This document shows positions 1 to 64,000 of a stretch of DNA of 64,000 nucleotides, piece after piece. The stretch is from an uncultured bacterium (lineage in GTDB: Bacteria; Oederibacteriota; PGYV01; Palsa-1178), in contig CALAOR010000079.1 of NCBI GenBank assembly GCA_937889595.1, positions 1-64,000 on the forward strand. Reading direction: 5' to 3'. The notes below the pieces were generated by a model, which was not told the DNA's origin, did not search any database, and saw only the letters and a list, made by a program, of their open reading frames with translations. The translations under genes and the position numbers were made by a program. Each line of letters opens with the position of its first letter. Position 1 is the stretch's first letter.

Positions 1-132
1 AACGCCTACGCCTACGCCTACGCCGCCGCCAGAGCCGCCGCCGCCGCCAGAGTCGCCGCCAGAGTCGCCGCCGCCAGAGCCAAGATGAAAACCAAAATAA
101 TAAAATATGGCATAACATTAATAAAAACATGA
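1..132 (+). CDS. Ala-rich phage protein, C-terminal fragment (5' partial)
   Basis: An open frame runs in from the window edge and stops with TGA at 130-132. It reads as an Ala/Tyr repeat, then Ala/Arg repeats, then a short tail beginning KMKTKIIKYG. Ala-Tyr and Ala-Arg low-complexity tails are common at the ends of hypothetical tailed-phage proteins. The same DNA also reads as Thr-Pro or Arg-rich peptides in the other + frames, so the frame choice rests on the tail and is uncertain. Function cannot be assigned. The GCC/TAC repeats themselves are clear. Confidence 0.4.
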   Translation, partial: NAYAYAYAAARAAAAARVAARVAAARAKMKTKIIKYGITLIKT

Positions 133-225
133 GAAAACGCAAGAGATACAAGCGCAGCTCGCTTATAGTTTACGGCAAGCCCGGATACGGGAAGGCAAAC
201 TTTAAAACACACGGGAGGAAAAGAA

Positions 226-681
226 ATGAACAGCGACACACCGCAAAACAAAAAGGAAATAATAATTAATGGCCGAAGCCAGGGATACATGGATGAAGCA
301 CAGCATCCTGGTGAGCTGGCCAGCCCGGATGAACGCGTCCGGCAGATGACAGCAATCAAAAAAGCAATGGATATCCAGGATGAAGCTCAAAAAAAGGCTA
401 TTGCCCGCGGACTTCCATATACAAATACAACAAGTTTTTATACGGATGAATACGACAGGCCGCTTTCATATTGGGATCCCAAAACCAGACAAAGCCATCC
501 CAAAATCTCCATACCTATATGCACGTCAATAAACATTATAAAAATTAGCAATAAAAAGGCAATCGTGGAAGTTGATAATTTTAGGCACGCCGGCAAGTTT
601 ACTATAAATGCTGACGCAATCACATACCCGGCGGATCCGGGAAAAACGGCCGGCGGGCCTGAAACGCGGGAGAATAAATGA
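226..681 (+). CDS. Hypothetical phage early protein, 151 aa
   Basis: The start is supported by GGGAGG eight bases upstream of ATG 226. The protein is polar and soluble-looking with no membrane segment and no domain that I recognise. Its C-terminal 12 or so residues (from about TAGGPETRENK) are encoded by a 29-nt repeat that recurs near 34.28 kb in the same prophage, where it is non-coding. The TGA overlaps the next ATG by four bases, so the two genes are probably translationally coupled. Confidence 0.65.
   Translation: MNSDTPQNKKEIIINGRSQGYMDEAQHPGELASPDERVRQMTAIKKAMDIQDEAQKKAIARGLPYTNTTSFYTDEYDRPLSYWDPKTRQSHPKISIPICTSINIIKISNKKAIVEVDNFRHAGKFTINADAITYPADPGKTAGGPETRENK
644..672 (+). repeat. 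29-nt dispersed direct repeat, copy 1
   Basis: The segment starts AAACGGCCGGCGGG and ends CGCGGGAG. It is identical to 34277-34305. In both places it sits directly before a start codon and supplies the GGGAG ribosome-binding core. Here it is also the 3' end of the preceding gene. Either a duplicated translation leader or a regulatory site would fit. Confidence 0.85.
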
Positions 682-881
682 AAAACACAGAGCAGGGAAC
701 GGCAATGATACCCATATTGGGTACCATTGAAATCAATACCGGAAAAATAGTCTGGAATAAAAAGGGAAAGGCATACTGGAAAGGTGTAACTGCTGAACAG
801 AAAAAACAAAAAAATACAATTACTGCAAGGCGCGCACTTTGGAAATATCCATACGAACCACAAAAGAAAAAACATGCTTAA
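678..881 (+). CDS. Hypothetical small phage protein, 67 aa
   Basis: A short basic protein, rich in Lys and Gln toward the end, starting in an ATGA overlap with the upstream gene and ending eight bases inside the methyltransferase gene. GGGAG of the dispersed repeat lies just upstream as ribosome site. No domain is recognised. Its tight packing in the early operon is the main reason for calling it real. Confidence 0.55.
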   Translation: MKNTEQGTAMIPILGTIEINTGKIVWNKKGKAYWKGVTAEQKKQKNTITARRALWKYPYEPQKKKHA

Positions 882-1311
882 AATTGTTGACCTGTTCTGC
901 GGCGCGGGTGGGGAGTCTGCCGGGATAGAAGGAGCCGCACAAAAAATGGGTGAAAAGCTGAATTTATCTGCCGTAAATCACTGGGAGACAGCAATCGCCA
1001 CGCATAAGCTTAATTTTCCTGATGCGGTTCATTACTGCGAATCAATACAGACCTTGAACCCGCTTGATGTATATAACGCAAAGGACCGCATTAATTTATT
1101 GTGGGCATCCCCAGAGTGCACACATCACAGCAACGCCCGCGGCGGTAGGCCATGTTCGGATCAATCACGGGCCTCGGCGTGGTTAATTTTGAAATGGTTG
1201 TCGGAACTGTACTGCCGGCGCGTAATTCTTGAAAACGTGCCGGAGTTTATAAATTGGGGACCGCTGGGATCGGACGGGCGGCCTCATAAAAATAAAGGGA
1301 GAAAAGCATGA
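874..1311 (+). CDS. C5-cytosine DNA methyltransferase, truncated after motif VI
   Basis: The N-terminus carries motif I (DLFCGAGG, residues 6-13), which binds S-adenosylmethionine. A PEC-type catalytic loop (ASPECTHHSNARGG) corresponds to motif IV, and ILENVPEF corresponds to motif VI. Phage relatives of this family usually continue for another 150 or more residues with the target-recognition domain and motifs VIII-X. Here the frame stops at 145 residues, right after GRPHKNKG, where a new ribosome site and ATG for the next gene appear. The missing motifs IX and X are needed for folding and cofactor binding in this family. I therefore infer an inactive remnant, or a gene trimmed by recombination. 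Confidence 0.8.
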   Translation: MLKIVDLFCGAGGESAGIEGAAQKMGEKLNLSAVNHWETAIATHKLNFPDAVHYCESIQTLNPLDVYNAKDRINLLWASPECTHHSNARGGRPCSDQSRASAWLILKWLSELYCRRVILENVPEFINWGPLGSDGRPHKNKGRKA

Positions 1312-1664
1312 TTATTAAGGATAAAAAGAAAAAATCGCCTTTCAAGGCAGCAATCACGGCCCAGGACGTGGCCGACCTGCTCAATGAGATGAACCGGCTG
1401 GATCCCCAGGCAACTCTGCAGCTGATCATCAAAACAAACGTACCGTGTAACAACGAAATAGCAAACCATAAGACCATCCAGGTATATGCGGATACGGCTG
1501 CAGGTACAGCCAAGCTTACCATGCTCGGGTTTTTAAATGGCCTTTTCGGTATTAACAAGGACGGATACGGATGCCTGGCCGCGGTGTTTGACGATAAGAC
1601 CGGCCGGCTCACTGAATTCCGGGCAAGTGACAATTTTAAGACGCAAGCCAAAATACCGGTATAG
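1308..1664 (+). CDS. Hypothetical phage protein, 118 aa
   Basis: Starts in an ATGA overlap with the truncated methyltransferase, preceded by GGGAGAAAAGC. The N-terminus is Lys-rich (KDKKKK). The body looks like a compact alpha/beta fold, with a phrase AITAQDVADLLNEMNRLDP that suggests a helical N-terminal half. I recognise no family. It lies in the early operon and ends with TAG 13 bases before the next start. Confidence 0.6.
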   Translation: MIIKDKKKKSPFKAAITAQDVADLLNEMNRLDPQATLQLIIKTNVPCNNEIANHKTIQVYADTAAGTAKLTMLGFLNGLFGINKDGYGCLAAVFDDKTGRLTEFRASDNFKTQAKIPV

Positions 1665-1677
1665 GGAGGAAGCTATA

Positions 1678-1890
1678 ATGGCTAATACTGATTTGATTAT
1701 AAATGCATGGGTAAGGCAGGATGATCCTATTACTTTTAAATCAAAATATTTGTCATTTGCAATTATGACAACCCGGCTATTTATGGGAGGAAACAAAAAA
1801 CCGAAAGTAAAGACAACAACTGCGGCAATACAATTTTTTCATCACTCTTTACAGATAAATTTCACAGTTGAATACAGGGGGAGGAACTGA
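1678..1890 (+). CDS. Hypothetical small phage protein, 70 aa
   Basis: The frame is open from further upstream, but GGGAGGAAGCTATA sits immediately before ATG 1678 and the preceding gene ends at 1664, so this start is chosen. The protein is short, with alternating hydrophobic and Thr/Lys residues. No domain is recognised. It ends in a TGATG overlap with the radical-SAM gene. Confidence 0.55.
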   Translation: MANTDLIINAWVRQDDPITFKSKYLSFAIMTTRLFMGGNKKPKVKTTTAAIQFFHHSLQINFTVEYRGRN

Positions 1891-2699
1891 TGCCTGATTT
1901 TCAAAGCGAACGGATAGGCACCGGGACAAAAGAGTGGAGCGACATAAGCCGGAACTGCGGGACCGGATGCGCAAACGGCTGTATTTACTGCTACGCGGCC
2001 TGGACAGCAATCTACCGGTATAAGCGAGTGAAGCCGGGGACCTGGACAGAGGAACGCATAAACATGGCCAAGGCCATGAAAAAGGAACCATACGGCCGGA
2101 ATCCCAACCAGGTGGTTATGTATCCGACACAGCACGACATCACCAAAGCATATTATGATGTCTCAATCCACAAGGTCCAGTATTTACTCGATGTAGGATA
2201 TAAGGTGCTGATCGTCACAAAACCCAGCTTTAAACTTTTTACCAGTTTTTGTGAGCACTTTAAAGAATATAAGGACCGCATCCTTTACCGGATCAGCCTG
2301 ACCAGTTTGGATCCAAACGCGGCCAAGCTTTATGAACCGGGCGCGCCAGCACCGGAGGAACGGTTGGCATGTTTGAAGTGGGCATTCAAATACGGATACC
2401 AGACCAGTCTGAGCGTAGAACCGATGCTGCCAAGTAAAGAATTCACATACCGCCGGATGGGAATGTATATATACCAGACGGTCGCGGAATTTGTCACAGA
2501 CACAATCTGGTACGGGACCATGAACCATGTACATAGCCGGATTGAAAACATAACACCAGCCTGGCAAAAGGAGATAGAGGATTTTCAGGCACCGGGAGAG
2601 GTTATACAACTATACCGGAGTTATCATCCGGCTGAAAACGCCTTAAAAATCAGGTGGAAGGATTCCGTCAAAAAAATCATCCAGGAGTACAAATCATGA
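1890..2699 (+). CDS. Radical SAM superfamily protein
   Basis: A 269-residue protein with a Cx3Cx2C cluster (CANGCIYC, residues about 28-35), the signature that ligates the [4Fe-4S] cluster of radical SAM enzymes. It is followed by YA, as in spore-photoproduct-lyase-like members. The rest fits a partial TIM barrel (VLIVTKPS, LYRISLTSLDP, TSLSVEPMLPS). Family knowledge says it should cleave S-adenosylmethionine to make a 5'-deoxyadenosyl radical; the substrate is unknown. It is coupled to an ASCH gene downstream by an ATGA overlap, which hints at nucleic-acid chemistry, but that is inference. Confidence 0.85.
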   Translation: MPDFQSERIGTGTKEWSDISRNCGTGCANGCIYCYAAWTAIYRYKRVKPGTWTEERINMAKAMKKEPYGRNPNQVVMYPTQHDITKAYYDVSIHKVQYLLDVGYKVLIVTKPSFKLFTSFCEHFKEYKDRILYRISLTSLDPNAAKLYEPGAPAPEERLACLKWAFKYGYQTSLSVEPMLPSKEFTYRRMGMYIYQTVAEFVTDTIWYGTMNHVHSRIENITPAWQKEIEDFQAPGEVIQLYRSYHPAENALKIRWKDSVKKIIQEYKS

Positions 2700-3037
2700 A
2701 AGCCATAAGCATCCGCTCGCCCTGGTGGGAGAAAATCATATCTGGGGAGAAAACCATAGAGACCAGGACCTGGAAAACCAAGTATCGCGGACAGCTGCTC
2801 ATCTGCGCAAGCAAACCGACAGGTCACGCAGTGGCCATCGCGTACTTGGCGGACTGCAGACCTATGACAAAGGCTGATGAAAAAGCTGCTTGCTGTCCTG
2901 TTTACCCGCGGGCAAATGCCTGGATGCTTAGAAATGTGATGGTACTTACAAAGCCCTTTCCAGTAAAAGGCAAATTATCATTATTTGACGTACAGCCTCC
3001 GACAGCCACCGTCGTTGTAAAGGATCTAAAATCATGA
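2696..3037 (+). CDS. ASCH-domain protein
   Basis: The 113-residue reading from ATG 2696 begins MKAISIRSPWWEKIISGEKT, the classic ASCH opening, followed by IETRTWKTKYRGQLLICASK. ASCH folds resemble PUA domains and are thought to bind RNA or modified nucleobases; some members are nucleases or amidohydrolases acting on modified cytidine. The start overlaps the stop of the radical-SAM gene, so the upstream in-frame Met is rejected. It also overlaps the DUF4031 gene by four bases. A role in nucleic-acid modification or its reversal is plausible but unproven. Confidence 0.85.
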   Translation: MKAISIRSPWWEKIISGEKTIETRTWKTKYRGQLLICASKPTGHAVAIAYLADCRPMTKADEKAACCPVYPRANAWMLRNVMVLTKPFPVKGKLSLFDVQPPTATVVVKDLKS

Positions 3038-3753
3038 CCGTATACGTCGAGGATTGCAGGATACCAAAGCGCGGGATGCTGTGGGCTCACATGATGGCCG
3101 ACACACTGCCCGAATTACACCTTATGGCCCAGCAGATAGGATTAAAGCGCCGCTGGTTTCAGGACAAAAAGCATCCGCACTACGACGTAGTCGACAAATA
3201 CAGGACCCGCGCTATTTATGACGGTGCCAAGCCTGTAAAGTCCTGCTTAATAGCCATGAGACCGAAAAAGGAAAGCCCGGCGCCGCGGCCGCAGAGTACC
3301 GTTACCACCGCCAAAACCATAACAAATAACAGCTCACAGCTTATATCTCGGAACGGATACATAAAGACCGGATCACTGCAAAAAGTAATTGATACGGGAG
3401 AGATAGTGGAGCTCACAGACATTACCGGCCAGGTGATAGGCATGCTGCAGAACTGGAACGCAATAAACATAGACGGCAAAATCAAAAATTATGAAATAAA
3501 GGAATTGAAACAACTCACGGAGGCGGATCATGAGCGAAAATCAGAATTTAAACTACACAGAGAAAAACAAAAGGCAGAAGTAGCTACTGCAGTTGGCGGA
3601 GACACTGCGGACCACAGCGGAGATTCAGGCAACATCCATAGAAGCGCTCGTAAAAGAGGTTCGGGCCGTGCCAATTACAAAAGAAGATATTCTCAAGATT
3701 ATGCGGATCAACTTAAAGCAGGGAACCCTCAACGGGATCTATGGACAGAATGA
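3034..3753 (+). CDS. DUF4031-domain protein with uncertain C-terminus
   Basis: Residues 1-80 (MTVYVEDCR, HMMADTLPELHLMA, RRWFQDKKHPHYDV) match the DUF4031 family, small phage and bacterial proteins of unknown function. Residues 105-165 look like a second small domain (NGYIKTGSLQKVIDTGEIVEL). After about residue 165 the sequence turns into Arg/Lys/Ser-rich text that looks like out-of-frame translation. It overlaps, for more than 200 bases, another frame with better coding character starting at ATG 3530 behind GGAGG. A frameshift or lost stop near 3530 is likely. Confidence 0.7.
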   Translation: MTVYVEDCRIPKRGMLWAHMMADTLPELHLMAQQIGLKRRWFQDKKHPHYDVVDKYRTRAIYDGAKPVKSCLIAMRPKKESPAPRPQSTVTTAKTITNNSSQLISRNGYIKTGSLQKVIDTGEIVELTDITGQVIGMLQNWNAINIDGKIKNYEIKELKQLTEADHERKSEFKLHREKQKAEVATAVGGDTADHSGDSGNIHRSARKRGSGRANYKRRYSQDYADQLKAGNPQRDLWTE

Positions 3754-3793
3754 AACCGCCGAGGAAATTATGAGAGTTATAAAAAACGGATGA
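3530..3793 (+). pseudogene. Small phage gene interrupted by an in-frame TAG
   Basis: GGAGGCGGATC precedes ATG 3530. The frame gives 17 codons, then TAG at 3581-3583, then continues open in the same frame for another 69 codons to TGA 3791-3793. The second part (LAETLRTTAEIQATSIEALV and onward) reads like a genuine amphipathic protein and could also start at TTG 3593. The two parts together would make an 87-codon gene. TAG is an ordinary stop elsewhere in this phage (for example 1664, 4522, 10790), so genetic recoding is unlikely. A point mutation, a sequencing error or a TTG re-start are the alternatives. Confidence 0.5.
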
Positions 3794-4137
3794 AAAGAAG
3801 GCATAAAAACATGACTAAACGCGCTATTCAGGACTTTAAAAAATTCGCAACGTCGGGCATGGGAGAGGCCAAATCCGCGGTTCTGGGAGGAGATAGGGCA
3901 AATGCACCTGCTCCGGGAAGGGATAGCAACGTAAACAATAGTGTCGCGCAGCCTTTTTTTGTGGCCTCAGATACCCATAAAACAGGCCTCTGTGACGCAC
4001 CGTGTGGCCCAGGGCTTGATTATTATGACCTTGGAGTACACATACTGGCTGGTTTTATAAATAACGCCCTTAAATTGACGGTGTCGGTTATTAATAACAT
4101 AACAAAAAAAAGGGGAGGAAGCCATGCAGCAATATAA
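3790..4137 (+). CDS. Hypothetical phage protein, 115 aa
   Basis: ATG 3790 overlaps the stop of the upstream frame. A second Met at 3811, behind AGAAGG, is an equally good start. No domain is recognised. The N-terminal third is basic (MTKRAIQDFKKFATSG), the middle is Gly/Ala/Asn-rich, and the end has a mildly hydrophobic helix (GVHILAGFINNALKLTVSV). It overlaps the FtsK-gamma gene by 14 bases, so the two are likely co-translated. Confidence 0.5.
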   Translation: MKRRHKNMTKRAIQDFKKFATSGMGEAKSAVLGGDRANAPAPGRDSNVNNSVAQPFFVASDTHKTGLCDAPCGPGLDYYDLGVHILAGFINNALKLTVSVINNITKKRGGSHAAI

Positions 4138-4522
4138 GCCGGGAGATGAAATTGTTTTTATTCGCAAATGTGAGGGAGTACAGGAAGGCGATAAAGGAAC
4201 CGTAATGGCAGCTGTTCAAGGTGAAATAAAAGGTCTTGTTTTTATGACATATTCAATTCAATTACATTCAGGTCAGAAAAAACAAATTGTAGAGACCAAC
4301 AATACAAAATTTTTGCAGGAAGTGAATAATGATAAAGGAAAACTGTACACGGCAGCACAAAAACTATTAAAAGAGCAGGGGGAGATTTCAACAAGCCAGT
4401 TACAACGGGCTTTAAGTATAGGCTACAGCAAGGCGGCTGATATCATTGATGCTTTAGAAGCCGAAAACCATATCACGAAAGCGGATGGAAATGGAAAAAG
4501 AAAAGCCATAAACGCGGGATAG
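4124..4522 (+). CDS. Small protein with C-terminal FtsK gamma domain
   Basis: 132 residues behind a GGGGAGG site. Residues 1-65 look like a small SH3/KOW-type beta barrel (KPGDEIVF, GDKGTVMAAV). Residues 71-130 match the winged-helix gamma domain of the DNA translocase FtsK: LYTAAQKLL, STSQLQRALSIGY, AADIIDALEAE, ADGNGKRKA. In E. coli this domain reads KOPS DNA and contacts XerD to switch on XerCD recombination at dif. No motor domain is present. Residues aligned to the E. coli KOPS contacts N1296, R1300 and E1303 (numbers from memory) are S102, D106 and D109, so KOPS reading may be lost or changed. Because the prophage ends at a dif site and no integrase is seen, I infer a role in controlling Xer-dependent integration or excision. 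Confidence 0.85.
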   Translation: MQQYKPGDEIVFIRKCEGVQEGDKGTVMAAVQGEIKGLVFMTYSIQLHSGQKKQIVETNNTKFLQEVNNDKGKLYTAAQKLLKEQGEISTSQLQRALSIGYSKAADIIDALEAENHITKADGNGKRKAINAG

Positions 4523-4560
4523 ACAATAAAACCGGTCAAACCGGGGAGAGAGGACTAAAC

Positions 4561-5316
4561 ATGGGACGAGTTCAACAATTAGATTCGGATTTCTGGGAGA
4601 ACGGATACACGGGAGACAAACTTGATCCAGCACAAAAACTGCTTTATGTTTATTTTATTACCGGTCCAAATGCAAACATCTGCGGTATTTACCAGGTAGC
4701 CATGAAAACCATTGAAGTTCACACCGGATATGACCGTTCGGCCATATTAACGATGTCAAAGAAGTTTGAACAGGATTTTAAAATTATGTACAGAGACGGA
4801 TGGGTGGCTGTGGCTGAACGCAGGGAACATAACAAACAGGACAATCCCAATATTCAAGCGGGAGCACTAAAAATTTACGAAACAGCTCCGCTTTTCGTAA
4901 AACAATTTATAAAAGACGCGAAAACACACAGAGAACAACAAAACGCTCTCACCGCCTCTGAACGGTTGGGTGACGGTCACATGACCGTTACACAACCGTT
5001 ACCTAACCCCAATACAATACAATCTAATAATTATAATTATAATAATACAATGGCGGAAATTTTGTTAATTTTTAGGGAGGTTTATTACGAAACAACGAAA
5101 ATAAAAGGAATAAACGAAGGTAGAGGACACTTCATCACGATAAACCAGGAGGATGAAAAGTTACTCAAGGAAAAGTTTGAAACTTTAACAGACACAGGAG
5201 AGCTGGGGAGGTCCTGGACGTATTTCTGTCAGCATTACGCGGGAGAAAACAAAATCCCATTGAATATCAAGACATTTTTAGCGCATTACGATAATTTAAC
5301 TAAAACAACGGCATAG
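4561..5316 (+). CDS. Phage replication initiator / replisome organiser-like protein
   Basis: 251 residues. The N-terminal 110 residues (SDFWENGYTGDKLDPAQKLL, FITGPNANICGIYQV, GYDRSAILTMSKKFEQDFKI, REHNKQDNPNIQAG) have the layout of phage replisome-organiser winged-helix domains, which bind the phage origin. A low-complexity Asn/Tyr linker follows (about residues 150-165), then a C-terminal helical domain that could load a helicase, as DnaD/O-type proteins do. Phased inverted iterons and an AT-rich tract lie inside the gene, as in lambda O. Start ATG 4561 follows GGGGAGAGAGG. Confidence 0.7.
   Translation: MGRVQQLDSDFWENGYTGDKLDPAQKLLYVYFITGPNANICGIYQVAMKTIEVHTGYDRSAILTMSKKFEQDFKIMYRDGWVAVAERREHNKQDNPNIQAGALKIYETAPLFVKQFIKDAKTHREQQNALTASERLGDGHMTVTQPLPNPNTIQSNNYNYNNTMAEILLIFREVYYETTKIKGINEGRGHFITINQEDEKLLKEKFETLTDTGELGRSWTYFCQHYAGENKIPLNIKTFLAHYDNLTKTTA
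4961..5076. other. Candidate phage origin of replication (iterons plus AT-rich tract)
   Basis: Four ACGGT boxes start at 4962, 4973, 4984 and 4995, exactly 11 bp apart, the last two in inverted orientation (ACCGT). They form an inverted repeat with 19-nt arms, 4961-4979 and 4982-5000, that match at 17 of 19 positions. About ten bases later comes a strongly AT-rich tract (5010-5076) suited to unwinding. It lies inside the putative initiator gene, the classic position for a lambdoid origin. Function is inferred from layout. Confidence 0.55.
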
Positions 5317-5331
5317 GCCAGGGAGGAACGA

Positions 5332-6066
5332 ATGAAACCATTTTTAAAACAGTTAATAGATTGCATTGAAAGTTGGGTTTTGATAGGCGCGTTTATTATT
5401 TTTATTATTTTAATCTTCGGACATTTACCCACGGGAGAAAAGAAAAACAAAGCAATAACACCGGCAGTCCTGCAGGAACGGATACAACAGACACGCACAT
5501 ACGTGGCTATTTTGGAAACAATTAATTATTACAAGACAAACAATGATGACAACGGATATAGCCAGAACGCAGAACATCTGCTGCAGGTTTGGAATTTCTG
5601 CAAAGTATATGCACCAATGATTACCGAGGACTGCTGGATTGAACAGTTACGTCAACCGGAAACTTATAAAGCTAAAATACGCGCGGAGATAGAATCAATC
5701 GATATCCCGCTTTTTATGTTCTGCCTTTGTAGCGATGAAAGCGGATTTCAACCGGACGCAATTCACATAAATAAAAACAAAAGCCAGGATAGCGGAATAA
5801 CACAAATTAACCAGACCTGCCAGAGTGAAATCACTGCCCGGATGCAAATAACCGATTTTAAGGACCGGCCATGGACCGACATGGAAAAGAACATCGCCGG
5901 CCGTTATATCTGGATTATGATGCGTGCAAAGGATGGAATGGCATGGAAACAGATGACAAAGCGCCGTGGGTGGAAGCTTTATAAACTGATATCCGAGAAA
6001 ATCAAAAATTTTCAGCTGACGCAGGGAGGGAGCGATGAACGCTATACAACTACAGCTGCAGACTGA
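5332..6066 (+). CDS. Membrane-anchored lytic transglycosylase-like protein
   Basis: 244 residues with an N-terminal transmembrane helix (about residues 15-31, WVLIGAFIIFIILIFG). A C-terminal lysozyme-like domain of the SLT type follows: CSDESGFQPDA, with Glu136 as the expected catalytic acid, then SGITQINQ, the usual second motif. The family cleaves glycan strands of peptidoglycan with 1,6-anhydro ends. Its place in the early/replication block, rather than in the tail or lysis region, is odd. The single helix with the enzyme outside would place it on the periplasmic side. ATG 5332 follows GGGAGGAACG. Confidence 0.7.
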   Translation: MKPFLKQLIDCIESWVLIGAFIIFIILIFGHLPTGEKKNKAITPAVLQERIQQTRTYVAILETINYYKTNNDDNGYSQNAEHLLQVWNFCKVYAPMITEDCWIEQLRQPETYKAKIRAEIESIDIPLFMFCLCSDESGFQPDAIHINKNKSQDSGITQINQTCQSEITARMQITDFKDRPWTDMEKNIAGRYIWIMMRAKDGMAWKQMTKRRGWKLYKLISEKIKNFQLTQGGSDERYTTTAAD

Positions 6067-6307
6067 TAAAGACATTACCCTGGCTCTCAGCCAGACGGAC
6101 TGCACGTTTGACTTTATCTGGAAGTTGGCAGATCCGGAAAATAGAATTTATAGACTTAAGATCATTTTAAGGGATGACTTGGAAACCGCCGCATTTTACA
6201 AACAGTATTTATTAACAACACTCCGCGGGTACATAGCGGCCGGCGGAGCATTACCCGCGGCCGGAATTAAAATAAACCAAAAACAGGGAGACCAAAACAA
6301 TGGTTAA
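6035..6307 (+). CDS. Hypothetical phage protein, 90 aa
   Basis: Begins inside the 3' end of the transglycosylase gene behind GGGAGGGAGCG, giving strong ribosome-site support. It is a compact polar protein (LQTDKDITLALSQTDCTFDF, RIYRLKIILRDDL) ending in Gln/Gly/Asn-rich sequence. It overlaps the ParB-like methyltransferase start by eight bases. I recognise no family. Confidence 0.55.
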   Translation: MNAIQLQLQTDKDITLALSQTDCTFDFIWKLADPENRIYRLKIILRDDLETAAFYKQYLLTTLRGYIAAGGALPAAGIKINQKQGDQNNG

Positions 6308-7841
6308 AAAGCAGACAACGAAAAAGGCAAAAGAACCAGATACCATGAAGGGAATGGCCAGTGGCATACCGGTTTATTGCCGGTTTGATGAAATCCTTAA
6401 AATTGAAAAAGCAATGCCACATCCCAAAAATCCAAACACACATCCGGAACGGCAAATAGAATTATTGTCGCGTATAATCCGGAGCCAGGGATTCCGCGCG
6501 CCGATAACCATATCACAGCGGAGCGGATTCATTACCCGCGGTCATGCGCGGCTTGCTGCATCCAGGGTTCTGGCACTCACAGAGATACCGGTTGAATATC
6601 AGTTTTACAAGGATGAAAACTCTGAACTTGAGGACATGATCGCCGATAATAAGATTGCGGACTTTGCAAAAATTGACAGAAAAGTATTAAAAAGCATCGT
6701 CAGCGACATGCAAAAAACTGGCGCGGATTTAAGCCTGACAGGAATGGACAGTGATGAATTACTGCAACTTTTGAAAAACGAACAGCATGAGCCTACAGCT
6801 GAAATTGAAAAACCCAAAAAGACCAGGACAAAGCTCGGTGACATTTGGGAATTGGGAAAACACCGCCTGATATGCGGTGACAGCACAAAAGCAGATACAG
6901 TTATGAAACTCATGAATGGAAAAAAAGCGCATTTATTATTTACGGATCCACCATACGGTGTGAATTACGGAGAAAACAGCAAACAACCAAACAAGACTGA
7001 AGGCGGAAAAAGAAAAGGAAAGCTGATCATCGGTGACGATTTAAAAAAGAACAATCTGATCAACACGCTTTTACTTCCGGCTTTTAAACTGGCGTTTCAA
7101 CACACGCGTGATGATGCTGCTTTTTTCATATGGCACGCCAGCTCTACAAAATCGGACTTTGACTATGCAGTCCGGGCAGCAAACCTGGAAGAAAAACAGC
7201 AAATAATCTGGATCAAGCCACAGTTTGTCCTTGGCCGTTCGGATTACCACTACAAACATGAACCGGCAATTTACGCGCAAAAGATAGGACACAAAGCGCG
7301 CATGTTTGGAAACCGCGATCAATCAACGGTTTGGGAATTTCAGGCAGCAGGAATCAACAAAGGTGATTTTTCAATAGGCAGCGGAATAAGGCTAAGCATG
7401 GATTCCGGCATGGAGATATTTATAAAAAAACAAGCTCCAAAAAGCTATAAGGGACGCATCATGCGGCTCAAGGACGGAGAAAAACTAACGCTTTCAGTTG
7501 ATGATGGCAATTCAGATACATGGTTTATATCTCCGGATAACAAAAACACATATGCACATCCAACACAAAAACCCACTGAACTCGCTGAACTCGCTGAACT
7601 CGCTATACGCAACCATACTAATCCGGAGGATATAGTGCTCGACTTATTCAGTGGCTCAGGCAGCACGCTTATAGCAGCAGAGAAAACAGAGCGCGTGGCC
7701 AGAGTAAGCGAGATAGATCCAGGTTACTGTGACATGACAGCAATCAGATACGCACGCTTCTGTAAACAGAACAAACGCACCTACAGCATCAAGCTTAATG
7801 GGACGGACATAACAGCAGACTACAAGGACACAGGCATATAA
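6300..7841 (+). CDS. ParB-like domain / DNA methyltransferase fusion (N6-A or N4-C type)
   Basis: 513 residues. Residues about 30-140 form a ParB/sulfiredoxin-like domain (HPKNPNTHPERQIELLSRII, FITRGHARLAASRVL, IPVEY). The methyltransferase domain follows, with catalytic motif DPPYG near residue 219 and the cofactor motif DLFSGSGSTLIAAE near residue 447. The order, catalytic motif before cofactor motif, is the beta class of amino-methyltransferases. Such fusions are widespread in phages and are thought to modify phage DNA against restriction or for regulation. The start overlaps the preceding gene, behind GGGAGACC. Confidence 0.9.
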   Translation: MVKKQTTKKAKEPDTMKGMASGIPVYCRFDEILKIEKAMPHPKNPNTHPERQIELLSRIIRSQGFRAPITISQRSGFITRGHARLAASRVLALTEIPVEYQFYKDENSELEDMIADNKIADFAKIDRKVLKSIVSDMQKTGADLSLTGMDSDELLQLLKNEQHEPTAEIEKPKKTRTKLGDIWELGKHRLICGDSTKADTVMKLMNGKKAHLLFTDPPYGVNYGENSKQPNKTEGGKRKGKLIIGDDLKKNNLINTLLLPAFKLAFQHTRDDAAFFIWHASSTKSDFDYAVRAANLEEKQQIIWIKPQFVLGRSDYHYKHEPAIYAQKIGHKARMFGNRDQSTVWEFQAAGINKGDFSIGSGIRLSMDSGMEIFIKKQAPKSYKGRIMRLKDGEKLTLSVDDGNSDTWFISPDNKNTYAHPTQKPTELAELAELAIRNHTNPEDIVLDLFSGSGSTLIAAEKTERVARVSEIDPGYCDMTAIRYARFCKQNKRTYSIKLNGTDITADYKDTGI

Positions 7842-7842
7842 G

Positions 7843-8220
7843 ATGCCAACAAAGCGACCACGGCAATGCGCGGTCGCGGGATGCAGCGCAATCATTCCAA
7901 TCGGTGAAGTTTACTGTACCATTCACCGCAAGGAAAAGTTTAAACGATACGAACAAACCCGCGATATAAAGATCAAGAGGTTTTACTCCACACAAGTCTG
8001 GAAGGATTTCAGACGCATGAAACTCGCACGCAATCCACTGTGTGAGCTTTGTCTTGCAGAGACAGGAAGGCCAGTCGAGGCAAAGATGGTACATCACCTT
8101 GATCCAGTCACAGAAGGCGGCACCTTTCTGCCTACATTTGAGGAAACACAGTCAGTATGTTACAAACATCACGCGATTCTGCATCCAAAAGGCGTGATAA
8201 AGAGCAGTATTCATGCATAA
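7843..8220 (+). CDS. HNH endonuclease
   Basis: 125 residues. N-terminal Cys pair region (CAVAGCS, YCTIH), then an HNH core: NPLCELCLAETGR, VHHLDPV, and CYKHHAILH. The zinc-binding Cys pairs and the catalytic His are present. In HK97-type phages an HNH gene commonly sits right before the terminase genes and assists DNA packaging cleavage. Here it is one base after the methyltransferase stop and directly upstream of terS, so that role is likely. Its ribosome site is weak, suggesting coupling to the upstream gene. Confidence 0.9.
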   Translation: MPTKRPRQCAVAGCSAIIPIGEVYCTIHRKEKFKRYEQTRDIKIKRFYSTQVWKDFRRMKLARNPLCELCLAETGRPVEAKMVHHLDPVTEGGTFLPTFEETQSVCYKHHAILHPKGVIKSSIHA

Positions 8221-8236
8221 TAACAACACTATTTCA

Positions 8237-8258
8237 GCATCCCACCAGGGGGGGATGC
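8237..8258 (+). other. Hairpin between HNH and terS
   Basis: GCATCCC (8237-8243) can pair with GGGGATGC (8251-8258). The loop is short and no T-run follows, so it is not a standard terminator. It sits in the 117-base leader of the terminase operon. Confidence 0.4.
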
Positions 8259-8337
8259 AAATGTTGACAGCACTTCACGAAAAGACAGCGTGGCAATCAC
8301 GTGTGAATTTTCTGGAAACTCGGCAGGGGGGGGCATA

Positions 8338-8889
8338 ATGGCCGGCGGCAGACCTCCAAAGTCAATCAAGGATCACGAATTAAACGGCAATCCATCAAAA
8401 CTCGATTTACAAGCAATGAAAAAAAAAGTTTTGCGTTTGCCTTTTGATCCGGATTCATTCAAGGCACCGGCATGGATTAAAAAAAATAAAATTGCCAAAA
8501 AGGTTTGGAAAAAAACAGTCCAGGACCTAACTATGAAGGGAGTACTCGCAGGCGTTGATCTCCCACTGCTTGCCGGTTACTGTATGGCTTACGCCCAGAT
8601 GGTTAAAGCCGGGGAGTTTTTGAACCGGATGCCGGACGGCGATCAATTTACAAAAATAACACAAACTGGATATTTGCAAGTGCTGCCACAAGTGGGCATG
8701 TTCCGGCAGGCAGCCCAGGACGTCAAGAGTTTCGGCGATGCGTTATTCTGTACACCGGTCAGCCGGCAGCGCGGTCTTGGATCCGGAGACGATTCACCAG
8801 GCAATACGGATTCAGAAATGGACGGCATCCTCAATCAGGCCAGGGACCGCGTAAAGAAAAATCTAAAAGTTATTAAGGGAAAAAAATAA
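8338..8889 (+). CDS. Terminase small subunit (P27 family)
   Basis: 183 residues from ATG 8338 behind a G-rich ribosome site; the frame is open further upstream, but the family usually begins AGGRPPK-like, as here. Features include GGRPPKS, AWIKKNKIAKKVWKK, a hydrophobic helix LPLLAGYCMAYAQMVKAG and a Gly/Asp-rich tail, typical of P27-type TerS. It recognises viral DNA and feeds it to the large subunit. It ends 0-1 bases before terL. Confidence 0.88.
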   Translation: MAGGRPPKSIKDHELNGNPSKLDLQAMKKKVLRLPFDPDSFKAPAWIKKNKIAKKVWKKTVQDLTMKGVLAGVDLPLLAGYCMAYAQMVKAGEFLNRMPDGDQFTKITQTGYLQVLPQVGMFRQAAQDVKSFGDALFCTPVSRQRGLGSGDDSPGNTDSEMDGILNQARDRVKKNLKVIKGKK

Positions 8890-10551
8890 ATGGCCGCGGT
8901 GAAGCACCGGAGAATTCCAAAACAGGATAACATTCTCACTGCGACCAGGTACCGGTCCAAGGAGTTAGAAGATCGCGTAGTTAATTTTTTTAAATGTCTA
9001 CGGCATACCAAAGGCGAGTGGTCCGGAAAACTCTTTCAGCTGCAGGACTGGCAAGAAGATAAAATTTTAAGGCCGTTATTTGGAACCGTTTGGGCTGATG
9101 GCACGCGCTGTTTTCGCAAGGCTTATATTTCCACTGCCAGAAAAAATGGCAAGACCGAACTCGGTGCCGGCATTGCTTTATATATGCTTACGGCCGACGG
9201 CGAGCAGGGCGCTGAGATTTACAGCTGTGCCGGGGACAAAGAACAGGCATCCCTGGTTTTCAATGCAGCCAAAAGAATGGTTGAAACAAACCCAACACTC
9301 CGGAAAAAATGCCGCATCATAGAGTCACAAAAGAGAATCGTTTATAAACCGACAAATTCCTTCTACCGGGTTATTTCGGCCGACGCAAAATTCAAGCACG
9401 GCTTTAATGCGCACTGCGTTATTTACGACGAACTCCACGTCGCCAGGAACCGCGAACTTATGGACGTACTCAGTACCTCAATGAAGGCTCGCCGGCAGCC
9501 ACTCCTCATAGCAATTACAACGGCCGGATTTGATTTAAAAACCATCTGCGGCGAGATGTACCTTTATGCCCAAAAAGTTCTGGCAAAAAAAATATACGAT
9601 CCGACATTTTTCCCTTTTATATGTGAGACAGACAAAAAAGATAAGTGGGATAATCCTAAAACCTGGGCAAAGGCAAACCCCGGACTCGGGACCATGATCA
9701 ACATGCGCGATATCCAGGCTGAGGTACTCGAAGCCAAGGATAATCCTGTCCGGCAAAATATATTTTTACAGCTCACACTCAACCAATGGACACAGGCGCA
9801 CAGCCCATGGATCCCGGAAAGCATATGGCATGCCAGCGCCGGAAAATTTGATCCTGAGGAACTGCTCGGCGCGAGATGTTTTGGAGGTCTTGATCTCGCA
9901 AGTATCAATGACGTTGCGGCTTGGGTTTTAACATTTCCTTTTTATGAGATGGTGCGGGACGAAAATACCGGAGAGGATAAAGAGGAAATAGAAAAGGTCA
10001 TCCAGCTTTATAAATTTTTTATCCCTGAGGAAAACATGAAACAACGAAGCTTACGCGAAGGCGTACCTTACGACAAGTGGGCGGCCCAGGGATATCTTAC
10101 GCCTACACCGGGTAATGTCATAAGTTTTTCCGCAATTAAATATCAGATACAGGAGGACGCGCGAGTTTATGATCTGCAAAGTTTGAACTTTGACCCATGG
10201 AATGCAGCCCGACTGGTACAGGAACTCGAGGATGAAGCTGGACGGCCGGAGGATAACCCATTTACAATTCAAATTAGAATGGGATTTCCATCAATGAGCG
10301 GTCCAACAAAAGAATTTGAGATACTTACCCGCAAGAAAAAGCTATGGCATGGCGACAATCCGGTGATGACATGGATGATGAACAACGTTGCAATATCCAG
10401 GGATGCCATGGAAAATATAAAACCGGATAAGAAAAAAAGCAAGGAAAAGATAGACGGCGTCACAGCCGGCATTATATCTTTGGACCGCGCGCTGCGCAGT
10501 CCGTCCGTCGGCGGTGGAGTCTACGACAAAGGCGGGATTAAAACATTATGA
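8890..10551 (+). CDS. Terminase large subunit
   Basis: 553 residues, the usual length for the HK97-type Terminase_1 family. The ATPase has a Walker A-like STARKNGKTE (about residues 79-88) and Walker B VIYDELH (about 177-183). The C-terminal RNase-H-like nuclease begins with GGLDLASINDVAAW. The protein cuts concatemeric DNA and pumps it into the prohead. It overlaps the next gene by four bases. Confidence 0.95.
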   Translation: MAAVKHRRIPKQDNILTATRYRSKELEDRVVNFFKCLRHTKGEWSGKLFQLQDWQEDKILRPLFGTVWADGTRCFRKAYISTARKNGKTELGAGIALYMLTADGEQGAEIYSCAGDKEQASLVFNAAKRMVETNPTLRKKCRIIESQKRIVYKPTNSFYRVISADAKFKHGFNAHCVIYDELHVARNRELMDVLSTSMKARRQPLLIAITTAGFDLKTICGEMYLYAQKVLAKKIYDPTFFPFICETDKKDKWDNPKTWAKANPGLGTMINMRDIQAEVLEAKDNPVRQNIFLQLTLNQWTQAHSPWIPESIWHASAGKFDPEELLGARCFGGLDLASINDVAAWVLTFPFYEMVRDENTGEDKEEIEKVIQLYKFFIPEENMKQRSLREGVPYDKWAAQGYLTPTPGNVISFSAIKYQIQEDARVYDLQSLNFDPWNAARLVQELEDEAGRPEDNPFTIQIRMGFPSMSGPTKEFEILTRKKKLWHGDNPVMTWMMNNVAISRDAMENIKPDKKKSKEKIDGVTAGIISLDRALRSPSVGGGVYDKGGIKTL

Positions 10552-10790
10552 GCCTTAAATTCTACAGCATCCAGGACGCGGACAAACAGCTGGAGGCCAT
10601 CCAAAAACGGGATGACATCATAAAAATGGTGTATGAAATTTATAAAAAAAAGTATCCAAAATACTCAAATGACGATTTGGTGATCATGATTGCGGAAAAG
10701 TCCGGCCTGGGCCGTTCTACGATTTGGGAGATAATAGCACGAACTGGCGGAGAATCTGTCTACGATAAAAGAGGTCTCCGATTCTTATAG
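10548..10790 (+). CDS. Small helix-turn-helix-like phage protein, 80 aa
   Basis: Coupled to terL by an ATGA overlap. A mostly helical protein whose second half, YSNDDLVIMIAEKSGLGRST then IWEII, resembles a helix-turn-helix of the invertase or resolvase C-terminal kind. No firm family assignment. It could regulate the packaging or head operon, or serve as a packaging accessory. Both are guesses. Confidence 0.55.
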   Translation: MSLKFYSIQDADKQLEAIQKRDDIIKMVYEIYKKKYPKYSNDDLVIMIAEKSGLGRSTIWEIIARTGGESVYDKRGLRFL

Positions 10791-10818
10791 TAATTAGCTT
10801 TTCCAATTTCTGGAGTGA

Positions 10819-10847
10819 TTGACCCTTTCTTAATCCCATTTTAAATG
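10819..10847 (+). promoter_or_regulatory. Possible weak promoter before the portal gene
   Basis: TTGACC at 10819 and TAAATG at 10842 are spaced by 17 bases, in the 105-base gap before the portal gene. The -35 match is good and the -10 match is poor, so this is only a candidate. Confidence 0.2.
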
Positions 10848-10895
10848 TTATTTTCCGGTTGAAATCAAAAACATACAAAGGCCGGAGGGCAAAAT

Positions 10896-12317
10896 TTGGG
10901 AATCCGCAATTTCATGTTCGATGTAAGCAAGCGAGCAATGGCATTTTTTGCACCGAGCCAGGACATCGCCTCGCTATACGGACCCTCATCAAACTCAGCT
11001 GCCGGCACGGTAGTAACCGAACGCACGGCAATGAACCTCGGAACTGTTTACGCCTGCGTCCGGATTATAGCGGAAACGATAGCATCAATGCCGCTCGTTC
11101 TTTACCGGACAAAAAATGGACAGCGCTCGCCAGCGACACAGCATCCGGCATACCAGCTCATGCGCTACAAGCCAAACGATGAAACACATGTACAGGATTA
11201 CCTGACGTTTGAAATATCTTCGCGGCTTTTGTGGGGAAATGGATACAGCCAGACACTCTGGCGCGGAGACGGCAAGCCTTACAAGCTGGTGCAGATGAAT
11301 CCGGAGCGCACTACCGTTTTAAGAGACCTATCAACAAAAGAGATAACATATAGAACCACTGACCTTTTCGGATACATCGTTGAGCTGTCCAAGGATGATG
11401 TGACACACATACACGGGCTCGGCTTTGATGGGATCACAGGCAAGAGCGTGATCAGCCTGGCCAGGGAAGCAGTAGGTCTCGCACTCGGTGCCGAAGCATT
11501 CGGCGCTAAATTCTACGGTGATGGTGCACATCCCGGCGGAGTACTGACACATCCGGGGACGCTCAGCAAGCCGGCATATGAACGGTTGAAAAAAGATTTT
11601 AAGGATAGGCAGTCTGGACTTGACAAGGCACATGACACGCTGATCCTCGAGGAAGGACTGAAATGGCAGCAGATAACAATCCCGCCGGACCAGGCCCAGT
11701 TCATAGCGACCAGGACATTTCAAAAAAGTGAGATAGCACAATGGTATGGGGTACCGCTTCCGCTCCTGCAGTCGACGGAAAAAAGTTCATCCTGGGGAAC
11801 CACGGTTATCCAGATGGTTGACGGATTTATAAAATTCACGCTTCTGCCGATCATGAAGCAAATTGAACTGGAATATTTGACAAAATTATTTTTGCCGAAG
11901 GATTGGGACAGTTATGAATTTAGTTTTATTAACCAGGAACTCGTCAAGGAAACTCTGTTAAATAGATTTACAGTCTACGGAATGGCAATCACAAGCGGAA
12001 TATTTTCGATTAATCAAGTCCTCGCGATGGAAGGCATGGACCCCATCAATGGCGGCGACAAACATATCCAGCCGCTGAACATGAAGGACATAACGGCACC
12101 GGATCCGGCGCTGGCCGCAGCAGCAAACGGTGAAGGGGATGGAAACGGTGAGGAAGGCGATGGTGCCGCGGCGGAGACAGAGGATGACACGGAGGACGGT
12201 ACCGACAATGCTGATGACAATGCTGGAAAAAGCAAAAAGAAAAATGTGGAAGTCACCGACGAAAACGACGGTGACACCGTAAAAATAAAAAAAGTAAAAG
12301 ACGGAGGTAAGAAATGA
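10896..12317 (+). CDS. Portal protein (HK97 gp3 family)
   Basis: 473 residues starting at TTG 10896, chosen because GGAGGGCAAAA lies just upstream and the N-terminus MGIRNFMFDVSKRA fits the family. Diagnostic stretches include LGTVYACVRIIAETIASMPL, HPAYQLMRYKPN and KSEIAQWYGVPLPLL. The C-terminus is an acidic Asp/Glu/Gly-rich tail ending in Lys-rich sequence. Twelve copies form the ring through which DNA enters the head. It overlaps the protease gene by four bases. Confidence 0.95.
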   Translation: MGIRNFMFDVSKRAMAFFAPSQDIASLYGPSSNSAAGTVVTERTAMNLGTVYACVRIIAETIASMPLVLYRTKNGQRSPATQHPAYQLMRYKPNDETHVQDYLTFEISSRLLWGNGYSQTLWRGDGKPYKLVQMNPERTTVLRDLSTKEITYRTTDLFGYIVELSKDDVTHIHGLGFDGITGKSVISLAREAVGLALGAEAFGAKFYGDGAHPGGVLTHPGTLSKPAYERLKKDFKDRQSGLDKAHDTLILEEGLKWQQITIPPDQAQFIATRTFQKSEIAQWYGVPLPLLQSTEKSSSWGTTVIQMVDGFIKFTLLPIMKQIELEYLTKLFLPKDWDSYEFSFINQELVKETLLNRFTVYGMAITSGIFSINQVLAMEGMDPINGGDKHIQPLNMKDITAPDPALAAAANGEGDGNGEEGDGAAAETEDDTEDGTDNADDNAGKSKKKNVEVTDENDGDTVKIKKVKDGGKK

Positions 12318-12970
12318 AAAAAGAAATCAGAACGTATAACTTTGAGATCCGGGCACTCGATGACAACAAGGACGGCAATATGGTCATAGAGGGACATGCC
12401 GCGGTGTTTGATCAGGAATATAATTGCGGGGAGTTTGATGAAACCGTAAAGCGCGGAGCCTTTACCCAGGCAGTAAAGGAAGATGACGTCTGCTGCCTAT
12501 GGCAGCATGACATGGGAAAGCCGCTCGGCAGGACCACAAACAATACCCTGCAGTTAAAAGAGGATGAAACCGGACTCGCAATGCGCTGTGAGATGGCGCC
12601 GACTACATACGCCAAGGATCTGCAGACACTAATCAAGCGCAAGGACATAACGCAAATGAGTTTTTCATTCAATCCACGGAGCTACATCGCGGCGGACAGC
12701 AATGGAGACCAGCATGAGATGGACGGAGACTCCTGGAGCTTTGTTAATAACAGGTGGAAACGGCAACTCACAAACTGCAAGCTTTACGATGTAAGCCCGG
12801 TCGCGTTCGGGGCAAATTCAAATACGGATGTGAGCACAAGATCGCTGGAAATATTTGAATCCATAAAAACAAAAGCGGCTGATAAAACAGCCCAGGAAAT
12901 AAAATCACAGGCCCAGGCAGCCGCCGCGGCACGCGGCAGGTCCCTGGAGCTCAAAATCAAGGAGGTTTAA
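12314..12970 (+). CDS. Prohead protease (HK97 family, U35)
   Basis: 218 residues. GHAAVFDQEY and RGAFTQAV are typical of the fold. The expected catalytic His is in LWQHDMGKPLGRT (about residue 65) and the Ser is in TQMSFSFNP (about residue 116). It processes the capsid protein and scaffold during maturation. It is coupled to the portal gene by an ATGA overlap and lies two bases before the capsid start. The C-terminal Ala/Arg/Gln-rich helix may act as scaffold. Confidence 0.94.
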   Translation: MKKEIRTYNFEIRALDDNKDGNMVIEGHAAVFDQEYNCGEFDETVKRGAFTQAVKEDDVCCLWQHDMGKPLGRTTNNTLQLKEDETGLAMRCEMAPTTYAKDLQTLIKRKDITQMSFSFNPRSYIAADSNGDQHEMDGDSWSFVNNRWKRQLTNCKLYDVSPVAFGANSNTDVSTRSLEIFESIKTKAADKTAQEIKSQAQAAAAARGRSLELKIKEV

Positions 12971-12972
12971 AA

Positions 12973-14256
12973 ATGAAAGTAGCATTAACGACAGGCGAAA
13001 CGGAATTTAAAGTACAGGAAGCTGCCGACAAGAGAGCAATGATCTTTGAGGATATGAAAAAACTCAACGATCTGAGTTCAAAGGAAGGCAGGGCAATGAC
13101 CACTGAGGAAAAAAGCAAGTGGGATGCCATGAACAAAGACGTGGACGCGCTGCGCGGGGCAATTGACCAGGAATCAGACGCAAACAAGCGCACAAAAATG
13201 CTTGAGGACCTGGATGCGCAGATGAAGGCACCGCTTAAGGGCCAGCACGATGTGCGGCAGGACACCAGGGCAATCGACATCCACAGCAAGATACCCCAGG
13301 AGATGCGCGACGCGTATGTCCAGTTTTTCAGGAATGGACAGTTAAACGACGCGGAAAAGCGCGCACTGCTTGCCGGCACGGATACCCAGGGCGGATATTT
13401 GATCACGCCGCAGATCCTGGCAAAGGAAATAATTCATGCCGCAAACATGGTAACGCTTTTTAAGGGGATGACATCAAACTTCCCGGTTACCACAGCGGCA
13501 TCGCTCGGAGTTCCGACCCTGGATACAGACGTAGACGACTGCGACTGGACACCGGAAGCGACGATAGGCAACGAATCGACCGGCCAGAAGTTCGGGAAAA
13601 GGGAACTCAAACCTTACCCGCTCGCCAAGTTTATAAAAATCAGCAACCAGCTGATCAGGCAGGTCGACATTGACGTGACCGCGTTCATCAACTCCAGGCT
13701 CGGATATAAGATAGCGGTCGCCCAGGAAGCCGCGTATATGACCGGAGACGGCGTAAACAAGCCGCTCGGCATTTTCACAGCAAACGATATGGGCATCGGA
13801 ACCGCGCGGGACGTGCCACAGGACGTCGCGCATATCGCTGGCTTCACGGGCAACGATATAATCAACATGTTCTACGGGATCAGGCCGGCATACAGGCCAA
13901 AAGCACAGTGGGTAATGAATCCCATCATCGTGAAATACGTCCGCAAGTTTAAGGGCGCGGTAAACCAGGATTATCTCTGGCAGCCAGGTCTACGCGGCGA
14001 TGAACCCGACACACTGCTCGGGAAAAAGATTTACACTTCCGAAAAAGCTCCGGCCGCGGTAACTGACAGCGCCTATACGATGGTATTCGGCGATTTCAGC
14101 TATTACTACACGGTCGACTGCCTGGCAATAGTGATCCAGAGGCTGAATGAACTGTTTGCGGCCTCGAACCAGACAGGGTTCGTCATCAGGTACGAGGGAG
14201 ACGGAATGCCGGTACTCGCCGAGGCATTTGCAAGACTTATAATCCCGGCGGCATAA
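12973..14256 (+). CDS. Major capsid protein (HK97 fold)
   Basis: 427 residues. The N-terminal 110 residues form a coiled-coil delta/scaffold domain (KRAMIFEDMKKLNDLSSKE, ALRGAIDQESDANKR). The mature HK97-fold part starts near LAGTDTQGGYLITPQILAKE and includes KLVKFIKISNQLI-like text (actual KPYPLAKFIKISNQLI), GVNKPLGIFT and VRYEGDGMPVLAEAFA near the end. The protease next door probably removes the delta domain. It is preceded by AAGGAGG. A 150-base gap with hairpin follows, which may limit expression of downstream genes. Confidence 0.94.
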   Translation: MKVALTTGETEFKVQEAADKRAMIFEDMKKLNDLSSKEGRAMTTEEKSKWDAMNKDVDALRGAIDQESDANKRTKMLEDLDAQMKAPLKGQHDVRQDTRAIDIHSKIPQEMRDAYVQFFRNGQLNDAEKRALLAGTDTQGGYLITPQILAKEIIHAANMVTLFKGMTSNFPVTTAASLGVPTLDTDVDDCDWTPEATIGNESTGQKFGKRELKPYPLAKFIKISNQLIRQVDIDVTAFINSRLGYKIAVAQEAAYMTGDGVNKPLGIFTANDMGIGTARDVPQDVAHIAGFTGNDIINMFYGIRPAYRPKAQWVMNPIIVKYVRKFKGAVNQDYLWQPGLRGDEPDTLLGKKIYTSEKAPAAVTDSAYTMVFGDFSYYYTVDCLAIVIQRLNELFAASNQTGFVIRYEGDGMPVLAEAFARLIIPAA

Positions 14257-14317
14257 AGAAAAACCCCTTTTTTGAAAGTATAAGATTTATTTTTACCGGC
14301 CGCTCGGATGACTAAAC

Positions 14318-14351
14318 GCCGGAACCCTGCAAGCGGCTGCAGGAAACCGGC
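14318..14351 (+). other. Two-part hairpin downstream of the capsid gene
   Basis: GCCGG pairs with CCGGC and, inside, CCTGCA pairs with TGCAGG. The two helices are separated by symmetric three-base bulges and closed by a six-base loop. There is no T-run. It could stabilise the capsid mRNA or attenuate readthrough. Confidence 0.5.
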
Positions 14352-14406
14352 AGAACTAAAAACAACGCGAAATTAAAATATCGCGGAGACAAGATGGAGG
14401 CAATCA

Positions 14407-14829
14407 ATGCAACTTTCAAATGAAGCAAAAATAACAGGCGTAAAGGAAACAACCGCCGGCACCACAGAGGTAGACAGCGGCGCGATTGACATGCAGGGAT
14501 ACGACGGCGTGATGTGCGTTGTGCGCGTGAACGTAAACAACGCGGGCAATTACTTAAAGGCCCAGAGTGACGTAGCATCAGGTCTGGGAACGGTCGCGGA
14601 TATTGCCGGCAGCAAAGTAGTCTGCACGGGAGCCGATGAATTTCTGTTCATCGACATTTACAGGCCACAGAAAAGGTACGTCCAGTTTGCAGTCATCCGC
14701 GGAGCATCCACGGCAACCGGAGATATGGTGATACTGCGCTACAGCGGCGACAAAAAACCGGAAGTAAACGCAACACTCAACGCACTGGCCGGAGTTTTCC
14801 TCCAGAGCCCTGCGGACGGTACCGCTTAA
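14407..14829 (+). CDS. Putative virion protein (capsid decoration or head fibre-like)
   Basis: 140 residues, rich in beta-prone Val/Thr/Gly stretches (GYDGVMCVVRVNVNNAG, EFLFIDIYRPQKRYVQFAVI). The position right after the capsid gene, a strong GGAGG site and its own downstream terminator suggest an abundant structural protein such as a decoration protein. No specific family is recognised; this is inference from size, composition and place. Confidence 0.6.
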   Translation: MQLSNEAKITGVKETTAGTTEVDSGAIDMQGYDGVMCVVRVNVNNAGNYLKAQSDVASGLGTVADIAGSKVVCTGADEFLFIDIYRPQKRYVQFAVIRGASTATGDMVILRYSGDKKPEVNATLNALAGVFLQSPADGTA

Positions 14830-14838
14830 TTTAAAAAG

Positions 14839-14872
14839 CGGCCGAGCGCTTCGGTCGTTTGTTTTTGTTTTC
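14839..14872 (+). terminator. Rho-independent terminator after the head genes
   Basis: CGGCCGA (14839-14845) pairs with TCGGTCG (14851-14857) over a five-base loop and is followed by TTTGTTTTTGTTTT. It would end or thin transcription after the abundant head proteins. Confidence 0.8.
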
Positions 14873-14885
14873 AAATTTCCTCCCT

Positions 14886-14919
14886 ATGGCCGGCCCTGAC
14901 GCAAAACAGGGCCGGCCAT
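14886..14919. other. Perfect 13-bp stem-loop in the head/connector gap
   Basis: ATGGCCGGCCCTG (14886-14898) and its exact complement (14907-14919) flank an eight-base loop ACGCAAAA. No T-run follows on either strand, so a terminator is unlikely. It stands 14 bases after the terminator T-tract and may be an RNA processing or stability element. Confidence 0.6.
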
Positions 14920-14957
14920 TAACTGGGAAAAAAGAAGGCAAAAAACGAACTTATAAA

Positions 14958-14973
14958 TGTTCCATGTGGAACA
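14958..14973. promoter_or_regulatory. parS-like 16-bp palindrome
   Basis: TGTTCCATGTGGAACA differs at a single central base from the ParB-binding site variant TGTTCCACGTGGAACA known in several bacteria (from memory) and at three from the B. subtilis form. It is 19 bases before the ATG of the next gene, so it could equally be an operator for a phage regulator. Which protein binds it is unknown. Confidence 0.4.
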
Positions 14974-14991
14974 AAAAAAACGGAGGATGAA

Positions 14992-15333
14992 ATGAAAGTA
15001 AAAATGAAGCAGACAGTATGCCAGCCGACTATGAATTACAACGAGGAAAAAATTTACGTCACTGACGGCTCAAAATTCACGGAAAAGGAAGCTAAACACT
15101 TCATAGAGATGGGAGCCGCGGAGGAAATGAAGGGTGACAAGGTTATCCCGGCGCCGCAGAGAGGCATAAAGACTGAAAACACAGCCGGCGGCCAGGGAGC
15201 GGAAAATACAGGCGGACCCGGCCCGGATGATGACCCGAATTTCAATAACGACGATGACACCGAGGATTCCACCGACGATGAAGCAACCAAAAAGGCAAAA
15301 TTGGAAAAAAAGGCAAAAAAAAATAAAAAGTAA
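14992..15333 (+). CDS. Hypothetical phage protein with acidic linker and Lys-rich tail
   Basis: 113 residues behind CGGAGGATGAA. Residues 1-50 (VCQPTMNYNEEKIYV, TEKEAKHFIEMGAAEE) resemble small head-region domains seen in phage structural operons. Residues 70-98 are Gly/Pro/Asp-rich and very acidic, then the protein ends in a Lys-rich stretch. The location between capsid and connector genes suggests a head-associated role, but no family is certain. Confidence 0.6.
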   Translation: MKVKMKQTVCQPTMNYNEEKIYVTDGSKFTEKEAKHFIEMGAAEEMKGDKVIPAPQRGIKTENTAGGQGAENTGGPGPDDDPNFNNDDDTEDSTDDEATKKAKLEKKAKKNKK

Positions 15334-15345
15334 GGGAGTAAACGC

Positions 15346-16032
15346 ATGTCGAGTGGCAACGATAACGTAGCGATCATCCCAGAGGTACCTACAGCGATCC
15401 GGATCCTTTCAAACGGGCCTATTTACTTCGGCACGGTTGTCCGCAACTCACAGCCATCAAATGAACCGGTGGCGCTGACAACTGCAAAAACTCACTGCAG
15501 GATTGATGTGACAAACACGGATGAGGACGCGTTAATAACCCTGATGATGAAGGCGGCAAGGAAATTTTGTGAGGGGATACTCAGGCGGGCCATTGTCGCG
15601 TCAACCTTTACACTGACTCTGGACCTGATCCCTAACTATAACCAGGAGATAGTCCTGCCATACCCGCCTTTGATATCACTCGACACGGCAACCATACACT
15701 TAAAAACTGGAGATCAAACACTCGACCCGGATGTTGACTTTGATGTTGACCTTGAAAACGGAAAAGTAAAGCTGAACCGGGAATGGTACAACCACTCGCC
15801 GGATTTAACTCCGGACCTGCTGAAGGGGTTCGGCGCGTTTGAATTGAACTACACGGCCGGCATGGCAGTAGACGGGCGCAATCCCGACGTGGATGAAACC
15901 ATCCAGCTGGCAATCTTAATGATTGTCGGACACTGGTACGATCATAGGGATTCAATTACGGAAAACCGGTGGATGACGGAAGTACCGCAAGGCGCCATGG
16001 CTCTTTTACAGCAAAACAGGATATTCTTCTAA
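15346..16032 (+). CDS. Head-tail connector protein (gp6-like)
   Basis: 228 residues. The stretch LTTAKTHCRIDVTNTDEDAL, then LMMKAARKFCEGIL, followed by beta-rich LPYPPLISLDTATIH is the layout of the gp6/gp15-like connector family. In HK97 and SPP1 this protein forms a ring below the portal. Start ATG 15346 follows AAGGGAG. It ends in TAATG, overlapping the adaptor gene by one base. Confidence 0.85.
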   Translation: MSSGNDNVAIIPEVPTAIRILSNGPIYFGTVVRNSQPSNEPVALTTAKTHCRIDVTNTDEDALITLMMKAARKFCEGILRRAIVASTFTLTLDLIPNYNQEIVLPYPPLISLDTATIHLKTGDQTLDPDVDFDVDLENGKVKLNREWYNHSPDLTPDLLKGFGAFELNYTAGMAVDGRNPDVDETIQLAILMIVGHWYDHRDSITENRWMTEVPQGAMALLQQNRIFF

Positions 16033-16760
16033 TGGGACGCGACGTTCAGGAAGCGGGTAAGTACAACCGGCGTATCACAATAGAGCAGGGATATGTTACA
16101 GAGGATGATCCAAACAACCAGGGCGGGTTTGAAACGGTCTGGGTTAAATTTGCAGACGTCTGGGCCTACGTAGAACCGATCCGGGCCGACGATCCATATT
16201 ACATGCAGCAGATTGACGGCCGCGTCGACATGAACATCTGGATCCGTTATTTGCCGGGACTGCGCGCAGACTGGCGGATTATTTATAACGGTCAGATATT
16301 CAACATCATGAACTTCTACGATGTTGATACGACACACAGGGAAATGCGGATTGTCTGCAAGATGTTGACCAGCAAACAGCCGCTCGGCGCCGTAACCCAG
16401 CCTACAATAACCAGCCCGGCCGCGAATGCGACCGGAATCAGCCTGACCCCGACGATCACAGCCTCGGCTTTTGCGGTTACTGCAGGCACGGATACGCAGC
16501 GGGCCACGCAATGGCAGGTGACCATGGCCGCTGATGCAGGATTCCACACGCCAATCATCAACCAGGTGACGACCACGGATCTGAATTCCATCACACTGCA
16601 GGCTGGAAAATTGGCATATTCGACCTATACGATCGACGGGCACCACACATTGATACCCAATACCTACCTGGTACGCGTGAATTACGCAGGAAAGCAATAC
16701 GACGCGAGCGTATGGAGCACGGCGGTGAGTTTTACGACCATGACGGATCCGGGAGCATAA
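16032..16760 (+). CDS. Head-tail adaptor fused to an Ig-like domain
   Basis: 242 residues from ATG 16032. Residues 1-120 match the SPP1 gp16-type head-tail joining family (GKYNRRITIEQG, FADVWAYVEPI, MNIWIRYLPGL, IYNGQIFNI). Residues 125-238 form an extra Ig/FN3-like domain (PTITSPAANATGIS, QWQVTMAADAGF, TYLVRVNYAGKQY, WSTAVSFTT). A clearly related domain ends the tail tube protein at 17616-18353. An extra surface domain on an adaptor is unusual because the adaptor family alone is only about 110 residues. Confidence 0.85.
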   Translation: MGRDVQEAGKYNRRITIEQGYVTEDDPNNQGGFETVWVKFADVWAYVEPIRADDPYYMQQIDGRVDMNIWIRYLPGLRADWRIIYNGQIFNIMNFYDVDTTHREMRIVCKMLTSKQPLGAVTQPTITSPAANATGISLTPTITASAFAVTAGTDTQRATQWQVTMAADAGFHTPIINQVTTTDLNSITLQAGKLAYSTYTIDGHHTLIPNTYLVRVNYAGKQYDASVWSTAVSFTTMTDPGA

Positions 16761-16761
16761 A

Positions 16762-17160
16762 ATGAGCATAACAATAACAACAAACGCAGAGACCATCAAG
16801 ATAGACGCGCTCAACCTGAAAATACAGGAAAAGGTCAAGGAAAAGATCAGGGAGAGTGCGGAGCGCGTAGAAGCGGATGCTGCAGCCCACGCACCGGTCG
16901 CAAAACAGACATTTACAAAGCCACACGGCAAGACAACCGAGATCCCGCCGGGTTTTGGCCGGGAAAGCATCCACTCAACCATGCATCTTGACAAGTTTTT
17001 CGCAAAAGTAACCTATCTCGGCAAGGGTTATTACATGAAATACCCGGAATTCGGGACCGCAACCCAGGCCGCGCAACCCTTTCTGGGGCCGGCCGCGCAC
17101 AGAGAGGAACCCATATTTTTAGAATCGCTGAAGGATGCAATCGCTGAGGGGAGTAAATAG
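16762..17160 (+). CDS. HK97 gp10-like tail completion/head-tail protein
   Basis: 132 residues. A helical N-terminus (KIQEKVKEKIRESAERVEADAAAHAPV) is followed by GFGRESIHSTM, YYMKYPEFGT and QPFLGPAAHRE, the standard HK97 gp10 signature. It lies one base after the adaptor gene and overlaps the following GTG start. It belongs to the connector or neck module. Confidence 0.88.
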   Translation: MSITITTNAETIKIDALNLKIQEKVKEKIRESAERVEADAAAHAPVAKQTFTKPHGKTTEIPPGFGRESIHSTMHLDKFFAKVTYLGKGYYMKYPEFGTATQAAQPFLGPAAHREEPIFLESLKDAIAEGSK

Positions 17161-17603
17161 TGGACACACTCGTCTATGAATCAGCCGAAAATGCGCTTGA
17201 CCAGGCAATCGTCACCAGGCTAAAGGACGTTATAACGGACGACAACACAAAATACGTCCCGATTTTTACGCAGATACCCAAAGGCGAGGTTTTCCCATAC
17301 ATCAAGGTGGGTGAAAAATTTTCAAATGACTCATTCAGGACAAAAACAAGCTATGGCGAGTCGGTGATGGTAAGGATCCACGCCTTCAGCCAAACGCAGG
17401 GGACAAAGGAAATAAATAATATTACAAGCCAGATAAAAGCAGCAATCGGCGGAAATTACCTGGACTTATCGGCCGCGGGATTTAATAACGTTGTCATGAA
17501 CATGTCCCAGTCCCGGATTTTTCAGGACGAGGCAGGAGGCTCGGATTTTGGTTATACACACCACGCAGTTATAGAAATAGAATTCAAAATTCAAAAAACA
17601 TAA
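17160..17603 (+). CDS. DUF3168-family tail terminator-like protein
   Basis: 147 residues starting at GTG 17160, which overlaps the upstream TAG and follows GAGGGGAG. Segments FPYIKVGEKF, GESVMVRIHAFS, KEINNITSQIKAAI and HHAVIEIEFKI fit DUF3168/gp17-type proteins that cap the tail tube at the neck. Gene order (gp10-like, DUF3168, tail tube) agrees with this. Confidence 0.85.
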   Translation: MDTLVYESAENALDQAIVTRLKDVITDDNTKYVPIFTQIPKGEVFPYIKVGEKFSNDSFRTKTSYGESVMVRIHAFSQTQGTKEINNITSQIKAAIGGNYLDLSAAGFNNVVMNMSQSRIFQDEAGGSDFGYTHHAVIEIEFKIQKT

Positions 17604-17615
17604 GGAGGCAAGAAC

Positions 17616-18353
17616 ATGTCTGAAAAAGCAAAGGCAGGATGTGACGCACTGGTTTATATCAACACAGGAACGGTTGACACGCCGATCATGACGGTGCTCG
17701 GTGAACAGACGGATGCAGAACTAAAAAGAGGTACGGCTTCAATGGATACCACCAGCAAGGATGACGCAGGCTGGGAGTCCAAGAGGCCGGGGTTCAAGAA
17801 CTGGTCAATAGACTTCTCCGCTTTCTACACGGTCGACGACACGGCATACCTGGCCCTCGAGCGCGCGTTTGAAAACAGGCAAATATTAAGGGTACAGTCC
17901 TTATTCCCGGACGGAACAGCCTGGTCAGGCGACGCCATGATCTCATCGGCGCCCATTTCCATGAAGCTTAAAGACGCAATCGTTGTGCAGTTCACAATGG
18001 ACGGCGCCGGAGCGCTCACAAATAACCTGCTCGGCACAATAACGACACCGTCGATAACCACGCCGGCAAATGCGGCAACGGGAATTGTCGACACGGCAAA
18101 CATGGTCGGCTCGGCGTTCGCATCCAGCAACACGGATACGCACACCGGCTCCGAGTGGCAGGTAACACTCGCGACAGATCCGACATTTGCATCACCTGTG
18201 ATTGACACCTTAAGCAACGTCATGAAAATCACGCTGCACGTCGGCGCGGGAGAGATGACAACTGGCACGCAGTACATTGCGCGCGTGCGCTACAACGGCA
18301 AGAAAAACGGCTGGAGCGCCTGGAGCGCTACAAACGGATTTACAACCGCTTAA
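17616..18353 (+). CDS. Major tail (tube) protein with C-terminal Ig-like domain
   Basis: 245 residues behind AAGGAGG. Residues 1-140 fit the TP901-1/phi13-type tail tube family (GCDALVYINTG, ELKRGTASMDTTSKDDAGWE, WSIDFSAFY, SLFPDGTAWSGDAMI). Residues 145-244 are an Ig/FN3-like domain (PSITTPANAATGIV, EWQVTLATDPTF, YIARVRYNGKKN, WSATNGFTT), homologous to the one on the adaptor. Such domains decorate tail tubes and may bind cell-surface sugars weakly. A terminator follows, as is usual after this abundant protein. Confidence 0.9.
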   Translation: MSEKAKAGCDALVYINTGTVDTPIMTVLGEQTDAELKRGTASMDTTSKDDAGWESKRPGFKNWSIDFSAFYTVDDTAYLALERAFENRQILRVQSLFPDGTAWSGDAMISSAPISMKLKDAIVVQFTMDGAGALTNNLLGTITTPSITTPANAATGIVDTANMVGSAFASSNTDTHTGSEWQVTLATDPTFASPVIDTLSNVMKITLHVGAGEMTTGTQYIARVRYNGKKNGWSAWSATNGFTTA

Positions 18354-18378
18354 GTTTTAAGCGGCTAAAATATCGCGA

Positions 18379-18423
18379 GCGGCCGGGGATGAATACCTGG
18401 CCGCCGCGTAATTTTTTGATTTT
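18379..18423 (+). terminator. Rho-independent terminator after the tail tube gene
   Basis: GCGGCCGGG (18379-18387) pairs with CCTGGCCGC (18396-18404), with one G-U, over an eight-base loop. TTTTTTGATTTT follows at 18412-18423. Confidence 0.75.
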
Positions 18424-18437
18424 CGGAGGGAAAGACA

Positions 18438-18773
18438 ATGGCAATGGAAATTAAAGTTATAAATTACGACGGTAAGGACCGCAAGCTTGAATTTGATATT
18501 GATGGACTGATATCAGCGGAAGCATTATCAGGTAAGGCATTCGGGGAGGCCATGATAGATCCGTTCAGGGGACTTATGAACATAAACACCTTACGTGCCT
18601 ACCTCTGGTCCGGACTCCACAAAAACAACGCCGAACTAACCATGCAGGAAGCCTCCGAAGTACTCAATGCTGGCATAAAGGCTGGGAAAAGCCTGCGGGA
18701 CATCATAAACGACATCCAATACGCTCTTAAACAGTTTGGCATCCTGGGCACAGGTGAAAGTAAGGGAAACTGA
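18438..18773 (+). CDS. Tail assembly chaperone, G-like protein
   Basis: 111 residues behind CGGAGGG. N-terminal beta strands (IKVINYDGKDRKLEFDIDG) and a helical C-terminal half fit the gpG-type chaperones that coat the tape measure protein. It lies in the expected place, between tail tube and tape measure. The gene ends at TGA 18771-18773, immediately after a GGGAAAC slippery heptamer, and the -1 frame continues into the T-like region, so both a short and an extended product are expected. Confidence 0.85.
   Translation: MAMEIKVINYDGKDRKLEFDIDGLISAEALSGKAFGEAMIDPFRGLMNINTLRAYLWSGLHKNNAELTMQEASEVLNAGIKAGKSLRDIINDIQYALKQFGILGTGESKGN
18764..18770 (+). promoter_or_regulatory. Slippery heptamer for -1 programmed frameshift
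   Basis: GGGAAAC is positioned in the zero frame as G GGA AAC, so both tRNAs can re-pair after slipping back one base. Lambda G-T uses the close relative GGGAAAG. The zero-frame stop follows directly and the -1 frame is open from 18764 to 19138. Confidence 0.85.
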
Positions 18774-19138
18774 CAGACGGAAGCGCAAAACTTACCCGCG
18801 ACTTCCGATTTTACGATTGGGTAGAGAAAGCAGAGGAAACGGCATACGGACCGTTGAATCTGACGCCGCAGGAATTTTACGGCATCAGCATAAGGCAATA
18901 CAACAAGCTCATCGAGGGATATGAATTCCGCAACCGGCAGGAATGGGAGCGGACGGCCTGGCAGACAATGGCTCTTTTAAATATTCAGCTCGAACGCAAA
19001 AACAAAATAAAGAGTATTGATGAACTGATTGGACCATCACCTAAAAAACAGAAAACTCTTAAGGTCAAAAGCAAGGCGGATTTTGTGAAGGAACTCAAAA
19101 ACTTGCAGGAGAGGATGAAAAATGCCATCAGCAAATGA
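18770..19138 (+). CDS. Tail assembly chaperone, T-like extension (made by -1 frameshift)
   Basis: After slippage the reading continues LTDGSAKLTRDFRFYDWV, then EFYGISIRQYNKLIEGYEFRNR and a Lys-rich helical end: 122 codons, giving a fusion of about 233 residues with the G-like part. EFYGISIRQYNKLIEGY resembles the GT/gp14-type phage family. There is no good independent start; TTG 18854 lacks a ribosome site. The stop is 14 bases past the tape measure ATG, so translation of the two is coupled. Confidence 0.8.
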   Translation: MTDGSAKLTRDFRFYDWVEKAEETAYGPLNLTPQEFYGISIRQYNKLIEGYEFRNRQEWERTAWQTMALLNIQLERKNKIKSIDELIGPSPKKQKTLKVKSKADFVKELKNLQERMKNAISK

Positions 19139-21224
19139 AATAGGAAGGCTTGTAGTAACGATAGGTGCCGACCTTACCGACTTCAACAAACAGATGAAGG
19201 CTCTGCAGATGGGCATGAAGCAGGCGCTCGGCAAGGACGCGCTCAACCTTTCAAAGGATCTCGAGATGGGACTAATGGCCGCGGCTGCAGCTGCCGCGGC
19301 GTTCGCCGGCACATCCGTAATGATGGCCGCCAACCTGGACGAAACCAGGATTGCATTCACCAACCTTTTAGGATCCGCAGAAAAAGCAAATCAGTTTATA
19401 GGCGCGCTTGAGGAGATTGAAAAACGATCCCCGTTTAAATTTGAACAGCTCGACCAGGCCAGCCGCAAACTGCTGGCCGTCGGCTTTTCAGCCGAACAGA
19501 TAATACCCATTTTCAATACCATCAACGATACCGTCTCAGGACTTAAACTCGGCGACTCCGGCCTGGGTGATCTTTCATCCGTCTTTGAAAAAATTCAGAT
19601 GGCCGGTTCAATATCAAACCGCGAACTGCGAACCTTAAAGACGGAAGGCATAGACGCCGGTGCCATGATCGCCGAAAAAATGGGAGTATCAATCCCAACA
19701 GCCTTAAACCTCATAAAAGCCGGTGCCGTGGATTCCAAGACGGCTATAACGGCCCTGGTCGACGGTATGAATGAAAAGTTCGGAGGTATGGCCGGCAAGC
19801 TCGGCACGGAACTGCCGCACGAATTCAAACGGATGGGTGACGACGTGGCCGACATTATGCGCACAGAGGGAGAAAAAATAGAAAACAGTTTCGGAATTAA
19901 AAAATTTGTAGACGATATCCGTGTTGACTTTGACAAATTCGCCGAGGCATTGAAAACAAACGGCATCGGCGACTCGCTCGACAAGGTATTCGGTTCAAAA
20001 ACAATGGACATGGTCAAGATAGCAGCCATAACGATCGGCGGCGCGCTCCTGGGAGCGGCTGTACCGGGGCTAATAGCCTTCACAGTCGCGGCATACGCAG
20101 CCTTAGTACCACTTACACCATGGATACTGGCCGGGATAGGGATAGCAGCCCTGGCATATCTGATAGCATCAAACTGGGGACATTTGATGACCTGGTTCCA
20201 GGAAGCCTGGATCAATGATGGATATACGGCCGTGCATTTTTTACATCAAATCGAAACCGGATTTTTAAGCCTGGCCCAGATAATCCTCGACAACGCTGGT
20301 AAGCTGTTCGGATGGGTACCTGGCATAGGGGACGCAATCAAGGGAGTACAGGGCAAAATCACGGAATTAAAAGGCAACCTGCAGGCCGCTGATGATGTGG
20401 ACTTTAAAAAAGCCCAGGCCGCGCTCGATAAGGTCAAACAAAAGGCCCAGGCCGCTGCAGATGCAGCAAAGGGAGTGACACCGGGAGGATCCACACCAAA
20501 CAATCCAAACGCTTTAGACTCACTGAAAACTAAGGCAACCCTTGATTATTTGATTTACGAACAGCAGCTGACGGCCAAAATCAAGGATGCGGAAAATAAC
20601 TATGACCTGACGACCTTCAAACAGCTTTTAAATGACAAGGATGCCGCTTTTATGGACAGCCTGGCCGCGCGCAAGGAGGCCATGTCCCTATATGAGGCCA
20701 TGCAGCTGGCCGCAAACAAAACCCTGGCTGAGGCTGGCTTGGACGCGCAAAAGAGTCTTTATGACAACCTGTCAAACTCGATGATCAGCGTGATAGACGG
20801 CACCACAAACGTTGTGACGGCCCTGGAAAACATGGGCAAGCAGATAGCAAATATTTTTTTGAAATACGGGCTTGACAAGATTATCGGCTCAATCATGGCT
20901 CCAGGAGTGAGCGCCGGCGCGCCACTGACACCTGATCCGGCCAGCATACCCATGCATGGCGCCGGGGGACATTTTGACACGCCACACATCGGCATAGTCG
21001 GCGACGTCCCGGAAACGATAATACCTGATACAGATTGGAAAAAATACACAGCATCCGGAGATACAAAAGTTACCACAAATATGATAAACAACACCGGTAC
21101 ACCGATGAAACAGACATCAACCAGCACGCGGCAAGGCAAGGAAACTATCGTCAATATAGTTCTGGAAGCTGTGGCACTCAATCAGGGAGGACTCAGGACC
21201 GCGCTTAAGGGAGTGACCGGATGA
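19122..21224 (+). CDS. Tail tape measure protein
   Basis: 700 residues. N-terminal tape-measure domain (VVTIGADLTDFNKQMKALQ, DETRIAFTNLLGSAEKAN, SPFKFEQLDQASRKLLA, ELRTLKTEGIDAGAMIAE). A strongly hydrophobic stretch (about residues 304-355) and Ala/Lys-rich coiled-coil segments follow. Tape measures set tail length at roughly 1.5 angstrom per residue, which would give a tail of about 100 nm. ATG 19122 lies inside the frameshift product gene, behind GGAGAGG. Confidence 0.93.
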   Translation: MPSANEIGRLVVTIGADLTDFNKQMKALQMGMKQALGKDALNLSKDLEMGLMAAAAAAAAFAGTSVMMAANLDETRIAFTNLLGSAEKANQFIGALEEIEKRSPFKFEQLDQASRKLLAVGFSAEQIIPIFNTINDTVSGLKLGDSGLGDLSSVFEKIQMAGSISNRELRTLKTEGIDAGAMIAEKMGVSIPTALNLIKAGAVDSKTAITALVDGMNEKFGGMAGKLGTELPHEFKRMGDDVADIMRTEGEKIENSFGIKKFVDDIRVDFDKFAEALKTNGIGDSLDKVFGSKTMDMVKIAAITIGGALLGAAVPGLIAFTVAAYAALVPLTPWILAGIGIAALAYLIASNWGHLMTWFQEAWINDGYTAVHFLHQIETGFLSLAQIILDNAGKLFGWVPGIGDAIKGVQGKITELKGNLQAADDVDFKKAQAALDKVKQKAQAAADAAKGVTPGGSTPNNPNALDSLKTKATLDYLIYEQQLTAKIKDAENNYDLTTFKQLLNDKDAAFMDSLAARKEAMSLYEAMQLAANKTLAEAGLDAQKSLYDNLSNSMISVIDGTTNVVTALENMGKQIANIFLKYGLDKIIGSIMAPGVSAGAPLTPDPASIPMHGAGGHFDTPHIGIVGDVPETIIPDTDWKKYTASGDTKVTTNMINNTGTPMKQTSTSTRQGKETIVNIVLEAVALNQGGLRTALKGVTG

Positions 21225-21565
21225 CAACGCTGACCTTTCCTACATTACCCACTCCTCAATTTCCAATAACATCTGCAAACGAGGATCCTACAATAGCGAC
21301 GGAATTCGAAAACGGTATGACACAGACCCGGCCGCGCTTTACCAGACTACGGCGGAACTGGACCTTGAAATGGAACTACATGCTCAACGGCGACCGTGAC
21401 ACGCTCGCAGCCTTCTGGATCACGGCCGCCGGCGGTGCTGCATCATTCACCTGGACAAACCCCTATGACAGCCAGACATACACGGTTCGGTTTACCGCTC
21501 CAATAAAAGAGACCTGGACCACAGACCAGGTATGGCAGATTGAAATTCAAATTCAGGAGCTATAA
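21221..21565 (+). CDS. Minor tail protein M-like
   Basis: 114 residues; ATGA overlap with the tape measure gene. The sequence has the lambda gpM layout: a polar N-terminus, TRPRFTRLRRNWTLKWNYML, then FWITAAGGAASFTWTNPYDS and beta-rich VRFTAPIKETWTTDQVWQIEIQIQEL-like end (written here in parts). Lambda M acts at the tail tip during initiator assembly. The M, L, K, J order downstream supports the call, although a large foreign-looking gene is inserted between M and L. Confidence 0.8.
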   Translation: MTTLTFPTLPTPQFPITSANEDPTIATEFENGMTQTRPRFTRLRRNWTLKWNYMLNGDRDTLAAFWITAAGGAASFTWTNPYDSQTYTVRFTAPIKETWTTDQVWQIEIQIQEL

Positions 21566-21566
21566 C

Positions 21567-24500
21567 ATGAAAAAAATATTATTTTTAATTTTGATGATGC
21601 TGCCTATTGCCGTAAATGCTGCGCCAATAACTTATGATAACAGTGCGAGTCAATCCTACACAACGGCCAATTGTTATGTAAATGTGTCTGTTAATGCAGC
21701 CAATACACATGGATATTTGATAGTACAGTTGATGAATTATAGTTCACGGAATGCGTCAATATCGTATGGCGGTGTTAGTATGACATATCTAACCGGAACA
21801 GCTAATGGTACATATAATTATGTTTATGGGCTACAAAGTCCGCCAACGGGAAATAATGGTTTGTCAGTAACATTGTCATCAGCCGACACGGGAGCGCTGG
21901 TCGCCGCGAGTTATTACAATGTGTTGGGGGTACGTCAAAATATAATGTCATCAGTAACTTCTACATATGTTTGCAGTACGGTAACGGTGTTGGGCGGTTC
22001 GTGGGTTATTGGCCTTGGAACAATTAGGGCATCATCATTTACGGTAAGTCCTGGTTCTGGATGGACATCAAGACAAAGTAAAAATGGTGATACCCATATA
22101 ACTGCATTACTATTTGACGGAAATGCGTCTGAACTTATTGGAACTTATTTTCCAAATTTTACCTCAACAGTTTCTGGTACTGAAGTTCTATTCGGAGTTG
22201 AACTTCAAAGTGTAGATGCGCCGACAGCTACTTTTTCGCCAACTTTTACCGCGTCCCCAACTTTCACGGCCACAAAAACAATATCTGCGACATTCACAAT
22301 AACACCTACAATAACTCGGACGTCCACACCTAATCCGTGTGGACCGATAGTGAATCATTATGCCATTTGGCCACCAAGCGACACATACGGCGCGTATGAC
22401 GGTAATACCTATTGGATAGGGTATGGCGGCTGGGGCCAACTCTATAAAATGCACAACGCTACCGGCACATGGGACACATACGGGTATTATATGGGGTATA
22501 TCGAAATGCTCGGATGTTATGACGGCAGATACATGTGGTGGGGTGGCAACAATCGCATTACCAAAGCAGACCCGACAACAAACACCATAGTGACATACGT
22601 TGATTATCCGTCAGCACATTACGGAACTCAAATTCAGGGATTGACGTACGATGGAACAAATCTGTGGGTGGCTTGGGACGCGCCTATCCGGGAAATTATG
22701 AAAATTGATAGTACGGGAAACTGCATTACTACATACGGAATCCCGGACGGGATAAACGGGATAGACCACTGGCAAGATTCAAGCGGCCAGATGTGGATAA
22801 TAGGTGCGTGTACTTACGGCTTCATAAAAATGAATGCTACTACAGGAACATACGTGTATACAGCAAGCAGCTTTTATAATGTGCGTCTGACACATGACGC
22901 AACTTACGCCTATCTTGCAGGATGGGCAGCGTCACCGGCCAACAATATATATAAATACCGTTTGAGCGACGCGTCTTTTGTTACAGCTTGGAACTCCGGA
23001 ACTTTGAGAAACGATATTACAATCGACTGGTCAGGTAACTTATGGTCAGTCGGAAATGATAATCGGTTAATTTGTACTGATACTTTAGGAAACCCTCTCT
23101 GCGAATATCCCGGATCCGGTGGTGGATGTGTCCTGTTTGGCGGTGGTAAAATCTGGGCAAACAACGGGTACGACACTGTAGATTCCTCTCGTGTTGGTGT
23201 TTGGGAAATTGCGTTAAACACGTTAACGTTTACGCCGACACCTACATTCACGCCTACATTTACAGTAACACCAACCTTTACTCCGACAGCAACCCCTACA
23301 ATAACCCCGACGATTGCGATGAACTGGACGCTGATCACTACTACACCGGGGTGGGGATCAAGGGATAAATTTACAGCATTAAAACTTGGAAACACTTACG
23401 CCATCGGTGGAGGCACACACACCGATGCCACTCTTTATAACGACTGGTGGACATCCACCGATTTAATAAACTGGACCTTAAAAGCAACAAATGATAATTT
23501 GAGAACGAGCTCACCAGCAGGAATTACTTTTAATGGTCAGGCCTTTATTTATGGTGGTGGCCTTGTCCAAGCTTTTGGCACACCGTATCCATATTCTCCG
23601 ATTAATAGTACATCCGATTTTGTAACATGGCAAACAAATACATATACGGCTGAGGTATTGCCGTTCAAGCGCTATTACGATACTGTTTGTCCTGATTCGC
23701 AAAAACGTACTAAATTTACAGTGGCTAATTATAATAATACGTTATACATAGCAGGGGGGCAATGGTGCGGACCGTTTAACGCAAGTCCTGGATCCTATTG
23801 TCCGCAAAGTGGAGACCTTAGGCAAAATTTAAATGATGTGTGGCATAGTTCTGATGGCACAAATTGGAGTGAGGATACCGCCGCCGCAAATTTTCCGGCA
23901 AGATGCGACGGGCAATTGGTTGTATTTAATAATAAATTATGGATTATCGGCGGAACAAATAATACTACACCGACTTATTTTAATGATGCGTGGTGGACAA
24001 CTAACGGAGTTGACTGGACGGCCGCAACCCGCAATGCCGAATGGGCGGCTACAGATGCCTTAAATGCATTTGTATATAATAATAAAATATATGTTTATTT
24101 ACAGGTGCTGCAGCAACTCTGGAAATCTTCTGATGGCGTTTTTTGGGAATTACAAAATATGTCATATACAAAACCTGTGGCCCGCAGGGAAGCCAGCGGC
24201 GTTTTTGAATTTAATAAATTAGTGCTTTTCTCTGGATATGCAAGCGGATATGATTTGTTAGACGTTTGGCAAGGTGAATTATTAGAGCCTACATTCACAT
24301 TTACCCCCACGTCCACGCAGACCGTAACTAAGACAGTGACGCAGACCGTAACGCAGACCGTAACCCCCACGGTAACACAAACCGTAACCAAGACCGTAAC
24401 GCAGACCGTAACCAAAACGGTAACACAGACAATAACGCCGACCTTTACCATAACACCGACCGTAACCCCTACGATAACCCCGGCGGCGTGCCTTTTATCC

Positions 24501-24779
24501 GGGGACATTAGCCAGTCCACCACGGACGAATACTTTGTATTCAGCACGGGATTAATTTACAGCCCATCCGTCACGCGCCGGCCGAACCTCACAGATAAGA
24601 TTCACTGCCTGAGCCTTAACCTTTCGGTTTTTTCCTATTTTTCAAACTCATGCCTTGTCATTACACGTGTCCCGTCAAAATACGACTTTGCCATGCGAGT
24701 GGCGCTGGCCCAGGCGACGGCAATAGGGATCACTACCTGGCACTACGCAACCCCAACCGTCACGCCGACACCGCACTGA
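21567..24779 (+). CDS. Secreted kelch-like surface protein with Thr-Pro linkers inside the tail operon
   Basis: 1070 residues from ATG 21567 behind CAGGAG. A clear Sec signal peptide (MKKILFLILMMLPIAVNA) opens the protein. Residues about 20-215 form a beta-rich domain. Three Thr-Pro linkers follow (about residues 220-250, 555-585 and 910-975). Between them are a beta-propeller-like region (YDGNTYWIGYGG, YDGTNLWVAW) and kelch-like repeats (NDWWTSTDLINWTL, LNDVWHSSDGTNWS, FNDAWWTTNGVDW). A short unrelated tail closes it. Phage tail proteins do not need export, so this is probably a lysogenic-conversion cargo gene captured from a host-type surface protein. A tail fibre remains possible from position. 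Its DNA is visibly more AT-rich than flanking tail genes. Confidence 0.75.
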   Translation: MKKILFLILMMLPIAVNAAPITYDNSASQSYTTANCYVNVSVNAANTHGYLIVQLMNYSSRNASISYGGVSMTYLTGTANGTYNYVYGLQSPPTGNNGLSVTLSSADTGALVAASYYNVLGVRQNIMSSVTSTYVCSTVTVLGGSWVIGLGTIRASSFTVSPGSGWTSRQSKNGDTHITALLFDGNASELIGTYFPNFTSTVSGTEVLFGVELQSVDAPTATFSPTFTASPTFTATKTISATFTITPTITRTSTPNPCGPIVNHYAIWPPSDTYGAYDGNTYWIGYGGWGQLYKMHNATGTWDTYGYYMGYIEMLGCYDGRYMWWGGNNRITKADPTTNTIVTYVDYPSAHYGTQIQGLTYDGTNLWVAWDAPIREIMKIDSTGNCITTYGIPDGINGIDHWQDSSGQMWIIGACTYGFIKMNATTGTYVYTASSFYNVRLTHDATYAYLAGWAASPANNIYKYRLSDASFVTAWNSGTLRNDITIDWSGNLWSVGNDNRLICTDTLGNPLCEYPGSGGGCVLFGGGKIWANNGYDTVDSSRVGVWEIALNTLTFTPTPTFTPTFTVTPTFTPTATPTITPTIAMNWTLITTTPGWGSRDKFTALKLGNTYAIGGGTHTDATLYNDWWTSTDLINWTLKATNDNLRTSSPAGITFNGQAFIYGGGLVQAFGTPYPYSPINSTSDFVTWQTNTYTAEVLPFKRYYDTVCPDSQKRTKFTVANYNNTLYIAGGQWCGPFNASPGSYCPQSGDLRQNLNDVWHSSDGTNWSEDTAAANFPARCDGQLVVFNNKLWIIGGTNNTTPTYFNDAWWTTNGVDWTAATRNAEWAATDALNAFVYNNKIYVYLQVLQQLWKSSDGVFWELQNMSYTKPVARREASGVFEFNKLVLFSGYASGYDLLDVWQGELLEPTFTFTPTSTQTVTKTVTQTVTQTVTPTVTQTVTKTVTQTVTKTVTQTITPTFTITPTVTPTITPAACLLSGDISQSTTDEYFVFSTGLIYSPSVTRRPNLTDKIHCLSLNLSVFSYFSNSCLVITRVPSKYDFAMRVALAQATAIGITTWHYATPTVTPTPH
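24297..24485 (+). repeat. Imperfect tandem repeats encoding Thr-Val/Gln linker
   Basis: Short units built around ACCGTAAC and CAGACCGTAAC recur about a dozen times within the surface-protein gene and encode TVTQTVTPT-like text. Copies vary at third positions, so this is an expanded coding linker, not CRISPR. Confidence 0.8.
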
Positions 24780-24791
24780 CGGGGAGAACAA

Positions 24792-25955
24792 ATGCCAACA
24801 CCTATCTGGCCCGCGGACGTAAAATCAGCCCTTCTATTTGCCACCGACACATCTGACGATACAGGCAACTATACCTGGACAAACACAGGAAGCGCTCCGA
24901 TTGCGGCCGGTGTTGGGCCCTTTATTACCGGGCAGAACATAAATGCGGACATCGCAGACAACCTCCAGACCATAGACATCCTGGCTATTATCCCGGACGG
25001 AACCACACACGGGACTATATACGCCTCAGACAATGGCACCGAGATAACCCTGCAGGATGGACTTGTCTACATCAACCAGAAATATGTCGGGCAGGCTGGC
25101 GGGTTTGCTGTGCCTGTGGGAGTCAAGTTCAGGATACAGATAACCTTTGACGGTCAGTTCGAGATGGTTTATTTAAACGGCAATTTCATGACTGAGCAGC
25201 AATACACAGGATACCCGACCGGCACGCAGCGCCTTGGTAACGACACGGCCGTCGACAACCCGTTCGGCGGATACATCTACCAGCTCGCAATCAGCGTAAA
25301 CAATTACCAGGGAGTGGAAATATTCCCGCTTGGGCCCTACAGCACGGCCGCTACCATCTTTAATAAGAACCGCCTGCAGTCTGACGGCGCCTGGATCATC
25401 CTCATGGCAATAACAATCCCCGGCTTATCGGAAATAATGAGGATAGCCAGGAATACTGAAAGCATATTCTGGGGAGGATATACCTGGCAGGCTTATCCCT
25501 TCCAGATAGATGATATCAATGAAAACACAAAGGGAGAGATGCCTGTTATAAACATCCAGATTAGTAACATAACCAGGGAGATACAGGCTTACCTCGAGCA
25601 GACAAACGGATCCATTGACACGGAAATAACAATTTTAATTGTCGGTGCGAAACACCTGGATGACAACGTCCCGGCCTGGCAGGCGACATATGCGCTCATG
25701 CAGGCCTCCTGCGATGAAAATTATATAACCTTCCAGTGCGGCCCAAAATACCAGGTCAACAGCCGGCGGCCGATCTTCAGGAATATCAAATATTTATGCC
25801 CGTTTGAATATGGCGGCACGATCTGCGGCGCGCCGGCAGCAACGCTTACAGCATACCCGACATGCGACAAGTCAATCATCGGATGCCAGATACGCGCAAA
25901 CCAGACCAGATTCGGTGGGGAGATATCCATACCGGGTGACTACATTGGATCATAA
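24792..25955 (+). CDS. Minor tail protein L-like with N-terminal LamG-like domain
   Basis: 387 residues. The C-terminal half fits the lambda gpL tail-tip family: WGGYTWQAYPFQID, then four cysteines C336, C345, C358 and C365, ending near RFGGE. The Cx8C and Cx6C spacings equal those of lambda gpL (C173/C182 and C205/C212, from memory), which ligate a [4Fe-4S] cluster. The N-terminal 190 residues are extra and resemble a LamG/concanavalin-like lectin fold (INADIADNLQTIDILAIIPD, FRIQITFDGQFEMVYLNGN). A sugar-binding role at the tail tip is inferred. Confidence 0.82.
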   Translation: MPTPIWPADVKSALLFATDTSDDTGNYTWTNTGSAPIAAGVGPFITGQNINADIADNLQTIDILAIIPDGTTHGTIYASDNGTEITLQDGLVYINQKYVGQAGGFAVPVGVKFRIQITFDGQFEMVYLNGNFMTEQQYTGYPTGTQRLGNDTAVDNPFGGYIYQLAISVNNYQGVEIFPLGPYSTAATIFNKNRLQSDGAWIILMAITIPGLSEIMRIARNTESIFWGGYTWQAYPFQIDDINENTKGEMPVINIQISNITREIQAYLEQTNGSIDTEITILIVGAKHLDDNVPAWQATYALMQASCDENYITFQCGPKYQVNSRRPIFRNIKYLCPFEYGGTICGAPAATLTAYPTCDKSIIGCQIRANQTRFGGEISIPGDYIGS

Positions 25956-26361
25956 AATCGATATACAGGACCTTATAGGCAAACCATTTGTAAGCGGCGG
26001 CCGCGGGCCTCAAGGATATGACTGCTGGGGACTGGTAATGGAGGTTTTCAGGCGTTACGGCATCACGCTGCGGGACTATAGGATTGACGCCAGCGATACA
26101 GCATCCATAACCGCCGCGGCGGATATGGATGTTTTAAACGGGGGAGATGCCGGCAGTTGGAAAAACGTCACGTCTTATAACGAACCGGAACCGCCACGTC
26201 TGGTAACCTTTCAAATTAAGGAACCAGGCAAGGTCAATCACGTTGGAGCCTACATAGGCGAGGGCAGAGTGATCCACGTACTCGAGCGGAAGCTCGTCTG
26301 CATCGAACGGATACGAAAATACCAAAACTTTATAGAGGGAATTTATGAATTTAAAAAATAA
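25936..26361 (+). CDS. NlpC/P60 tail-tip hydrolase, K-like
   Basis: About 141 residues from GTG 25936; TTG 25945 is an alternative, and the longer frame from 25804 overlaps the L gene too far. The catalytic Cys is in GYDCWGLVMEVF (about residue 30) and the His is in VNHVGAYIGEG (about residue 102), followed by RVIHVLE. NlpC/P60 enzymes cut peptidoglycan peptides; lambda K is the tail homologue. It overlaps the J-like gene by 17 bases. Confidence 0.87.
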   Translation: MTTLDHKIDIQDLIGKPFVSGGRGPQGYDCWGLVMEVFRRYGITLRDYRIDASDTASITAAADMDVLNGGDAGSWKNVTSYNEPEPPRLVTFQIKEPGKVNHVGAYIGEGRVIHVLERKLVCIERIRKYQNFIEGIYEFKK

Positions 26362-29300
26362 GATCAGGATAATAACCTGCGACAACCCCTTTAACCTGGC
26401 AAAAAAGACGATTGAGGATAAGCCGCTTTTCAAACCTACATTTTTAAGCGAGATAATAACTATTGACTGGAACGAATACTCGGTTGTATATAACGGCCTG
26501 GTGATTAAAAAGAAGGAGCAGGCTACAACCCTCATAACTCCGGAAACGATAATAAATATCATCAGGACCGTGGGGAGCGGCCAGGGAGCGGAAAAGGCGG
26601 CCGGAGTAGCAATCATGTTCGCCAGCATGGGCCTGGCGAGCGCTGTGGGCGGCGGTCTGCTCGGGGCCGGGCTCGCGGGAGGGGTATCATTCCTTGGCGG
26701 ATTTATAATATCGCTCTTTGAACCAGCTAAAAAGGATAATTCATCACCAAGCCAGAACTATGGATGGAACAGCCTAACACCAAAAACCGGCCAGAGCTCG
26801 CCGGTTGAAATAACATATGGAAGTGCCAGGATGAAAGCACCCCAGATCCTCGGGATCACTACATCCGGATCTGACACGAGCCAGTACCTGTGTATGATAC
26901 TCTCGGCGGGAGAGGGACCACTGGACTCTATATCGGATATCCAGGTCAACGGTAACCCATATGACCCATCTGACCCGACACAGACAAATATACAAAGCGA
27001 CTTCAGGTACGGCACAAACGACCAGGGACCACTGCTTTTAATCCCTGAACTTTTGGACGCGTTTTCATCCCTGCCATTATCTCTTTTAATAAACACCACA
27101 CCGCAGATAGCGGAGACTAATTCCAATTACGCAAAATCAATAGAGATATCCCTGGATTTTGCACAGGGTATATATGCCATGACAATCCTCGGGGATTCTA
27201 CCCGCTCATACAATCCGGCACCGGGGGATCCCCTGCAGGTAAAATTTATCATTAAGATTGACTATAGGGTGGCCGGTACCTCACCATGGACCACAGTCAA
27301 CTGGAATTTTCATGAACAGGTTATCGGCCCAACAAGGCGGACATACCGGATAGATGGTCTGGCGCCAGAACCCTATGAAGTCAGACTATCAATCCCGCTG
27401 TCCTCCGTTTTTGTCAATTACTGGCGCCGAGAGTGGAGTTTTATAGGCGTTGGAAACATTGTTGATGACTGGTCACCGGTAACGCTTGACGATAGCGGCA
27501 ATTTCTATTATGGCGACAGTACTGGGCAGGAAGTAAATATGATAATCGGATGTACGTGGGATTCTCTAAACTGTTATATATCCGCTGGCTTGATCCGGCA
27601 GAACAAAGCTCTGGTCGCTTTGAAAATAAATGCGACCAGCGTTTTAAACGGCGGAATCCCGACAGTTACCTGGACACAGACACGGAACAATGTCTGGGTT
27701 TGGAATCCGTACACGGTAGCCTATGAACAGCAACCGGCAAACAACCCATGGTGGGCGGCATATGACATGATCCATTACGCCCGGCAGGTCAAAAACATAA
27801 ACACTGGACTTATGGAGTTTATAGTTTACGGCGCGCCGGCAGACAGCATGCTATACGATGAATTCAAGGACTGTGCGGATTACTGCAGCGCAAACGGTAT
27901 CACCTTCAATTTTATCCTTGACGCCGCCGGCACGCTGCAGGACGCGCTTAAATTTTGCCAGGACATAGGGAGAGGGACAGTCCTCATAAAAGGCACTTCC
28001 TGGGGATGCACGATGGACAAACCCGGTGACGCGGTTCAGATCTTTACAATGGGCAATATCATCCCCAAAACCTTTAAAGAAACGTTCCTGGCCATAGCGA
28101 GCCGTGCGAACAACGTCGAAATATCATTCACAGACAGCTCACAGAGCGGATGGCCCGAAACCGTCATGCCGGTCTATGCAAAGGATTGGGATGATACAAA
28201 CGCGGCCCAAAACCCGACACAGCTCAAACTTAACGGCATCATAACCCAGGCACAGGCGTACAAGCAGGGAAAATATTATCTGCGCTGCAATATTTATCTT
28301 ATAAGAACCTGCGAGTTTCAGGTTGGACTTGACGCACTGGCCTCAGAAGTCGGTGACATCATTAAACTGCAGCACGATGTCCCGCAATGGGGATTCGGGG
28401 GCCGGGTGATATCCCAGCCGGCAATAAACCAGATAAAACTTGACAGACAGGTAACGTTTGAACCCGGCACAAACTATTCAATCACGATTAGGCATTCGGA
28501 ATCCGACACAATGGTGACATACACGGCCAGCAGCTCACTGCCTACAATCTTGGTAACAGATACGATAACAATATATACAGCGCTTTTCGCACCGCTTATC
28601 CCTTATGACGACATCTGGGCGTTCGGTGAGACTAACATTGTAACAAAGCCTTTCAGGATCACGGCCATAACCAGGGCCATGGAGCTGACACGTAAGATAA
28701 CCTGTATGGAATACAACCCGGCGATTTATGACGAAAGCGATCTGACAAACGGGATTGTGCCGGTCATAAACTACAGCCAGCTCCGGACCAGCGTAGAAGT
28801 GGTCTGGCTGGGAGCGGCGCCGGACACGCGTATGGCGAGTGACGGGACACATTACACTAATATAAACGTCAGCTGGCAGCTTCCACACTCGCAGGGAGAG
28901 ATTATTAATGCATTCAGGGTTTGCTATTCCTTAAACGGCGGGCCGTTTATTTTTTGGGAGATTACCAGCACCTATCAGACAACAATAACGGATATGCAGC
29001 TCGGCAACTATACCGTCCGTATCCAAACAATAAATATCCAGGGGTTAGTATCAAACGGTAAAGTTTCAAACAATGTTGCGGTAACAAACGCGCTTACCGC
29101 ACCACCGGATCCGGACGGCCTGACACTGCATCAGCTTATGGACGGCACATGGCAGCTTGCAGTGATCTACAACCAGTTCTATCCGGCGGATTTTTTAGGC
29201 TGGGTTTATAAAATAAGGTCCGGCACCAGGGCATACTGGCAGGATGCGACAGCGCTCACGGCCGCACCTACCCAGGGATCAATTATAATTTCAAGCCTTC

Positions 29301-30067
29301 CTGCAGGGGAGCAGACACTGATGGTAAAGATGCAGCTCAAAGGCGGAGAACAGTCCGTCAATTTTGCGTTAGCGGTCGCAAATATCGGAGATCCTATCCT
29401 TCCCAATATTATCGGATCATATGACATGATAGCGCTGATCGACTTTACTGTAACAAACGGTTCGGTCGCCAGCTCCCACATAATCGCCGACGTCGATTCA
29501 GGCGGACTGTTCTGGCAGGCTAATAACCAGTCGCCGGCCTGGAACCTGACTGGATCGATTTTGTTCTGGTCCAGAAGTACATATAAACAAATGACGGTAT
29601 ATTCCACTCTGTTCTCGTTTGGGACATTAAGCGGGTTATGCTCTCTTGATTTCTCAATCGCCGGACCATATGACGTTTATTACAAGCTCGCGCCGTCCGG
29701 ACCTTACCAAAAATACACCGGCCCGTTTTCGTTTACGTCCGGGCAGGAATGGTACTTCATGGTTGTGACCTATCCAGGCGCGGAGCAGGGTGACATATCC
29801 AAGTTTAAAATCACCACTACAAGCCCGCCGCTGATAGACTCACTGCCAAACATAGCGATATCATCCGGCGGGACGCGCGTGGCACCGACAAAAACATTCC
29901 AGGCGATCACGGCGTGTCAGGCAACCCTGCAGATATCAAGCGGTTATCCGGCGATCACCATAGTCTTTTCAGACCGGGATCCGGTCCTTGGCGCGATCTG
30001 GCAGGGTTACGACGCGGCCGGCAGCCCTGCAGCGGCCATGGCAGATATAAAGTATGAAGGATATTAA
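26345..30067 (+). CDS. Tail tip / host-specificity protein J-like (I-J fusion)
   Basis: 1240 residues. The N-terminus has a ubiquitin-like start, then a Gly/Ala-rich hydrophobic hairpin (about residues 85-125, ASMGLASAVGGGLLGAGLAG) as in lambda gpI. J-type hub domains follow (SPVEITYGSARMKAPQIL, DFAQGIYAM, YDMIHYARQVKNINTG). An FN3 domain lies near residue 840-910 (NINVSWQLPHSQGEIINAFRV). The C-terminal 250 residues are lectin-like beta structure. It should form the central tip that contacts the receptor. It is coupled to K by overlap. Confidence 0.9.
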   Translation: MNLKNKIRIITCDNPFNLAKKTIEDKPLFKPTFLSEIITIDWNEYSVVYNGLVIKKKEQATTLITPETIINIIRTVGSGQGAEKAAGVAIMFASMGLASAVGGGLLGAGLAGGVSFLGGFIISLFEPAKKDNSSPSQNYGWNSLTPKTGQSSPVEITYGSARMKAPQILGITTSGSDTSQYLCMILSAGEGPLDSISDIQVNGNPYDPSDPTQTNIQSDFRYGTNDQGPLLLIPELLDAFSSLPLSLLINTTPQIAETNSNYAKSIEISLDFAQGIYAMTILGDSTRSYNPAPGDPLQVKFIIKIDYRVAGTSPWTTVNWNFHEQVIGPTRRTYRIDGLAPEPYEVRLSIPLSSVFVNYWRREWSFIGVGNIVDDWSPVTLDDSGNFYYGDSTGQEVNMIIGCTWDSLNCYISAGLIRQNKALVALKINATSVLNGGIPTVTWTQTRNNVWVWNPYTVAYEQQPANNPWWAAYDMIHYARQVKNINTGLMEFIVYGAPADSMLYDEFKDCADYCSANGITFNFILDAAGTLQDALKFCQDIGRGTVLIKGTSWGCTMDKPGDAVQIFTMGNIIPKTFKETFLAIASRANNVEISFTDSSQSGWPETVMPVYAKDWDDTNAAQNPTQLKLNGIITQAQAYKQGKYYLRCNIYLIRTCEFQVGLDALASEVGDIIKLQHDVPQWGFGGRVISQPAINQIKLDRQVTFEPGTNYSITIRHSESDTMVTYTASSSLPTILVTDTITIYTALFAPLIPYDDIWAFGETNIVTKPFRITAITRAMELTRKITCMEYNPAIYDESDLTNGIVPVINYSQLRTSVEVVWLGAAPDTRMASDGTHYTNINVSWQLPHSQGEIINAFRVCYSLNGGPFIFWEITSTYQTTITDMQLGNYTVRIQTINIQGLVSNGKVSNNVAVTNALTAPPDPDGLTLHQLMDGTWQLAVIYNQFYPADFLGWVYKIRSGTRAYWQDATALTAAPTQGSIIISSLPAGEQTLMVKMQLKGGEQSVNFALAVANIGDPILPNIIGSYDMIALIDFTVTNGSVASSHIIADVDSGGLFWQANNQSPAWNLTGSILFWSRSTYKQMTVYSTLFSFGTLSGLCSLDFSIAGPYDVYYKLAPSGPYQKYTGPFSFTSGQEWYFMVVTYPGAEQGDISKFKITTTSPPLIDSLPNIAISSGGTRVAPTKTFQAITACQATLQISSGYPAITIVFSDRDPVLGAIWQGYDAAGSPAAAMADIKYEGY

Positions 30068-30100
30068 AATTTTAATAGGGCAGTATGCCCGGAGGACAAA

Positions 30101-31048
30101 ATGAGTAAAATAGCATTACCCAGTTCAAGTACGATGTTAACGGTCGGTACGGCCACACAGAGCAATGTCATAGACGGCCTGCAGGCAATGCTGAACTGGA
30201 TGTCCGCGATTGATATTTATTACTGGAACCCGCTGACAGCCATAACGCTCGGCCAGACTGTCGTAATACAGTCCAAAGGGCCAGGATGGACCGCTGTCTG
30301 CACGCAGGCGGGCACCACGGGCTCCGGAGAGCCTACATGGGGCGCTGGGACAGGCAATGCCATAACCGGAGACGGTAGCGTCAACTGGACGGTATATAAC
30401 GTATCGTCATATAACAACCTGCCTGCAGGCTCGGTTACGGCCGCACAGATCGCATCCCTGACGATTACGGCCGCGCAGATTGCAAATAATACGATCACGG
30501 CGCTAAACCTCGCAAACAACATCATCTCTACATCACAGATAGCCCAGGGGTACGGCATAGACAAAGCCGGGGATGTAAAGATGTTTGCCGGGCCTAAAGC
30601 AAACATCCAGACCGGCTGGCTTTACTGCGACGGCTCGGCCGTTTTAAAAGCAACCTACCCGGCGCTTTGGACATCCATAGGCGCGACATGGGGAACCGTA
30701 ACAAGCGGCATGATCCCCGGCGGAGCCAGTACCGGTGATTATTTTCTATTGCCGGATCTTCGCGGTGTTACGGTCCGCGGCGTATCGGATGGCAGGCAGG
30801 TCGGCGGAGTAACCCTGGATCCGGGCCGCGCGCTCGGAACCTACCAGCCGGATGGGATAGTCCAGCATACCCATCCATTTGCGCATCAGGCGTCTAAAAA
30901 CTCGATATCGGCAGGTAGCGGGTTCAATCCATATGAAAGCGGGAGCGGATCCGGCACGGGCAATAACACGGTCAACGGTACCGGAGCGAATGAAACGAGG
31001 ATGATGAACGAGGCACTATATTTCATAGTCTGCGCCGGTGCATACTAA
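30101..31048 (+). CDS. Tail fibre with phage tail collar domain
   Basis: 315 residues behind GGAGGAC. The N-terminal 145 residues contain repeated AAQIA/AAQIANNTITA beta-helix-like units typical of fibre shafts. Residues 165-315 match the tail collar domain (GWLYCDGSAVLKATYPALW, FLLPDLRGVTVRGV, HTHPFAHQ, ending NEALYFIVCAGAY). It is a short receptor-contacting fibre by analogy. It follows the J gene by 33 bases. Confidence 0.9.
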   Translation: MSKIALPSSSTMLTVGTATQSNVIDGLQAMLNWMSAIDIYYWNPLTAITLGQTVVIQSKGPGWTAVCTQAGTTGSGEPTWGAGTGNAITGDGSVNWTVYNVSSYNNLPAGSVTAAQIASLTITAAQIANNTITALNLANNIISTSQIAQGYGIDKAGDVKMFAGPKANIQTGWLYCDGSAVLKATYPALWTSIGATWGTVTSGMIPGGASTGDYFLLPDLRGVTVRGVSDGRQVGGVTLDPGRALGTYQPDGIVQHTHPFAHQASKNSISAGSGFNPYESGSGSGTGNNTVNGTGANETRMMNEALYFIVCAGAY

Positions 31049-31065
31049 ACTAACAGGAGGCTATT

Positions 31066-31674
31066 ATGGGTGGAGAAAATTTAAGCCTTGAAGATATGGT
31101 AAAGGACATACACAGGCGGATGATAGACGAGTCGGGTGTTATGGCAAGATTAGATGAAAAGCAAAAATCACAAATGGAAGATATTATGCGTGTAGATAAA
31201 ATGGCAAAAAGCACTAAAAAAGCGGTCCATGGAGAAAACGGGGATTATAAAAATGGGCTTGAATTTAAGTTTGATAGACTTTATGACGCTTGGATAGCTA
31301 CTAACACAATGGAGAAAAACTGTCCTGGTAGAAATATAGAAGCTCTTAAAAAAGAGATATTTGAACGCTTTGAAAAAACAGAGGATAAAGTTGAAGGTTA
31401 TCTTCAGACAATAGAAAAGGTTGCATTGCTTAAAACTGGGGAAGAGCAAGGAAGGGCAAAAGCGAAGGAACAAAATGACGCAGATAAAAAAAAGTGGTGG
31501 GGTTGGTTTATTACAGTAGTACAGACCTATCCGGTGCGTGTCCTTATTACCTTTCTTTTGACATCTTTGCTGGGCATAGGACTTACTTGGTTTGGGGTGT
31601 CCCATGAACGCATAAATAATGCTAAAGAAAAAATAAAAAACGGGGTTGAAAAAACCCTTGATAAAAATATATAA
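31066..31674 (+). CDS. Coiled-coil protein with C-terminal membrane segment (holin-like candidate)
   Basis: 202 residues behind AGGAGG. It is mostly charged helix (residues 1-145) with one transmembrane helix near residues 158-180 (VRVLITFLLTSLLGIGLTWFGV) and a basic tail. The layout recalls XhlA-type haemolysin/holin accessories, which also place a coiled coil before one membrane helix. It directly precedes the lysozyme-like gene. The DNA is more AT-rich than the tail genes. Function inferred from topology and position. Confidence 0.5.
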   Translation: MGGENLSLEDMVKDIHRRMIDESGVMARLDEKQKSQMEDIMRVDKMAKSTKKAVHGENGDYKNGLEFKFDRLYDAWIATNTMEKNCPGRNIEALKKEIFERFEKTEDKVEGYLQTIEKVALLKTGEEQGRAKAKEQNDADKKKWWGWFITVVQTYPVRVLITFLLTSLLGIGLTWFGVSHERINNAKEKIKNGVEKTLDKNI

Positions 31675-31692
31675 ATTCAGGGGAGGAATACC

Positions 31693-32250
31693 ATGGCAGA
31701 CTTCAACGCCTTAGAGGTTATCGATGACAAGCTATTTGTTTATAGCAATACAAGTAATTTCAAAGATTGGCTCGCAAATAAGAGCCTGGTGTTAAGCACC
31801 ACTGTTGTCGACGGGGTGTCCTTTATCGATAAATTGCTGGTATCGGCCTTTCAAAATAACCTGAACCCCAAGTTATTGCTGGCAACCTGCCAGAGAGAAC
31901 AGAGCCTGATAACCACTAAAGCACCTACACCGAAGCAATTAAATAGAGCCTTTGGAGCTGGATGCACAGACAGCGGTGATTTAACCGGGATAACAGGTCT
32001 GGCAAAACAGATAGATCTATCGGCGGCCACATATAAAAAGTGGTTCACCGCGGCAAAGGTGCCGGTGATCATGTCTGTGGATGACGCCACAAAAAAGATA
32101 GATATACAGAACGCCGCGACATACGCGCTTTACAAGTACTGTCCACACATAGGAACCAGGCTAAGCCCACAGTTCAAAAAGTATGGTTTTTATGGCAACT
32201 TTGTCCTGTGGCAAATATGGAATACGTGGTGGCCGGAAGATTTTGCATAA
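31693..32250 (+). CDS. Lysozyme/transglycosylase-like endolysin candidate
   Basis: 185 residues behind GGGGAGGAATACC. NLNPKLLLATCQREQSLI resembles the catalytic helix of lysozyme-like enzymes (NPRVLLVTLQKEQGL in actinobacterial relatives, from memory), making Glu69 the expected acid. LNRAFGAGCTDSG and GITGLAKQIDLSAATYKKWF fit the same family. No signal peptide is present, so a holin would be needed to release it. Neighbours with membrane helices on both sides support a lysis cassette. Confidence 0.65.
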   Translation: MADFNALEVIDDKLFVYSNTSNFKDWLANKSLVLSTTVVDGVSFIDKLLVSAFQNNLNPKLLLATCQREQSLITTKAPTPKQLNRAFGAGCTDSGDLTGITGLAKQIDLSAATYKKWFTAAKVPVIMSVDDATKKIDIQNAATYALYKYCPHIGTRLSPQFKKYGFYGNFVLWQIWNTWWPEDFA

Positions 32251-32274
32251 AAATAAAATATAAGGAGAAAACAA

Positions 32275-33243
32275 ATGCAGCTGAACAACAATCTAAAGCC
32301 TATTGATTTTGAAATCCCGAGTGTAGCCTATGGATTCCAGGGCGGGGCCCTTGCAGGACCATACCCGGCGGGAGTAATGACTGCGCACGGTCAAATGGGA
32401 CTGGTTAAAAAGGCAAGCCTGTTCATGGGTACATCAGTCGGATCCGCAAACGGAGCTGTCGGCGCCCTGGACTGGACGCAGCTCGCGGCGCTGTGGGAAA
32501 ACATAAAAACATCAAAGGATGTCTGGAAGGGTGACCTTAATAATAAATTTACAGATGTCTGGGGCGCGCTGTTTGCGGAATCAATTCTTGATCCGGCGCC
32601 GTTTTACGCGATCATAGACAAAATATTCGGTAACATGACCATGGAACAGCTCGCCAAGATACATGACATAGAGCTGATATTCCCGGCGGTTGATAACAAT
32701 ACACATCAAATCCAGTTTTTCTCAAGCTTTGGCCCGTACAAGAATCTAAAGGTCGCGGACGTGATCAAAGCATCCACCGCAATCCCGGCTGGCCTCAAGT
32801 CTCACAAAATAGACCTTGGAAATAATGTCTCGCACTGGTTCAGCGACGGCGGCGTCGGAGCAAACAACCCGCTCATTGCCGTCCAGGAATATAACAGGGC
32901 CTTCCCAGTTGACATGATTAAAAAGCTTATTTTGATTTACTGCAGCGGAGACATCCCTGCGGTAGACAATAAAGATTACCGGCTCGCGCGGGACGCTGGA
33001 CTGGTTCAGATACAAAATTCCCTCGAGGTACAGGAGCAGGTCTCGGAGAACCTCGCCGAGCTGATGACCAGCTACGGGGTAATTGATATATGCGCTATAT
33101 ACCACAAAGGCGGGCTCGGGGATTCCATGGTGGCGGATCCAAAGCGTCTTGATGTCGGATATCAGGACGGGGTGTCGATGGTCGTGTGGGATTATAAGCT
33201 CCAGGCAAACATAAGCATTATAGACTTTTTAAAGAGAAAATAA
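32275..33243 (+). CDS. Patatin-like phospholipase
   Basis: 322 residues behind AAGGAG. The Gly-rich oxyanion motif FQGGALAGPYPAG (residues 21-33) is followed by the nucleophile elbow GTSVGS with Ser54 and by the catalytic SDGGVGANNPL (Asp near residue 191). This is the full Ser-Asp dyad of patatins, which release fatty acids from membrane lipids. Lying between an endolysin and a second small membrane protein, it may help rupture a membrane at lysis. A lysogenic or defence role is the alternative; no CD-NTase partner is present, so a CBASS effector is unlikely. Confidence 0.88.
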   Translation: MQLNNNLKPIDFEIPSVAYGFQGGALAGPYPAGVMTAHGQMGLVKKASLFMGTSVGSANGAVGALDWTQLAALWENIKTSKDVWKGDLNNKFTDVWGALFAESILDPAPFYAIIDKIFGNMTMEQLAKIHDIELIFPAVDNNTHQIQFFSSFGPYKNLKVADVIKASTAIPAGLKSHKIDLGNNVSHWFSDGGVGANNPLIAVQEYNRAFPVDMIKKLILIYCSGDIPAVDNKDYRLARDAGLVQIQNSLEVQEQVSENLAELMTSYGVIDICAIYHKGGLGDSMVADPKRLDVGYQDGVSMVVWDYKLQANISIIDFLKRK

Positions 33244-33282
33244 CATGCAGCCTGACACAGGCAGCATAGAAGGGAGGAACCC

Positions 33283-33654
33283 ATGATAGACGCAAATACA
33301 ATTACAGCAAGCGCACAGGCAGTCGTAGCAAACTCACATGCAGTCGCAGCCGTCGGCCAGGCAGTCGCGGCCGCGGTCGGACATGCAGCAACCAGTGTGG
33401 CGACAGGCCAGACAGACCTCAAGACAGCGATAACACAGCTGACAGGATCTGTGCTTCTTTTACTTGCTGGAATGGCAGTAAATTTTGTTCAGAGTAAATT
33501 TCAGCACAAACAGATTCTGGATGCCCACGCCGAAACCCAGGCAGCCATAATCTCCGTTTTAGCACCGGACGCAGCAGCGGCCGCAGCAACACCGGCGCCG
33601 GCACCAGCCAGCCCTGCAGCAAGCCCGTCGGTCGGAACCGAAAATAAGCCATAG
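33283..33654 (+). CDS. Small Ala-rich membrane protein, possible holin
   Basis: 123 residues behind GGGAGGAACCC. An Ala/Val-rich N-terminal half is followed by one transmembrane helix (about residues 48-68, LTGSVLLLLAGMAVNFV), a basic patch (QSKFQHK), and a Pro/Ala-rich tail. Size, topology and location at the end of the lysis block suit a holin or holin-associated protein. No family is recognised with confidence. Confidence 0.5.
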   Translation: MIDANTITASAQAVVANSHAVAAVGQAVAAAVGHAATSVATGQTDLKTAITQLTGSVLLLLAGMAVNFVQSKFQHKQILDAHAETQAAIISVLAPDAAAAAATPAPAPASPAASPSVGTENKP

Positions 33655-33950
33655 CCACCGGGGACTCCTTATTTAAGCCTGCCAGCGGCAGTCCACACAG
33701 CACGCTGGCAGGCAAACGCCAGGCCGGGAGGGATAACATACCCCGGAAACCATCCAACCCCCTTAAAACGCCTTACATTAAGCCTCAGCCCACAGACAAC
33801 CAACATTTCAGGCAACCCAGTACTTACCCCCAAAAGATTAAAATATATTGTCGGTTATACTTGACAAACAAGGGAAAAGACTGTATATTATAACCGACAA
33901 GACAAAAGAATCAAAAACGGAATACGGCCCGGAGCCGTGGGAGGCAAAAC
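33655..33950. other. 296-base intergenic control region
   Basis: No coding frame is credible. The left part has an imperfect inverted repeat (GCCTGCCAGCGG near 33677, GCTGGCAGGC near 33710) that could fold as a hairpin behind the lysis genes. The right part holds the operator-flanked promoter described separately. Confidence 0.6.
33849..33899 (+). promoter_or_regulatory. Sigma-70 promoter flanked by inverted operator arms
   Basis: TTGACA (33861-33866) and TATATT (33884-33889) are 17 bases apart. Perfect inverted arms TGTCGGTTATA (33849-33859) and TATAACCGACA (33889-33899) bracket the promoter, 40 bp from arm to arm. The right arm overlaps the end of the -10 box. A repressor binding both arms would block polymerase, so I infer a phage switch promoter driving 33951 onward. 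Confidence 0.75.
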
Positions 33951-34217
33951 GTGGAAAATATTGAAATGAAAAAAGCATGGACAGACGAAATGCATTCAAG
34001 CGATGGAAAACACGTAATTACACTACACGGGGAGAGAATAGAGATCAACAAAACACGTGTAGCATACCGCCGGCCGACAAAAAATATAATAATTGTGGGT
34101 TACATACAGCAAGCTGTTCAAATTGACGATATAAAAATTATGGTGGCAAAGACAAAAAACGCAGGTGAAGGAGCATGGCAGCGGGTGCCCATTGCGGATT
34201 TATTTGTGGTTGGATAA
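33951..34217 (+). CDS. Hypothetical small phage protein under the operator-flanked promoter
   Basis: 88 residues from GTG 33951, preceded by GTGGGAGGCAAAAC. Beta-rich text (HVITLHGERIEINKTRVAYR, NIIIVGYIQQAV) suggests a small barrel. It is the first gene behind the strong regulated promoter. No family is recognised. Confidence 0.6.
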   Translation: MENIEMKKAWTDEMHSSDGKHVITLHGERIEINKTRVAYRRPTKNIIIVGYIQQAVQIDDIKIMVAKTKNAGEGAWQRVPIADLFVVG

Positions 34218-34276
34218 CGCAGAGCCACAGGCCGCGAGGCCCGGCAATGCTGCAGCTTGGTGGCAAACCCAGGCAT

Positions 34277-34305
34277 AAACGGCCGGCGGGCCTGAAACGC
34301 GGGAG
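34277..34305 (+). repeat. 29-nt dispersed direct repeat, copy 2
   Basis: Identical to 644-672. Here it is non-coding and ends five bases before ATG 34311. Its CGGGCCT (34287-34293) can pair with AGGCCCG (34237-34243), so this copy may be part of a structured leader. Confidence 0.85.
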
Positions 34306-34310
34306 GAAAA

Positions 34311-34709
34311 ATGGCAAAAACAATGGAACAGATTCAAAAGGGAAAAACAGACAAACAAGCTAAGACCTGCATGGAATGTACATGGAACGATGACAATGAA
34401 TACTGCGCGAGGTTTCATTTAACAATAAAAAGTGACAGTGTGCGCTGTGAACATTACAATAAACTGAATATAGAGGAACAGGAAAGCCTCGTTGTAATTG
34501 CAGGCAGGATGGCCAAGGTCCAGGTTGACCTTGAAAAAGCTAAGATAGCAATGACCGCGATCCACGCCGTGATCAGCGACAGCGACATGGATAATAACAT
34601 CAGGGACGCGGCAGACAACCTCAAGGATATGCTTAAAACAAAACGGATGGTACTCAGCAAACAATACTACGATGACCAGCTCAAAATCAACAAAAGGGAG
34701 GCACACTAA
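34311..34709 (+). CDS. Hypothetical phage protein with N-terminal Cys cluster
   Basis: 132 residues behind GGGAGGAAAA from the repeat. Residues 20-45 carry CMECTWND, EYCARF and VRCEHYN, four Cys and one His that could bind zinc or mark a small metal knuckle. The rest is charged helix (ESLVVIAGRMAKVQVDLEKA). No family assigned. It ends two bases before the next ATG. Confidence 0.6.
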   Translation: MAKTMEQIQKGKTDKQAKTCMECTWNDDNEYCARFHLTIKSDSVRCEHYNKLNIEEQESLVVIAGRMAKVQVDLEKAKIAMTAIHAVISDSDMDNNIRDAADNLKDMLKTKRMVLSKQYYDDQLKINKREAH

Positions 34710-34711
34710 CC

Positions 34712-35038
34712 ATGATAACCAACCAGACACCGGAGACAAAGGCACCAGAGCCGCGACCAAAGCAGCGCAAGATCATCCGGAAGGCGCTCGCCGGCGCCGT
34801 CGACTACATTACTTACAACAAAGGGATTTTCACGGCAAAGGCATTTTATTATTACCGACAGGGGAGGACGGCCGACGCACTGGCGGCCGGGATCATGAAC
34901 ATACTCGCACCGATAGCAAAGGAGCAGGACCTGTACATAAAGCTCTTAAACTGGAACGATGAATACCATCAATGGCCGACTAACAGCTGGCTGCAGGCGC
35001 GGTTTGAGGTAAGCCAAAAGCAAACTACGGTTTTATAG
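34712..35038 (+). CDS. Hypothetical phage protein, 108 aa
   Basis: Starts two bases after the preceding stop, with GGGAGG inside the end of that gene as ribosome site. The sequence has a polar N-terminus, then a helical body with short repeats resembling a TPR-like helix pair (FYYYRQGRTADALAAGIMNI). No known family. It is the last gene before the repressor promoter. Confidence 0.6.
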   Translation: MITNQTPETKAPEPRPKQRKIIRKALAGAVDYITYNKGIFTAKAFYYYRQGRTADALAAGIMNILAPIAKEQDLYIKLLNWNDEYHQWPTNSWLQARFEVSQKQTTVL

Positions 35039-35050
35039 GACAAATTAAAC

Positions 35051-35105
35051 TTGACAGGAATTTATAAATATTGTAAACTTTAGCCGACTTAACAAAAATA
35101 TCGGC
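35051..35105 (+). promoter_or_regulatory. Repressor promoter with operator-like half-sites
   Basis: TTGACA (35051-35056) and TAAACT (35074-35079) are 17 bases apart, upstream of the XRE gene. Downstream, GCCGA (35083-35087) and TCGGC (35101-35105) form an inverted pair related to the ACCGAC core of the 33.85-kb operator. Autoregulation by the repressor is inferred. Confidence 0.6.
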
Positions 35106-35120
35106 GGGAGAAAAAAGAAA

Positions 35121-35414
35121 ATGAAAACAAGCACATCAACCCAGCAAAAGCATTTTTCAGGCGCGCTCATCAAACAATATAGGGAAAAGACCGGCCTGAC
35201 CCAAGCAGCTGTAGCCAAGATTGCGGGAAGCAGCCGGCCGCAGCTGGCCGAGTTGGAGAGCGGGAGCGTCGCAAACCCTACCATAAAAACCATCCAAGCG
35301 ATTGCCAAGGCCCTGGGATGTCAGGTAACTGACTTTTTTATAACCCCGGAGGAAGCGGACAGGACAGCAACCGAGAAAAAGTCTGTAAAAAAGAAGGGAA
35401 GAGTGAAACCATGA
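35121..35414 (+). CDS. XRE-family (Cro/CI-like) transcriptional repressor
   Basis: 97 residues. HTH_3 domain at residues 14-70: LIKQYREKTGLTQAAVAKIA, SRPQLAELESGS, IKTIQAIAKALGC. No protease or dimerisation domain follows, only a Lys-rich tail, so SOS-type self-cleavage is unlikely. It is the only recognisable lysogeny regulator in the window. It sits 16 bases behind a G-rich ribosome site and has its own promoter. The next membrane-protein gene overlaps its stop, so both are made from one message. Confidence 0.9.
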   Translation: MKTSTSTQQKHFSGALIKQYREKTGLTQAAVAKIAGSSRPQLAELESGSVANPTIKTIQAIAKALGCQVTDFFITPEEADRTATEKKSVKKKGRVKP

Positions 35415-35737
35415 AAAAAGCGATCATATCAATATTAATTTCAAGCCTTTTTGTTTTACCCTGCATGGCAGCAAAGCGGGCAAGCCAGGTGCAGGAGGAA
35501 GCGACACCGGCGCCGATCAGTGAGGATGAAATACGGACCACTACCACCACAATAACCGATGCGCAATTCAGGCTGGCACAATACAATGCAAACCTGGCAA
35601 CCGTCCAGCTGAGTAATACGATGAAAAGCATGCAGTCTGACCTGGACGCAATAACAATATTTCAGGAAGTGGGATTTATTTGTATAGTAATTGGAGTGGT
35701 AACAACATTTTATTTATACGCACACGCAAGCAAATAA
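35411..35737 (+). CDS. Two-segment membrane protein co-expressed with the repressor
   Basis: 108 residues. A signal-peptide-like N-terminus (MKKAIISILISSLFVLPCMA) is followed by a Thr/Gln-rich helical region (residues 25-80) and a C-terminal membrane helix (VGFICIVIGVVTTFYLYAH). ATGA overlap with the repressor suggests expression in the lysogen. Small envelope proteins in this position are often superinfection-exclusion or conversion factors; that is inference. The Cys is preceded by Pro, so it is a poor lipobox. Confidence 0.6.
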   Translation: MKKAIISILISSLFVLPCMAAKRASQVQEEATPAPISEDEIRTTTTTITDAQFRLAQYNANLATVQLSNTMKSMQSDLDAITIFQEVGFICIVIGVVTTFYLYAHASK

Positions 35738-35753
35738 CAAACCGGGAGCGAAC

Positions 35754-35825
35754 ATGAGCGAAAAACTGGCAAAGGCGGGGAAAAGCAAAATCGTAGTTAA
35801 CATAAGATACATTATGCGAAGTTGA
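35754..35825 (+). CDS. 23-codon phage ORF ending inside the dif site
   Basis: MSEKLAKAGKSKIV followed by VNIRYIMRS, behind a CGGGAG ribosome site and 17 bases after the membrane-protein gene. The last nine residues are encoded by the dif sequence itself, and TGA (35823-35825) lies just past it in host DNA. In the excised circle the part after the crossover would be replaced by left-end phage sequence, so the C-terminus would differ. It may be the N-terminal piece of a gene split by integration. Confidence 0.5.
   Translation: MSEKLAKAGKSKIVVNIRYIMRS
35795..35822 (-). other. dif: dif-like XerCD recombination site, right attachment junction
   Basis: Read on the - strand: XerC arm ACTTCGCATAA, centre TGTATC, XerD arm TTATGTTAACT. 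E. coli dif (from memory) has arms GGTGCGCATAA and TTATGTTAAAT with centre TGTATA, so 23 of 28 positions match. The XerD arm faces the prophage (35795-35805) and the XerC arm faces the chromosome (35812-35822). Phage genes end here and leftward-running host genes begin, all pointing at the site, as expected at a terminus. Confidence 0.88.
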
Positions 35826-35900
35826 TTCTATATCAACATGTCGCTAGTTTTATCTGTTTAGCCTGCTTGTTTTAAGCGTCATATACTTTGAAAATGTATG

Positions 35901-36581
35901 TTATTTAGATGGGTTTAACACTTCATTCAACAATTCCTGCGATTTTATCCCCTTTGCCCTGTATTCCATAAGTATAACTATCTGGCTTTCAATCAAGGCT
36001 TCAGATGATGCCAATTTGGCCCCCTGAACGGTCTTTAACTTGACTTTCAGGTATTTTAGGTATATATCCAGCGCCTCTATCCTTAAAGCCTGTATTTCTG
36101 ACTTATAACGCAGATAATCAATGGTCTGCCTGTCATTAGCCTGCCCAACAGCTGGATCTGTTATGAATTCATACCCGCAAAGCTCAACTGTCTTAAGATT
36201 GTCCATGAAGTCAAGAATAGCCATAAAATCCTTGTTCAAGACATTACCAGCCAGTTCCACGGCAAGTTTATCGCGGTCCTTGAGAAGAATTGCCGTGTTT
36301 CCGGCGATCTCATCTTTGAGCCCGGAAATTTCCGTGATTATCCGGCTGCGTTTTTGTACGGATTGCTCCTGGCTGTTGCGCCCGATGAAATTCCAGATAT
36401 TGTTTGAACTGGTGCGGTCCTTGAGTTTTTCAATTATTTTTTCTTTTTCAGCGATTTTTTGCCTGGCTGACTCTATCGCCGAAATTTTCGACCTATAATC
36501 ATCCGGGTTTCCGTAAGGCACTGCCAGAATACTGGCGCTTAAAGCCGTTAAAAGCCATGCTAGAATTATTTTTTTCATCAT
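35901..36581 (-). CDS. Secreted coiled-coil protein of the two-component operon
   Basis: 226 residues with a signal peptide (MMKKIILAWLLTALSASILA). A long charged helix follows (SAIESARQKIAEKEKIIEKL) and two further helical stretches. It starts in an overlap with the response regulator stop, so it is the last gene of the five-gene operon. No enzyme motif is seen. A periplasmic partner of the sensor kinase is one possibility. It is the closest host gene to the dif site. Confidence 0.7.
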   Translation of the reverse strand: MMKKIILAWLLTALSASILAVPYGNPDDYRSKISAIESARQKIAEKEKIIEKLKDRTSSNNIWNFIGRNSQEQSVQKRSRIITEISGLKDEIAGNTAILLKDRDKLAVELAGNVLNKDFMAILDFMDNLKTVELCGYEFITDPAVGQANDRQTIDYLRYKSEIQALRIEALDIYLKYLKVKLKTVQGAKLASSEALIESQIVILMEYRAKGIKSQELLNEVLNPSK

Positions 36582-37918
36582 TCAGCATCCTTTATGCCGT
36601 ATTTTTGCATCTTATACTGCAGCGTGGTCCTGTTTATTTTTAATGCTTTCGCGCTTTTTGACTGGTTGTATTGGTTGTTTTTAAGCGCTGTCATTATAAA
36701 CCGTTTTTCGATGTCTGAGAGCATGTCATCGAGGTTCTTGTCATTGGCTGACAAATCCTGCGCCGGAACTGTGTCATCCGCGTTTTTTTTGCCAAGGGCA
36801 AGGTCTATCCTGAGATTATTATCTTCGGAAAGTATGACGGCCCGTTCTACGATGTTCTGCAGTTCCCTTACATTTCCGGGCCATAAATATTCCTCAAGCA
36901 GCACTTTATTCATTTCGTCGATTACATAATTACCCCGCTTCTTCGCAAAATACAACGCGAGTGTCACTATGTCTTCTTTGCGTTCTCTTAAGGGGCTTAT
37001 ATGCACCGGAAATACATTTACCCTGTAATACAGGTCTTCCCTGAATGTATCGGCCTTTATCATAGCGCTTAAGTTCCTGTTGGTCGCGCACAATATCCTC
37101 GCGTTTGTCTCTATTGATTTATTTCCGCCGACCCGCTCAAAAGTCCTGTTTTCGATCAGGCGGAGGAGCTTTACCTGTATGTCCAGGGGGATGTCGCCGA
37201 GTTCGTCCAGAAACAAGGTCCCGCCTTCGGCAAGCTCCACTTTGCCTTTTCTTTGCCTGTCAGCGCCTGTAAAAGAACCCTTTTCATGGCCGAACAGCTC
37301 GGATTCTATAACACCTTTAGCATAAGCCGCGCAGTGCACGGGCACAAAAGGGCCTTTCCTGCCGCTTAATTTATGTATGGTATATGCCACCAGTTCCTTG
37401 CCTGTCCCGGTATCGCCGGTTATCAGCACAGTGATATCCGAAGGCGCTGCTTTGGCAAGGTTCTTTTTCAGGTTCACGATGGCGCTGCTTTTGCCTATGA
37501 TATCCCCGAAAGCCGAATCTTTCTCGCTTATATAAAAATCCTTTTCATCCGATATCTTTTTTATGTTAATAAGATTTTTCACCTTGATCTCGATCTCTTC
37601 CAGTGAAAAAGGCTTGGGAACATATTCATTTGCGCCGGCTTTCATGGCTTCAACCGCATTTTGTATCGATGAAAAAGCCGTAATAACTATCACCGGACAC
37701 TGCGGATATGCCTCCTTGAATTTACGCATCAAACTTATACCGTCCATACCCGGAAGCCTTATATCAGTGATAAGAAGCTCAAAAACATCTGATTTTATGA
37801 ATTCGAGCGCGTCTTCAGCGTTTGATGCCGTCTTTATGTCATAGCCATCGCTTAAAGAAGCCTCCAGACTTTCCCTGATGTTTTTTTCGTCTTCCACAAC
37901 CAGTATTTTGTGCATCAT
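36578..37918 (-). CDS. NtrC-family sigma-54-dependent response regulator
   Basis: 446 residues in three domains. The receiver (residues 1-120) has acidic pocket VVEDE, phospho-acceptor Asp52 in LLITDIRLPG, and Lys in VPKPF. The AAA+ domain has Walker A GDTGTGKE, the sigma-54-contact loop GSFTGA and Walker B GTLFLDELGD. The C-terminal Fis-type helix-turn-helix (KNNQYNQSKSAKALKINRTT) binds DNA. It activates sigma-54 polymerase once phosphorylated, presumably by the adjacent kinase. A candidate target promoter is present at 44535-44550. Confidence 0.96.
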   Translation of the reverse strand: MMHKILVVEDEKNIRESLEASLSDGYDIKTASNAEDALEFIKSDVFELLITDIRLPGMDGISLMRKFKEAYPQCPVIVITAFSSIQNAVEAMKAGANEYVPKPFSLEEIEIKVKNLINIKKISDEKDFYISEKDSAFGDIIGKSSAIVNLKKNLAKAAPSDITVLITGDTGTGKELVAYTIHKLSGRKGPFVPVHCAAYAKGVIESELFGHEKGSFTGADRQRKGKVELAEGGTLFLDELGDIPLDIQVKLLRLIENRTFERVGGNKSIETNARILCATNRNLSAMIKADTFREDLYYRVNVFPVHISPLRERKEDIVTLALYFAKKRGNYVIDEMNKVLLEEYLWPGNVRELQNIVERAVILSEDNNLRIDLALGKKNADDTVPAQDLSANDKNLDDMLSDIEKRFIMTALKNNQYNQSKSAKALKINRTTLQYKMQKYGIKDAE

Positions 37919-37928
37919 TCCGCCTTTT

Positions 37929-39272
37929 TTATTCCGGTATTTTTATCCTGAAACAATTTTTGCCGGAGCTCGCGTCATATTCCATGCTTACTCCGTGCTT
38001 TTCAACGATGTTCTTCGTTATTGCCAGCCCGATACCCATGCCTGTTGATTTTGTGGTGAAAAAAGGGATAAATATCTTAGCCGCTGTTTCAGGCGGTATA
38101 ACCGGAGCATCATCACATATCTCAAGGTTTATCATGCCGTTTTCTTTTTTCACGGTCAGGACGGTCTTTGAAGCTCCCGCCTCATAAGCGTTCTTGATTA
38201 TATTTTTCAGCGCCCTTTCCATCAGAACATCATCGATATGTATGCTGTCGTTTGCCTCTATATTGTCGTAAACAATTTCCAGGGATCCGTACTGTTCCTT
38301 TATGGCGCCGATGAAATACCCCAGTACAAAAGAACTTTTTTTCAGCTCATTATCCCGGGCAAAACCTATGAATTTCTCGGTTATGCTGTTTAACCTGTTT
38401 ACCTCGGATTTTATCTTTGTTATTGATTCCGCGGTTTTTGGGTCGGGTTTCCCCCTCTGTATGATCTCGGACAGGTTATATATTGCCGCGGCCGGGTTCT
38501 TTATCTCGTGCGCCAGTCCCATGGCCACTATCTGTATCTCTTTATACCTGGTATCTTCCAGCACTTTCAAACCGTGGACCATCCTGTTTATCTCGCTTTG
38601 CAGGAATGACAGTTCGTCAAACCAGTCAACTTTAATAAGCTCTATTGCCCCGCCTTTTGATATGGATTCCATGGATTTGACCGTCTGCCCTATCCTGCGG
38701 GTGAACAGAAAAGAAAATAAGAAAGAAACAGCCAGCGCGAACGCAAACAATACGAGCATGATGTTTGTCTGAAGGGACCTTATCTCCCCGAAAGCGGCCA
38801 GCGCGCGGCCCCTGATAGTCAGGACTATACTGCCGTATATCTTCCCGCTGTTGGAATACGGCGTGGAATATATCTTGACCGGGACCCCGCTTTCAAAGTA
38901 AGTGATGCTCTGATTTCCGGGAGGCAGGTAGCTTTCGACCAGCTTGAACCCTTTTTCCGTGGAAATGGCCTCCCTGCCCGCATTGTTGAAAAGTGTAATG
39001 TCCATGCCCCGCGTATCCTTGATCTTCATCAGTATATCCATGCTGTGCGAATAAAAACCCGTGAACTTATCCTCCGAGGAGAGCGAAAATGCGGTTGGCG
39101 CCAGGCTTTCTTCGATGTTCCCGCTTATTATGGCGAGCCTGCTGTTTATTTCCCGGTCAAGGACATTTTTAAAAACGGCGTTGACAAGCAGGTTTAAGAG
39201 GATAAAATTAATTACAAGTATTCCGGCCACACCGGCAAACAATTCCCATTTGAATATCTTTTTATACTTCAT
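37929..39272 (-). CDS. Membrane sensor histidine kinase
   Basis: 447 residues. A first membrane helix (about 11-34) and a second (about 172-192) enclose a periplasmic sensor of about 135 residues. A HAMP-like region follows (RRIGQTVKSMESISKGG). The phospho-acceptor His is in GLAHEIKNPAAAI (about residue 255). ATPase motifs include IIKNAYEAGA (N box) and TGMGIGLAITKNIVEKHG (G2 box). It is the cognate kinase of the regulator ten bases downstream. The ligand is unknown; linkage with FecR and barrel genes suggests envelope sensing. Confidence 0.95.
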   Translation of the reverse strand: MKYKKIFKWELFAGVAGILVINFILLNLLVNAVFKNVLDREINSRLAIISGNIEESLAPTAFSLSSEDKFTGFYSHSMDILMKIKDTRGMDITLFNNAGREAISTEKGFKLVESYLPPGNQSITYFESGVPVKIYSTPYSNSGKIYGSIVLTIRGRALAAFGEIRSLQTNIMLVLFAFALAVSFLFSFLFTRRIGQTVKSMESISKGGAIELIKVDWFDELSFLQSEINRMVHGLKVLEDTRYKEIQIVAMGLAHEIKNPAAAIYNLSEIIQRGKPDPKTAESITKIKSEVNRLNSITEKFIGFARDNELKKSSFVLGYFIGAIKEQYGSLEIVYDNIEANDSIHIDDVLMERALKNIIKNAYEAGASKTVLTVKKENGMINLEICDDAPVIPPETAAKIFIPFFTTKSTGMGIGLAITKNIVEKHGVSMEYDASSGKNCFRIKIPE

Positions 39273-39276
39273 TTAT

Positions 39277-40530
39277 TTAAAAGCTTATACCGGAGCCGAG
39301 TGATACGGTAATATAGGCGTAATTGTAAAGCCCCAGCGCCTCATACTTCATGTTGGAATTATACCTGGTGTAGTCAATATTAAATAACCAGTTCCACCAC
39401 TCGCTGATGTTCTGCTTCAGGTCAAGACCCACGGTGTAATTATTATCCTGCTGTTTTTTGGCCGTATAAGCGCCTGAAGCGTCTTTCGCGATCCTGTTTT
39501 CATAAGACACAAGGTCCAGGCTGAATGAAATGACGGCCAGCGGGCTGTAAGCGCTGAAAAATTTCCACGGGAACTCATAAGTTACCGAAAATTTACCGGT
39601 ATTTTCCACGAAGTCATAATATCCCTTCGTATAGACATCATCCGACATGTCCGTTGTTCCCATAGTGTCGTAATAATTCTGGTTGGACACGTTTTTTATG
39701 AAATCGTACTGGAACTCCACGCCCGACTTGTTATCTCCGTAATACGGGAGGTCTATGGAAAGCTTCCCTGTCCTGTCAACCCGCCTGAGCGCCTCCAGGC
39801 TGCCGTCCGCCCATATTAATTTCTGCTGGCTGTACGGTAGGTAATCGTAATTAAAATTGACCAGCAATGACCATCCTGATTTGCCGAATTCAACTTCATC
39901 GCCTATATAAGCGCTGTAAATCAGTGTGTCCAATTCCTTCGTGTAATTATTCGGGGTGGTTGTGACCGAAGCCGACTCTGAAAGCAGCGTGTTGTAATTC
40001 CTGAACCTGCGGTCAAGGTATTTTACGCCCTCGGTAAGCCGGTTATTTGCGTTCCATGACAGGAATTCATTATAATTTTCCAGATAAAAACCGTTATCAA
40101 TATAGTCATAAAGGCCCAAACCCGTTTTTTCATCAGCTGTCTGCTTTGAAAAGTCGGTTCTGACAAATCCGCGCGCCTTGACTTCCCACTCCTTGCCCAG
40201 GTCATAATTAACGCCGTATGAGGCGTAAAGATCCAGCCACTCGGCAAAAAGAAAACGCTCGTCCGCAATATTCAAAGGCTGGGCCGTATTTGAATAATCA
40301 GCCGTAAGTGTGGGTATGAACCACAGGTTTGGCAGAAGGTCCGTGTTGAACATGCACGAAGAAGCCAGATCGGCCGATCCGCTCAGCTTTGTTTCAGGCG
40401 ATTTCTCGTTTGAAACCACGCTTGGATAGGTTAAACGGCCCGACAGATCAACAGCCGGCGCAAAATCAGACGCAAAAACAGGGACAATTGACGCACAAAA
40501 CAACACCGCTGATAAGATGATCCTATTCAT
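39277..40530 (-). CDS. Outer-membrane beta-barrel protein
   Basis: 417 residues with a signal peptide (MNRIILSAVLFCASIVPVFA). Many amphipathic strands with aromatic ends (GVNYDLGKEWEVKARGFVRT, WSLLVNFNYDYLPY, TVGLDLKQNISEWWNWLFNI) lead to a terminal Phe (SLGSGISF), the usual barrel insertion signal. No porin family is recognised. It lies four bases from the kinase gene and 24 from the FecR gene, so it belongs to the operon. Preceded by TAGGAGG. Confidence 0.8.
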   Translation of the reverse strand: MNRIILSAVLFCASIVPVFASDFAPAVDLSGRLTYPSVVSNEKSPETKLSGSADLASSCMFNTDLLPNLWFIPTLTADYSNTAQPLNIADERFLFAEWLDLYASYGVNYDLGKEWEVKARGFVRTDFSKQTADEKTGLGLYDYIDNGFYLENYNEFLSWNANNRLTEGVKYLDRRFRNYNTLLSESASVTTTPNNYTKELDTLIYSAYIGDEVEFGKSGWSLLVNFNYDYLPYSQQKLIWADGSLEALRRVDRTGKLSIDLPYYGDNKSGVEFQYDFIKNVSNQNYYDTMGTTDMSDDVYTKGYYDFVENTGKFSVTYEFPWKFFSAYSPLAVISFSLDLVSYENRIAKDASGAYTAKKQQDNNYTVGLDLKQNISEWWNWLFNIDYTRYNSNMKYEALGLYNYAYITVSLGSGISF

Positions 40531-40554
40531 TTTGCCTCCTAAAATTAGTTTTAG

Positions 40555-42342
40555 TTATGGAACAGATTCGTGATATTGCATCCTGTTATCCTGGTTGTCA
40601 CGCGGATTTAACAGGTCCCAATAATCCATGTTAAAATCCATAATTAAAGGAACAGCCGGTTTGGCCAGGACGTTCGCATAATGCATCCACATATATTTTG
40701 ACAATATTTCAATACTTCCTTTTGTAAAGATATTCGAACTTATCACGGCTTCCATGTTAGTGCTGTTAAACAGGCCTGCAATGTCACTTTGGGCCACAGG
40801 CGCTGATGCCTGTGTCCCGTTGTTATTTATAAAGTAATAATCAACCTTCAATATGGTCCCGTCATTGTAATGCTTGAAAACGCTCCTGTCATTTAGGTCC
40901 GAAGGGTTTGCGCGTTCCTCAAAGTAAGGGGTATATACGGGCTTGTCAGCAGTATTAGGGTTTGTAAGGTCCGTCCAGGTCTGGTCATACTTGTAGTCTT
41001 TATTCATTTGGTAGGAATAAGCCGGATCTGAAGAATTGACGAATCCAAAAGACCTGCTTTCTTCGATCCTGTCATTTACCGACAGCTGCTCGGAATTTTT
41101 GACGTTAATGCGGTCGTTTATCTGGGGTGCGGTTGAAAAACCCCAGTCATAACCGGTCATCATCTGATATGAGGTATCTGTTTCGATCTTATCCGTGCCG
41201 TTCGTTATCATTGTGTTTTTAGACATCAGGTAATTGGCCGGCCCGTTTGGATACGTAGTGCCGTCCCAGAAATTGTTCCAATAATTTTCCGGAATAATAT
41301 CCTCAACAAGGTTATTGGCGAAATAATATGCCGTCCTGATCGAGTTTATCCGTTTGTCAATTGATGTAAGGTTAAGATAATCAACTTCATTTTTTACCGG
41401 ATTTCCGTCCGTATTGTATTGTACAGGCCTTATAATGTACTCCGCGAACCTGACCCTGTTCCCATGTGCGTCTATGGCTGTTTTCCCGTTATAAGCATCC
41501 TGCTTTGCCTGGTTGTTTGCGTATCCCATCTCTCCCAGAGACCGCCTGCGTGTATCGCGAAGCTCCCGCCTTAACCGGTCCTTCAGGCCATTATTATCGC
41601 CATGCAGTTCCCCGCCATTATCCTTATTTTTTTCTTCAAGAAATTTTAACAAAGTCCCGTCATGCTTCATTTTCGTTATCTTTTTGATGGTTTCCAGCAT
41701 GGCGTCCATGGTATCCTTATCCTTGAGCATTTCCTTTAAAGCGCTGGGAACAGATGGTTTACCGTCTTTACCTGTTGATGATTCGCCGTCTTTATCTACC
41801 CTTACCCCGTTTGAGCCGTCGGCGCCGGTAAAAAGCACGGAGCCTTCAAATACACCAAGCCTGCTTCCGATATCCGCCGAATTAACGGCAAGCCTAGTAC
41901 CCTTAACCGCGGCTATTGCCATCTTTGTATGCACTTCAAATGAAGATGATGGGTTCAGCAGCTTATCCACAACAGCGAGGATCTTACCAAGGGCAAGGTT
42001 AAATATTGTTTTTGCAATTCCCGTATGCGTGTCCCGTTTCAATTCGGCGAGTTTAAGGTTCGCGTTTTCATCAAGCCGCACGAGCGTTGCATCGTCAAAG
42101 GTTATCTCCATATAACTGCCTGATGATGTCTTAAATTCGTCGCCTTCATATATAGGCATGCCAAAAGACACGCTTTTCCAGTCAACAGACGCAGCAGGCT
42201 TGACGCTGCACCCGCCTTTAAAATCAGTGATTATCGCAATTGATTCAACCGTGTTAACGGGAACATTATTTTCCGCGGCAGCAAAAGACGTAAACAAGGC
42301 CATAAGGATGATCGTAAATATGAGATATTTCATGTTTTTCAA
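40555..42342 (-). CDS. FecR-domain secreted protein, paralogue 1
   Basis: 595 residues from TTG 42342, chosen because AGGAGG lies six bases upstream and the resulting MKNMKYLIFTIILMALFTSF matches the N-terminus of the second paralogue. The FecR domain (residues about 25-190) has VSFGMPIYEGDEFKT, YMEITFDDATLVRLDENANL and HTKMAIAAVKGTRLAV. A conserved region with GKTAIDAHGNRVRFAEYIIRP occurs near residue 300. The rest is of unknown fold. Unlike FecR of Gram-negative iron uptake, no membrane anti-sigma part is present. Heads the kinase/regulator operon. Confidence 0.85.
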   Translation of the reverse strand: MKNMKYLIFTIILMALFTSFAAAENNVPVNTVESIAIITDFKGGCSVKPAASVDWKSVSFGMPIYEGDEFKTSSGSYMEITFDDATLVRLDENANLKLAELKRDTHTGIAKTIFNLALGKILAVVDKLLNPSSSFEVHTKMAIAAVKGTRLAVNSADIGSRLGVFEGSVLFTGADGSNGVRVDKDGESSTGKDGKPSVPSALKEMLKDKDTMDAMLETIKKITKMKHDGTLLKFLEEKNKDNGGELHGDNNGLKDRLRRELRDTRRRSLGEMGYANNQAKQDAYNGKTAIDAHGNRVRFAEYIIRPVQYNTDGNPVKNEVDYLNLTSIDKRINSIRTAYYFANNLVEDIIPENYWNNFWDGTTYPNGPANYLMSKNTMITNGTDKIETDTSYQMMTGYDWGFSTAPQINDRINVKNSEQLSVNDRIEESRSFGFVNSSDPAYSYQMNKDYKYDQTWTDLTNPNTADKPVYTPYFEERANPSDLNDRSVFKHYNDGTILKVDYYFINNNGTQASAPVAQSDIAGLFNSTNMEAVISSNIFTKGSIEILSKYMWMHYANVLAKPAVPLIMDFNMDYWDLLNPRDNQDNRMQYHESVP

Positions 42343-42368
42343 GCATAACCTCCTAATTTTGATGTTGA

Positions 42369-42397
42369 ATTTTACCATATATTGAAAGTAAAATCAA
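42369..42397 (-). promoter_or_regulatory. Sigma-70 promoter of the FecR/barrel/two-component operon
   Basis: On the - strand TTGATT (42392-42397) and TAAAAT (42369-42374) are spaced by 17 bases. The predicted start is about 20 bases before the TTG initiation codon, with AGGAGG in between. Confidence 0.65.
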
Positions 42398-42549
42398 GAT
42401 TTCAACACTTAAAGTTATATGCTCCTTATGCAGAATGCGGGGATACGGGGCATCATGAAATGTTTGCCGACAATATCAAAAATGGCACCTGTTTTGATAT
42501 CTTGCAGGGACGGCTTCAAATGTCTTCAGTCCGTCCGTATGTGTTGATC

Positions 42550-42587
42550 AAAAAAAAGTCCCTGATTTAATCCAGGGGCTTTTTTTG
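42550..42587. terminator. Bidirectional terminator after FecR paralogue 2
   Basis: A-tract, then GTCCCTG pairing with CAGGGGC, then a run of T. The symmetric A and T tracts let it work on either strand. It lies eight bases beyond the stop of the 42595-44487 gene. Confidence 0.85.
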
Positions 42588-42594
42588 ATATTAT

Positions 42595-44487
42595 TTATTG
42601 TGCGGATATAACCGTGGAACCTGTATTATATGTGTTTGCGTTTTTCGGGTTTATAGCCACCCACCATAGCAGTTTGGATACCACGTCTATGCCGAGCCCC
42701 TGGTCAACAAACTGGTTGGAGTTAAGCTGGAGTTCCACGTTTGTATTGTAGGCCAGATTAAACCAGTCAGACAGATTTGAAGGCCTTGTCTGTATCTTGC
42801 CATAATCGTTAATAAGATAAACCCTGAGCATGAGGTTTGAGCCGTCATTATACGTCCGTGTAGTTGACGCGGCAAGGTCCAGATTGCCGGATAAACGCAG
42901 TTGTGTCACAACGTCGGAAGTGAAAACCTTTGGCAACGAAACAGTTGTAAGGCTCATCAAGCTGCCGGTTATTGGCGGAGTCAGCGCGACTCCCATGTTT
43001 GTGCCAAGTGTCTGGGTAATGATCGCATTTGCTGCAGTAACCTGGTCTGCCGCCGGTAGGTTTGGTGATACAAGCTCACTTAAGCTCGTGTTAAGGTCGG
43101 CAATCGAGGTAAAGGTCTTATCGTCCTCAAGCCGTATCCACTCGCGTGCCACTAATCCTGTCTGGACCTGCATGAGCACATTGCGCTTATGTTCCTTGAC
43201 GCTGTTGTTTATCAAGAGCGAGTATTCATAGTCCAACAGGTCATATTTACCCGTATTCATGTTTGCAATTGGTTGGGCAAGAAATGTCCTGCCGCTTGTG
43301 TTGCCCGCCACGGACGGGGCTGCGGCAACTTCGTATCCGTAAGTATTGATGAACTCCACTTCATCGCCGCCGTTTGACATTTTTACAGTTTGATTGAGCC
43401 TGTAATAAGGCGGCATGTTCGGCGCTGCGGGCGACATATCCCACTCCCGGCTCCAGGCTGACTTAGGGATTTCCGCAGGCAGGGCCGTATTAAACGTGTT
43501 GAGCACATGCAGGTAGTCGATCCTTTTGTCGCGCATTGTCATTGAAAGCAGGTCAACTTCCCTGGGGTCGGGCCTTAACAGGTATTCTTCCATCCTTATC
43601 CTGTTCCCGTGTACATCTGTCATTGTTTTGCCGAGGTGCAGATCAGACTGCATTTGCGCATTTACATAACCCAGTTCGCTCGCAGCATTGGCCCTTGCAT
43701 AACGCAGTTCTTTGCGGGTCCTGTCCGCGAGTAAATTGTGGGTTTTCCGGTCCGCATCCGGTATTGGGCTGCTATTTTCCGCGATCTTTGCGCCGGTTTT
43801 CTGCTTTTGTATGATATAGTCCCTGATGTTAAGGTGTGTGTTTCTTAAGTTGCGGAACACATTCACGTCTTCCCTCATGACGTTTAACTGGGCTTTTATA
43901 TGCAGGAGTTTTTTCAGTTCCGCCGGTATGGACGGAACGCCGTCCGGAGAAGTTACTTCCGATTCATTGCCCAGCCCGACCTGTACGGATTTTGACCCGT
44001 CAGCGTTTGAATAAGCGACCGAACCTTCAAATACGCCGAGCGCGCCTTCTTCAACCGCAAGCTCAGTGCCTTTTACCGCGGCTATGGCCATCTTGGTATG
44101 CACTTCGAAAGCTGATTCGGGATTTTTTAAATGGTCGACTATGGCGACTATGCGGCCCTTGATAAGGTTGAATATAGTCCTGGCCGCGTTCTCGTTCCTT
44201 TTAAGTTCGGAAATTTTAAGCTGTGAATCAGCGTCAACCCTTACAAGGGTCGCGCTGTCAAAAGCAATTTCAACGGAACTGTCATTTTTTGTCACAATTG
44301 TATCGCCTTCATATACAGGCATACCCACTGCAACGGGGTTCCAGGCGCCCGTGTTATTTACGTAGCCTGACCCGCTGAATTTTGAAACAACGGCAACCGA
44401 GTCGGATAATGCAGGTTCTGCATAAGCCGCAAAGCCGGTCAATACCAGGACCAGTATCATAAGTACCGCAAGTTTAAAATTTTTCAT
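42595..44487 (-). CDS. FecR-domain secreted protein, paralogue 2
   Basis: 630 residues with signal peptide MKNFKLAVLMILVLVLTGF. The FecR domain matches paralogue 1 closely (VAVGMPVYEGDTIVT, VEIAFDSATLVRVDADSQL, HTKMAIAAVKGTELAV), and GKTMTDVHGNRIRMEEYLLRP is also shared. The C-terminal halves diverge. It has its own ribosome site (GGAGGG), its own terminator, and a sigma-54-type promoter upstream, which separates its control from paralogue 1. Envelope structural or adhesive role is possible but not shown. Confidence 0.85.
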   Translation of the reverse strand: MKNFKLAVLMILVLVLTGFAAYAEPALSDSVAVVSKFSGSGYVNNTGAWNPVAVGMPVYEGDTIVTKNDSSVEIAFDSATLVRVDADSQLKISELKRNENAARTIFNLIKGRIVAIVDHLKNPESAFEVHTKMAIAAVKGTELAVEEGALGVFEGSVAYSNADGSKSVQVGLGNESEVTSPDGVPSIPAELKKLLHIKAQLNVMREDVNVFRNLRNTHLNIRDYIIQKQKTGAKIAENSSPIPDADRKTHNLLADRTRKELRYARANAASELGYVNAQMQSDLHLGKTMTDVHGNRIRMEEYLLRPDPREVDLLSMTMRDKRIDYLHVLNTFNTALPAEIPKSAWSREWDMSPAAPNMPPYYRLNQTVKMSNGGDEVEFINTYGYEVAAAPSVAGNTSGRTFLAQPIANMNTGKYDLLDYEYSLLINNSVKEHKRNVLMQVQTGLVAREWIRLEDDKTFTSIADLNTSLSELVSPNLPAADQVTAANAIITQTLGTNMGVALTPPITGSLMSLTTVSLPKVFTSDVVTQLRLSGNLDLAASTTRTYNDGSNLMLRVYLINDYGKIQTRPSNLSDWFNLAYNTNVELQLNSNQFVDQGLGIDVVSKLLWWVAINPKNANTYNTGSTVISAQ

Positions 44488-44534
44488 TTTAAACCCTCCT
44501 TGATGGAATTTTAATCACATTACAATGATATTAT

Positions 44535-44550
44535 AGCAATAGGCATGCCA
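44535..44550 (-). promoter_or_regulatory. Sigma-54 (-24/-12) promoter of FecR paralogue 2
   Basis: On the - strand the sequence reads TGGCATG, four bases, TTGCT, which fits the sigma-54 consensus TGGCACG-N4-TTGCW with one change. The expected start lies about 36 bases before ATG 44487. Inverted repeats within 44583-44626 (GGTTTT/AAAACC, CCGGC/GCCGG, TGCCG/CGGCA) could be activator sites 60-100 bases upstream. A TATAAT overlaps, but without a -35 box. Confidence 0.65.
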
Positions 44551-44646
44551 TGTTTATTCTGTTTAAAATATGGGGTTTTATAGGTTTTGGCTGCCTGAAA
44601 ACCGGCTATGTGCCGGGAATTCGGCATTAATAAATTTAAACTTTTG

Positions 44647-45045
44647 CTATGCTATTTTTTTTCCTGCCATTGGTCCCGGCTTTAGGGTCTGGATCTCTTC
44701 TATATGGACAAGAACAACAGCGAGCGGTTTGCGCATTTTGTTCTTTTCCGCCATTTCCACTGCCTGTTTGTACAGGTCGCCGCTGTCCTGTATTTCCCCG
44801 CTTCCTACAAACCGGTATCCATCCACCACTTCCCTGTTCACAACCGCAACAGACAGCTTTGAACCGTCTTTGATGTTCTTAAAAGTTGCACCACCTGTGC
44901 CTTCGGTAAAAATAAGCGTCTCATCGTTTAATACTCGTGTTGAGCGTTTTGGCGCCACGTTCGGATGTCCTTCTTTGCTGCAAGTGCCTATAAAGCATTG
45001 CTGCTTGGATATCATTTCTTTCATTTCATCAGTAAGCTTGGCCAT
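44647..45045 (-). CDS. Pyridoxamine 5'-phosphate oxidase family flavoprotein
   Basis: 132 residues from ATG 45045, the Met behind GGAGA. The split-barrel family signature is visible: CFIGTCSKEGHPNVAPK, then LIFTEGTGGATFKNIKDG and VAVVNREVVDGYRFVGSGE. Members bind FMN or F420 and reduce or oxidise small substrates; the specific substrate is unknown. It follows secA by 41 bases and may share its transcript. Confidence 0.9.
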   Translation of the reverse strand: MAKLTDEMKEMISKQQCFIGTCSKEGHPNVAPKRSTRVLNDETLIFTEGTGGATFKNIKDGSKLSVAVVNREVVDGYRFVGSGEIQDSGDLYKQAVEMAEKNKMRKPLAVVLVHIEEIQTLKPGPMAGKKIA

Positions 45046-45086
45046 AAATAGTATCTCCTTTGGTTTTTTTGGCAATTACAAAAACT

Positions 45087-47696
45087 TTATTCGTTCACCC
45101 CATGGCATTTTTTATACTTTTTGCCAGACCCGCACGGGCAGGGTTCGTTCCTGCCTACTTTGGGCTGTTCCCTGCGGTACGTTTCCCCTTTTGGAGGACC
45201 GTCCGGGGAATTGGTCATCATTTCACCCTGATCCATGGGCGCTCCCGTGGCCGTTGGCATAGAAAACTCTGGCCTCGATTCCTGCATTTTAGACGCGAAT
45301 TTTTTGCGCTGAAGCTGTGATTCATTTACAACCTGCACCCTGAACAGGAATTCCACAACTTCGGTTTCCTGCGAGACTATCATGGCCTGGAATAACTGGA
45401 AACCTTCTTTTTTGTATTCCAAAAGAGGGTCCTTCTGCGCGTAAGCGCGAAGCCCTATGCCTTCCTTTAACTGGTCCATGGCGTAAAGGTGTTCGCGCCA
45501 CTTGGTGTCGACAACCTGCAGGGTTATATTCCGTTCTATTTCCCTCATTAATTCAGCGCCCAAAGACGCTTCTTTTTTTCCGTATTCGGTTTTCAGCTGT
45601 TCGTATATATCCTCTTCCAGTATTTCCCTGGTAAGCTGTGAAATATCCTGCTTATCCTTATCCACGGTATAATTAACCCCGAATGAACTTTTAATGCGTT
45701 CGTTCATCTGCGCAAAATCCCACTGCTCGGGATATGTTTTTTCCGGGGCTATGACAAAAACCACGTCTTTTACAACTTCGTAGAGCATTTCCATGATGGA
45801 ATCCTTCAGGTTGCTTCCCTCAAGTATCTGCACCCTGCGGCCGTATACAACGGAACGCTGGTTGTTCAGTACGTCGTCAAATTCAAGCAAATGTTTTCTT
45901 ATCGAAAAATTGTGCCCTTCAACCGTCTTTTGCGCGCGTTCTATGGATTTGGATATCCACGGGTGTTCCACGCGCTCGTCTTCGGACATACCCAGGCTTT
46001 CCATTATGCCCTGTATCTTGCCCGAGCCAAATATCCTCATGAGGTCGTCTTCAAGCGAAACAAAGAACCTTGTTTCTCCGGGATCTCCCTGCCTGCCCGA
46101 CCTTCCGCGTAGCTGATTATCAACGCGTCTTGATTCATGGCGTTCGGTCCCTATGACATACAAGCCGCCAAGGTCTTTCACGCCCTCGCCGAGCACGATA
46201 TCGGTTCCGCGGCCCGCCATATTTGTAGCCACAGTCACGGCGCCCTTCTGCCCGGCGCGTGCCACTATCTCGGCTTCGCGTTCATGGTTCTTTGCGTTTA
46301 AAAGTTCGTGCTTTACGCCTTTTTTATTCAATATGTCGCTTAAAAGCTCGTTTTTGGCGATTGACGTTGTGCCGATCAGCACGGGCTGGCCGTTCTTATA
46401 ACGCTCGGCTATTTCATTCGCAATAGCCCTGAATTTGCCTTTTTCATTTTTATAAATTGCGTCGGCCGCGTCCAGCCTCACATTGTCCCTGTTTGTGGGT
46501 ATTGTAAGCACGTCAAGCTTATATATGGTCCAGAACTCTTCCGCTTCCGTTTCCGCGGTACCCGTCATGCCTGCCAACTTTTTGTACATCCTGAAATAAT
46601 TCTGCAGGGTGATCGTGGCAAGCGTCTGGTTCTCGCGTTCGATCTTGACGCGCTCTTTCGCTTCCACTGCCTGATGAAGGCCGTCGGACCACCTGCGCCC
46701 AGGCATTAACCTGCCCGTAAACTCGTCCACGATGACTATCTTGCCGTCTTTGATAATATAGTCCTTGTCAAGTTTGAAGAGCGTATGGGCCTTTAATGCC
46801 TGGTTCACGTGGTGGATTATTTCAATATTCTGCGGGTCGTACAGGTTTGATTTGTTGAGGAGTTTTTCGCATTTGGCCACGCCTTCCTCGGTAAGAAAAG
46901 CCGTATGCGTTTTTTCGTCTATCTGGTAGTCCTTTTCCTTAAAAAGTTTCGGGATGATCCTGTCTATGGAAAAGTACAGGTCGGTCGACTCTTCCGACGG
47001 CCCTGAAATAATGAGCGGGGTCCTGGCTTCGTCTATCAATATCGAGTCAACTTCGTCGATTATCGCGTAGTTTAATTCGCGCTGGACCCTGTCCTGGGGA
47101 TAGACCGCCATGTTATCCCTTAAGTAATCAAAACCATATTCATTATTTGTCCCGTATGTGATGTCGGCGGCATAAGCAGCCTGCCTTTCACGGGTTTGCG
47201 TGCCGTTTTTGATGCATCCGACCGTGAGGCCGAGAAAAGTATATATGTTGCCCATTCCCTTGAAATTGCCTTTGCCCAGCGAGTCGCGTTCCGCCAGGTA
47301 ATCATTGACGGTTATCACATGGACGCCCTTTCCCGTAAGCGCGTTTAAGTATACAGGAAGCGAAGCGACAAGTGTTTTTCCCTCCCCGGTTTTCATTTCG
47401 GATATCTTGCCGCTGTGCAGGACCATGCCGCCCATCAACTGCACATCAAAATGCCTCATGCCCATGACGCGTTTTGAAACTTCCCTGACCACCGCAAACG
47501 CCGCCGGCAGTAAATCCTCCACAGTCTCACCGTCCGCCAGGCGTTTTTTTAATTCAGGGGTCTTGGCTTTTAATTCATCATCGCTGAGTTTTTCAAGTTC
47601 GCTTTCCATGCTGTTTATCAGGTCGACTGTAACCTGCATTTTCCTGACTTCCCTGTCCACCCTTGTTCCGAATATTTTTTTTAGAAAATTGATCAA
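45087..47696 (-). CDS. secA: Protein translocase ATPase SecA
   Basis: 869 residues, the normal length. Recognisable parts are the nucleotide-binding [65 protein letters not shown] and [11 protein letters not shown]. The C-terminal zinc motif [17 protein letters not shown] binds SecB or ribosomes. SecA drives unfolded preproteins through SecYEG. ATG 47696 follows AAGGAG. The many secreted proteins in this window would depend on it. Confidence 0.98.
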
Positions 47697-47783
47697 TTTT
47701 GTTCTCCTTAAGTAAGTGATACGATATTAAATATAAACGGTATTAAACAACAACTGCGGTTTAAACGGCCCTTAAATATAAAT

Positions 47784-48635
47784 TTACTTGATCTCGAAGT
47801 CGTAGTCCTTCTTGCCAGTTCCGCCTGTGCGCCTGCGCGTCAGGATTATAATGAGTATTATCAGCAGGATCAATATACCGCCTGCTATGATGTATAAAAG
47901 ATACGGATTCGACGGTTCTATGTAAATATCCAGGGGATAATCCCTTTCAAACCCGGCTGCTTTTACCTTAAGAGTCAGGGGCAGTTTCGGCTGCCCGTCA
48001 TAACTGCCGAGTATCACTATCTCATATGTCATTTCTCTTTTGTCGGTTGGAAGCACGGTCTGCAGGTCTTTTTCCGTGCCTGCAACCACTATGCTTGTAT
48101 GCCCGGAAATTAGGGCCGCGTTGGTGTAAAAAGATGGCATTTCGCCCGTGTTCTGGAGGGTGAATATCAGCCTGAACTTTCTGTCGCGGTCCAATATCCC
48201 GAAATAATTTTCAAAGGTCCTCTTTTTCGCGACTTCTTCAGCCATGGCCTGGACAACGGCGAATTCAGCGGCGCGTTTAGACGGCTGCGGAATGGCGGTC
48301 GGTACAGGCGCTGGACGCGCTTTAACAACTTTTTTCAATATTGGTTTGGGGGTTGGCTTGGCCGTCGGCGTCGGCTTCGCGGCCGGCCTTGGCTTTTCCG
48401 TAGGCGCCGGAACCGGAGTTGCAGGAACTTCTGTGGCTTCAGGCACTGCGGTCGGCGCAACCGGCACTACCGTCGGTTTTTCGACTTTGGTTACCGAGCC
48501 GCTGTCTAAAAGGTCGCCTGTTTCGTGCTTGTTGACCGTATCGCCGTCTATATAGTCTTCGTTGTCAGCCGCAAAAAGAAATGCGGGTATGGATATGATG
48601 ATCAAAGCCAATATTGCCAAAAATATTTTTTTCAT
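47784..48635 (-). CDS. Membrane-anchored protein with Pro/Thr-rich linker
   Basis: 283 residues from ATG 48635 (GGAGGG upstream), chosen over the longer frame because the signal peptide MKKIFLAILALIIISIPAFL then stands at the N-terminus. A Pro/Thr/Ala-rich linker (about residues 55-120) leads to a beta-sandwich-like domain (FRLIFTLQNTGEMPSFYTNA). A final transmembrane helix (YLLYIIAGGILILLIILIII) and a basic tail RRR follow. The body should lie in the periplasm. No known family. Confidence 0.75.
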   Translation of the reverse strand: MKKIFLAILALIIISIPAFLFAADNEDYIDGDTVNKHETGDLLDSGSVTKVEKPTVVPVAPTAVPEATEVPATPVPAPTEKPRPAAKPTPTAKPTPKPILKKVVKARPAPVPTAIPQPSKRAAEFAVVQAMAEEVAKKRTFENYFGILDRDRKFRLIFTLQNTGEMPSFYTNAALISGHTSIVVAGTEKDLQTVLPTDKREMTYEIVILGSYDGQPKLPLTLKVKAAGFERDYPLDIYIEPSNPYLLYIIAGGILILLIILIIILTRRRTGGTGKKDYDFEIK

Positions 48636-48791
48636 AATTCCCTCCGTAAGTGGATTAAATACTCGTATATAATAACATAAAATACGTATTTTTTGCATAA
48701 AAAAAATGCATTAATGGCCGCGGGATCAAAACTGGATAAGCAGGGGCTTTCAAATAAGTCAACACTACGCGCGCAAATAAATGATTTAAAA

Positions 48792-48983
48792 TTATTTTAC
48801 CGCGATTTTCATTATCTTATCCGTTTTCCCGGCTTTTACCCTGAGCAGATATAACCCGCACGACGCCCTCTGGCCGGCCATGTTCCTGCCGTACCATTCA
48901 TAATCGTTCCAGCCCGGCTGCATTTTAACCGCGTGTTTTTCCACGAGTTCCCCGAGCAGGTTATATATATAGAACCTTTTATG
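48792..48983 (-). pseudogene. Remnant of a FlgD-like C-terminal tail domain
   Basis: An open frame without a start codon reads FYIYNLLGELVEKHAV, then GWNDYEWYGRNMAGQRASCG, then LYLLRVKAGKTDKIMKIAVK and stop. This is the typical last domain (FlgD/T9SS-like tail) of large secreted proteins in many phyla. An in-frame stop lies right upstream and the rest of the protein is missing, so it is a decayed gene end. It lies in a 371-base gap that otherwise shows nothing clear. Confidence 0.7.
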
Positions 48984-49006
48984 TTATTCGCTTACCGGTC
49001 TTGCCG

Positions 49007-49570
49007 CTAAAACCAGCTGCCCATTACCCCCGCGGTCAGGGTAACTGTTCCAAATTTCAGGTTATAGGAAGGCACGCTCACCTCTATAATTATGTCGTAA
49101 TAATAATCCATCGTTATTCTCAAGCCGCCGCCTGCGCAGGAATAGAAGTAGACAGACAGGTCCGGGTTATCTATGGTGGAATAAAAACTTATTGCCGGCC
49201 CAAGTCCGGCGAACACATATGGAGAAACCGCGTCTTTTGTAAAATTGTATTTGAATTCAAGCGCCAGCGGCGCGCTTATCAGCCCCAGTTCCGCATACGA
49301 TCGGGTATTTATGGAATAATTCCCATTCATTAAACCTATCGGCCCAAAAATATTGATTCCCATTGTAAATGCGAGGTATATGTTACGGTCATATTGGTAG
49401 CCGCATAATACCTTAAATAACAGCCACCCCTCCCCGCCCGTTAAATTAAATACAGGCCCGATCATTGCGCCAAACCTGTATCCTTCCGTATACGGCTGCT
49501 TATAATCAAACGCCTTAACTGAAACAGCCAGGGCCAGTGACAGACATAAAGCCAGAATAAAGGTCCTCAC
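49007..49570 (-). CDS. Small outer-membrane beta-barrel protein
   Basis: 187 residues with signal peptide MRTFILALCLSLALAVSVKA. About eight amphipathic strands (GYRFGAMIGPVFNL, NIYLAFTMGINIFG, PLALEFKYNFTKD, VSPYVFAGLGPAISFY) end in a C-terminal Phe, consistent with an OmpA/OmpW-like eight-strand barrel. It starts 11 bases after the lipoprotein gene, so likely the last gene of that operon. Function unknown. Confidence 0.75.
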   Translation of the reverse strand: MRTFILALCLSLALAVSVKAFDYKQPYTEGYRFGAMIGPVFNLTGGEGWLLFKVLCGYQYDRNIYLAFTMGINIFGPIGLMNGNYSINTRSYAELGLISAPLALEFKYNFTKDAVSPYVFAGLGPAISFYSTIDNPDLSVYFYSCAGGGLRITMDYYYDIIIEVSVPSYNLKFGTVTLTAGVMGSWF

Positions 49571-49581
49571 ACGCAGGCCTT

Positions 49582-50256
49582 TTATTTAGCGGCTTCCATA
49601 GCCGTTAAAGTCACTTTCCTGAGCGGGATATTTCCAAAGGTTTTAGTGAATAATTCCTTTTCCGTTTTATAGTCGTCTATTATCTCTGTCTTTAAAAGTT
49701 TATTGAATTCGTCCCTGTAAAGATGCACGGTTCCTATATATACCGCTTTGTCATCCGGCTTAATATCTATTTTATATCCCATCGGCAAATAAACAACGCT
49801 TCTCGTATAATAGGTTGTATTGCCCGAAGCCTGGCTGAAAAGCTTTAGAATGATAGCCCCGCTGTAAAAATATAGCGGCACATTTTCCGCCACAGCATAA
49901 AAGGTCTCCCCGAACTTTGCTTCTATCCTGTCCTTCCATTCCGGCGACATGAGCACTGCCATTGTTTGGCTGGCCTTTTCCAAATCAATGCCTTTCGGGT
50001 CAGTACCGTTAAGAACAACCAGAGCGTTCCTCAGCGCTGCGTCCATCACGCCGGACAACATGTCTCCCGCAAGTATCTGCCCGAAGGACTGTTCCGCCTG
50101 GACCAATTCGGGATGCAGCACGAATTTCCCGACAATTATCACTTTATCTGGTTCAATATCCGCCGCGCTCTTTATCATTGTTCTTGTCGATGCCATGCAG
50201 GAAGTCAGCATTACAACCGCGCATAAAACCATAGCCAGTATTAAAATTTTTTTCAT
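49582..50256 (-). CDS. Lipoprotein, 224 aa
   Basis: Signal peptide with lipobox (AVVMLTSCMAS), so the Cys near residue 20 should be lipidated. The body is alpha/beta with GKFVLHPELVQAEQ and VPLYFYSGAIILKLF. No family recognised. It overlaps the upstream lipoprotein gene by four bases and reads with it from the promoter at 50881-50909. Confidence 0.75.
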   Translation of the reverse strand: MKKILILAMVLCAVVMLTSCMASTRTMIKSAADIEPDKVIIVGKFVLHPELVQAEQSFGQILAGDMLSGVMDAALRNALVVLNGTDPKGIDLEKASQTMAVLMSPEWKDRIEAKFGETFYAVAENVPLYFYSGAIILKLFSQASGNTTYYTRSVVYLPMGYKIDIKPDDKAVYIGTVHLYRDEFNKLLKTEIIDDYKTEKELFTKTFGNIPLRKVTLTAMEAAK

Positions 50257-50792
50257 TTTTCCGCCTCCAGCTTATTCAGCCTTTTATTGAGTTCTTCTTC
50301 CCATTTTGTGCCTGCGCACAGTAAAACAATCGGCTTTAGTATGTCAGCTTCTTTAATGCCATCTATTTTTTCAAGCCCAAATCCGGATGCAAACATCCCC
50401 TTTTCCTTCTCAACTTTGTAGGCGCCCATGTAATAGATCCCGGGCTTTTCAAACCTGAAGCCTTCGGTAACACTCCCCAGATCGTATACGGAATCGCCGC
50501 CGCCGAACTGACTTATCTTGTATGAACCCAGCCTTAAATTTCCGTTAAAGAATATGCCTTTTTTGATATATGCGCCGTACTTACGAAACCCCCCGTTCTC
50601 AGCCTTTGGCGCAGCCTGCAGCAAAATGAGCCATGACATTTCTGAAAAAGGCTCGTCGTAAAGAATATAACCGTATACAAAAGCCCGCGTCTCCGGCGTG
50701 CCGGTGCCTACATAATCATTTACATTAAAAGTAGCGCAACCTGCAGCAAACGTAATGACAAAAACCAGCAGCATTACCGCAATTTTTTTCAA
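50253..50792 (-). CDS. Lipoprotein, 179 aa
   Basis: Signal peptide with lipobox (TFAAGCATF) puts the lipidated Cys near residue 19. The remaining sequence is beta-rich (YGAYIKKGIFFNGNLRLGSY, FEKPGIYYMGAYKVEKEKG), like small outer-membrane lipoprotein domains that insert or check envelope cargo. First gene of a three-gene envelope operon, with GGGGG as ribosome site. No function known. Confidence 0.75.
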   Translation of the reverse strand: MKKIAVMLLVFVITFAAGCATFNVNDYVGTGTPETRAFVYGYILYDEPFSEMSWLILLQAAPKAENGGFRKYGAYIKKGIFFNGNLRLGSYKISQFGGGDSVYDLGSVTEGFRFEKPGIYYMGAYKVEKEKGMFASGFGLEKIDGIKEADILKPIVLLCAGTKWEEELNKRLNKLEAEK

Positions 50793-50880
50793 ATATACAC
50801 CCCCTTGTGCAATTTTTTATAGAAATATACCTGTCAGATTAATCTATGAAAAACCCTCCCGTAGTTTTACTGTATAATAG

Positions 50881-50909
50881 ATTATATCAAATTCAGTTTA
50901 AATGGTCAA
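50881..50909 (-). promoter_or_regulatory. Sigma-70 promoter of the lipoprotein operon
   Basis: On the - strand TTGACC (50904-50909) and TATAAT (50881-50886) have a 17-base spacer. The predicted leader to ATG 50792 is about 80 bases. Confidence 0.75.
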
Positions 50910-51188
50910 CGCATACCTCGGACAGAATCGTACGCTAAGGCTTAAAAGCCAATGATTGTAATCGTTTTTAGAGTCAAAAACTCGATATTTTGACCCCAAA
51001 ACAACCTTATCATGCCCAAAATTTTGCATGTTTAGAATCCCCTTTTCGGACATAAATCAAATACCTTCCCATGCCAAAATTCGAAGTGTTTTACGGTCTT
51101 ACTTTTTCAACGCTTACAATATTCGCACCCAACTACTTTAAACCGCCATGTACCATTCGCAGTAGCTCAGGTACATGGCAAGCTATTT
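50910..51188. other. Intergenic stretch with a 10-bp hairpin
   Basis: No credible coding frame is seen. GCCATGTACC (51145-51154) and GGTACATGGC (51170-51179) form a perfect 10-bp stem with a 15-base loop, ten bases beyond the phosphoesterase stop. It may end that transcript, although no U-run follows on the - strand. The remaining 200 bases, with repeated ATGCCAAAATT-like text, show nothing I can name. Confidence 0.5.
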
Positions 51189-51932
51189 TTAATAACCTAT
51201 AGCCAGCCTCGTTATCAGGTTCTCCGGCATTTGCAGGGCCCGCATTTTTTTTTGGGCGGATTTTATATCATATGGGAGCCTTTTAAATGAAAGGGTTTTT
51301 GATTTTGTATCAAAAAAAACCGAACAAAGATCGGATTTATTATCCCTTGGCTGGCCGACGGACCCGACATTTACTATGTATTTTTTTCCGGGAGTCAGCG
51401 TAAATACCTCCATCTCCTCTTCTATGTTCATGCAAATATCCTCGCCTGAGCCCATTGAATACTGGTATACAAGCGGGTGATGGGTGTGGCCCACAAAACA
51501 TACGGATTCACTAAAAAGCCTGATGTTTTCCTTGAATTTGTCCATAAGGAAAAGATACTCGGTTATTTTCGACCTTGGCGAGCCATGTACAAAAAGCATG
51601 TCGTTTTCGCTTATGGATTCGGGAAGTGATTTCAAATATCCAAAATCTTCAGGCGTTAAAAGGGTCAGGTTTATATCCATGGCCGTCAAGGCCTCCTGGT
51701 TAAACCCGTCTGTTTTGATCTTTCCAGCTGCCACCGCGTCGTGATTTCCCATAATGCAGCGAAAATTCGGGATGGCCCTCAATTTTTCAATGCATTCATG
51801 GGGCGATGCGCCGTAACCTATGATGTCGCCGCAGCATATGATGTGGTCCACGGGATTTGTTTTTATGTAATCCAAAAAAGCCGCCAAAGCCTCATAATTC
51901 GAATGAATGTCCGAGATTATTGCGTATCTCAT
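51189..51932 (-). CDS. Calcineurin-like metallophosphoesterase
   Basis: 247 residues, complete motif set: SDIHSNYEAL (DxH), CGDIIGYG (GDxxGYG), MGNHDAV (GNHD), FVHGSPR and GHTHHP, closing with NVGSVGQPRD. These bind two metal ions. The short YfcE/ApaH-like form acts on phosphodiesters, cyclic nucleotides or phosphoproteins; the substrate is not predictable. It starts 17 bases after the TPR gene stop, so co-transcription is likely. Confidence 0.92.
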   Translation of the reverse strand: MRYAIISDIHSNYEALAAFLDYIKTNPVDHIICCGDIIGYGASPHECIEKLRAIPNFRCIMGNHDAVAAGKIKTDGFNQEALTAMDINLTLLTPEDFGYLKSLPESISENDMLFVHGSPRSKITEYLFLMDKFKENIRLFSESVCFVGHTHHPLVYQYSMGSGEDICMNIEEEMEVFTLTPGKKYIVNVGSVGQPRDNKSDLCSVFFDTKSKTLSFKRLPYDIKSAQKKMRALQMPENLITRLAIGY

Positions 51933-51949
51933 GATATCACCCCATATTG

Positions 51950-52915
51950 TTATTTTTTTTCATTTGTCATCTTCTCTATATATTCAAGTTTGTTCTTTGT
52001 CCTGGATATTTTATCCTGCAGATCCGCATCGCCCGGGTTTAAAACCAGCGCTTTTTCCCAGCAGGCTATGGCCTCGTCATAGTGCTGGGATGTGTATTGT
52101 TCAAGGCCTTCGATCCCGAGCTTTTTAAGCGTTTCCTTTATCTGCGCGTCCATAACCGCGAGCCTTTCATCGGGTGTTTTGTTATAAGGGTCAAGTTTTT
52201 TAACGGCGCGCAGCCCTGCCACGGCTTCGACGATCTTATTGCCCTGCGCGTCGGCAAGAGCGCCGGCAAGCAGTGTTTCAACCTGCGTTTTTAAAGCGTT
52301 TGAGGCAGCGGTTATTTTACCGCTTATTTCCGGATTATTTTTATCAAGTTTTAAGGCTGAACCATATTCCTGCAGCGCATCATTGTATTTGCCAGCGGCA
52401 AAATATCTATCCCCGCCGGATAGTACCGCCTTTATTCTCTTTTCTGTTTTTTTTATTTCAGCCCTGCATTTGGAGGCCATAGCGGCCATAGCAGGCGGAG
52501 CGTTCTTTGCCGGATAAAGCGCTGCCGCGGCCGAAAATTCCACAAGTGCGTTTTTAAAATCAAGGGATTTATAAAGATTTTTCCCGGCATTAAAATGCCC
52601 TTTGGCCGCGGCTATGGACGATTCCAAAGCCGCTGTTTTGGCAGATGGCAGGGTTTCTGCGGGAATTGTTATATCCATGGGTTCAGCCTGCGCGGTGACT
52701 GCGGCGGACTGGGTAACCGAGCCTTCCGACGGCAGTACCGGTTCTGAACCTGTAATGCCGCCTTCAACTTCAGGCATTTCAGGCTCGCTGTTAATCACAG
52801 GAAGGGCGGGTTCTTCAACCTCGCCATTATTGTCCGTGGGCAGGTCTTCGGCAAATACACAAGGGGATAAACAAAGAAAAACAATTACAGCAGCAATCAA
52901 GGAAGTTTTTGCCAT
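51950..52915 (-). CDS. Secreted TPR-repeat protein
   Basis: 321 residues with signal peptide (MAKTSLIAAVIVFLCLSPCVFA). A Glu/Pro/Val-rich linker spans residues 25-75. TPR units then follow (AAKGHFNAGKNLYKSLDFKN, GDRYFAAGKYNDALQEYGSA, YTSQHYDEAIACWEKALVLNP). TPRs bind protein partners, here in the periplasm. It lies 13 bases after the MORN-protein gene. No enzyme domain. Confidence 0.85.
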   Translation of the reverse strand: MAKTSLIAAVIVFLCLSPCVFAEDLPTDNNGEVEEPALPVINSEPEMPEVEGGITGSEPVLPSEGSVTQSAAVTAQAEPMDITIPAETLPSAKTAALESSIAAAKGHFNAGKNLYKSLDFKNALVEFSAAAALYPAKNAPPAMAAMASKCRAEIKKTEKRIKAVLSGGDRYFAAGKYNDALQEYGSALKLDKNNPEISGKITAASNALKTQVETLLAGALADAQGNKIVEAVAGLRAVKKLDPYNKTPDERLAVMDAQIKETLKKLGIEGLEQYTSQHYDEAIACWEKALVLNPGDADLQDKISRTKNKLEYIEKMTNEKK

Positions 52916-52928
52916 TTTAAATCCCCTT

Positions 52929-53465
52929 TTAATATTTTTCTTCCTTTTTCAGGGCGCCGCCCGGGTCAAATTCCCTGAGCATAAGCAGTTTCCCCTTCCT
53001 ATAAAATGCCTCGGTTTCAAGCCGGCCTGTTTCAAAATAATCCCGGACATAACCGTCAAGCTGTCCGTTCGCGTATATTTCTTCCTCCTGCAGCATTCCT
53101 GTGGGATAAAACAGCTTAAATATCCCGTTTCTTTTTCCGTCCTTGTAGGTGCCTTCTATCTTAACCGCTGCCAATTCGGAAAATTGCTTCCAACTACCGT
53201 GAAGTTCATTGTTTTTAAACGAGCCTTCTTCCTCTATTTTGCCCTCTGTGGAAAGTAAAAGATACCTGCCGTTTAGTTCCCCGTTCTTATATGCCATCTC
53301 GGACGCCAGCAGGCCGCCGGGATGGTACATTCTGACTATGCCGGTGATCTTTTTGCCTTCTTTTTTGATCGTGCCGTTGTCATTATAAAACCACCTGGAT
53401 ATTTCCCGGCCGTCCCTGTAGAAAATCTGCATATTGGCGGCCATCACAGCGGTAAGTTCATCCAT
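52929..53465 (-). CDS. MORN_2-repeat protein (YwqK-like)
   Basis: 178 residues with about six repeats built on G(x)(R/K)xYxxxGxL: VRMYHPGGLLASEMAYKNGE, YLLLSTEGKIEEEGSFKNNE, FKLFYPTGMLQEEEIYANG, RDYFETGRLETEAFYRKG. No signal peptide, so probably cytoplasmic unless the start is misplaced. Such proteins are often called toxin-antitoxin YwqK family, but the fold gives no enzymatic function. It lies upstream of the TPR gene in one operon. Confidence 0.82.
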   Translation of the reverse strand: MDELTAVMAANMQIFYRDGREISRWFYNDNGTIKKEGKKITGIVRMYHPGGLLASEMAYKNGELNGRYLLLSTEGKIEEEGSFKNNELHGSWKQFSELAAVKIEGTYKDGKRNGIFKLFYPTGMLQEEEIYANGQLDGYVRDYFETGRLETEAFYRKGKLLMLREFDPGGALKKEEKY

Positions 53466-53579
53466 TTGATTCTCCCGTCATTGACATTTAAAGTTTCCTT
53501 TATGCGTATACATTATATATGCTGTTCAGGGCTTTGTAAATCCCTAAAAACCCGGCATCCGGCTTATAATAATCGTGTA

Positions 53580-53648
53580 GCGGCGGAATATTATTCCGCC
53601 GCCTGTGGTTTAACAAACTTCAAATGCCGGCCGAATTATATTCGGCCG
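53580..53648. other. Two consecutive hairpins in the gap between WD40 and MORN genes
   Basis: GCGGCGGAA pairs with TTCCGCCGC (53580-53602), and CGGCCGAAT pairs with ATTCGGCCG (53628-53648). Neither is followed by a T-run. They sit about 50 bases beyond the WD40 stop and may protect or end that message. Confidence 0.55.
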
Positions 53649-53698
53649 TTATACTGTGTCATTACATCAAAACCCCGTATAAGTACCGCAAATAAATG

Positions 53699-54805
53699 TT
53701 ATGGCTTCCAGTTCTTTACTTTTGTTTTTTCCTTCCTGTAAGCCCTGACGCCTATGAATGCGAATATCACAAGCATCATGGCCGCGGCCGCTATTGCGGC
53801 GGCCCGCATGAGCCTTTCTTTGTTTAAATTAAACGCGATGTTCCATAATTTCACGTTTTTATCACGCGTAGTCTCGGCAAGCATGCTTCCGTCAGGCGAG
53901 AAAACGACCGAAAAAACCTCATCCTCCTGGCCGGCGATGGTGTTGATAAGCTTTCCGTCCAGGGCATCCCATAACTTAACAAGCGAGTCCTTGCCCCCGG
54001 ACGCGATGAGTTTGCCGTCGGGAGAATATGAAAGCGACCATATTATTCCGCCGTGCGTTCCGGACGTCCATTTCAGGTAACCATCCTCCACCCTCCATGA
54101 TTTTATCTCACCGCCTTCGCCCGCTGAAACAACACATTGGGAGTCTTTTGAAAAAGCAATGGTATATATGGGGCCGCCCTGGTCAAGATGCCTTACAGAC
54201 TGGAAAGAAACCCCGCCTTTTTGCAGCAGTTTGCTGATCAAATCGTTATAATTTATCTTCCATAACTGCACGGCATTGCCGCAGGCAGCCGCCAGGCGCC
54301 GTCCATCGGGCGAGAACCGCACGCTTCTTGCCCATGTATTGGAAACGCCTATCTCCTGGAACTTTTTCTGTTCTTTTACGCCCCATATTATGATCTTGTT
54401 GTCGCTTCCACCGGCAAGCAGCCGGCCATCGGGAGAAAAAGCAACGGAAAATACCGGCGTTTTGAAGTCTTCAAAAGTTTTGACAAGACCCCCGCCTATA
54501 ACTTCCCAGAGCTTTACCGTGTTATCCCTGGCGCCGGTCGCTATATATTTTGAATCCGGGGAAAAAGCCACTGTTTCCACAGGCGCGCCGTGTTTGATGG
54601 ATACGAGAACCGTGCCTGAATTCACGTCCCAGATGCGTATTTCCCCGCTTAAATCGGATGTCGCAAGGTAATTATTATTCGGTGAAAAATCCGCGCATGA
54701 TACGGAATCGCCGTGCCCGGATAGATCCCTAAACAGCGATACCCCTGCGTTTGCGGATGAAAAACCTATTATAACGGCTGAAATAAAAACAATTAACCTG
54801 CGCAT
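53699..54805 (-). CDS. Seven-bladed WD40 propeller with signal peptide and C-terminal anchor
   Basis: 368 residues from ATG 54805, chosen because AGGAGG precedes it and MRRLIVFISAVIIGFSSANA is a signal peptide. Seven WD repeats are readable, each near FSPDG(x)xLAxG and ending in LW/IW (for example VAFSPDSKYIATGARDNTVK, LSYSPDGKLIASGGKDSLVK). That is exactly one full propeller. A transmembrane helix (AMMLVIFAFIGVRAY) and a basic tail anchor it. The propeller should face the periplasm as a docking platform. Confidence 0.88.
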   Translation of the reverse strand: MRRLIVFISAVIIGFSSANAGVSLFRDLSGHGDSVSCADFSPNNNYLATSDLSGEIRIWDVNSGTVLVSIKHGAPVETVAFSPDSKYIATGARDNTVKLWEVIGGGLVKTFEDFKTPVFSVAFSPDGRLLAGGSDNKIIIWGVKEQKKFQEIGVSNTWARSVRFSPDGRRLAAACGNAVQLWKINYNDLISKLLQKGGVSFQSVRHLDQGGPIYTIAFSKDSQCVVSAGEGGEIKSWRVEDGYLKWTSGTHGGIIWSLSYSPDGKLIASGGKDSLVKLWDALDGKLINTIAGQEDEVFSVVFSPDGSMLAETTRDKNVKLWNIAFNLNKERLMRAAAIAAAAMMLVIFAFIGVRAYRKEKTKVKNWKP

Positions 54806-54874
54806 GCATTCCTCCTGTATTATTGGATCATTATAACACAAGATAACGCAAATACAGAGGAGAAATTCAATTCA

Positions 54875-57800
54875 TCACCTGTTCTTCTTGTCCTCTATCT
54901 TCCGCGATAATTCGGGCTTTAAATCCACGACTATCCGGAACTGTTTGTCCGCTTCCTTGAATTTTCCCTGCTCGTGGAGCATGAAACCGTAATGCATCCG
55001 TGATTCAGCCGCATTCGGGTTGATGTCGAACAATTTTTTGAACTCTTTCTCCGCCTCATCATACTCCGTCAGTTCATGATATATCTCAGCCAGCGTGAAA
55101 TGATATGACGCATCGCCAGGCTTAAGCTGTATGGCTTTTTTTAAGTATTCCTTTGCCTTATCATACAGGGCAAGCCTGGATGAGATATTTCCCGCCATGT
55201 AAAAAGCATGCGGATTTGACGGGTCCTTTTCCATTATTCCCTCCATAATAATCCGGGCCTCATCATATTTCTTCAGGTCAAAAAACGCCATGGTCAGGCT
55301 GTATTTCAGCCTTAAATCATCCGGCCTCAGAGCCGACATTAACTTTGTCTGTTCAAGGGCTTTTTCATTTTCACCGGATGCCGTATAGGCGGCGCACAGA
55401 CTTTGACGCGCCTTGTAATCCGACGGGTTCGCGTTGATGATCTTCAGGTATTCCGCCTCAGCTTCATCTTTTTTCCCGTTCTTTAAAAGCGCGCCCGCAT
55501 ATCCGTGCCTGAAATTCGTGTCGTCGGGTTTTATATCCAGGGCCTTTGAAAAGGCGCCGGATGACCTTGGGTAATCGCCGTTATTAAAATAAAGCTGCCC
55601 CAAAAGCGAGTAACTTTCCGCGTTATGCGGCTGCAATGCGGTTATCTTCAGGTATTCACGCTCCGCTGCTTCCAGGTCGTTTTTACTTAAGGCTATCTGC
55701 CCTGCTGACAGGTGCGCATCTGCATTGTCAGGCTCGATCTCAAGCGCCTTTTGAAGTTCTTTCTCGGCTTCCTTGTCCTGCCCTTTTTTCTGCAGGACAA
55801 GCGCCAGTTTGGAATGCGCGGACGCGTTCCCCGTCTCGATTGACAGTGATTTTTCCAGGTGTTCCCCGGCTTTATCGTATTTTAACAGATTGAAATAGCA
55901 TAACCCGAAATAGTAGTTTGTCTCCGCATTTTCGGCTTCTATGCCGTACGCGGCCAGAAACTGTTCCAGCGCTTCTTCATACATTCCCTTGCCCATGAGA
56001 AAAACACCCAAGTTCCGCCTGGTAAAAGCGTTTTCAGGCCGGTCTTTGGCCCCGGCTTCAAGCAGCGGCTGCGCGTCGGCATTATTACCGTGCTTAAAAC
56101 ATATCATGCCAAGCATGCTTTCCGCGTTGCCGTGGTGCGGGTCTGTTTCAAGTATTTTCCGGCATTCCTGTTCGGCTTGTGTAAGATTATTCTTCTTAAA
56201 GTAAAGCTCAGCCAGGTCAAACCTGACAGCCGTATTTTCCGGGTGCGAACCCAGGGTTTTCATGATTATATCTTTCGCATCTTTTTCAGAACCGCAGTCA
56301 ACGCATAATGACATATAAAGCCTCATGGCTTTTTCATGGGACGGATTTATGGAAACGAACTGTTTTAAGGAGTGTAACGCCTCATCTTTTTTATTTAAAG
56401 CCAGCTGGGCCAGGGCAAGATTATAAAAAGATTCAATGTGCATGCGGTTTTTTTCTATGGATCTCTTGAATTCCACTTCAGCCTTTTCATTATCCCCTGT
56501 TTCAAGGTATATAACGCCGGCTTCGTCGTGTGCGGTCTTATTGTCCGGGTCAATCCTGGACAATTCGGCGTATTCTTTACAGGCCTCCTTGTATTTTTTT
56601 TCTTTTGCGAGGGTTAATGCGAGTTTATGCAGTGATTCCCTGTCTTCAGGCGCTATTTTGAGCGATTTCTCATATTGTTTCTGCGCCTCGGCGTAGTTTC
56701 CCAGGTCAAAATATACGTTCCCAAGCGCATAACAGGCTTTCGCATTTTTGGGATCATGCTGCATTTCTTTCATCAAAGCCCCTTCCGCTTCGGTTTTTAA
56801 CCCCGCAGCGCAGTAAGAAAGCCCAAGTGCATAATAAACCTTTGGAAAAGACGGTTTTAATTCCGACAGTTTTTTTAAGGCTCCGCTTGATTCCGTAAAT
56901 TTACCCAGTGAATAATATACAGTGCCGAGATAATAATATGCGTTTAAGTTATCCGGCGATATATCTATGGTTTTCACAAAATACGCGGCCGCCTCTTCAT
57001 TTTTCCCCTGCGCCCTGCATGCAAGCCCGGCGCCGTAATACGCGTTGAAATGCGACGGGTCCGCGCTTATTATCTTTTTATACAGGGTTTCGGCGTCGGC
57101 ATATTTTTTTTCCGCATAATAAACCATGGCAAGATTGTATTCGGCCACGGTGTTTTCCGGGTTCTTATCCAGGGCCTCCATAAAAAAAGTCTCCGCTTTT
57201 TCGTATTCTTTATTATTATAATAAATCAGCCCAATCGAAAAATAGGCGTCATCATGGCTTGGATTTATTCCCACGGCCCTTTTATAGGACTCTTTTGCCT
57301 CTTCATGCCTGGCTGTTTTCGTATAAACATGGCCAAGCAGATAATAAGCTTCCGCGAACACAGGGCTTATGTCCACAGCTTTTTTTAAATTCTCCTCGGC
57401 TTCTTTAAGCCTTTCCAGGCCGAGGTATATGAGGCCAAGCTGGTTATAGGTCTCAGCGTAGCCTGGGTTTATGGTTATGGATTTATTGAGAAGGATTATT
57501 GCTTCCTCATGTTTTTCAATACCTTCAAAATATCCGGCCATCTGTGTAAGCAAAATACCGGCAGTATTATAGTGTTCCAGCGTCCTCTTATATATTATGT
57601 CCTCCCTTACGGACTGCGTAAAGGGGTGCTGGGCCCCTTTATCCCGCACGTTTATGTTTATTTTTACCGTACCGTCGTCAAACCTTAAGAAAAAATAACC
57701 CGGCGCCACCGCGCCGAACACGGGCATGTAAACAGCGTCGGCGATCATAAGGTATATGAAAGACAGCGTCAGGCTTGTCCCGCTTTTATTCTTTAAAACT

Positions 57801-58147
57801 TTTTCAATCGAAATATGCTGCAGGGCCTCGGACTTTCCCGGCTTAATCCCGGATCTGCTTCCGGAAAAAAAATATTTATCCCATTGTTCATTGTAGGTAA
57901 AGGCTTTTTCATTGAAGAAAAAGTTGTTTAGAAAACTTATCTGTTCCTTCGGGGATTCGGCTTTATCCATGTTATGCCTGAATTCCTTGACATAAGAAGT
58001 TATAATCTCGGCGCATAACTCTGGTTCCATATCCGGGTCCAGCATGGAGTAAAGCCCAAGTACCGTTTTTTTAAGCTCAAAGTTATGCTGGTCTTCGGGA
58101 AAAACCGAATTTAACCTGTTTGAAAAGGCGCGTTCAACGGTTTCCAT
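54875..58147 (-). CDS. Giant TPR protein with degenerate transglutaminase-like (SirB1-type) N-terminus
   Basis: 1090 residues. Residues 1-190 resemble SirB1/transglut_core2 domains (SIEKVLKNKSGTSLTLSFIY, APGYFFLRFDDG). The positions of the expected catalytic Cys and His carry T/S (GTSLTLS) and Tyr (APGYF), while the adjacent paralogue keeps GICLSLS and VPGHIF. Residues 205 to 1085 are back-to-back 34-residue TPRs, about 26 by length (NPGYAETYNQLGLIYLGLER and so on). No signal peptide. It is coupled to the paralogue by a one-base overlap. I infer a non-enzymatic scaffold. Confidence 0.9.
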   Translation of the reverse strand: METVERAFSNRLNSVFPEDQHNFELKKTVLGLYSMLDPDMEPELCAEIITSYVKEFRHNMDKAESPKEQISFLNNFFFNEKAFTYNEQWDKYFFSGSRSGIKPGKSEALQHISIEKVLKNKSGTSLTLSFIYLMIADAVYMPVFGAVAPGYFFLRFDDGTVKININVRDKGAQHPFTQSVREDIIYKRTLEHYNTAGILLTQMAGYFEGIEKHEEAIILLNKSITINPGYAETYNQLGLIYLGLERLKEAEENLKKAVDISPVFAEAYYLLGHVYTKTARHEEAKESYKRAVGINPSHDDAYFSIGLIYYNNKEYEKAETFFMEALDKNPENTVAEYNLAMVYYAEKKYADAETLYKKIISADPSHFNAYYGAGLACRAQGKNEEAAAYFVKTIDISPDNLNAYYYLGTVYYSLGKFTESSGALKKLSELKPSFPKVYYALGLSYCAAGLKTEAEGALMKEMQHDPKNAKACYALGNVYFDLGNYAEAQKQYEKSLKIAPEDRESLHKLALTLAKEKKYKEACKEYAELSRIDPDNKTAHDEAGVIYLETGDNEKAEVEFKRSIEKNRMHIESFYNLALAQLALNKKDEALHSLKQFVSINPSHEKAMRLYMSLCVDCGSEKDAKDIIMKTLGSHPENTAVRFDLAELYFKKNNLTQAEQECRKILETDPHHGNAESMLGMICFKHGNNADAQPLLEAGAKDRPENAFTRRNLGVFLMGKGMYEEALEQFLAAYGIEAENAETNYYFGLCYFNLLKYDKAGEHLEKSLSIETGNASAHSKLALVLQKKGQDKEAEKELQKALEIEPDNADAHLSAGQIALSKNDLEAAEREYLKITALQPHNAESYSLLGQLYFNNGDYPRSSGAFSKALDIKPDDTNFRHGYAGALLKNGKKDEAEAEYLKIINANPSDYKARQSLCAAYTASGENEKALEQTKLMSALRPDDLRLKYSLTMAFFDLKKYDEARIIMEGIMEKDPSNPHAFYMAGNISSRLALYDKAKEYLKKAIQLKPGDASYHFTLAEIYHELTEYDEAEKEFKKLFDINPNAAESRMHYGFMLHEQGKFKEADKQFRIVVDLKPELSRKIEDKKNR

Positions 58148-59199
58148 CAGTATCCACGCCTCCTTATCAGTCTGGCAATCGCGTCCTTTGCCTGTATTAC
58201 GGTTTTTTTGTCATTTAAAGCCCTGTTTAAATGATCTTCGGCCATTATATACCTCTTTTCATCAAGATACACAAGCCCCAGATTAAGCTGCGTCGCGGTT
58301 GAATCCGGGAAAAGCCTAAGCGATTCTTCCAGTTCCCTGCCTGCGTCTTCAAGTTTGCCGTCCTGCGCGTACATGATCCCGAGATTATTGCGCGATTCGG
58401 GGTAATCAGGCGCCATCTCCGTACTTTTTCGGGCAAGAAAAAGCGCCTTTGAATATTGCTTCTCAACGTAATACAAATGCGAAAAATTATTAAGGAATGC
58501 GGCGATCACGGTAAAGTTATCCAGGCATTTGTTGTAAATGGTTTTGTCCAGGAACTCGGCGCCCGAGCTTCCCTTATACCCGTAATATTCATATCCACCG
58601 AAGGTTGTCTCCGAATTTATGCCGCTGTGCCTGCTGTCCTGGTACCTTACGAATATATGCCCGGGGACTATTACGCCGTAGATGGGTATATTCAGCCTGC
58701 CTGCGACTATCAGGTACAGCATGGACAGGCTAAGGCATATTCCCTGCCTGCGTTTTATCACCCTTTCGATGGACTGGTAATTTAAAAAATCTTCGGCAGT
58801 TACGCCTGTATCGCCCGCGCCTTCGTAAATCAGGGCATTTGCCTTGGCGTCAAAAACATAGCCGCCGTTCACGAAAAAATAATCATTGAATCTTTTCATT
58901 ATCTCTTCAGGTTCAGCGCTGTTATTTATGCTTTTTTTTACGCCGGCAGCAAGTGAATCAATCTGCGCCACGGTCCACCCCTTGTCAAAAGCCGGATCAA
59001 AAACCGCGTTTAGATCCAGGACAACTTTTTCAAAACTGAAGTTATTCCTGTCCGCGGGTATGCAGGCCGAGATCTTTGATTTAAAAGAGGCTGTGCCGCT
59101 GAGATTGTCGGTAAACAGTCTGCTTTTTCCAAGAAAAAAAAGTACACAGCCGATTGCCGCAAGCACAATAAAGCCTGTATACTTTTTAAAAAATTGCAT
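58147..59199 (-). CDS. Membrane-anchored SirB1-like transglutaminase-fold/TPR protein
   Basis: 350 residues. One N-terminal membrane helix (YTGFIVLAAIGCVLFFLG) is followed by a SirB1-like domain (residues about 40-200) with QGICLSLSMLYLIVAG (Cys) and VPGHIFVRYQ (His) intact. Two or three TPRs close it (YPESRNNLGIMYAQDGKLED, STATQLNLGLVYLDEKRYIM). The transglutaminase fold could make it a thiol protease or amidase; no substrate is known. It is the first gene of the pair with the 1090-residue TPR protein. Confidence 0.87.
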   Translation of the reverse strand: MQFFKKYTGFIVLAAIGCVLFFLGKSRLFTDNLSGTASFKSKISACIPADRNNFSFEKVVLDLNAVFDPAFDKGWTVAQIDSLAAGVKKSINNSAEPEEIMKRFNDYFFVNGGYVFDAKANALIYEGAGDTGVTAEDFLNYQSIERVIKRRQGICLSLSMLYLIVAGRLNIPIYGVIVPGHIFVRYQDSRHSGINSETTFGGYEYYGYKGSSGAEFLDKTIYNKCLDNFTVIAAFLNNFSHLYYVEKQYSKALFLARKSTEMAPDYPESRNNLGIMYAQDGKLEDAGRELEESLRLFPDSTATQLNLGLVYLDEKRYIMAEDHLNRALNDKKTVIQAKDAIARLIRRRGY

Positions 59200-59272
59200 G
59201 GTATTCCCCTTTCATAACTTGTTGACATATTATATATCATCAGGGGATATTTTGCAATTGGAGAACGTGCAG

Positions 59273-59382
59273 ATTGCGGAATGCGAATTTCGGATTGCGG
59301 ATTTGTTTGATTCAGACCCAAACCTTGGGGATCCTGAATTACGACTTTTTAATTCCGCAATCCGAAATCCGCGTTCCGCAAT
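59273..59382. repeat. 110-bp inverted-repeat element (MITE- or REP-like)
   Basis: Arms 59273-59301 and 59354-59382 are 29 nt each and match at 27 of 29 positions after reverse complementing (ATTGCGGAATGCG versus ATTGCGGAACGCG at the ends). The 52-bp core has no gene. It occupies the gap between SpoIID and the SirB1-like gene. ATTGCGGAAT-type repeats are scattered in several bacterial genomes. Mobility is inferred only. Confidence 0.7.
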
Positions 59383-59393
59383 AATTTACGTTA

Positions 59394-60632
59394 CTACTCC
59401 ACCCTGACTTTCTTTATCTTCGTATTTTTGTAGTAATACCTGAGTATTTCCTTATAAGTCCTTCCTTCTTTTGCCATTTCCCTGGCGCCTTCCTGGGACA
59501 TGCCTACACCGTGACCCCAGCCGCGGCCGTCAAAAGTAAACTCATTGTCGGAAACGGAAACCGTAAAATTCGTGGAACGGAGCCGATCATTGCCTATCCA
59601 TGAACGCAAATCTTTTCCCTTTGCGTTCAATTCGCCTTCCGAACCTGTTATCCTGACATTTTTAACCCTGTTGCTTTCCGTCCTGTCAGTTATGTGAACA
59701 TCGTATACATTGCCTATGCCTGATTTGTTCTTGGAAATAATACCGGATAATTTTTCCCTGTTTATTTTATAGGACCAGCTGTAACTCCTGCTGTTTGCGC
59801 TGTAAGGGTCGTCTACGCTTTCCAGGTATTTATATTCCCCTCCCCAGACTTCGGCTGACGATGCCGTCTTACCGCCTGAATTTGAGTGAAAAAATGCCTG
59901 TATTACTTCCCCCTCATAACCCAAAACCTCACCGGCAGTTTCATCTATGGCGTCATTTGTGGCCCTGGCCTCAATATCACGGCCCTTGTATACCTGCGAA
60001 AAAACACCGGAATCAAGGTCGTATTCCGGGGTTTTATTCTTTAACCTGTTATATACGGCAAAAGACCTGGCCGCGACGGCCTGGGCTTTTAAGACTTCTT
60101 TTTCCCAGCTGTTGGATACTTCGCACGGCAGAACCCCGTAAAGGTACATTTCAAGCTCGATTTTATTGACTAAAAGCAGATTGCCTGCCGACAGATAAAC
60201 CAGGAAATTCCCCCTGTAGGTTTTCCTGTTATTCATCAAAAATCCGTCCGGGCATGTTATCTCCACCCTGGTTTTTGCGGTGTTTGTGCCGTTGATCACG
60301 ATATTCCCGTCGGCAGCCGCCGTAAAAATAAATTTTCTGGCGGCCCCAACCCCTGCCGCGTCAATGATGGCGGGCGCATCAGAGGCAACGGTTATGGATT
60401 CCCCGTTCCTTTCCAGAAGCACTTTTACGACTATATTTTTATCTGTTTCTTCCGCCTTGATCTCCGCGCCAACAGGGACGTATTTTGACCTGTCTTTGGA
60501 TTTAAGGTCGCTCTGTGTTATTGTAACGGTTTTTTGTGTGCCGCTGTATCTGTTGCCCATGGAAACACACGATAAAAAACATGATAAAACGGACATAAAA
60601 CAGATCCATAAAAGGGTTTTATGATTATTCAT
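59394..60632 (-). CDS. SpoIID/LytB-domain lipoprotein (peptidoglycan lytic enzyme)
   Basis: 412 residues with lipobox (VLSCFLSCVSM). The SpoIID domain includes RGNFLVYLSAGNLLLVNKIE, YLYGVLPCEVSNSWEKEVLK, KAQAVAARSFAVYN, FFHSNSGGKTASS and the terminal GRGWGHGVGMSQEGA. SpoIID cleaves denuded glycan strands in endospore formers; non-sporulating bacteria use relatives in envelope remodelling or cell separation. The Glu in CEVSNSWE is the likely catalytic acid. It overlaps the DUF2905 gene by four bases. Confidence 0.93.
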   Translation of the reverse strand: MNNHKTLLWICFMSVLSCFLSCVSMGNRYSGTQKTVTITQSDLKSKDRSKYVPVGAEIKAEETDKNIVVKVLLERNGESITVASDAPAIIDAAGVGAARKFIFTAAADGNIVINGTNTAKTRVEITCPDGFLMNNRKTYRGNFLVYLSAGNLLLVNKIELEMYLYGVLPCEVSNSWEKEVLKAQAVAARSFAVYNRLKNKTPEYDLDSGVFSQVYKGRDIEARATNDAIDETAGEVLGYEGEVIQAFFHSNSGGKTASSAEVWGGEYKYLESVDDPYSANSRSYSWSYKINREKLSGIISKNKSGIGNVYDVHITDRTESNRVKNVRITGSEGELNAKGKDLRSWIGNDRLRSTNFTVSVSDNEFTFDGRGWGHGVGMSQEGAREMAKEGRTYKEILRYYYKNTKIKKVRVE

Positions 60633-60847
60633 TTTCTGCCCAGGATAAAAAATATGACCGAAAGGACCAGGCTTATGATTATGGAGGTGGTAATCGGAAA
60701 ATAAAAAGAGGTGTTCCCCTTTTGTATGCGTATATCTCCCGGCAGGGAACCCAGGTGAATATCCTTGAAAAACATCAGGATGACCCCGGCTATAACCGCG
60801 GCAATTCCCGCCGCGATCAGTATTTTTGCGGTTTGATCCTGCATCAT
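60629..60847 (-). CDS. DUF2905 small membrane protein
   Basis: 72 residues with two transmembrane helices (ILIAAGIAAVIAGVILMFF and SIIISLVLSVIFFILG) joined by LGSLPGDIRIQKGNTSFYFP, the DUF2905 signature. The function of the family is unknown; it often sits near RuvB or SpoIID genes. It is coupled to both neighbours by short overlaps. Confidence 0.92.
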   Translation of the reverse strand: MMQDQTAKILIAAGIAAVIAGVILMFFKDIHLGSLPGDIRIQKGNTSFYFPITTSIIISLVLSVIFFILGRK

Positions 60848-62544
60848 TATCCCGCTGTCACTGATAAAACTTCATCAAGTGTGGTAAGCCCGGCCCTGAA
60901 TTTCAGGAGAGCGGCCATACGAAGTGAGTTCATGCCGTTTTTTATGGCCGCTTCTTTTACAACAGTGGCGTCCGATCCCTTTAAGATCACTTTTTTCATA
61001 TCCTCGTTGATTTCCATTATCTCATATATGGCAACCCTGCCTTTATATCCCGAACCGTTGCATGTGGGACATCCGGTTCCTTTCATGAACCTGGATGCCG
61101 CGGATATTGCCGGAGTTATGCCTACTGATTTTAGTATCTCGGGGTCGTATACCGCGGGTTGCCCGCAGTCACGGCATACCTTCCGCACAAGCCTCTGCGC
61201 GACTATCAGTATTACAGCGGACCCTATATAAAAAGGCTCTATTCCCATATCCTGCAGCCTGCTGATCGTCGTGGGCGCGTCATTTGTGTGAAGCGTGGAT
61301 ATGACAAGGTGCCCGGTCAGGGCCGCTTTTATGGCTATCTCTGCCGTTTCATGGTCGCGGATCTCTCCGACCATTATTACATCAGGGTCCTGCCTTAAAA
61401 ACGAGCGCAGTGTGCTGGCAAAAGTGAGGTCCGCCTCGGGGTTCATCTGTACCTGGTTTACGTTCGGCAGGTTGTATTCCACCGGGTCTTCCGCGGTCAT
61501 GATATTTATGTCGGGCGCGTTTATTGTTGATAAGGCGGAATAAAGCGTTGTTGTTTTTCCCGAACCGGTGGGACCTGTCACAAGCAAAATCCCATAAGGG
61601 CTGTTTATCGCCTTCTGGAATTTGGCGAGTTCATCCTGTTCAAAACCCAGTTTTGTCAGGTCCAGCTGCAGGTTAGCCTGGTCCAGGATGCGCATGACTA
61701 TCTTTTCACCCCAGACTACAGGCAGGGTTGATACGCGCAGATCAATGGTTTTGTCCTTTACCTTGATTTTTATCCTTCCATCCTGGGGTTTTCTTTTTTC
61801 AATAATATCAAGACGCGCCATAACCTTGTATCTGGACGTTATCGCCCTTTTATAATTGACGGGCGGAGACGGCTGCTCTATGAGCGAACCGTCTATCCTG
61901 TAGCGTATTTTAATCTCTTTTTCAAACGGTTCTATGTGAATATCCGACGCGTTTTTTTCCACCGCATCGGCGATAAGCGAATTGCAAAGCCTGATAACCG
62001 GCGCTTCATCAACCGTATCGCCGTCTTCGGCTGAAGCAGCATCTTTTATTACCTCTAGTTCCACATCGGACCCCGACATCTCTTTTAATGTATCGGAAGT
62101 CTGGCTGTTAACTTCCTTTTTCATTCCCTGTTCTATGGCGAGCTTTATATAGGATTCGGGAGCCATCGCCATTTCTATTTCTATGCCGCCTTTGAACTTG
62201 AATTCCTTGATGAAAGATGATAATTCGGGGTTCATGGGGTCGGCGCAGGCAAAAAGTACGGCTTTTCCGTCGCGCCTTACGGGAAAAATGCCCAGGGTTT
62301 CAGCCTTGGCGCGCGGGATTATGGATAACAATGAAGCGTCAAGAGCGGCTGACATCATATCTATATACTCAACGCCGTAATGGACAGCAAGTCGTTTTGC
62401 CATTTCTTCCTCGTCGGCCCCCAAAAGCGCGAGGTTAAAAGCCAAGCCCGACTTATTCTGAGCCCTCATTTCCACGGCCTTAGTGAACATTTCTTCGGTA
62501 ATCAAACCCTCATCGATGAATTTTTTCCAAACGCCTGTGGCCAT
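60847..62544 (-). CDS. Type IV pilus / type II secretion ATPase (PilB/GspE)
   Basis: 565 residues from ATG 62544 (GGAGG five bases upstream; the longer frame begins inside this ribosome site). The N-terminal MshEN-type domain (LAFNLALLGADEEEMAKRLA) is followed by the ATPase: Walker A GPTGSGKTTTLYSAL, Asp box, Walker B DPDVIMVGEIRD and His box TGHLVISTLHTND. The zinc Cys pairs (CRDCG, CPTCNGSGYKG) are present. It powers pilus or pseudopilus assembly. Which of PilB or GspE cannot be decided without its partners. Confidence 0.96.
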   Translation of the reverse strand: MATGVWKKFIDEGLITEEMFTKAVEMRAQNKSGLAFNLALLGADEEEMAKRLAVHYGVEYIDMMSAALDASLLSIIPRAKAETLGIFPVRRDGKAVLFACADPMNPELSSFIKEFKFKGGIEIEMAMAPESYIKLAIEQGMKKEVNSQTSDTLKEMSGSDVELEVIKDAASAEDGDTVDEAPVIRLCNSLIADAVEKNASDIHIEPFEKEIKIRYRIDGSLIEQPSPPVNYKRAITSRYKVMARLDIIEKRKPQDGRIKIKVKDKTIDLRVSTLPVVWGEKIVMRILDQANLQLDLTKLGFEQDELAKFQKAINSPYGILLVTGPTGSGKTTTLYSALSTINAPDINIMTAEDPVEYNLPNVNQVQMNPEADLTFASTLRSFLRQDPDVIMVGEIRDHETAEIAIKAALTGHLVISTLHTNDAPTTISRLQDMGIEPFYIGSAVILIVAQRLVRKVCRDCGQPAVYDPEILKSVGITPAISAASRFMKGTGCPTCNGSGYKGRVAIYEIMEINEDMKKVILKGSDATVVKEAAIKNGMNSLRMAALLKFRAGLTTLDEVLSVTAG

Positions 62545-62683
62545 GGGTTCCTCCAAAAATAATAGTGCCGGGTGTTGAACGATCTATCACAAATCCTGGA
62601 ATAAATCATTATTACATTAAGATTATATAAGGTTTTATGGACAAAGTAAAGCGGGATAAATAATCTGGAAAATCGCAATTAAA

Positions 62684-64000
62684 TTACTTTTTCCAGCTCA
62701 ACCACACGTTCTCCGCGCCTAATATGGACTCCAACTGCATTAAAATGCTCTCATTAACCTTTATTTTCATGTCATCCGCAAGCGTGGCCTCGACTTCACG
62801 TCCGTCTTTGGTCAGGATGTGCATTACAACTATTGAATCGCCTTTATGGGCTGAAATTATGCTGTTTATTTCCTTTGATGTGGCTTCTTCGAGGGCTATT
62901 TCACGGAGCTTTATATGCAGGAACTTTCCCAGCTTTGAGTAAGCGTCATCTATGGCTATTAAACTTTCCAGGAATATCACAGGGTCGTCGCTGTAGTAAC
63001 TTATCCTGCCGCGCACAAGGAACATCATGTTTTCCTCAAAGCCCTGGTGTTTTTCCCTGATTATTTTCTCCTGGGCTATAATAAGGATTTTATCGGTCAT
63101 GTCTTCGAGTATAAAATGCAGCGTTTCCTCGTTCTTTGAATTCACTTTTTTCGCGAAGGAGTGCACTATGCCGCCGACTATGACATTTCCGCTTTCCTCT
63201 TTCTTTTTAAGCTCCCTGATGGGCACGGTAAAATTTTTGAGAAGTTTTTCATATTTGGTAAGCGGGTGCGCCGACACATACGTGCCGAGAACTTCACGTT
63301 CGTATGTCAGCAGGTTGCTCTCCGGCCATTCGGGAGTATCAGGCATCTTTTGTTCTTCCTGGTCGGATTCAAAAAGCGAGAACTGGCCCACTTCCATGTC
63401 GCTCTGGAAACCTGCGGCCCCCCTGATGGCCACGTCTATGGAAGCGTAAACAGCCGCCCTGTTCGGGTAGGTGTAATCAAAAGCACCGGCTTTAACCAGG
63501 CTCTCAAGCGTTTTGGTGGTAATGGCGCGGTTTGAGACCCTGCGGGTGAAATCAAATATATCCTTAAACCCACCGCCTTCTTTTCTCTGTTTTACTATCT
63601 CTTCCGCGGCGCCGATCCCCACGTTCTTGATGGCGGCCAATGCGTAGCGTATTATGTTTTTTTCTACGGAAAACACAACTTCGCTTTTATTTATATCCGG
63701 GGGCAGGACTTTTATGCCTATATTCCTGCAGTCATCTATGTAAAAAGACGTCTTGTCTATCTTATCCATGACGCTTGTCAAAAGCGCGGCCATGTATTCG
63801 CCTGTGTAATGCGTCTTTAAATAAGCCGTCTGATATGCCAGCACCGCGTAAGCCGCGGCATGGGATTTATTAAAGCCATACTGCGAGAACTGGTTCAGTT
63901 TATCAAACTGATCCTCGGCCTTTTCTTCCGATATATTATTTGCCCTGGCGCCGTTTATAAACTCGACCTTGATCTTTGCCATTTCTTTTTCTTTTTTCTT
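62684..64000 (-). CDS. dnaE: DNA polymerase III alpha subunit, C-terminal part (5' end outside window)
   Basis: The frame runs off the right edge as KKKKEKE before MAKIKVEF, so the visible start is not real. FINGARANNISEEKAEDQFD, FSQYGFNKSHAAAYAVLAYQ and TAYLKTHYTGEYMAALLTSV are hallmarks of the thumb/fingers end of DnaE. GFKDIFDFTRRV then begins the helix-hairpin-helix/beta-binding region, followed by an OB fold (VIVGGIVHSFAKKVN). The alpha subunit is the replicative polymerase. The 127 bases after its stop show no gene. Confidence 0.96.
   Translation of the reverse strand, partial: KKKEKEMAKIKVEFINGARANNISEEKAEDQFDKLNQFSQYGFNKSHAAAYAVLAYQTAYLKTHYTGEYMAALLTSVMDKIDKTSFYIDDCRNIGIKVLPPDINKSEVVFSVEKNIIRYALAAIKNVGIGAAEEIVKQRKEGGGFKDIFDFTRRVSNRAITTKTLESLVKAGAFDYTYPNRAAVYASIDVAIRGAAGFQSDMEVGQFSLFESDQEEQKMPDTPEWPESNLLTYEREVLGTYVSAHPLTKYEKLLKNFTVPIRELKKKEESGNVIVGGIVHSFAKKVNSKNEETLHFILEDMTDKILIIAQEKIIREKHQGFEENMMFLVRGRISYYSDDPVIFLESLIAIDDAYSKLGKFLHIKLREIALEEATSKEINSIISAHKGDSIVVMHILTKDGREVEATLADDMKIKVNESILMQLESILGAENVWLSWKK

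Follow-up and report, generated by a model that had tools for sequence, protein, structure and literature searches.

The stretch of DNA analysed here (64,000 nucleotides, henceforth called the window) begins at a terminus of contig C79 in a genome of 3.42 Mb and 93 contigs, and comprises the right 35.8 kb of a prophage (1..35811, delimited by its att junctions) followed by host chromosome (35823..64000). Within an intact phage gene block, an intact open reading frame on the forward strand (4124..4522; ATG start, ribosome-binding site AGGGGAGG upstream) encodes a motorless FtsK gamma protein of 132 aa, for which the ORF, Pfam, phmmer, and structure models gave an N-terminal small barrel and a C-terminal gamma domain. 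The gamma winged helix (aa 70–127; 4331..4504, forward strand) was delimited by alignment and by Pfam FtsK_gamma (PF09397), which matched residues 70–127 with 61.3 bits (cut-off 30.6, E = 7.3e-17) and was the sole Pfam domain passing its cut-off; MarR and other winged helices fell under theirs and were rejected as the identity of these residues. Against solved structures, phmmer retrieved the FtsK gamma entries 2j5o, 2ve8, and 2j5p as well as the XerD-gamma fusion 5dcf. The gamma part was modelled by AlphaFold (12-row alignment) with a pLDDT of 90–96, and all eight Foldseek matches of this model with E ≤ 0.001 were FtsK gamma structures (2ve8, 2ve9, 2j5o, 2j5p; E 3e-4 to 1e-3, rmsd 1.0–1.7 Å). 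Neither a RecA-like motor nor a membrane region, as would mark an FtsK/SpoIIIE translocase, was detected by Pfam in the 132 aa. Judged by sequence profiles and models, the gamma domain is a true member of the FtsK gamma family, but the protein as a whole is not an FtsK. This bears out an earlier interpretation made from the DNA letters without database searches (the sequence-only reading), which had assigned residues 71–130 to an FtsK gamma winged helix lacking motor and membrane parts, and had proposed a family profile search and a structure prediction of the protein alone as checks; assignment to an unrelated winged helix, which it had named as counter-evidence, was not the outcome of the profile search.

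The same reading had described the gamma domain as fused to a small barrel. SH3-like strands were indeed predicted for about aa 1–60 (4124..4303, forward strand) in a single-sequence AlphaFold model, at moderate confidence (pLDDT about 68–86), and a fold search with this part returned no significant match (best E 0.096), so that the barrel stands as a prediction of strands.

The gamma gene lies in an early replication block, away from attP. The next gene (4561..5316, forward strand) encodes a homologue of replisome organisers and DnaD-like helicase loaders (PHROG 6251, E = 1e-11; PHROG 1701, E = 2e-8). A large terminase subunit of tailed-phage type (8890..10551, forward strand) was named from its sequence, gene order, and phage relatives and not from a profile search, and a Cro/CI-type HTH protein, possibly a phage regulator (35121..35414, forward strand; HTH_3, E = 9e-16), adjoins attR.

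The right end of the prophage is marked by a single complete 28-bp dif (AGTTAACATAAGATACATTATGCGAAGT, 35795–35822; chance expectation 0.00), identified by a dif search and from relatives. This attR (35795..35822, forward strand) is a complete host dif with the XerD arm at 35795–35805, the central region at 35806–35811, and the XerC arm at 35812–35822. An equivalent was present once in each of the 11 related genomes (11/11, at most 3 mismatches), and in most of these relatives the genes to the right of dif are those found to the right of 35823. By searching with the XerD arm and central region of dif, attL (AGTTAACATAAGATACA-GAACGCGATTG) was located beyond the window on contig C54 of the same genome, where host DNA is followed by AGTTAACATAAGATACA and then by GAACGCGATTG and phage DNA. 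A third hit to the dif half-site, on contig C93 and with one mismatch, diverges from dif in the XerD arm and central region. The C54 phage part holds the left 3.6 kb of the prophage, giving a total of about 39 kb (about 3.6 + 35.8 kb); a leader motif found there also accompanies two phage genes of the window, and its terminal gene is alanine-rich and of low complexity, with a tail that apparently forms the start of the window. The left host flank on C54 was not conserved in the relatives examined, so that no synteny was available on that side. Illumina adapter sequence (AGATCGGAAGAGCGTCGTGTAGGGAAAGTGT...) was found at the end of C54 (L031, 1–51), an artefact of assembly that coincides precisely with the contig break in the prophage.

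The sequence common to attL and attR, TAGTTAACATAAGATACA, comprises the XerD arm and the central region, both in full. In place of the XerC arm, the phage sequence agrees with dif at 5 of 11 positions, a chance level that is reached by 10% of random phage positions. As read from the two junctions, attP is thus a site that retains the XerD arm and the central region and has no recognisable XerC arm. The proposal that the gene belongs to a dif-integrated prophage is confirmed by the complete dif at 35795–35822, by the host flank shared with relatives, and by attL on C54.

Across the whole genome, the tyrosine recombinase profile PF00589 was found in two proteins only, XerC (on C57) and XerD (on C65), and no serine recombinase (PF00239) was found. 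No recombinase was found in the approximately 39 kb of prophage either, a small gap being left between C54 and C79; these two profiles leave recombinases of other types possible. Hence, either host XerCD or an enzyme of a different kind must have carried out the integration. With dif-derived sequence at both ends (attR at 35795–35822, attL on C54) and no integrase of its own detected by these profiles, the element is, by its sequence features, an integrative mobile element exploiting Xer (IMEX). The host chromosome to the right of dif was recognised from gene order kept in relatives, GC skew, and KOPS. The E. coli-type KOPS GGGNAGGG is oriented 17:1 towards dif in the 135 kb to the right (binomial p about 1e-4), which indicates an active FtsK/KOPS system, and GC skew flips sign at dif, from +0.03 within the prophage to −0.085 on its right. 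The site at 35795–35822 is the host's dif, approached from the right by a normal FtsK/KOPS layout.

By alignment, R95 of the phage protein (4406–4408, forward strand) corresponds to R1289 of E. coli FtsK and D106 (4439–4441, forward strand) to R1300; the E. coli residue numbers were obtained by counting back from the C-terminus of the E. coli sequence. Gamma is reportedly active in isolation, a result ascribed to Grainge in 2011. R95 is invariant across the gamma alignment, in agreement with the earlier claim that the XerD contact is kept. That claim had been coupled with changes at three KOPS-contact positions (S102, D106, and D109), of which only D106 is specific to the phage: S102 and D109 are the residues of the host's own FtsK (GYSKAARIID), and three phage-specific changes were therefore discarded, whereas the R1300 position holds D in the phage gamma and R in every correctly extracted host gamma of the phylum. 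In E. coli, R1289 contacts XerD, whose activation suffers most when this residue is changed (PMC5052618), and R1300 contacts KOPS, its change to alanine (R1300A) abolishing KOPS reading while XerCD-dif recombination is fully supported (PMC2680272). The phage gamma is therefore probably KOPS-blind, as judged from this alignment. KOPS and XerD share a binding surface on gamma. Fusions of gamma to XerC or XerD activate recombination with no need of the motor, nine gamma residues being sufficient (PMC5052618).

As to the origin of the domain, alignment scores placed the ten compared FtsKs of the host's order as its ten closest gammas (128–144), viral gammas reaching at most 118 and the remaining FtsKs of the phylum at most 114. 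These relationships suggest capture of the phage gamma from the host lineage. Row L159 was left out of the score table and of the second gamma tree (60 columns), in which the branching was not resolved; in the first tree, which included this mis-extracted row, the phage gamma sat on a long end branch. That branch and the charge reversal at R1300 would fit a remnant of an ftsK gene that was captured from the host, has lost its function, and is now drifting. Such decay is highly improbable, given the intact ORF with its ribosome-binding site in an intact phage gene block, the predicted fold of high confidence (pLDDT 90–96), and the retention of core residues including R1289. No relative of the full 132-aa protein was found in viral contigs, no second stand-alone gamma copy in 45 genomes of the phylum, and no homologue with the barrel-plus-gamma architecture. 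Among phage relatives, which were sought by the large terminase, the DnaD-like protein, and a tail protein, one close relative was found (L270, terminase 78% identical), whose contig stops short of the gamma region.

Motorless gammas were surveyed in viral contigs, where 235 gamma-encoding loci were found and 80 kept; all 80 lacked a motor and had no dif nearby. Within 45 distinct viral gamma proteins, the fusion partners were RdgC (14/45), GapR (7/45), and RMF (5/45); NA37, SSB, small-terminase, and VapE-like domains occurred once each. Most viral gammas keep R1300 and the KOPS-reading residues. A gamma match was present in 371 of 50,697 phage records, some of them with motors or being bacterial contigs. 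Among phage records, an annotated 'FtsK gamma domain protein' lies 2 kb from an integrase, and in a mycobacteriophage with its own integrase an 'FtsK-like' protein adjoins RecE/RecT/RusA. Phage DNA-binding proteins such as RdgC, GapR, and others thus repeatedly carry a motorless gamma module, either at the C-terminus or internally (L188–L267, P0001–P0003). At the R1300 position, E was seen in the RdgC-gamma proteins of L156 (Vibrio phage Valp1), L201, and L206; Valp1 and L201 are protelomerase phages of linear-plasmid type. This is an independent acidic change at the KOPS position that is altered in the window protein. CAKLQF020000028.1 (L157), labelled 'Acinetobacter phage MD-2021a', contains a full-length ftsK, minCDE, and aat in the inspected stretch and looks like a mislabelled bacterial contig.

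The survey proposed by the sequence-only reading, of whether gamma phages sit at dif, showed no association: 40 whole viral records with a motorless gamma included none with dif and 25 with a tyrosine integrase of their own, and no gamma was found in 28 dif-bearing viral records among the matches listed. Both are weak negatives, as the records listed for dif were largely short contigs and the ends of provirus records have often been cut off. The window prophage is to date the one instance seen of gamma together with dif, and there is no sign that phage gammas are generally Xer factors. Homologues found mainly in phages with integrases of their own had been named beforehand as counter-evidence; this holds for the gamma domain, whereas no homologue of the barrel-plus-gamma protein was found. 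The integrase count does not settle the case, since no such homologue exists among the sequences retrieved and the ten best relatives are FtsKs of the host's order.

These frequencies bear on an alternative according to which the protein would be one more phage DNA-transaction protein with a captured gamma as a DNA- or protein-binding module for replication, recombination, or nucleoid control. The recurrence of motorless gammas in phages, the integrases found where dif is absent, and the DnaD-like replication protein adjoining the gene all speak for it. Yet most phage gammas keep R1300 and this one has lost it, which weakens a DNA-reading role; the RdgC, GapR, RMF, NA37, and SSB domains and the like that accompany other phage gammas are all absent from the 132-aa protein by Pfam; and its gamma is nearest to host FtsK and not to phage gammas. 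We regard this alternative as a serious one of less than even probability. Its corollary, that the prophage sits at dif by coincidence and was integrated by host FtsK in the ordinary way, is given similar, clearly sub-even weight. Against it, gamma is rare in phages, making a chance pairing with dif unlikely a priori, although this case was chosen for being striking.

The reading we favour is that the protein is a host-derived, probably KOPS-blind, soluble and diffusible XerD activator of an Xer-dependent tailed phage (IMEX), to which we assign about an even chance from the sequence features described. Slightly below even, we place the wider proposal that a tailed phage captured the XerD-activating domain of host FtsK with loss of KOPS reading, and thereby acquired a motor-free switch of XerCD for integration and excision outside the divisome; the part of it that makes host XerCD the phage's 'integrase', with the activator as the phage's sole contribution, carries the same not-quite-even weight. 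In the proposed sequence of events, free gamma would bind XerD on attP/dif or attL/attR, and gamma-bound XerD would set off a strand exchange, with XerD acting first, over the XerD arm and central region, which are identical in the two sites. The exchange would occur away from the septum and without KOPS-guided translocation, and lead to integration or induced excision. As attP has a XerD arm and no recognisable XerC arm, its anatomy implies that XerD, the enzyme activated by gamma, should start the reaction, and a septum-independent activator role is plausible in fitting the anatomy of the att sites. Since KOPS use the same gamma surface as XerD, titration by chromosomal KOPS would be a concern, from which the loss of R1300 may keep the free gamma; we propose this rationale here. 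Since no XerC arm is recognisable in attL, excision of the prophage by the FtsK activity of ordinary divisions would be inefficient.

Several points stand against the activator reading: most phage gammas occur in integrase phages without dif, the gene lies in the early replication block, R1300 is changed to E in the RdgC-gamma of a non-integrating protelomerase phage, host XerD has D-Y where E. coli XerD has E183-E184, and the experimental support comes from R1300A and fused gamma, not from R1300D or a free barrel-gamma protein. The sequence-only reading had offered, beside activation, that the protein might occupy XerD, or join host FtsK, and so block excision of the prophage at every division. 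A pair of Xer sites separated by 39 kb would otherwise be a target for FtsK-activated deletion, and the XerD contact R95 is kept. Gamma contact, however, activates XerD (PMC5052618), hence occupation fits less well and blocking would need a further change not evident in the sequence; a block of XerD would also harm dimer resolution of the host, and attL without a XerC arm can already explain stability. We consider such a lock improbable.

In the activator reading, the closest known systems are the following. FtsK gamma of E. coli and P. aeruginosa FtsK (PF09397; 2j5p, 2ve8, 2ve9, 5dcf) shares family, winged-helix fold, and XerD-contact arginine with the window protein, which differs in having no motor or membrane part, an added small barrel, and D at R1300. 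TLC phage, a Vibrio IMEX, encodes the XerD activator XafT (cited in PMC9765430); the likeness to the window protein, whose function would be analogous, is that of an element-encoded XerD activator freeing integration from FtsK. The two are likened by proposed function and not by sequence; the window factor has a genuine FtsK gamma domain and belongs to a tailed phage. The IMEX of CTX, VGJ, and TLC phages, the gonococcal genetic island (GGI), and Legionella LME-1 share insertion at dif, lack of an own recombinase, and one modified dif end, whereas the window element has a tailed-phage gene set of about 39 kb, an intact XerD arm in attP, and a gamma gene. TLC phage and the GGI have an intact XerC side and a divergent XerD arm (PMC5357621), the reverse of the window attP, in which the XerD arm is kept and the XerC arm missing; the modified GGI and LME-1 sites have been proposed to explain stability (PMC5357621, PMC9765430). 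Phage RdgC-gamma, GapR-gamma, and small 'FtsK gamma domain' proteins (PHROG 13700, 6576; Skulduggery, phi297, Valp1, Vibrio phage 417E50-1) show the same motorless gamma in tailed phages, but with other partner domains, mostly with KOPS residues kept, many with an own integrase, and none with dif.

Stand-alone phage gammas annotated in databases and an IMEX-encoded XerD activator (XafT, cited in PMC9765430) are already known, and the open-licence literature searched yielded no earlier description of a tailed prophage at dif that lacks an integrase and carries a gamma domain. Few cases are known of how XerCD-borrowing elements escape the FtsK checkpoint (XafT in TLC phage; passage of translocating FtsK through difGGI). 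If the activator reading holds, a phage copy of the activating domain of this checkpoint would be direct molecular mimicry, a natural mutation would separate XerD activation from KOPS reading, and a compact activator for XerCD assays would be at hand.

Among the other phage genes, the leader GGCCTGAAACGCGGGAG occurs at 656–672, at 34289–34305, and, with one mismatch, at the phage end of C54, directly before the start codons of at least 3 phage genes, and is possibly a shared translational or regulatory element. A truncated C5 cytosine methyltransferase of 145 aa (874–1311) in the phage early region matched positions 1–115 of 324 of PF00145 only. Radical-SAM and ASCH-domain proteins are adjacent in the early block (1890–3037); ASCH and unusual early cargo recur in other gamma-bearing phages, and in RcKai (L294) an ASCH gene lies near the gamma gene.
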